Part shown: piece by piece, positions 1 to 20,348 of the stretch
Position numbering within the stretch: position 1 is the first letter of the stretch
Layout: each line of letters begins with the position of its first letter
Source: Verrucomicrobia bacterium UBA3214
Lineage (GTDB): Bacteria > Verrucomicrobiota > Kiritimatiellia > RFP12 > UBA1067
Length of the DNA: 20,348 nucleotides
Assembly (NCBI GenBank): GCA_002363575.1
Contig: DEWI01000025.1
Location: 1-20,348 of the forward strand
Direction of reading: 5' to 3'
Position numbers and translations under genes: made by a program
Notes under the pieces: generated by a model
Seen by the model: the letters and a program-made list of their open reading frames with translations, nothing else
What the model was told of the DNA's origin: nothing
Databases searched by the model: none

Positions 1-672
1 ATGAAGAAGGAGCGTATCGCGGCGCATCTCGTGATCGACCGCAAGGAGCCGTCCGGCACGGCGCTCATACTCGTCGATGCGAAAGGGCAGAACGTGATTT
101 CCGTTGCGCTTGGCGCGAACGGCACGCTTTCCCCGGAGGACGTCGCGCCTTTCAAGGGCGAGATCGAGGGCGCGGCCGCGCTGCTGATGCAGCTGGAGAC
201 GCCGGTGGAAACGGTGGCGTGGGCGGCGAAGGTAGCGCATGGCGCAGGCGTTCGCGTGATTCTCAATCCCGCACCCGCGGCAAAGCTCCCGAAGACGCTC
301 TACCCGCTCGTCGATTGGATCACGCCAAACGAAACGGAGGCTGAAATCCTCACCGGCGTGAAAGTCGCCGACGCCGACGGCGCCGCCAAGGCGACGGAAA
401 TCCTGATGAAGCGCGGCGTGAAGCATGTAATCATCACGATGGGAACGAAAGGCTGCTGGTGCGGGGACTGCGGAAAACTCTTCCCGGCCAGAAAGGTGAA
501 GGCGGTGGATTGCGTCGCCGCAGGCGATACGTTCAACGGCGCGTTCGCCGTCGCGCTCGTCGAGGGCAGGGCGTGCGCGGAGGCGATAGACTTCGCGCAG
601 AAGGCCGCCGCCATCGCCGTCACGCGGCCAGGCGCGCAATCGTCCGTCCCATGGCGCAAGGAGGTGAAATAA
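1..672 (+). CDS. rbsK: Ribokinase (PfkB family), 5'-truncated by window edge
   Basis: Phosphorylates ribose to ribose 5-phosphate with ATP in the cytoplasm. The 223 visible residues match the C-terminal three quarters of RbsK. Landmarks are the LLMQLETP stretch, NPAPA, the substrate/nucleotide-lid region ITPNETEAE, and the anion-hole/catalytic motif AAGDTFNGAF with the catalytic Asp at about residue 176 of the fragment. The end, GAQSSVPWRKEV, is also typical of RbsK. Family members are about 300 residues, so roughly 80-90 N-terminal residues lie upstream, and the ATG at base 1 is probably internal. The stop overlaps the next gene's start (TAATG), indicating translational coupling to the permease-hydrolase gene. 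Another PfkB sugar kinase is possible, but the match to ribokinase is close. Confidence 0.93.
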   Translation: MKKERIAAHLVIDRKEPSGTALILVDAKGQNVISVALGANGTLSPEDVAPFKGEIEGAAALLMQLETPVETVAWAAKVAHGAGVRVILNPAPAAKLPKTLYPLVDWITPNETEAEILTGVKVADADGAAKATEILMKRGVKHVIITMGTKGCWCGDCGKLFPARKVKAVDCVAAGDTFNGAFAVALVEGRACAEAIDFAQKAAAIAVTRPGAQSSVPWRKEVK

Positions 673-2765
673 TGTATTTCTGCGACAACTATCTTCTCGC
701 CGTCGTCTTTTGCGTCGTCACGATGTTCTGCTGGGGCAGCTGGGGCAACACCCAGAAGCTCGCCGGCAAGACGTGGCGCTACGAGCTTTTCTACTGGGAT
801 TACGTAATCGGCGTCGTCCTCTTCGCGCTCGCGAGCGGCCTGACGGCCGGTTCGTGCGGCGGCGGCGCGTGGAGCTTTCTCGCGAATCTGAAGCAGGCGT
901 CCGCCGCGAATCTCGGCTCTGCCTTCCTGGGCGGGATCGTGTTCAACGCCGCGAACATCCTCCTGGCGGCGGCGATTTCCATAGCCGGCATGAGCGTCGC
1001 ATTCCCTGTGGGCATAGGCCTCGCGCTCGTCCTTGGCGTGGTGGTGAACTGGTTCGGCGCGCCGAAGGGCGAGCCGGCGCTGCTCTTCGGCGGCGTGGCG
1101 CTTATCGCGCTCGCCATACTCTGCAATGCGTTCGCGTACCGCCTGAAGGCGAAAGCCGCCGGCGGCGCCAAAGGCGCGGATGGGGCGAGGACCGTCGGCA
1201 AGGGGATTGCGCTAAGCGTGGTCTGCGGCGTATTGATGGCGTTCTTCTACCGCTTCGTGGCGCGGACGATGGACATGGATTTCGCTGCGGCCGCTCCGCA
1301 GGCCGGCATGATGACGCCGTATTCGGCGTTCTTCGTATTCGCGCTGGGCATCTTCGCCTCCAACTTCGTTTTCAATGCCGTCGCCATGCGCCATCCCGCG
1401 AGCGGCGAGCCGATCACGGAGCGCGAATATTTCAAAGGCGGCTTCGCCATCCATCTCGTCGGCGTGCTGGGCGGTCTCGTCTGGGGACTGGGCAACGGCA
1501 TCAATCTCGTCGCGGCCGGCAAGGCCGGCGCGGCGATTTCCTACGGGCTGGGTCAGGGCGCGACGCTCGTATCCGCGCTCTGGGGCATACTCGTCTGGAA
1601 GGAATTCAAAGGCGCGCCGCGCAAGGCGGGAATGCTCAATCTTGCGATGTTCGTTCTCTTCCTCGCAGGCCTCGGCGCGATTATCGCCGCCGGCGAATCG
1701 AAGGCGTCCGCGAAGGCGCCGGTCAAGGTGGTTTTCGATACGGACATGATCACGGATTTCGACGACGTGGGCGCGCTCGCCTGCCTCCACGCGCTCGCGG
1801 ACGCAGGCGAATGCGAGATCCTCGCGACCGTCAGCTGCACGCGCGGCAACGCTTCCGTCGGCGCGATCGAAATAATCAACCGCTACTACGGGCGGCCGGG
1901 CATCCCGGTCGGTTGCGCAAAGGAAATCGGCGTCGTCGGCGCGTACGCCGGCGCAAAGGAGAAGGTCGATCCCGCTTTGCCGCTCGGCGAAAAGCGCGGC
2001 AACGACGGCGGACACTACAAATACCGCAAGCTGCTTCTCGACTATCCCGGATGGTTCAGATACGCCGATTCCGACGATGCCCCGGACGCGAACGAAGTCT
2101 ATCGCCGCGTCCTCGCCGCGCAGCCGGACGGCAGCGTCGTCGTCTGCTCCGTCGGCTTCCTGACAAATCTGAGGCGGCTTCTCGAGACGCCGCCGGACGA
2201 GATTTCGCCGCTGGACGGCAAGGCGCTTGTCGCGAAGAAGGTCAAGCGCTGGGTCGCAATGGCCTGCAAGTATCCGGCGGGCAAGGAGTACAATGCGAAG
2301 TGGGACCCCGAGTCGTCGCGCATCGTGCTCGAGAATTGGCCTTCGCCTGTCGTCTTCACCGATTTCGAGTACGGCAGGGACTGCTTCGCAGGGCGTGCAA
2401 CGGCCGAATCCGGCGCGAAGGGCAACCCTGTCGCGGACGTGTTCGCCGGCAACATTCCGTCCCGCGAGGATATAGGGAAGGATCCGGCGCATTGGTTGCG
2501 CAAGGCTTTCGGCATGGGCGGCCGCGCCGCTTGGGACGAGACGGCGGTGCTGATCGCCGTGCGCGGCACGGACGGGTATTTCAACGTCGAACGCGGCACG
2601 TACCGCATGGTCGGCGACGACGGCTCGGACGAATGGGCGCCAGACGCCGTGGGTGGCCGGCATCTGCGCGTGACGGAGAAACTTGCGAAAGCCGAAGTCG
2701 CCCGCATCATCGATGAATTGATGCTGCGCCCGCCGGCGTGCGCCGCCGCGCAAGTGCGCCGGTGA
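672..2765 (+). CDS. Fusion: ten-TM sugar/ribose permease + nucleoside hydrolase
   Basis: A 697-residue two-part protein. Residues about 1-345 form a DMT/GRP-type sugar permease: ten hydrophobic segments (about 7-25, 39-60, 75-98, 100-123, 130-153, 175-198, 212-238, 258-283, 286-309, 320-343) and the N-terminal signature CWGSWGNTQKLAGKTWRYE. Residues about 352-697 form an inosine-uridine nucleoside hydrolase: the calcium/ribose-binding Asp cluster DTDMITDFDD (Asp356, 358, 362, 364, 365) and a C-terminal WDETAVL motif matching the last metal-binding Asp. The start at 672 is chosen because it overlaps the ribokinase stop and begins just before the first helix; an in-frame upstream extension to 459 would lie inside ribokinase. 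Known from Bacteroides: kinase, hydrolase and permease are separate genes of the ribose-utilisation (rus) locus. Inference: here two of them are fused for nucleoside salvage. An even helix number with a cytoplasmic N-terminus would place the hydrolase in the cytoplasm. Confidence 0.88.
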   Translation: MYFCDNYLLAVVFCVVTMFCWGSWGNTQKLAGKTWRYELFYWDYVIGVVLFALASGLTAGSCGGGAWSFLANLKQASAANLGSAFLGGIVFNAANILLAAAISIAGMSVAFPVGIGLALVLGVVVNWFGAPKGEPALLFGGVALIALAILCNAFAYRLKAKAAGGAKGADGARTVGKGIALSVVCGVLMAFFYRFVARTMDMDFAAAAPQAGMMTPYSAFFVFALGIFASNFVFNAVAMRHPASGEPITEREYFKGGFAIHLVGVLGGLVWGLGNGINLVAAGKAGAAISYGLGQGATLVSALWGILVWKEFKGAPRKAGMLNLAMFVLFLAGLGAIIAAGESKASAKAPVKVVFDTDMITDFDDVGALACLHALADAGECEILATVSCTRGNASVGAIEIINRYYGRPGIPVGCAKEIGVVGAYAGAKEKVDPALPLGEKRGNDGGHYKYRKLLLDYPGWFRYADSDDAPDANEVYRRVLAAQPDGSVVVCSVGFLTNLRRLLETPPDEISPLDGKALVAKKVKRWVAMACKYPAGKEYNAKWDPESSRIVLENWPSPVVFTDFEYGRDCFAGRATAESGAKGNPVADVFAGNIPSREDIGKDPAHWLRKAFGMGGRAAWDETAVLIAVRGTDGYFNVERGTYRMVGDDGSDEWAPDAVGGRHLRVTEKLAKAEVARIIDELMLRPPACAAAQVRR

Positions 2766-2803
2766 CGCTGCCATCCCGTTTCCGTTTCTACCGTTGCGCA
2801 AAG

Positions 2804-2830
2804 CCTAGAATCCCAGGAACCTAGAATCCC
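2804..2830 (+). repeat. Short direct repeat CCTAGAATCCC, two copies
   Basis: The 11-mer occurs at 2804-2814 and 2820-2830, separated by AGGAA. It lies 40 bases downstream of the permease-hydrolase stop. No function is recognised; it may be a slippage product or part of a regulator site. Confidence 0.6.
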
Positions 2831-2878
2831 GGCGCGATCCTCCCGGAACCGCGCGCCCGGAGCAGCTTTCGGTTTTTT
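2829..2878 (+). terminator. Possible intrinsic terminator after the ribose/nucleoside genes
   Basis: A GC-rich stem with one bulge can form between 2829-2836 and about 2850-2860. An alternative weaker stem, 2857-2861 with 2868-2872, sits directly before six T's at 2873-2878. The two stems overlap and compete. Only the second has the stem-plus-T-run geometry of an intrinsic terminator, and it is just five pairs, so the call is tentative. Confidence 0.4.
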
Positions 2879-2904
2879 GCGCAGAAAAAGCGCATTTCTC
2901 CCAC

Positions 2905-2934
2905 TTGTGCGCGCCGGCGCATTTTTGCTAAGAT
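2905..2934 (+). promoter_or_regulatory. Sigma-70-like promoter with extended -10 for the BspA-like gene
   Basis: A -35-like TTGTGC (2905-2910), an 18-base spacer and a -10-like TAAGAT (2929-2934), preceded by TGC, i.e. a TGn extended -10. Predicted start near 2941 leaves a leader of about 120 bases before ATG 3064. The same arrangement, including the local string TGCTAA, recurs upstream of the second giant gene at 14437-14466, which strengthens both calls. Confidence 0.55.
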
Positions 2935-2967
2935 ACTCGCCGTGCGTGCGGAAGGTGTCTTTGCGAA

Positions 2968-3000
2968 ATGTGTTCTTTCAGTTGTTTAAGATCTAGGTGA
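2968..3000 (+). other. Possible 10-codon leader ORF (MCSFSCLRSR)
   Basis: An ATG-to-TGA reading frame of ten codons lies inside the predicted leader of the BspA-like gene, with a purine-rich GGAAGG 12 bases upstream. An ORF this short can arise by chance. It is listed only because the other giant gene's leader also carries short ORFs. Confidence 0.15.
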
Positions 3001-3063
3001 TTTTGCTGGCGGGCGGCGCGAAGATCATCGACGCACACCACAATAAAAGATCGTGAGGCGAAA

Positions 3064-6000
3064 ATGAAAATGCGTTCCCTCTCGCACACTCACCTCCCCT
3101 CCAATCAAACATGCTGCCGGCCTGTACGGGCGGTATTGCAAACTGAACTGAAAGGGAAAGCGATTGCCGCGATTGCCGCGCTGCTGTGCTTCGGCACGGC
3201 GACGGCATTGGCCGACAGCATAAACCTATCGGAGATGACGGCGAATACGACCGTCGCCGACGGCACGACGCTGACGGGCACGCTCGGCGCGAACGTCAAG
3301 GTTTCCATCGCCGACGGCGCGACGGTGACGCTCGACGGCGTCACCATCAACGGCGATAATGACGAAGACTGCGGGTGGGCGGGCATCACCTGCGAGGGCG
3401 GCGCGACCATCGTTCTCGAAGGCACGAACACCGTCAAGGGCTTCTACGAGAATTATCCCGGCATCTACGTGCCGGAGGGCAAGACGCTGACCATCAAGGG
3501 TGACGGCTCGCTCGATGCGTCGAGCAACGGCTACGGCGCGGGCATCGGCGGCGGGTACGATATTTCGTGCGGCAACATCGTCATCGAGGGCGGCACCATC
3601 GTCGCGACGGGCGGCTACCTTGCGACCGGCATCGGCGGCGGCGGCAATGTTTCGTGCGGCGCCATCACGATAGCAGATACCGTGACGAAGGTCGTCGCCA
3701 CAAAGTACGAGCAGAATACGCCTCGCAGCATCGGCAGTGGCGCTGGCGGCACTTGCGGCACGGTGACGATCGGCGGCACGGTGTATGCCAACGGCATTGA
3801 AGAAAGCCCCTACATCTATCCTACCTACACCGCGACCTTGAAGGACGGCACGGAGGATGCCGCCAACTGGACCATCACCCCCAACGAGGGACTGGCGGAG
3901 AAAGGCACGGTTACCATCGCCTACGCCGGAGAGAACAAGGTGAAGAGCGTCAAGGCCGTTGCGATACCGTTGACGCTCTCCGCCGCCACGGCGGCCGATG
4001 TCGGCAAGGTGGTGTGCGCCGACGGCCATCTGCACGACGCGAAGACCGCCGTGCCCGACGGCTGCACCGCAGTCGGCATTCTCGGCAAGGTGACGGAGAA
4101 GGGCCACGGCCTGATTCTCGCTTTGCAGAACGCTTCGTCGCAGACATGGAACACCATCAACGGCTGGACGTCCACGACCGGTTACGCCGGCACCACGCTG
4201 AAAGTTCTGCCCGACGATGCCGCACGCGGCGCCAACCTGACGAGCTACACCACGCTGGGCGATACCCCCGTGTCGGACTGGGCCGTGGGGCAGAAGAGCG
4301 ACTACGAAGCGATATTCATCAATCTCGGCTCGACGACTGGTGATAGTGAAGGCACTATATACGACGGCAATGTGAATGTCTATATCACTACAGGTGTCGG
4401 CGGTACGGCAATATCTGGCGACAATTGGTCTGCTACGGATATCTATGGCAACTACGCACGGGGCTTCTCCAGTGATTATTGGCACAGCTACGTTAAGTTG
4501 TATACCTATAGTGTCCGGCCAGTGCTCGGCTTCGGAGGCGAGGCGACGGAAGAAATCACCGTCACGCCCGTCGAGGGCAAGCCGAACGAATGGACGTTCC
4601 AGATGCCCGACGGGGACGTGGAGGTGGAAGTCGCCTACCTCGCGGTCGCCACGTTCGAAGTCGAAGGCGAGACCTACGCGGTGATTACGAATGTCGTCGG
4701 CAAGGCGGTCGAGACGCCGGAAGAAGACCCGGTGAAGACCGGTCACACGTTCGCCGGCTGGTTCACGGCGGCGACGGGCGGCACGCAGGTAACGGACGAA
4801 ACATTGATGGGCATCGCCGACACGACGTTCTACGCGCAGTTCCGCGCGCCTATCCTGACGATTGAAAACGGCGTTCTCACAGCCGTCGATTTCAACGACT
4901 GCACTGACATTGATCTGGTGATACCGACCAACGTCACGGCAATCGGCGATAGTGCGTTCTATCAATGCACGGGTCTTGCAAGCGTGACGATTCCCGGAAG
5001 CGTCAAGACGATCTCGCATGCCGCGTTCCGCGATTGCTCCAATCTAACGAGCGTGACGATCGAGGAAGGCGTGACGACAATCGGCGAACGTGCGTTCGCC
5101 CGCTGCGTCAATCTGGCAAGCATAACCATTCCTGGCACCGTCACGGAGATCAGTGAAGCCGCATTCAGCGATTGCAAGAGCCTTACGAGTTTGACGATTC
5201 CCGGCAGCGTCAAGACGATCGGACCCCAGGCGTTCCAGAACTGCACCGGACTCGAGAGCGTGACGCTCGAAGAGGGAGTGGAGACAATCGGAAGAGTCGC
5301 GTTCGACGGCTGCGAAAATCTCTCAAGCGTAACCATCCCGGACTCCGTCAAGGAAATCGGAGATGATGCGTTCGCGGGTTGCAGCGACGCCCTCTACGAA
5401 GAAGGGTCGGGGAATCTCGCCGGCGTGAAGCTGGTGGATGGCTGGGCCGTCGGCTATGATGCCGGCTCCATCTCCGAAAACCTCGACTTGACCGGCGTTC
5501 GCGGCATCGCCGGCGGCGCATTCGCCGGATGCGACGTCATTACGAGCGTAATCATCCCGGACGGGGTGGCGACAATCCCCGAATACGTATTCAACGGTTG
5601 CGACAATTTGACGAGCGTGACCATCCCGGATAGCGTCACGTCGATAGGGGAAGGTGCGTTCGCCGGTTGCGACAATCTTGCAAGCGTGACCATCCCGGAC
5701 AGCGTCACGTCAATCGGCAAAGATGCATTCGAGGGTTGCAGCGAAGACCTCTACGACACCACGACGATCCCCGGCGTGGCGCTGGTTGACGGCTGGGCTG
5801 TTGGCTATACCGACGCGCTTCCTGAAAACCTCGATCTGACCGGTGCGCGCGGCATAGCGAGCATGGCGTTCCGGGATAGTGCGCTCGAAAGCGTGACCAT
5901 CCCCGGCACCGTGGCGAGGGTTCCCGCCGGCGCGTTTATGTCCTGCTCCAGCCTAGCGAGCGTGACGCTCGAGGAAGGCGTGACTGCGATCGACGACTCC

Positions 6001-8511
6001 GCGTTCATCGAGTGCTCTGCGCTCGAGAGCGTGGAAATCCCCGACACGGTGACGGCGATCGGGCCTCAGGCGTTTGTGTCGTGCGCGAAACTTGCGAGCG
6101 TAACGGTTCCCGGCAGCGTGGCGGAAATCGGACCGGCGGCGTTTGGCATGTGCAACAGCCTGACGAACGTCACTCTCGAAGCTGGCGTAACGAATATCGG
6201 CATGATGGCGTTCGCCATGTGCTCCGCGCTTGAGAGCGTGGAAATCCCCGACACCGTGACGGCAATCGGATCCCAGGCGTTCTTTATGAGCATGAACTTT
6301 GCGAGCGTGACGATCCCGTCGTCCGTTATGGAAATCGGGCAGGACGCGTTTGCCTACACGGCGCTGGCCACGGTCAAAGTGTCATACGGCGACGGCGAGC
6401 GCGTGAAGGAAATGCTCGCCGCCTCGGGCTTTGACGTCTCCAAGCTGACGTTCGTCGAGCCGTACAAGCTGACGTTCGATCCGGCCGGCGGCGAGTTTGC
6501 CGAGGGCGTCGAGACGAACCGCTTCCTGTATGCGGGCGAAGAATTCGGCGAACTGCTCGAAGCGACCCGCACAGGCTACACGCTCGCGGGCTGGTTCACG
6601 GCGGCGACGAACGGTTATGAAGTCGCGGCGACAAACAAGATGGGCGATGCGGACGCCACCGTTTACGCGCAGTGGACCATCAACCAGTACACCATCACAT
6701 TCGACTCCAACGGCGGCAGCGACGTCGCCGCGATAACGAACGACTACGGCACCGCGGTGACGGCACCGGCGGATCCGGCGAAGACCGGCTACACGTTCGC
6801 GGGCTGGACGCCTGCGGTGCCGGAGACGGTTCCCGCGTCCAACTTGGTTTGCACCGCCGGATGGACCGTCAACCAGTATAAGATCGCGTTCGACGCCAAC
6901 GGCGGTGAAGGGGAGCTCGACCCGGCGACGCTCGACTACGGCGCGGAGTACGGCGAACTGCCCGTGCCCGTCCGCACAGGCTACACGTTCCTCGGCTGGT
7001 TCGACGGGAACGGCAACGAGGCGACGGCGGAAACCGTCCTCGGCGATGCCGACGTCGCGCTCGCTGCCCGGTGGGGAATCAACCGCTACACGATAACGTT
7101 CGTCGTGGGAGGCGAGACGTATGCGGCGATCACGAACGACTACGGCGCAGAAGTTGCGGCGCCGGCGGATCCCGATCGCGGCAGCATGTACCAGTTCCTC
7201 GGCTGGGACGCCGAAGTGCCGGCGACCGTACCGGCGGAGGACGTTACGCTCACGGCGCTCTGGAAGCTGATGCAGATCGACGTTCCGTCGATCGTCGGCG
7301 GCGACACGAACACGACCGTCAATGTCACGGTCGGCGAGAAGTACACCGACGCAGTGATTGCGCAGATCACCAAGCAGGCCCAGGCTACGGCTGAGCGCCA
7401 TGGCCAGGTCGTGGCCGGCTGGACCAATTACGACGGCAGCGAAGTCACCGGCGCGACGGTCGTTTCGACGAACGACGTTCTCACGGCGGTTTGGGAAGAG
7501 GTCAATCCTCTCGTTCCCGAGACGCTGGGTGAGGGCGCGGTCGATACCTCCAAGGCGCAGAAGTTCGAGGCCTACATCCTCGATGCCGAAGGCGCGACGC
7601 GCGGCACGGCCGTCGTGACGGTCGGCAAGAGCAACGCGCGCACCGGCCTTTCGTCCGTCAAGGCGCAGGTCAAGCTGGTCGGCGATTCGAAGTCCTACGT
7701 GTTCAAGGCCACGGAGGCGAAGGGCGGCAAGGCCAAGCTCTCCACCGACAAGGCCACGGAAGGCGTCGAACTTTCCAACAAGCTCCTTGGCACGATGACG
7801 CTCGATATCGGCGCGGAAGGCGTGACCGGCAAGTGGGGCGAGTACGAGATCAACGGCTCGCGCAACACCTACAAGACCGACAAGACCGCATATGCGTCGT
7901 GGACTGGCGTATGGACGGCAGCGATAGCTGACGCCTCCGGCGCGCTCTCCACGTTCACGCTCAACGTGAAGAAGTCCGGCGCCGTCAGAGTCACCGGCGT
8001 ATTGGCCGACGGCGCGAAGTTCTCCGTCTCCACCCGTCTGATGATTGCGGATGACGGCTCCGAAGCTTGCGTCGCCGTCAAGGGCACGAAGAAAGCCACC
8101 GTCGGCCTCGTGTTCTGGCTTGGTCTGGATGAGAATGACGAGGTCTATGCCGAGGACGTGGAATCCGTGTCCGGCGACGCCGTCGCCGGCGAAACCGTCG
8201 CGGTCGGCAAGGCCGCTGTCGGCGATGCCGCGACGCGGAATCTCGCCGTCGGCGGCGAGACGGTCGCTTCCATCGAATGGGACGGCGCGCGTTTCGCCGC
8301 AGACAAGTCCGTCGCCGCCAACGTCAAATACGTCAAATCGACAGGCGCCTTCACCGGCTCCTACAAGATCGTGACGGCAAATGCGAACGGCAAGACGAAG
8401 AAGACGACCGTCAAGTTCACCGGCGTGTTCGTCGATGGCGTCGGCTACGGCATGACGAAGGGCGACGGTGCAAAGCCCGTCCTTCTCACCCCGGCGCTGC
8501 TGGCCGAGTAA
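3064..8511 (+). CDS. Secreted modular surface protein: beta-helix, lectin-like, BspA LRR, InlB B-repeats
   Basis: 1815 residues. GAGG lies seven bases before ATG 3064. An unusually long n-region (about 30 residues) precedes the hydrophobic core AIAAIAALLCFGTATALA, with predicted cleavage before Asp-Ser. Modules: about 52-245, Gly/Thr-rich right-handed beta-helix resembling Cthe_2159-type carbohydrate-binding domains; about 310-490, C-type-lectin-like domain (AVGILGKV... HGLILAL... SVRPVLGF) related to the Fibrobacter major paralogous/DUF1566 group; about 528-594, one InlB B-repeat (KTGHTFAGWF); about 598-1130, roughly 19 BspA/LRR_5 units of 23 residues with two LVDGWAVGY interruptions; 1135-1400, four InlB B-repeats; about 1401-1480, a degenerate B-repeat; 1480-1815, a duplicated beta-rich C-terminal module ending TGSYK... 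KFTGVFVDGVGYGM. Such repeats usually mediate binding to hosts, glycans or other cells. I see no LPXTG, PEP-CTERM or autotransporter barrel, so anchoring is unknown. Confidence 0.85.
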   Translation: MKMRSLSHTHLPSNQTCCRPVRAVLQTELKGKAIAAIAALLCFGTATALADSINLSEMTANTTVADGTTLTGTLGANVKVSIADGATVTLDGVTINGDNDEDCGWAGITCEGGATIVLEGTNTVKGFYENYPGIYVPEGKTLTIKGDGSLDASSNGYGAGIGGGYDISCGNIVIEGGTIVATGGYLATGIGGGGNVSCGAITIADTVTKVVATKYEQNTPRSIGSGAGGTCGTVTIGGTVYANGIEESPYIYPTYTATLKDGTEDAANWTITPNEGLAEKGTVTIAYAGENKVKSVKAVAIPLTLSAATAADVGKVVCADGHLHDAKTAVPDGCTAVGILGKVTEKGHGLILALQNASSQTWNTINGWTSTTGYAGTTLKVLPDDAARGANLTSYTTLGDTPVSDWAVGQKSDYEAIFINLGSTTGDSEGTIYDGNVNVYITTGVGGTAISGDNWSATDIYGNYARGFSSDYWHSYVKLYTYSVRPVLGFGGEATEEITVTPVEGKPNEWTFQMPDGDVEVEVAYLAVATFEVEGETYAVITNVVGKAVETPEEDPVKTGHTFAGWFTAATGGTQVTDETLMGIADTTFYAQFRAPILTIENGVLTAVDFNDCTDIDLVIPTNVTAIGDSAFYQCTGLASVTIPGSVKTISHAAFRDCSNLTSVTIEEGVTTIGERAFARCVNLASITIPGTVTEISEAAFSDCKSLTSLTIPGSVKTIGPQAFQNCTGLESVTLEEGVETIGRVAFDGCENLSSVTIPDSVKEIGDDAFAGCSDALYEEGSGNLAGVKLVDGWAVGYDAGSISENLDLTGVRGIAGGAFAGCDVITSVIIPDGVATIPEYVFNGCDNLTSVTIPDSVTSIGEGAFAGCDNLASVTIPDSVTSIGKDAFEGCSEDLYDTTTIPGVALVDGWAVGYTDALPENLDLTGARGIASMAFRDSALESVTIPGTVARVPAGAFMSCSSLASVTLEEGVTAIDDSAFIECSALESVEIPDTVTAIGPQAFVSCAKLASVTVPGSVAEIGPAAFGMCNSLTNVTLEAGVTNIGMMAFAMCSALESVEIPDTVTAIGSQAFFMSMNFASVTIPSSVMEIGQDAFAYTALATVKVSYGDGERVKEMLAASGFDVSKLTFVEPYKLTFDPAGGEFAEGVETNRFLYAGEEFGELLEATRTGYTLAGWFTAATNGYEVAATNKMGDADATVYAQWTINQYTITFDSNGGSDVAAITNDYGTAVTAPADPAKTGYTFAGWTPAVPETVPASNLVCTAGWTVNQYKIAFDANGGEGELDPATLDYGAEYGELPVPVRTGYTFLGWFDGNGNEATAETVLGDADVALAARWGINRYTITFVVGGETYAAITNDYGAEVAAPADPDRGSMYQFLGWDAEVPATVPAEDVTLTALWKLMQIDVPSIVGGDTNTTVNVTVGEKYTDAVIAQITKQAQATAERHGQVVAGWTNYDGSEVTGATVVSTNDVLTAVWEEVNPLVPETLGEGAVDTSKAQKFEAYILDAEGATRGTAVVTVGKSNARTGLSSVKAQVKLVGDSKSYVFKATEAKGGKAKLSTDKATEGVELSNKLLGTMTLDIGAEGVTGKWGEYEINGSRNTYKTDKTAYASWTGVWTAAIADASGALSTFTLNVKKSGAVRVTGVLADGAKFSVSTRLMIADDGSEACVAVKGTKKATVGLVFWLGLDENDEVYAEDVESVSGDAVAGETVAVGKAAVGDAATRNLAVGGETVASIEWDGARFAADKSVAANVKYVKSTGAFTGSYKIVTANANGKTKKTTVKFTGVFVDGVGYGMTKGDGAKPVLLTPALLAE
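4000..4533 (+). other. C-type-lectin-like (DUF1566/fib_succ_major-like) domain with codon-use shift
   Basis: Encodes residues about 313-490 of the BspA-like protein. It has the order of landmarks seen in that domain group: a 'value from user' strand AVGILGKV, HGLILALQNAS, a W-N-T stretch, a DWAVGQKSDYEAIF stretch in place of the usual W-LPS, then SGDNWSATDIYGNYARGF and the closing SVRPVLGF. Bases about 4320-4515 use A/T-ending codons (GAT, TAT, AGT, ACA) far more than the flanking sequence. Domain assignment is by motif order, not by search. Confidence 0.55.
5596..5733 (+). repeat. Near-identical 69-bp tandem units inside the BspA repeats
   Basis: The 23-residue leucine-rich units starting at GGTTGCGACAAT (5596 and 5665) are nearly identical at the DNA level, including CATCCCGGA(C/T)AGCGTCACGTC. 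Other units in the same protein are much more diverged, so this pair is a recent in-frame duplication. It is a candidate site for length variation by slippage or recombination. Confidence 0.8.
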
Positions 8512-8548
8512 GGCGCATTGGCGAGGCGGCTTCTGCCTCTCGCAAAGT

Positions 8549-8593
8549 CCACGAAGCCGCGGCATTCCGCCGGCTCCGTGGGCTTCCCTTTTT
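8549..8593 (+). terminator. Rho-independent terminator after the BspA-like gene
   Basis: An imperfect GC-rich hairpin spans 8549-8582 (CCACG/CGTGG outer stem, AGCC/GGCT inner stem, CATT loop), followed six bases later by TTTTT at 8589-8593. A second small hairpin (GCGAGGC/GCCTCTCGC) lies just upstream at about 8521-8543. The tandem arrangement between a stop and a new promoter supports termination here. Confidence 0.6.
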
Positions 8594-8689
8594 CCGGGCT
8601 TGTCCAATCTTCACCCGTATTCCCGGGGAGGGACGCGCTCCCGCGCGACCCTCTCGAATCGGGCGGCCGCCCCGCAGGCGAAGGGAATA

Positions 8690-8698
8690 TGGTATAAT
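8690..8698 (+). promoter_or_regulatory. Extended -10 promoter TGGTATAAT; predicts a leaderless mRNA
   Basis: TATAAT at 8693-8698 is a perfect consensus -10, preceded by TGG (TGn extension). No -35 hexamer is visible 16-18 bases upstream in the GC-rich sequence, as expected for an extended -10 promoter. Transcription would start about 7-8 bases downstream, at 8705-8706, which is the A of the ABC ATPase ATG. No Shine-Dalgarno sequence precedes that ATG. Confidence 0.7.
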
Positions 8699-8705
8699 AT
8701 CCGGC

Positions 8706-9500
8706 ATGCTTTTGAAGATAGAAGACCTTTCCGTGTCGTTCAGGAACGACGATGGCGAAGTGAATGCCGCGGCGATCGACGTCGATCTCGAGCTGGAGCG
8801 CGGCCAGGTGCTCGGGATCGTCGGGGAATCCGGAAGCGGCAAGAGCACCGTATCGATGAGCGTGGCGAGGCTTTTGCCGTCGCCGCCCGCCTTCTACCCG
8901 AAGGGCAGGATAATTTTCGACGGCGAAGACATTCTCGGGATGCCGCTCGAGCGCCTGCGGCAGCTGCGCGGCAAGCGCATCGGCGTCATTTTCCAGGATC
9001 CGATGGGTTCGCTTTCGCCGCTGCACAGGATAGGCGAGCAGCTCGTCGAAACCATTCGTCTGCACGAGGATGTTTCGAAGGCGGCGGCGGACGCGATGGC
9101 GCTGGAGTGGCTGGGCAAGGTGGGCATACGCGATGTCGCCGTCACGGCCAAGGCGTACCCGCACGAGCTTTCCGGCGGCATGCAGCAGCGCGTGATGATT
9201 GCGATGGGCCTGATGCTGGGGCCGGATCTCGTGATCGCCGACGAGCCTACCACGGCTCTCGACGTCACCGTGCAGGCGCAGGTGCTGCGGCTCATGAAGG
9301 ATTTGCACCAGGCGAATTCCGGGGTGCTTTTGATTACCCACGATCTCGGCGTCGTTTCGCAGATGGCCACGCGCCTCGCCGTGATGAAAGACGGCCGCGT
9401 GATCGAGCGCTCCGACGACCCGGCGGCGTTTTTCGCCGCGCCGTCGCATCCGTATTCGCAGGCGCTCGTGCGCGAAGCGCGCAAGATGGAGCTGAAGTGA
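8706..9500 (+). CDS. OppD/DppD-like ABC transporter ATP-binding protein
   Basis: 264-residue ATPase of the peptide/nickel ABC importer family, coupling cytoplasmic ATP hydrolysis to membrane transport. Visible motifs: Walker A GESGSGKST (40-48), Q-loop FQDPMGSLSP (Gln97), signature LSGGMQQRV (155-163), Walker B LVIADEPTTALD (175-186) and H-loop THD (His212). The GSLSP after the Q-loop and the SHPYSQAL near the end are hallmarks of the OppD/DppD branch. Usual OppD proteins run to about 320-340 residues; this one stops soon after SHPYSQAL, so the C-terminal oligopeptide/Cys-containing extension is missing. No permease, binding protein or second ATPase (OppF) is next to it, so the partners must be elsewhere. 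ATG 8706 fits the family N-terminus (MLLKIEDLSVSF) and the promoter spacing. Confidence 0.92.
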   Translation: MLLKIEDLSVSFRNDDGEVNAAAIDVDLELERGQVLGIVGESGSGKSTVSMSVARLLPSPPAFYPKGRIIFDGEDILGMPLERLRQLRGKRIGVIFQDPMGSLSPLHRIGEQLVETIRLHEDVSKAAADAMALEWLGKVGIRDVAVTAKAYPHELSGGMQQRVMIAMGLMLGPDLVIADEPTTALDVTVQAQVLRLMKDLHQANSGVLLITHDLGVVSQMATRLAVMKDGRVIERSDDPAAFFAAPSHPYSQALVREARKMELK

Positions 9501-9525
9501 GCGGCCTCGCACCAGGAGAGCGGAC

Positions 9526-10185
9526 ATGAAACGGATCGGAATAATCGGCGCGGGGAGGTTCGGGCTGGCGCTCGCGGAGTCGCTCGCCAACGCCGGCCTC
9601 GAAGTCGTCCTCATAGACCGCAACCGCCCGGCGATGCAGAATGCGAGCGAATTCGTCAACGCCATGCAGGGCGACGCGACGCAGCCGCACGTTCTCGAGG
9701 AAGCCGGCTTCGGCGAGTGCGATCTCGTGGTCGTGGCGATAGGCTCGAACATCGAAGCTTCGACGATGGCGACGGCCAACTGCAAAGAGCTTGGCGTCCC
9801 CAACGTAGTGGCGAAAGCCGCCAGCGAACTCCACGGCAAGATACTGCGGAAAATCGGCGCGGACACCGTCGTGTATCCAGACCGCGATTCGGCGCACCGC
9901 CTCGCGCGCACGATCGCCAAGGGCGACATACTCGATATCCTCGAAGTCTCCGAAGGCTTTTCCATCGCGGAAATCGACGTCCCCGACGGCATGCGCGGCA
10001 AGACGCTCGCAGGCGCCGATTTCCGCAACGCCACCGGCCTTACGGTGCTTTGCATACGCCGCGCGGATCCCGCCGACCCGCTGAAGCCGCGCAACGTGGT
10101 GCTGCCGCATGCCGACGACGTGCTGCTGGGCGACGACAAGCTCATCGTCTTTGGCGAAACGAAGAAGCTGGATACGGTCGATTAG
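9526..10185 (+). CDS. KtrA/TrkA-type RCK regulatory subunit of potassium uptake
   Basis: 219 residues, the full length of KtrA-type proteins: an N-terminal RCK_N Rossmann domain and a C-terminal RCK_C domain (about 135-215). The nucleotide-binding loop is GIIGAGRFG (about residues 5-13), with an acidic residue at the end of strand 2 (VVLIDRN) that favours NAD(H). The conserved GDAT and the LVVVAIG strand follow. In the family this peripheral cytoplasmic ring gates a TrkH/KtrB potassium channel in response to nucleotides; no such membrane subunit is in the window. GGAGAG lies about eight bases before ATG. The 25-base gap from the ABC ATPase suggests a shared transcript. TrkA proper is twice as long with two RCK units, so KtrA is the better model. 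Confidence 0.9.
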   Translation: MKRIGIIGAGRFGLALAESLANAGLEVVLIDRNRPAMQNASEFVNAMQGDATQPHVLEEAGFGECDLVVVAIGSNIEASTMATANCKELGVPNVVAKAASELHGKILRKIGADTVVYPDRDSAHRLARTIAKGDILDILEVSEGFSIAEIDVPDGMRGKTLAGADFRNATGLTVLCIRRADPADPLKPRNVVLPHADDVLLGDDKLIVFGETKKLDTVD

Positions 10186-10224
10186 CGCCGCGCGCGGCGA
10201 ATCCGCAGGGGGTACGGCTGCCAG

Positions 10225-11514
10225 ATGAGTTATTTGAAGATAGACGGGATGCGCACCGTGCATGGCGTGCACGCGATCTCCGGCAACAAGAACGCGGTCT
10301 TGCCGATGATCGCCGCGTCGCTTTTGACCGACGAGCCCGTGACGCTTTCCAACGTCCCGGACATCGCCGACGTCGATGTCATGCTCGGGGCGATCGCGCG
10401 GACGTTCGGGGCTTCCGTGAGCCGCGACAGGCGCGCAGGCGTCGTGACGCTGCATACGAGCCATATCAAGTCGGCGCGCCTTGGCGCGGCGACGGCGGCG
10501 AAGCTCCGCACGAGCTTCCTCTTCGCCGGCCCGCTGCTCGCGCGCGCCGGCCGCGTCTCGCTGCCGCCGCCCGGCGGCGACGCCATCGGGCACCGCCGCC
10601 TCGACACGCACTTCGCGGGCTTCCGCGCGCTCGGCGCAAGAGCGACGGCAGGACGCAAGACGCTGCATTTGCGCGGCGAGCTGAAGGGCGCGAAGATCCT
10701 GCTCGACGAAGCGAGCGTCACTGCCACGGAGAACATCCTCATGGCCAGCGTGATGGCCAAGGGCGAGACCACGATCTACAACGCCGCATCCGAGCCGCAT
10801 ATCGCCGATCTCGCCGCGATGCTGAATTCGATGGGCGCGAAGGTTTCCGGCGCCGGCACGAATCTCATCCGGGTGGAAGGGGTTGAAAAGCTCTCCGGGA
10901 CGTCCGTGCGCGTCGGCTGCGACTATATCGAGGCCGGCTCGTATATCGCCGCCGCCGCCGTGACGCACGGCGAATTGACGCTGGAGAATATCGATCCGGA
11001 GCCTTTCGCCGTCCTCGAAGGGGCGTTCAAGCGCTTCGGCGTCACGTGGACGATCGACGCGAAGGAGCGCAAGCTCTACTACGTTCCCAGGAAGAAGCGC
11101 CTCAAGATGCACTACGATCTCGGCGACGCGATCCCCAGCCTCGCCGACGGCCCGTGGCCCGCCTTCCCGTCCGACCTGATGAGCATATTGATCGTGCTGG
11201 CGACGCAGACGCGCGGCACGTGCCTCTTCTTCGAGAAGATGTTCGAGTCGCGCCTGTATTTCGTCGACAGCCTGCGGCAGATGGGTGCGAAGATCGTGCA
11301 GTGCGATCCGCACCGCGTCGTCGTCACCGGGCCGAGCCAGCTGTACGGCGGCGATTTCGCGTCTCCCGACATCCGCGCGGGGATCGCGCTCGTGATCGCC
11401 GCGCTTGCGGCGCGCGGCACTTCGCGGATTCTCGACGCCGAAATCATCGACCGCGGATACGTGGCGGTGGAGCGCGAGCTTTCCGCGCTCGGCGCGGCGA
11501 TCGAACGCTGCTGA
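10225..11514 (+). CDS. murA: UDP-GlcNAc 1-carboxyvinyltransferase (MurA-like) with Asp in place of catalytic Cys
   Basis: 429 residues (E. coli MurA has 419), EPSP-synthase fold. It transfers enolpyruvate from PEP to UDP-N-acetylglucosamine, the first committed step of peptidoglycan synthesis, in the cytoplasm. Conserved features: Lys22-Asn23 in GNKNAVLPMIAASLL, the RTSFLFAGPLLAR strand, the DYIEAGSYIAAAAV segment, the catalytic general-base Asp in PWPAFPSD (Asp317), and RAGIALVIAALAARG near the end. The PEP-loop reads PGGDAIG where most MurA have PGGCxIG: Asp119 replaces the Cys that fosfomycin alkylates. Asp at this place is known in Mycobacterium and Chlamydia and gives intrinsic fosfomycin resistance. 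Several other stretches (KKRLKMHYDLGD) are divergent, so a second MurA paralogue elsewhere is possible. A GGGGG run lies 12 bases before ATG, a weak ribosome site. Confidence 0.88.
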   Translation: MSYLKIDGMRTVHGVHAISGNKNAVLPMIAASLLTDEPVTLSNVPDIADVDVMLGAIARTFGASVSRDRRAGVVTLHTSHIKSARLGAATAAKLRTSFLFAGPLLARAGRVSLPPPGGDAIGHRRLDTHFAGFRALGARATAGRKTLHLRGELKGAKILLDEASVTATENILMASVMAKGETTIYNAASEPHIADLAAMLNSMGAKVSGAGTNLIRVEGVEKLSGTSVRVGCDYIEAGSYIAAAAVTHGELTLENIDPEPFAVLEGAFKRFGVTWTIDAKERKLYYVPRKKRLKMHYDLGDAIPSLADGPWPAFPSDLMSILIVLATQTRGTCLFFEKMFESRLYFVDSLRQMGAKIVQCDPHRVVVTGPSQLYGGDFASPDIRAGIALVIAALAARGTSRILDAEIIDRGYVAVERELSALGAAIERC

Positions 11515-11601
11515 ACCCCGCATCCGGAGAAAGCGAAACGCCGAAGGCGAGAAAGAGAAACGGATTTCCCGGCACCTGTCCAAATTCCCCTCGAGGCCCA
11601 T

Positions 11602-13677
11602 ATGTTCGATACCAGCTTGAAGACATACGGAGAGGATGTATTCTCCGAGCGCGAGATGCGCGCGCATCTCCCCAAAGACGTCGCGGCGAAGTTGATCGCG
11701 ACGATGCGAGAATCCCGCTCGCTAGATCCGTCCATCGCCGATGCCGTCGCGCACGGCATGAAGGAGTGGGCGCTTTCGCGCGGCGCCACCCACTTCACCC
11801 ACTGGTTCCAGCCCATGACGGGCGGGACCGCGGAAAAGCACGACGCCTTCCTCGAGCCGGCCGGCATTGCGCAGGCCGTCCAGAAATTCAGCGGCCGCAA
11901 TCTGATCGGCGGCGAGACGGACGCCTCCAGCTTCCCGTCCGGAGGCCTGCGCTCCACTTTCGAGGCGCGCGGCTACACCGCGTGGGATCCGACAAGCCCG
12001 GCGTTCATCAAGCGCCACTCCAACGGCGCCACGCTCTGCATCCCGACGGCCTTCTGCTCCTACACCGGCGAAGCGCTCGACATGAAGACGCCGCTCCTGC
12101 GCAGCATGCAGGCCGTGGCGCGCGCAACGTCGCGCTTGATGGAGAAGTTCGGCCGCGAGCCTTCGCACGTGACGATAACGCTCGGCGCGGAGCAGGAATA
12201 TTTCCTCATCGACCGCTCGTTCTACTTGAAGCGCCCCGATCTCCTGCAGACGGGCAGGACGGTGTTCGGCGCGGCGCCCGCAAAGCACCAGCAGCTCGAC
12301 GACCACTACTTCGGCGCGATACGCCCGCGCGTGCTGAAGTTCATGACGGAAGTGGAAGAGCGCCTGTGGGCGCTCGGCATCCCCGCCAAGACCCGCCACA
12401 ACGAAGTCGCGCCCGCGCAGTTCGAGCTGGCCCCGATGTTCGAAGACCAGAATCTCGCCGTCGATCACAACATGCTCGTGATGGAGACGCTGCGCCAGAC
12501 CGCGGAAGCCCACGGCCTCGTCTGCCTCCTGCATGAAAAGCCTTTCGAGGGCGTGAACGGCAGCGGCAAGCATTGCAACTGGTCGATCGCCTACGGAGAC
12601 AAGAATCTGCTTTCGCCGGGCGACAATCCGCGCGACAACGCCATCTTCCTGACTTTCCTCTCCGCCGTGATCCGCGCCATCGATCTCCATGCGGACATGC
12701 TGCGCTTCTCCACCGCGGGCGCCGGCAACGACCACCGCCTGGGCGCGAACGAAGCGCCGCCGGCCATAATCTCGATTTTCCTTGGCGACGAGCTTTCCTC
12801 GGTGATGCGCGAGATCGAGACGGGCGAAAAGCAGGAAGGCGCCCACAGAGACCGCGCTTCCGCAATGAAAGTCGGCGTCGATACGCTGCCTCCGCTGCCG
12901 CGCGATACGACCGACCGCAACAGGACGAGCCCGTTCGCCTTCACGGGAAACAAATTCGAATTCCGCGCCCCCGGCTCTTCGCAGAACTGCGCCGCCAGCC
13001 AGACCGTCCTCAACACCATCGTGGCCGAATCGCTCGACGCGATATGCGACAAGCTGGAAAAGCGCGGCGGAGATTTCAATTCCGAGCTCCAGCTTCTCCT
13101 CCAGCGCCTCATCAAGAAGCACAAGCGCGTGCTCTTCTCCGGCGACGGCTACGGCGATGAATGGCCCAGGGAGGCGGCGCGCCGCGGCCTCCCCAATCTC
13201 CGCGACACGCCGGCGGCCATCGCGCCTCTCGACGATCCCGCGAACCGCGAGCTCTTCTCGCGCTACGGCGTGCTGAGCGCCAGCGAAATGTCCAGCCGCC
13301 GCGAAATCGCCTCCGCCGACTACGCCAGCCGCATATTGATCGAAGGCAAGGTCGCGCTCGAAATCGCGCGCTCCATGATCCGCCCCGTCGTGGCCGACGA
13401 ATTCAGCCGCCTCGCCACCGCGATAGGGCAGGCCAAGCGCGACGGCCTGAAGGTCGGGCTGCGCGGCCTCGGCGCGCTTTCGCAGAAGCTCGGCGCCGGC
13501 CTCGACGATCTCCACGTCAAATGCGAGCGCCTCGACAAGGCGATCGCCAAAGGGGAGCCTGCCGCCATCCGCAAGACGATGGACGCCCTGCGCAACACCG
13601 TCGATCGCCTCGAACTGCTCGTCGATGACGGCAAATGGCCGCTCCCGAAGTACCGCCAGATGCTATTCGTATATTGA
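11602..13677 (+). CDS. glnN: Glutamine synthetase type III
   Basis: 691 residues, the size class of GSIII (about 690-730) rather than GSI (about 470). Makes glutamine from glutamate, ammonia and ATP in the cytoplasm. The N-terminal GSIII-specific part includes THWFQPMTGGTAEKHDAF and the GGETDASSFPSGG segment. Catalytic-core landmarks are GAEQEYFLIDR (about 195-205), KTRHNEVAPAQFE, the GSGKHCNWSI loop (His324) and NDHRLGANEAPPAIIS. The C-terminal helical region (RSMIRPVVADEFSRLA) is specific to type III. GAGG sits five bases before ATG 11602. GSIII is common in Bacteroidota, some cyanobacteria and PVC bacteria. The gap from the MurA-like gene is 87 bases without a recognisable promoter or terminator, so co-transcription is possible but unproven. 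Confidence 0.96.
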   Translation: MFDTSLKTYGEDVFSEREMRAHLPKDVAAKLIATMRESRSLDPSIADAVAHGMKEWALSRGATHFTHWFQPMTGGTAEKHDAFLEPAGIAQAVQKFSGRNLIGGETDASSFPSGGLRSTFEARGYTAWDPTSPAFIKRHSNGATLCIPTAFCSYTGEALDMKTPLLRSMQAVARATSRLMEKFGREPSHVTITLGAEQEYFLIDRSFYLKRPDLLQTGRTVFGAAPAKHQQLDDHYFGAIRPRVLKFMTEVEERLWALGIPAKTRHNEVAPAQFELAPMFEDQNLAVDHNMLVMETLRQTAEAHGLVCLLHEKPFEGVNGSGKHCNWSIAYGDKNLLSPGDNPRDNAIFLTFLSAVIRAIDLHADMLRFSTAGAGNDHRLGANEAPPAIISIFLGDELSSVMREIETGEKQEGAHRDRASAMKVGVDTLPPLPRDTTDRNRTSPFAFTGNKFEFRAPGSSQNCAASQTVLNTIVAESLDAICDKLEKRGGDFNSELQLLLQRLIKKHKRVLFSGDGYGDEWPREAARRGLPNLRDTPAAIAPLDDPANRELFSRYGVLSASEMSSRREIASADYASRILIEGKVALEIARSMIRPVVADEFSRLATAIGQAKRDGLKVGLRGLGALSQKLGAGLDDLHVKCERLDKAIAKGEPAAIRKTMDALRNTVDRLELLVDDGKWPLPKYRQMLFVY

Positions 13678-13722
13678 AGCCCCGCGCTTCCCCGTTCAAG
13701 GAAAACACAATACGCCCGTGCC

Positions 13723-14256
13723 ATGACATTCGATGAAATCGTGAAGACGCGCCGCAGCGTGCGGCGCTACAAGAAGGATGTGCCCGCCGACGCGCTCGTC
13801 GATCAGGTCGTCGCCGCCGGTCTCGCCGCCCCGACGGGCCGCAAGCAGCAGTCCAGCGTGATCGTGCGCATCGAAGATCCCGCGCTGCGCGCGGAGATCG
13901 TCGCCGAGAATGCGCGCATCATGGGCGCGCCGCCTTCCCCGGACCGCGGTCCGGATCCTTTCTACGGCGCGCCGGTCATGCTGCTCGTCATCGCAGACAA
14001 ATCGAAATCCACCGCCGTTTACGACGGCTCCCTCGCGCTCGGCAACATGATGCTCAAGGCGCACGAACTCGGCCTCGCCAGCTGCTGGATCCACCGCGCC
14101 AGGGAGGAAATGGAAGGGCCGCTCGGCGCGAAGATTGTTTCGCGCCTCGGCCTCGAAGGCGAATGGATCGGCGTCGGCCATCTCGCGCTGGGCTATTGCG
14201 ACGGCCCGCTGCCGCCCGCCTACCCGATCCGCCAGGACCGCTACCGCACGCTCTGA
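13723..14256 (+). CDS. Nitroreductase-family FMN oxidoreductase
   Basis: 177 residues, a short single-domain member of the nitroreductase superfamily. These are homodimeric flavoproteins that use NAD(P)H to reduce nitro compounds, quinones or flavins. Visible signatures: the N-terminal phosphate-binding RRSVRRYKKD, the AAPTGRKQQ segment near the flavin, and the C-terminal LGLASCWIHRAREEMEG followed by GVGHLALGY. The physiological substrate cannot be read from sequence. It starts 45 bases after the glutamine synthetase stop; no good Shine-Dalgarno is within ten bases of the ATG, but the N-terminus MTFDEIVKTRRSVR is typical. Confidence 0.92.
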   Translation: MTFDEIVKTRRSVRRYKKDVPADALVDQVVAAGLAAPTGRKQQSSVIVRIEDPALRAEIVAENARIMGAPPSPDRGPDPFYGAPVMLLVIADKSKSTAVYDGSLALGNMMLKAHELGLASCWIHRAREEMEGPLGAKIVSRLGLEGEWIGVGHLALGYCDGPLPPAYPIRQDRYRTL

Positions 14257-14260
14257 TGCC

Positions 14261-14281
14261 GTGCGCGGCTGCGCCGCGCAC
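14261..14281 (+). terminator. Perfect hairpin just after the nitroreductase stop
   Basis: GTGCGCGGC (14261-14269) and GCCGCGCAC (14273-14281) form a perfect nine-pair stem with a TGC loop, starting five bases after the TGA. There is no T-run, so it is more likely a transcript-end stabiliser or a U-less terminator than a classic intrinsic terminator. Confidence 0.45.
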
Positions 14282-14398
14282 CGCCCGGAGGGCGCCGGCC
14301 AGGCAGGCAGGGCGCTTTCCGGGCGCTTTGTTTGCAGCCCCGGAAAGCATTGCCCAGCGCGACGCCACGGCTCCAAACGGCCGGAGACATCGCGCGGG

Positions 14399-14428
14399 CG
14401 CGCAATGACGCGCGAAAAAATTTTTTTT
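14399..14428 (+). promoter_or_regulatory. A6T8 tract with short stem: UP-like element and/or terminator
   Basis: CGCGC (14399-14403) and GCGCG (14410-14414) can pair, followed by AAAAAATTTTTTTT (14415-14428). Relative to a start at about 14473 the A/T tract covers -58 to -45, the place of the distal UP element, and matches its AAAWWTWTTTT core. The stem plus T8 also looks like a weak terminator for upstream transcripts. The tract stands out sharply in GC-rich surroundings. Confidence 0.55.
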
Positions 14429-14436
14429 CGCCCCCG

Positions 14437-14466
14437 TTGCACGAAATCCGTATTTTATGCTAAAAT
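14437..14466 (+). promoter_or_regulatory. Strong sigma-70-like promoter for the second giant surface protein
   Basis: TTGCAC (14437-14442), an 18-base spacer, then TAAAAT (14461-14466) preceded by TGC (extended -10). The predicted start is near 14473, giving a leader of about 410 bases to ATG 14884. Same spacing and extended -10 as the promoter at 2905-2934. Confidence 0.7.
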
Positions 14467-14504
14467 ATCGGCGACCAGTTTGAACGAGAGAGAACCACGA
14501 AGCC

Positions 14505-14591
14505 ATGCCAGCGGCTGAAAACGACCCCGGCGCACGCGACTTCGCAGTCGCAGCAAGCGCACCAACCGGCGCTTGCGCGTCGCCGCCGTGA
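14505..14591 (+). other. Possible 28-codon leader ORF 1
   Basis: An ATG-to-TGA frame of 28 residues (starts MPAAENDPGARD) preceded by GAGAGA about 11-16 bases upstream. It lies entirely in the predicted leader of the giant gene. No similarity is recognised; Ala/Pro-rich composition is what chance gives in GC-rich DNA. Confidence 0.2.
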
Positions 14592-14606
14592 CGCATGGAC
14601 GCATCC

Positions 14607-14638
14607 GCCTCGCGACAGGCCCCGACCAGGCCTGAGGC
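14607..14638 (+). other. Leader hairpin 1
   Basis: CAGGCC (14616-14621) pairs with GGCCTG (14629-14634) around a seven-base loop. The stem extends by GCCT/AGGC across a five-base bulge. It lies between the two short leader ORFs. Confidence 0.4.
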
Positions 14639-14674
14639 GCTTGCCGCCAACCGACCATACGAGAGAAACAAACC

Positions 14675-14743
14675 ATGAAAACGAGAGAGACACGGGAGCG
14701 CTTCGCCGCTCCGCTTGCGACGCCACGCCGCGCCGCACTTTGA
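14675..14743 (+). other. Possible 22-codon leader ORF 2
   Basis: ATG-to-TGA frame encoding 22 residues beginning MKTRETRERFAAP. Its start context (GAGAGAAACAAACC-ATGAAAA) resembles that of the giant gene (AAGGATACACACC-ATGAAAA), so it may be a duplicated initiation region or a genuine leader peptide. It ends 22 bases before a strong hairpin, the usual geometry of translation-coupled leader control, but no regulatory residue bias is evident. Confidence 0.3.
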
Positions 14744-14764
14744 TCCTCGCAAGCCGGCACGCCA

Positions 14765-14791
14765 GGAGGGCGCGCATCACGCGCGCCCTCC
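14765..14791 (+). other. Leader hairpin 2, perfect 11-pair stem
   Basis: GGAGGGCGCGC (14765-14775) pairs perfectly with GCGCGCCCTCC (14781-14791) around an ATCAC loop. There is no T-run, so it is not an intrinsic terminator. It contains a GGAGG that would be hidden in the stem. It lies about 90 bases before the giant gene's start. Confidence 0.6.
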
Positions 14792-14883
14792 CGGACGCGC
14801 GCGCTTGCCTTCCGCCTCCCGCGGCTCTTCTCCAGCCTCACCCTTTTCGAAGATCGATAACACCAACAAAAAGGATACACACC

Positions 14884-17800
14884 ATGAAAAGAGCGATAGA
14901 AACTCTGTTTCGATTAGTTGCGCGCCCATCGCGCACCCTCGCACTACTCCTCGCCGCCTGCACAACGGTGTTAGGCCTAGGGGTATCCGCAGCCGATTAT
15001 ACAGGCACCGACTACGCGCCATGGTCCTATTCGGCGCGTTGCGTCGTCTGGCGCGCTACTTCCGGCCAGCTATTCCATAAAAGTACGATTGCTGATGTTG
15101 CTGCCGATGGCACAATCGGAAGCTCTTACGATTTGGACACAACAGGTCATCCATGGCAGGCGTTTGCAAGTAATGGCGGAAGCAACTACACCGCTCCGGG
15201 TCTGACGCTTGTATTTGATAAAGCAGGGTACAATGGCTCATCCGATGCCCAGTTTGCTCCGCTGTCGTTTGGCGGCCTCTGGGTCAAGGTGCTACAGGCC
15301 ACAGATACGCCCTATTGCATCACTGATAATAAGACCGATGGTACCACTCGCACAGTCGAACTTGGTGCTACAGGCGCATCAACGTACTTCAAGTTTGAAA
15401 AGTCGTTCACATTCGATCGTAACTCGCCAACGACGGTCAAAGGCACCGCGACAGTCGATATCGCTAGTGGAGCAACATTCACAATCAATGCTCGAGCCAA
15501 CAAGGGTGCCGTTGTCGAAAGCGGCAATACGCTTGTTCTTACCGGCTCGGGAACATTGGCCGTTGGCAGTGGCTTGACCGTTGGTGGCACGCTTGATATT
15601 TCTGCCGCAACTGTGCCGACCATCAACGGCGACGTGACGCTTTCCTCTGGAAGTACGCTCGTTCTCCCGTCCGGCACGGCGCTTAATGAAACGATTTCGA
15701 TCCCGCTTGCCACATCTGTGACGGCAGGCGGACTTATTTCGGTGAAAATCGGCAGCAACGATCCTGTTCTTGTTATGCCGACCTTTGAAAATGGCGCAAT
15801 TACCTTCCTTAATACCAACGTTGAATTTGTGTACCACAGCACCGATACTTATCCCACGACCATACCTGCCAATGGATGCATCTACATTTTCGAAGGCGGA
15901 GAGACGTCCGAAGCGGCCACAACGTTCACAGGCGTGACCGTGAACGGTACGCTCAAGACGCGCGGCTATGTCAACCTGACCGACTTCACGCTTAATGTCG
16001 GAGGAACGCACGAGGTCGTTTCCGAGACGACTACCGTGACGGCGGCATGGAATAGCTCACAAAATTATGGCTATGTGAGCGGCAATATAACAATTGATGC
16101 GGGTGCGACATATGCGGTTACGCAGACGGATACGATCAACTGGGCTAACAGCGGCGTCCAGACAATCAACATTTACGGTACGCTCGCGCTCGGAGAGCAT
16201 CGCTGGTCGATCATGGGTGTCGCCAACTGTGTCTTTAATCTCTATCCGGGTGCCCGCATCACCGGTACGGGTGATGCAAACGGCCTTCTCGATCTTTTCG
16301 CTACAACGAGCAAGTTGAATTGCTATGCCGGTAGCGCCGGCGGCGATATCTATGTCGAGGGACGGTTAAAGACGCGCAACGCCAATACACCGATTTGGGT
16401 TGCCGCAAACACGACGCTTCATCTTCAGGGCGGTCTGACCGGTGGCGGAGTCGCCAAATCCGGAGCCGGCACGCTTGCGCTTTCGGGCGCTATTGCCAGC
16501 ACGGTGGCAAATTCTTCCGTCACAGACGGCACGTTCGCTCTTGTCGATGCGACGGGGACGGCATTGCCGCTTACGGTCAATGCGAACAAGAGCGTGGCGG
16601 TCTCCGCTTCGTCAGGTGTTACGGTGCCGCTTAACGTGACGATGGCAGGCGGCTCGAGCATTACGGTTTCGGGAGCAGGAACGGTCAACGGCACGGTTGC
16701 GATGAATGCGCTTCCCGGCACGACAACCGATCTCACCGCCGCGTCTTGGGCAGGAACGGTCTCTCTCGCCGCGCTTTCTAATCCCGCAAATGTTTCTGTG
16801 CTCACGAAGTTGGGAAGTGCAAATTCTACGCTTGTCTTGAACGGCGTTTCATCGTCCGCCTACATTGCGGCATCGGGGAACACTACGTACACAATCGCCT
16901 GCCCCATTCGCCTTGACGGAGCGGTGGTGATCGACAACGGGTCAAGCGGCTCGACAATCAATCTCGGCAAGATTTTCGGTACGGGCAATCTGACAATCGC
17001 CGAGTGGAATGGATGCTCGTCGATTAGGTACAATCTCAATGCCGTAGATATTGATAATTACTCCGGCACATTGACACTCGCCAACAATAATTTGCGTGCA
17101 GCAGGCGGGACGATGACAATCGGCATCGGCAACCTCATCAAATCCAATGCCGCCGTGGGAAGCGTCATCCTTCCGATAACTACAACGGCTGTGGCAAATA
17201 CGACTGGGACGATTGCCTACAACTTCGATGACGGGAAGGTGAATGGAACGACAAAGGATCTTTGCGTTGATACCGTGAATGGTGTATTTGGCGTTTGCAT
17301 CGCAGCTGCCAGCTATTCCTCAACCAAGTATGCGACCGTGCAGGCGGCCATCGCCGCGGCGGAACAGGCGAGCCAGACTTACGCCGCCGTCACCATTCTC
17401 GACGCGACGGCCGAATGCCCGAATGAATACTACATCGACAACGGCACGCTGAAGAAGAAGCCCGCTTCCATAACTGTCGGCGAAAATGTCTATTATTACA
17501 CCACCATATCGGCGGCGGTGCAAGATACCCTTCCTGCGCCGCTTGGAACCCACTCCGACTACGACTATCTCACCATCTACGAAAGCAACGCGGCGGTGTC
17601 GATGATGGATTACACGCTCAAGATTGCCACCGCGCCCGGCGTGGAGGGTGTGAAGGTTTCTCTGCCGGCTGTATTTACTACTACCGAATACGCCGTTTCG
17701 TCTGCTTCAGGCGATACTTGTACGATTTATTCGGTTGCCGTGAATCCCAAGACCTATCGGTGGAAGAGTGCTGCGACTAGCTCGCTTTGGACGACCGCTT

Positions 17801-19656
17801 CGAATTGGGAATTCCAAGACAATGAAACGTGGACGAGCGCACAGCGCTATCCGGGCGACGGCACGACGGGCGACTCCGTCGTCGTGGCGGACGATACGTC
17901 CATTCAGCTGGTTCCGGCCGTGACGCTCGCTTCGTTGCAGGTGACGGGCGGTTCGCTGGCACTCGCGATTCCGAGCCAAGGAGAGGCGACAACATTGACA
18001 GCTTCCGCTATTACGCTGTCGGGCGCTACAGCTTCGATTTCCGTGACGGATGTGACGCTGAGTCCCGTGCCGACGACATCTGTCGCCAACTCGTACGTGA
18101 AGGAGACCGGCGATACGACGAAGACGTACGCGGTCGATGCGTACAACACGGTGACGTTCGCGGGGGCGAACATGACCGCCACGAGAACGGACGGTCGCGG
18201 CGACGCGATCAAGGATGGCGACACGATTACCTTCACCGTCGCTCCCGAAAGCGGCTATGCCGTCACCGGTGTGACGGCGACGAGCGGCGAAGTGACGGAA
18301 TCGGACGGCGTGTATTCCTACACGGTGACGCAGGACGCGACAATCACGGTGACGACGGTATCTACGGCCGTGACGTTCAGCGAAGTCGAGTTCGACTACT
18401 ACGTCGGTTATGGTTCGGCGAAGTCCGTGACGGCAAAGGTGACCGGCCAAGTCGAGGAAGGCACGGCGTGGACGCTGACCGTTGGCGGGACGGCGTATGC
18501 CGGCGGCGTTTACGACAGCGCGACCGGCAAGGTGACGTGGACGCCCGAGGGCGGCATAGCGAATCTCGCGGCCGGCCAGGCGCTGAGCTACTCGATCGCG
18601 GCAACCGGCGGCAGCACGGGAACGCTGGCGGATCAGCAGACGACGGTAGGCAACGTGGTCGGTGGGTGGATCGCGGAAGACGCGGCGCACAGCGGCACGG
18701 GAACGTGGTCGCCGAATGCGCCGGTGTTCGGCGAGGACGATCGTGCGGCGCTTTCCGGCGAGACGACATTCACCGCGCGCGCTCAGGCGTCCGGAAAGGT
18801 GACGCTGACGACGGTTGTGAACTTCGGCAACGATGCGGATCCCACGATTGAAATCGATGCCGACGCAAAGGCCGCGATCAAGGTCGAGAATAATTCGTTC
18901 AAGATCTGGACAAAGACGACGTCTGAGGGCGGAACGGGGGCAACTGCCGATTGGCTGACCGTCAGCGGCGCAACGCCGGATCTGTCGGCTGATTCGAGGG
19001 TTGTCGTCACGTTCGATACCGATGCGAAGACGTTCACCGTCTCGGTGGATGGAGCTACGCTTTACTATGGCGAGAGCAATGCGAATACCTCGTTCGCATT
19101 CGCGAGCGACGGTATTGCCATCGGCTCCGTTCAGTACAAGGGTACGGGCTCGTTTACTTCGCTGACAGGCGAATACACGACGACCGACATCGCGCAAACG
19201 GTCGATGGCAAGGGCGTCGTCGTCGCGAACTCCTTCATCAGCGGCAACGCGGCGCTGCGCGCGATGACGATTGAGGAGGCGACGGCGGCACTTGCGCCGG
19301 ATGCGGCCGCCACGTGCGGCAACGGCCTCAATTACTTCGCCAACTATGCGCTGGGCCTTGACCCGACGAAGGCGGATGACAAGCCGATTGTCGATGTGAC
19401 GACCGACGCGAACGGCAACTATGTCTTCACGGTAAAGCATCCGGTTTACAATGCGCAGGGCGAGATCGCCGGTTATGAGGAAATCAATGCGGCGGACAAC
19501 GTCACGACGACGGTTACGCTGAAGTACGGCACGGATGCGAATACGCAGTCGTGGGAATCGGCAGAAGGGACGTCGGTTGCGCCGAATGCGTTGCCGTTTG
19601 GCGAGAACAACAACGTCCTCTACTACAAGGCGGATGTGACGATCGGCGCGAAATAA
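14884..19656 (+). CDS. Secreted giant beta-rich surface protein (PATR/beta-helix, jelly-roll-like)
   Basis: 1590 residues. AAGGA eight bases before ATG 14884 decides the start; an upstream open frame to 14641 lacks a signal peptide. Signal peptide: MKRAIETLFRLVARPSR, then TLALLLAACTTVLGLG, with probable cleavage VSA-ADYTG. About 150-850: Thr/Ser/Gly-rich beta-helix-like repeats, including the autotransporter-associated (PATR) motif GGGVAKSGAGTLALSG (about 519-534). About 960-1010: a W-TASNW... PGD module. About 1095-1160: a Flg_new/Bacterial-repeat unit (GYAVTGV... YSYTVTQDATITV). About 1261-1440: a jelly-roll/LamG-like segment. The end carries LNYFANYALGLDPTKADDKP (about 1481-1500), a motif familiar near the C-termini of PVC surface proteins. 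There is no barrel, sorting or PEP-CTERM signal. Function is probably adhesion or extracellular glycan interaction; no catalytic motif is recognised. Confidence 0.82.
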   Translation: MKRAIETLFRLVARPSRTLALLLAACTTVLGLGVSAADYTGTDYAPWSYSARCVVWRATSGQLFHKSTIADVAADGTIGSSYDLDTTGHPWQAFASNGGSNYTAPGLTLVFDKAGYNGSSDAQFAPLSFGGLWVKVLQATDTPYCITDNKTDGTTRTVELGATGASTYFKFEKSFTFDRNSPTTVKGTATVDIASGATFTINARANKGAVVESGNTLVLTGSGTLAVGSGLTVGGTLDISAATVPTINGDVTLSSGSTLVLPSGTALNETISIPLATSVTAGGLISVKIGSNDPVLVMPTFENGAITFLNTNVEFVYHSTDTYPTTIPANGCIYIFEGGETSEAATTFTGVTVNGTLKTRGYVNLTDFTLNVGGTHEVVSETTTVTAAWNSSQNYGYVSGNITIDAGATYAVTQTDTINWANSGVQTINIYGTLALGEHRWSIMGVANCVFNLYPGARITGTGDANGLLDLFATTSKLNCYAGSAGGDIYVEGRLKTRNANTPIWVAANTTLHLQGGLTGGGVAKSGAGTLALSGAIASTVANSSVTDGTFALVDATGTALPLTVNANKSVAVSASSGVTVPLNVTMAGGSSITVSGAGTVNGTVAMNALPGTTTDLTAASWAGTVSLAALSNPANVSVLTKLGSANSTLVLNGVSSSAYIAASGNTTYTIACPIRLDGAVVIDNGSSGSTINLGKIFGTGNLTIAEWNGCSSIRYNLNAVDIDNYSGTLTLANNNLRAAGGTMTIGIGNLIKSNAAVGSVILPITTTAVANTTGTIAYNFDDGKVNGTTKDLCVDTVNGVFGVCIAAASYSSTKYATVQAAIAAAEQASQTYAAVTILDATAECPNEYYIDNGTLKKKPASITVGENVYYYTTISAAVQDTLPAPLGTHSDYDYLTIYESNAAVSMMDYTLKIATAPGVEGVKVSLPAVFTTTEYAVSSASGDTCTIYSVAVNPKTYRWKSAATSSLWTTASNWEFQDNETWTSAQRYPGDGTTGDSVVVADDTSIQLVPAVTLASLQVTGGSLALAIPSQGEATTLTASAITLSGATASISVTDVTLSPVPTTSVANSYVKETGDTTKTYAVDAYNTVTFAGANMTATRTDGRGDAIKDGDTITFTVAPESGYAVTGVTATSGEVTESDGVYSYTVTQDATITVTTVSTAVTFSEVEFDYYVGYGSAKSVTAKVTGQVEEGTAWTLTVGGTAYAGGVYDSATGKVTWTPEGGIANLAAGQALSYSIAATGGSTGTLADQQTTVGNVVGGWIAEDAAHSGTGTWSPNAPVFGEDDRAALSGETTFTARAQASGKVTLTTVVNFGNDADPTIEIDADAKAAIKVENNSFKIWTKTTSEGGTGATADWLTVSGATPDLSADSRVVVTFDTDAKTFTVSVDGATLYYGESNANTSFAFASDGIAIGSVQYKGTGSFTSLTGEYTTTDIAQTVDGKGVVVANSFISGNAALRAMTIEEATAALAPDAAATCGNGLNYFANYALGLDPTKADDKPIVDVTTDANGNYVFTVKHPVYNAQGEIAGYEEINAADNVTTTVTLKYGTDANTQSWESAEGTSVAPNALPFGENNNVLYYKADVTIGAK

Positions 19657-19741
19657 GGCGCGCACTGTGAAAGCCCCGAAGGGGCGGCACAACGCCGGAT
19701 GGGGTGCAGCGCAAAGCCCCGAAGGGGCGGCACATAAATAG

Positions 19742-19777
19742 CCGGGGGTGAGCGCGCAAAGCGCGCGCAACCCCCGG
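19742..19777 (+). repeat. CCGGGGG hairpin, copy 1
   Basis: CCGGGGG (19742-19748) pairs with CCCCCGG (19771-19777), with an inner GCGCGC/GCGCGC stem around AAA. Copies at about 20008-20046 and 20138-20174. Confidence 0.8.
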
Positions 19778-19796
19778 ATTTCGTTCGAAGAACGAC

Positions 19797-19868
19797 CGAA
19801 CCCCGAAGGGGTGGCACAATTACTCCGACGATATTGGAACACCTATTGTGCCACCCCTTCGGGGTTCG
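19797..19868 (+). repeat. Perfect 24-bp inverted repeat flanking a 24-bp spacer
   Basis: Arms at 19797-19820 and 19845-19868 are exact reverse complements, each containing one palindrome core, around a spacer with GACGATATTGGAAC. A second, less perfect pair of this type is at about 20191-20278, whose spacer contains GGCGATATTGAAAC. Confidence 0.85.
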
Positions 19869-20295
19869 AATAAATATTGCGCCAACACCGTGGGTTCCGC
19901 ATGCTTCGCATGCTCTACCCCCGGCTATTCATGTGTCGCCCCATTCGGGGCTTTACGCTACACCACCGCGCGACCGAAAAAGCCCCGACGGGGTGGCACA
20001 TATATAGCCGGGGGGGTGAAGCGCGCAAAGCGCGCGCAACCCCCGGTATCGGCACAAAAGAGGATCGAACCCCGAAGGGGTGGCACAACGCCGGATGGGA
20101 TGCAGCGCAAAGCCCCGACGGGGCGGCACATTTATAGCCGGGGGTGAAGCGCGCAACGCGCGCGCAACCCCCGGTATCGGCACAAAAGAGGATCGAACCC
20201 CGAAGGGGTGGCACAATTGCCCTGGCGATATTGAAACGCTCGTTGTGACCCGTTGTGTCATCCCTTCGGGGTTTGATCGTTCTTCAAACGATTTC

Positions 20296-20337
20296 CGGGG
20301 GTTCCGCACCGGGGGTTCCGCACCGGGGGTTCCGCAT
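20296..20337 (+). repeat. Three tandem copies of a 14-bp repeat (CCGGGGGTTCCGCA)
   Basis: Perfect copies at 20296-20309, 20310-20323 and 20324-20337, leading into a GCATGC-TTC-GCATGC-type palindrome at the window end. The same TTCCGCATGCTTCGCATGC string occurs once at 19895-19913. Confidence 0.9.
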
Positions 20338-20348
20338 GCTTCGCATGC

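Follow-up and report, generated by a model that had tools for sequence, protein, structure and literature searches.

A conserved fusion of a DMT-fold permease to a nucleoside hydrolase next to ribokinase in the Kiritimatiellia, with the hydrolase most likely periplasmic

The ribose-utilization systems (RUS) of Bacteroidetes, reportedly described by Glowacki et al. in 2020, gather ribokinase, a permease and ribose-releasing hydrolases in one gene cluster. An operon of P. distasonis (L111) is of this kind and carries rbsK, an ADP-ribosylglycohydrolase, a nucleoside hydrolase and a GRP transporter in a row, with lipoprotein-like starts in both hydrolases. Bacteroidetes RUS are also mentioned in the excerpt of PMC11699363. 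Cleavage of a nucleoside in the periplasm is exemplified by Nuh of Pseudomonas aeruginosa, which splits adenosine to ribose and adenine and is not described as joined to a transporter (PMC5522865). The ureide permeases studied so far carry allantoin, uracil, xanthine and preQ bases, and the excerpts of PMC4158802 and PMC11130926 mention no attached hydrolase. A further related transporter belongs to the DHAP shunt of E. coli, where it is encoded by the fourth and last gene of the mtnK-mtnA-ald2 operon. This operon serves 5-deoxyribose, a ribose analogue, and is induced on it, the permease gene being co-induced; the function of the permease is termed unknown and the nucleosidase, Pfs, is encoded elsewhere (PMC12632272, in the excerpt available).

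The window, i.e. the whole stretch of DNA analysed (20,348 nucleotides), is a complete contig (C95) of the 74%-complete genome of Verrucomicrobia bacterium UBA3214. Ribokinase, permease and ribose-releasing hydrolase are found together at its positions 1-2765, as they are in the P. distasonis operon. Unlike in RUS, permease and hydrolase form a single protein, and the scan of the window genes revealed neither a regulator nor a second kinase; the flanks of the related locus L002 were read as ORFs. The features are as follows.

1..672, + strand: rbsK, 3' part of the ribokinase gene (223 aa; 5' end beyond the contig; PF00294, 162.4 bits)
672..2765, + strand: fused gene, permease + nucleoside hydrolase (NH) (697 aa; ATG at 672, stop ending at 2765)
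672..1697, + strand: permease domain (residues 1-342; ten transmembrane helices, DMT fold)
1140..1202, + strand: central loop after helix 5 (about residues 157-177; K/R-rich)
1620..1697, + strand: helix 10, the joint (residues 317-342; in unfused neighbours the stop codon comes next, ahead of the NH signal peptide)
1698..1721, + strand: linker (residues 343-350, eight residues)
1722..2744, + strand: NH domain (residues 351-691)
1737..1766, + strand: Asp cluster DTDMITDFDD (residues 356-365; in the alignment the counterpart of DTD..DD in solved hydrolases)
2292..2294, + strand: N541 in the KEYN motif (invariant Asn; EFN or EAN in the aligned solved enzymes)
2532..2537, + strand: W621-D622 (both invariant; D622 aligned with the active-site Asp found near the C-terminus in solved enzymes)

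The last A of the ribokinase TAA (frame 1-672) is also the A of the ATG of the fused gene, an overlap of one base. This overlap, the continuous frame of 697 codons and the ribokinase neighbour had all been proposed in the initial annotation and were borne out. The best NCBIfam model for the rbsK fragment is ribokinase NF008353, and its score of 277.9 bits falls below the cut-off of 341, probably because the gene is truncated by the contig start; a full-length copy is found at L002 3090-4001. A scan of the window against Rfam gave no match.

The permease half passes the family cut-offs of both PF07168 (ureide permease; 64.6 bits against 27) and PF06800 (sugar transport, DMT superfamily; 27.6 bits against 26.3), like GRP-type transporters. 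Membership of RhaT (TIGR00776) was rejected, the score being 38.7 bits against a cut-off of 319.6. An AlphaFold2 model of the fused protein (mean pLDDT 88.3) places ten membrane helices, the ninth broken in two, within residues 7-342, which is the ten-helix DMT fold of PF07168/PF06800 permeases. The ten hydrophobic segments of the initial annotation, for which fewer than eight helices had been named as the adverse outcome, are thus all accounted for. In fold comparison this half resembles LicB over its whole length, and also CMP-sialic-acid transporters. The hydrolase half matches PF01156 (50.9 bits against 34.2; residues 353-631) and adopts the NH fold from residue 351. D358, D362, D364, D365, N541 and D622, the residues characteristic of PF01156, are invariant in 49 fused rows, in agreement with the full NH domain and Asp cluster first noted. 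The roles of the aligned Asp cluster, Asn and C-terminal Asp are presumably those known from solved nucleoside hydrolases, and N541, by the same alignment, is taken by us to be part of the ribose site. W621 is aligned with the His which precedes the C-terminal Asp in the top solved match, 8qnd. Solved relatives were retrieved by profile and fold searches, which outdid single-sequence searches; the latter returned none for the fused protein (E up to 0.01) or for the permease P0130 (E up to 10).

The permease-NH fusion is real, conserved and recurrent. The same open frame occurs in P0001 (95% identical, a cluster of 36 sequences), in L002 and L004 and in genome G009 (L081), and the fusion is therefore not due to chance and hardly an assembly accident. 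Compared to L002, dN/dS is 0.014/0.18 (about 0.08) for the permease and 0.043/0.27 (about 0.16) for the NH domain, and both domains are under purifying selection. Within the genus the fused frame is present in four of 35 genomes (G000, G009, G018, G033), while permease and NH are separate neighbouring genes in at least eight. In a class-wide draw of 240 genomes, with at most four candidates per genome scored, a single match spanning both halves was found only in the genome of the window itself. That the stop codon was merely lost without functional meaning, or that the fused frames are metagenome frame errors, would fit the interleaving of fused and unfused neighbours within the genus, the single-contig support for some NH-first and deletion forms and a frameshift in the NH part of L009. 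Such an origin is nevertheless very unlikely in view of the identical frame in separate assemblies, the purifying selection on both domains, the clean loss of the signal peptide and the occurrence of several different hydrolases at the same place. A neutral origin of the fusion would, moreover, not exclude the topology proposed below.

The search for the two-domain architecture that the initial annotation had called for uncovered at least 66 permease-NH clusters among 166 protein clusters (the best 120 of 313 plus the best 120 of 276 matches). By a BLAST rule, 64 of the 166 listed clusters have the permease first and seven the NH first, and two missed by this rule (P0123 and P0125) join the permease to a further NH subfamily (PF01156 by precomputed domains); several NH subfamilies are represented in all. 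Other fusion partners of this permease are ADP-ribosylglycohydrolase (P0124, 48 member sequences; P0128, 10 contigs) and an Exo_endo_phos domain, the latter in a single cluster (P0134). P0127, P0129, P0138, P0140, P0146 and P0153, in which the permease is joined to something else, give the impression of frame errors or recombinants and were left out of the fusion count. In the permease tree, with 131 rows left of 159 once near-copies had been dropped, the fused label changes 19 times, at least 10 of these forced by starred branches, and in the NH tree (132 rows) 22 times, at least 17 of them so forced; these are quick trees with long branches, in which the stars deserve less trust, and the counts are blind to gain versus loss. 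The fusion seems, as the trees read, to have arisen several times in related bacteria. In the named Bacteroidota loci examined, the components are indeed encoded separately, as the initial annotation had stated for Bacteroides. A fused protein named Puia sp. exists, however, and 30 fused rows lie on the permease-tree branch which holds those loci. No description of a permease-NH fusion was found in the open-access literature searched.

In a separate observation, this NH subfamily is listed as joined to other domains in P0049, P0058, P0062, P0064, P0083, P0102, P0107-P0109 and P0112 (best 120 of 313 matches), with glycoside hydrolases, ADP-ribosylglycohydrolase, polysaccharide deacetylase, histidine-kinase and other domains as partners. 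It looks like a general secreted module of these bacteria, or the joined forms may partly be gene-calling chimeras.

The joint itself is informative. In the six unfused loci inspected, the permease stops straight after helix 10, its last residues being AGN, AGQ or AGH. The closest in-frame NH ATG that precedes a signal peptide is found 4, 4, 6, 19, 22 and 57 bases further downstream; alternative NH starts exist in L012 (TTG candidates overlapping the permease stop) and L006 (a nearer GTG). The fused form passes from AAGE through the linker to PVKVVFDTD with neither stop codon nor signal peptide, and the last helix of the permease takes the place of both. By a simple, home-made rule, a signal-peptide-like start is present in 45 of 48 separate NH frames (two negative, one unscored), some of which do not adjoin a permease and which include some species twice, and in only four of 70 ribokinase control frames. 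Among database proteins with the NH near the N-terminus, 26 of 29 look signal-peptide-bearing. As the fusion takes the place of a signal peptide and small residues lie near the joint (AAG, ASA), a signal peptidase might cut after helix 10, so that the protein would be a polyprotein releasing an untethered periplasmic hydrolase of the sidedness proposed below. We hold this to be unlikely, since the linker varies in sequence and length among fused relatives and is charged in many of them, and the only common motif seen, AG, also ends the unfused permeases.

The orientation of the permease was read from the charges of its loops, assigned from helices placed by hand on averaged hydropathy. With the N-terminus assumed to be outside, the mean number of K+R is 14.6 in putative inner against 3.7 in outer loops of fused permeases (49 rows) and 14.1 against 3.3 in unfused ones (57 rows), and the inner loops are the richer in all 49 fused and all 57 unfused sequences, i.e. 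106 of 106. The E. coli homologue has 13 K+R in inner loops and one in outer loops. The central loop after helix 5, with six K/R in the window protein and a mean of 4.57 in the 49 fused rows, is accordingly predicted to be cytoplasmic. An outside N-terminus and ten helices would leave the C-terminus, and with it the hydrolase, outside as well; this is the outcome of the topology prediction that the initial annotation had suggested. The charge bias, the export-like starts of the separate NH genes and the replacement of the signal peptide by helix 10 together indicate that the hydrolase domain is most likely periplasmic, outside the inner membrane.

Fusions with the NH first point the same way. 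P0037-P0040 have a lipoprotein-like signal at their start. As each is represented by a single sequence from a single contig and lies close to the unfused P. distasonis operon, some of them may be indel errors or strain variants. Shortened NH-first forms are found on four (P0070), one (P0073) and eight (P0076) contigs, 13 together. In P0071, P0074 and P0080 only one or two helices precede the hydrolase, an arrangement which, as the charges read, would still export it. These three retain scraps of ribokinase and permease (the rbsK start plus helix 10, or helix 1 plus helix 10), and look like operons collapsed by internal deletion with the hydrolase still exported.

CMP-sialic-acid transporters have cytosolic termini. 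This analogy would put the hydrolase inside and counts against the periplasmic reading. It favours the flow proposed in the initial annotation, in which whole nucleosides are imported and handed to the hydrolase, here taken to lie on the cytoplasmic face, and the ribose is passed to ribokinase. Ribokinase is indeed cytoplasmic, and the top Pfam family is known for bases and ureides. However, such a flow found no support and is unlikely: the charge bias of the permeases and the export-like starts of the separate NH genes, for which the cytoplasmic hydrolase was abandoned, speak against it, as do the lipoprotein-like signals of the NH-first forms. The gene neighbourhoods also argue against it. 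Among genome_contigs loci with a full permease, which were picked by similarity to the window protein, ribokinase shares the locus in at least 62 of 70, and in at least 37 of the 43 without an NH, both counts being lower bounds owing to contig ends. Ribokinase beside an NH-less permease is hard to explain for a nucleoside carrier.

The periplasmic arrangement can be combined with this ribokinase linkage into a scheme that we consider probable, in which a periplasmic NH and an inner-membrane pentose permease are coupled in one polypeptide and feed ribose to ribokinase. The permease would be inserted with both ends outside the inner membrane, helix 10 serving both to export the hydrolase and to anchor it. 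This enzyme would cut nucleosides (possibly purine nucleosides) in the periplasm, the ribose being released at the entrance of the attached permease and imported through it, and ribokinase from the overlapping upstream gene would trap it inside as ribose phosphate. The intact fusion, both folds, the active-site residues and the charge pattern are computed properties of the protein, as the export-like separate partners, the repeated fusion and the ribokinase linkage are of its relatives. From these we infer sidedness, ribose cargo, activity and any benefit of tethering. The probabilities attached to the alternatives discussed here overlap and, together with that of the preferred scheme, do not sum to one.

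The cargo deserves separate consideration, as the best Pfam match is ureide permease, a family with members carrying bases, and this counts against ribose. A periplasmic hydrolase might instead free a base of the purine or queuine type for import by the permease, with ribose as a by-product. In the excerpts available, one PF07168 protein carries preQ0/preQ1 and part of the family is encoded in clusters with queK-like hydrolase genes (PMC11130926), and plant members carry uracil and xanthine (PMC4158802). Base salvage is nonetheless quite improbable, given the linkage to ribokinase with or without an NH, the rbsK operon of P. distasonis and the position of the E. coli homologue among 5-deoxyribose genes; nor did the seven other frames scanned in the window include a queuosine-type gene (tgt, queK, qng1). 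The E. coli homologue is identical to the window permease at 155 of 333 positions and, unlike the window protein, lacks a hydrolase domain (335 codons with the stop). The family link suggests in turn that this DHAP-shunt permease may be an importer of 5-deoxyribose-type sugars. Its gene lies at L112 6001-7005 (E. coli DSM 30083), and a match is present in 1231 of 5426 E. coli genomes.

Other carriers were also sought. CNT nucleoside transporters were found in none of 58 genomes, and the window's own genome has neither a NupG-type symporter nor an RbsC-family ABC permease, gene absences which are weak evidence in a genome 74% complete. An RbsC-type permease is present in G004. A NupG-type symporter scores over cut-off in 13 of the 58 genomes, all in the genus and none among the four with the fusion, numbers too small for a conclusion (chance about 0.14). 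D-ribose pyranase (RbsD) was over cut-off in none of the 58 genomes, including all 35 of the genus, many of the 58 being incomplete, which limits the reading of this absence; the same search gave matches in five of 14 control genomes, including those of E. coli and B. subtilis. PF05025 (RbsD/FucU) matches in 33 of 58 genomes, 32 over cut-off, and the member present in each of the four fused genomes was rejected as RbsD, being an L-fucose mutarotase by NCBIfam. Ribose is mostly pyranose in solution, and ribokinase prefers the furanose (PMC5522865). The hydrolase would release ribose in the furanose form, and the tether, by handing it over at the permease mouth, might bring it to ribokinase before its conversion to pyranose, with no need of RbsD. 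This relay is put forward tentatively and is rather doubtful: the absence of RbsD permits such direct channelling without showing it, and does not track the fusion, as unfused relatives lack RbsD too.

Tethering a catabolic enzyme covalently to the outside of its own transporter would, if true, be a compact means of denying competitors the sugar, and such attachments, involving different ribose-releasing enzymes, seem to have evolved repeatedly. Bacterial permeases of this family often bear names taken from glucose uptake or from the ureide carriers of plants, and for them pentose import beside extracytoplasmic ribose release is a strong functional clue. The arrangement also makes the hand-over of substrate from enzyme to transporter directly testable within one protein.

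The remainder of the window encodes a 1815-aa BspA-type leucine-rich-repeat protein with Listeria-Bacteroides repeats (3064-8511; PF13306, PF09479), likely a surface protein, followed by a TrkA-type protein (9526-10185). An EPSP-synthase-fold enzyme (10225-11514), a type III glutamine synthetase (11602-13677) and a nitroreductase-family protein (13723-14256) lie in succession. A frame of 1671 aa (14641-19656) has no Pfam match at 1e-4, and its true start may be an internal ATG ahead of a signal-like stretch. Near the contig end a 128-base repeat is present in 1.8 copies, 95% alike (19979-20216), which may be why the assembly ended there.
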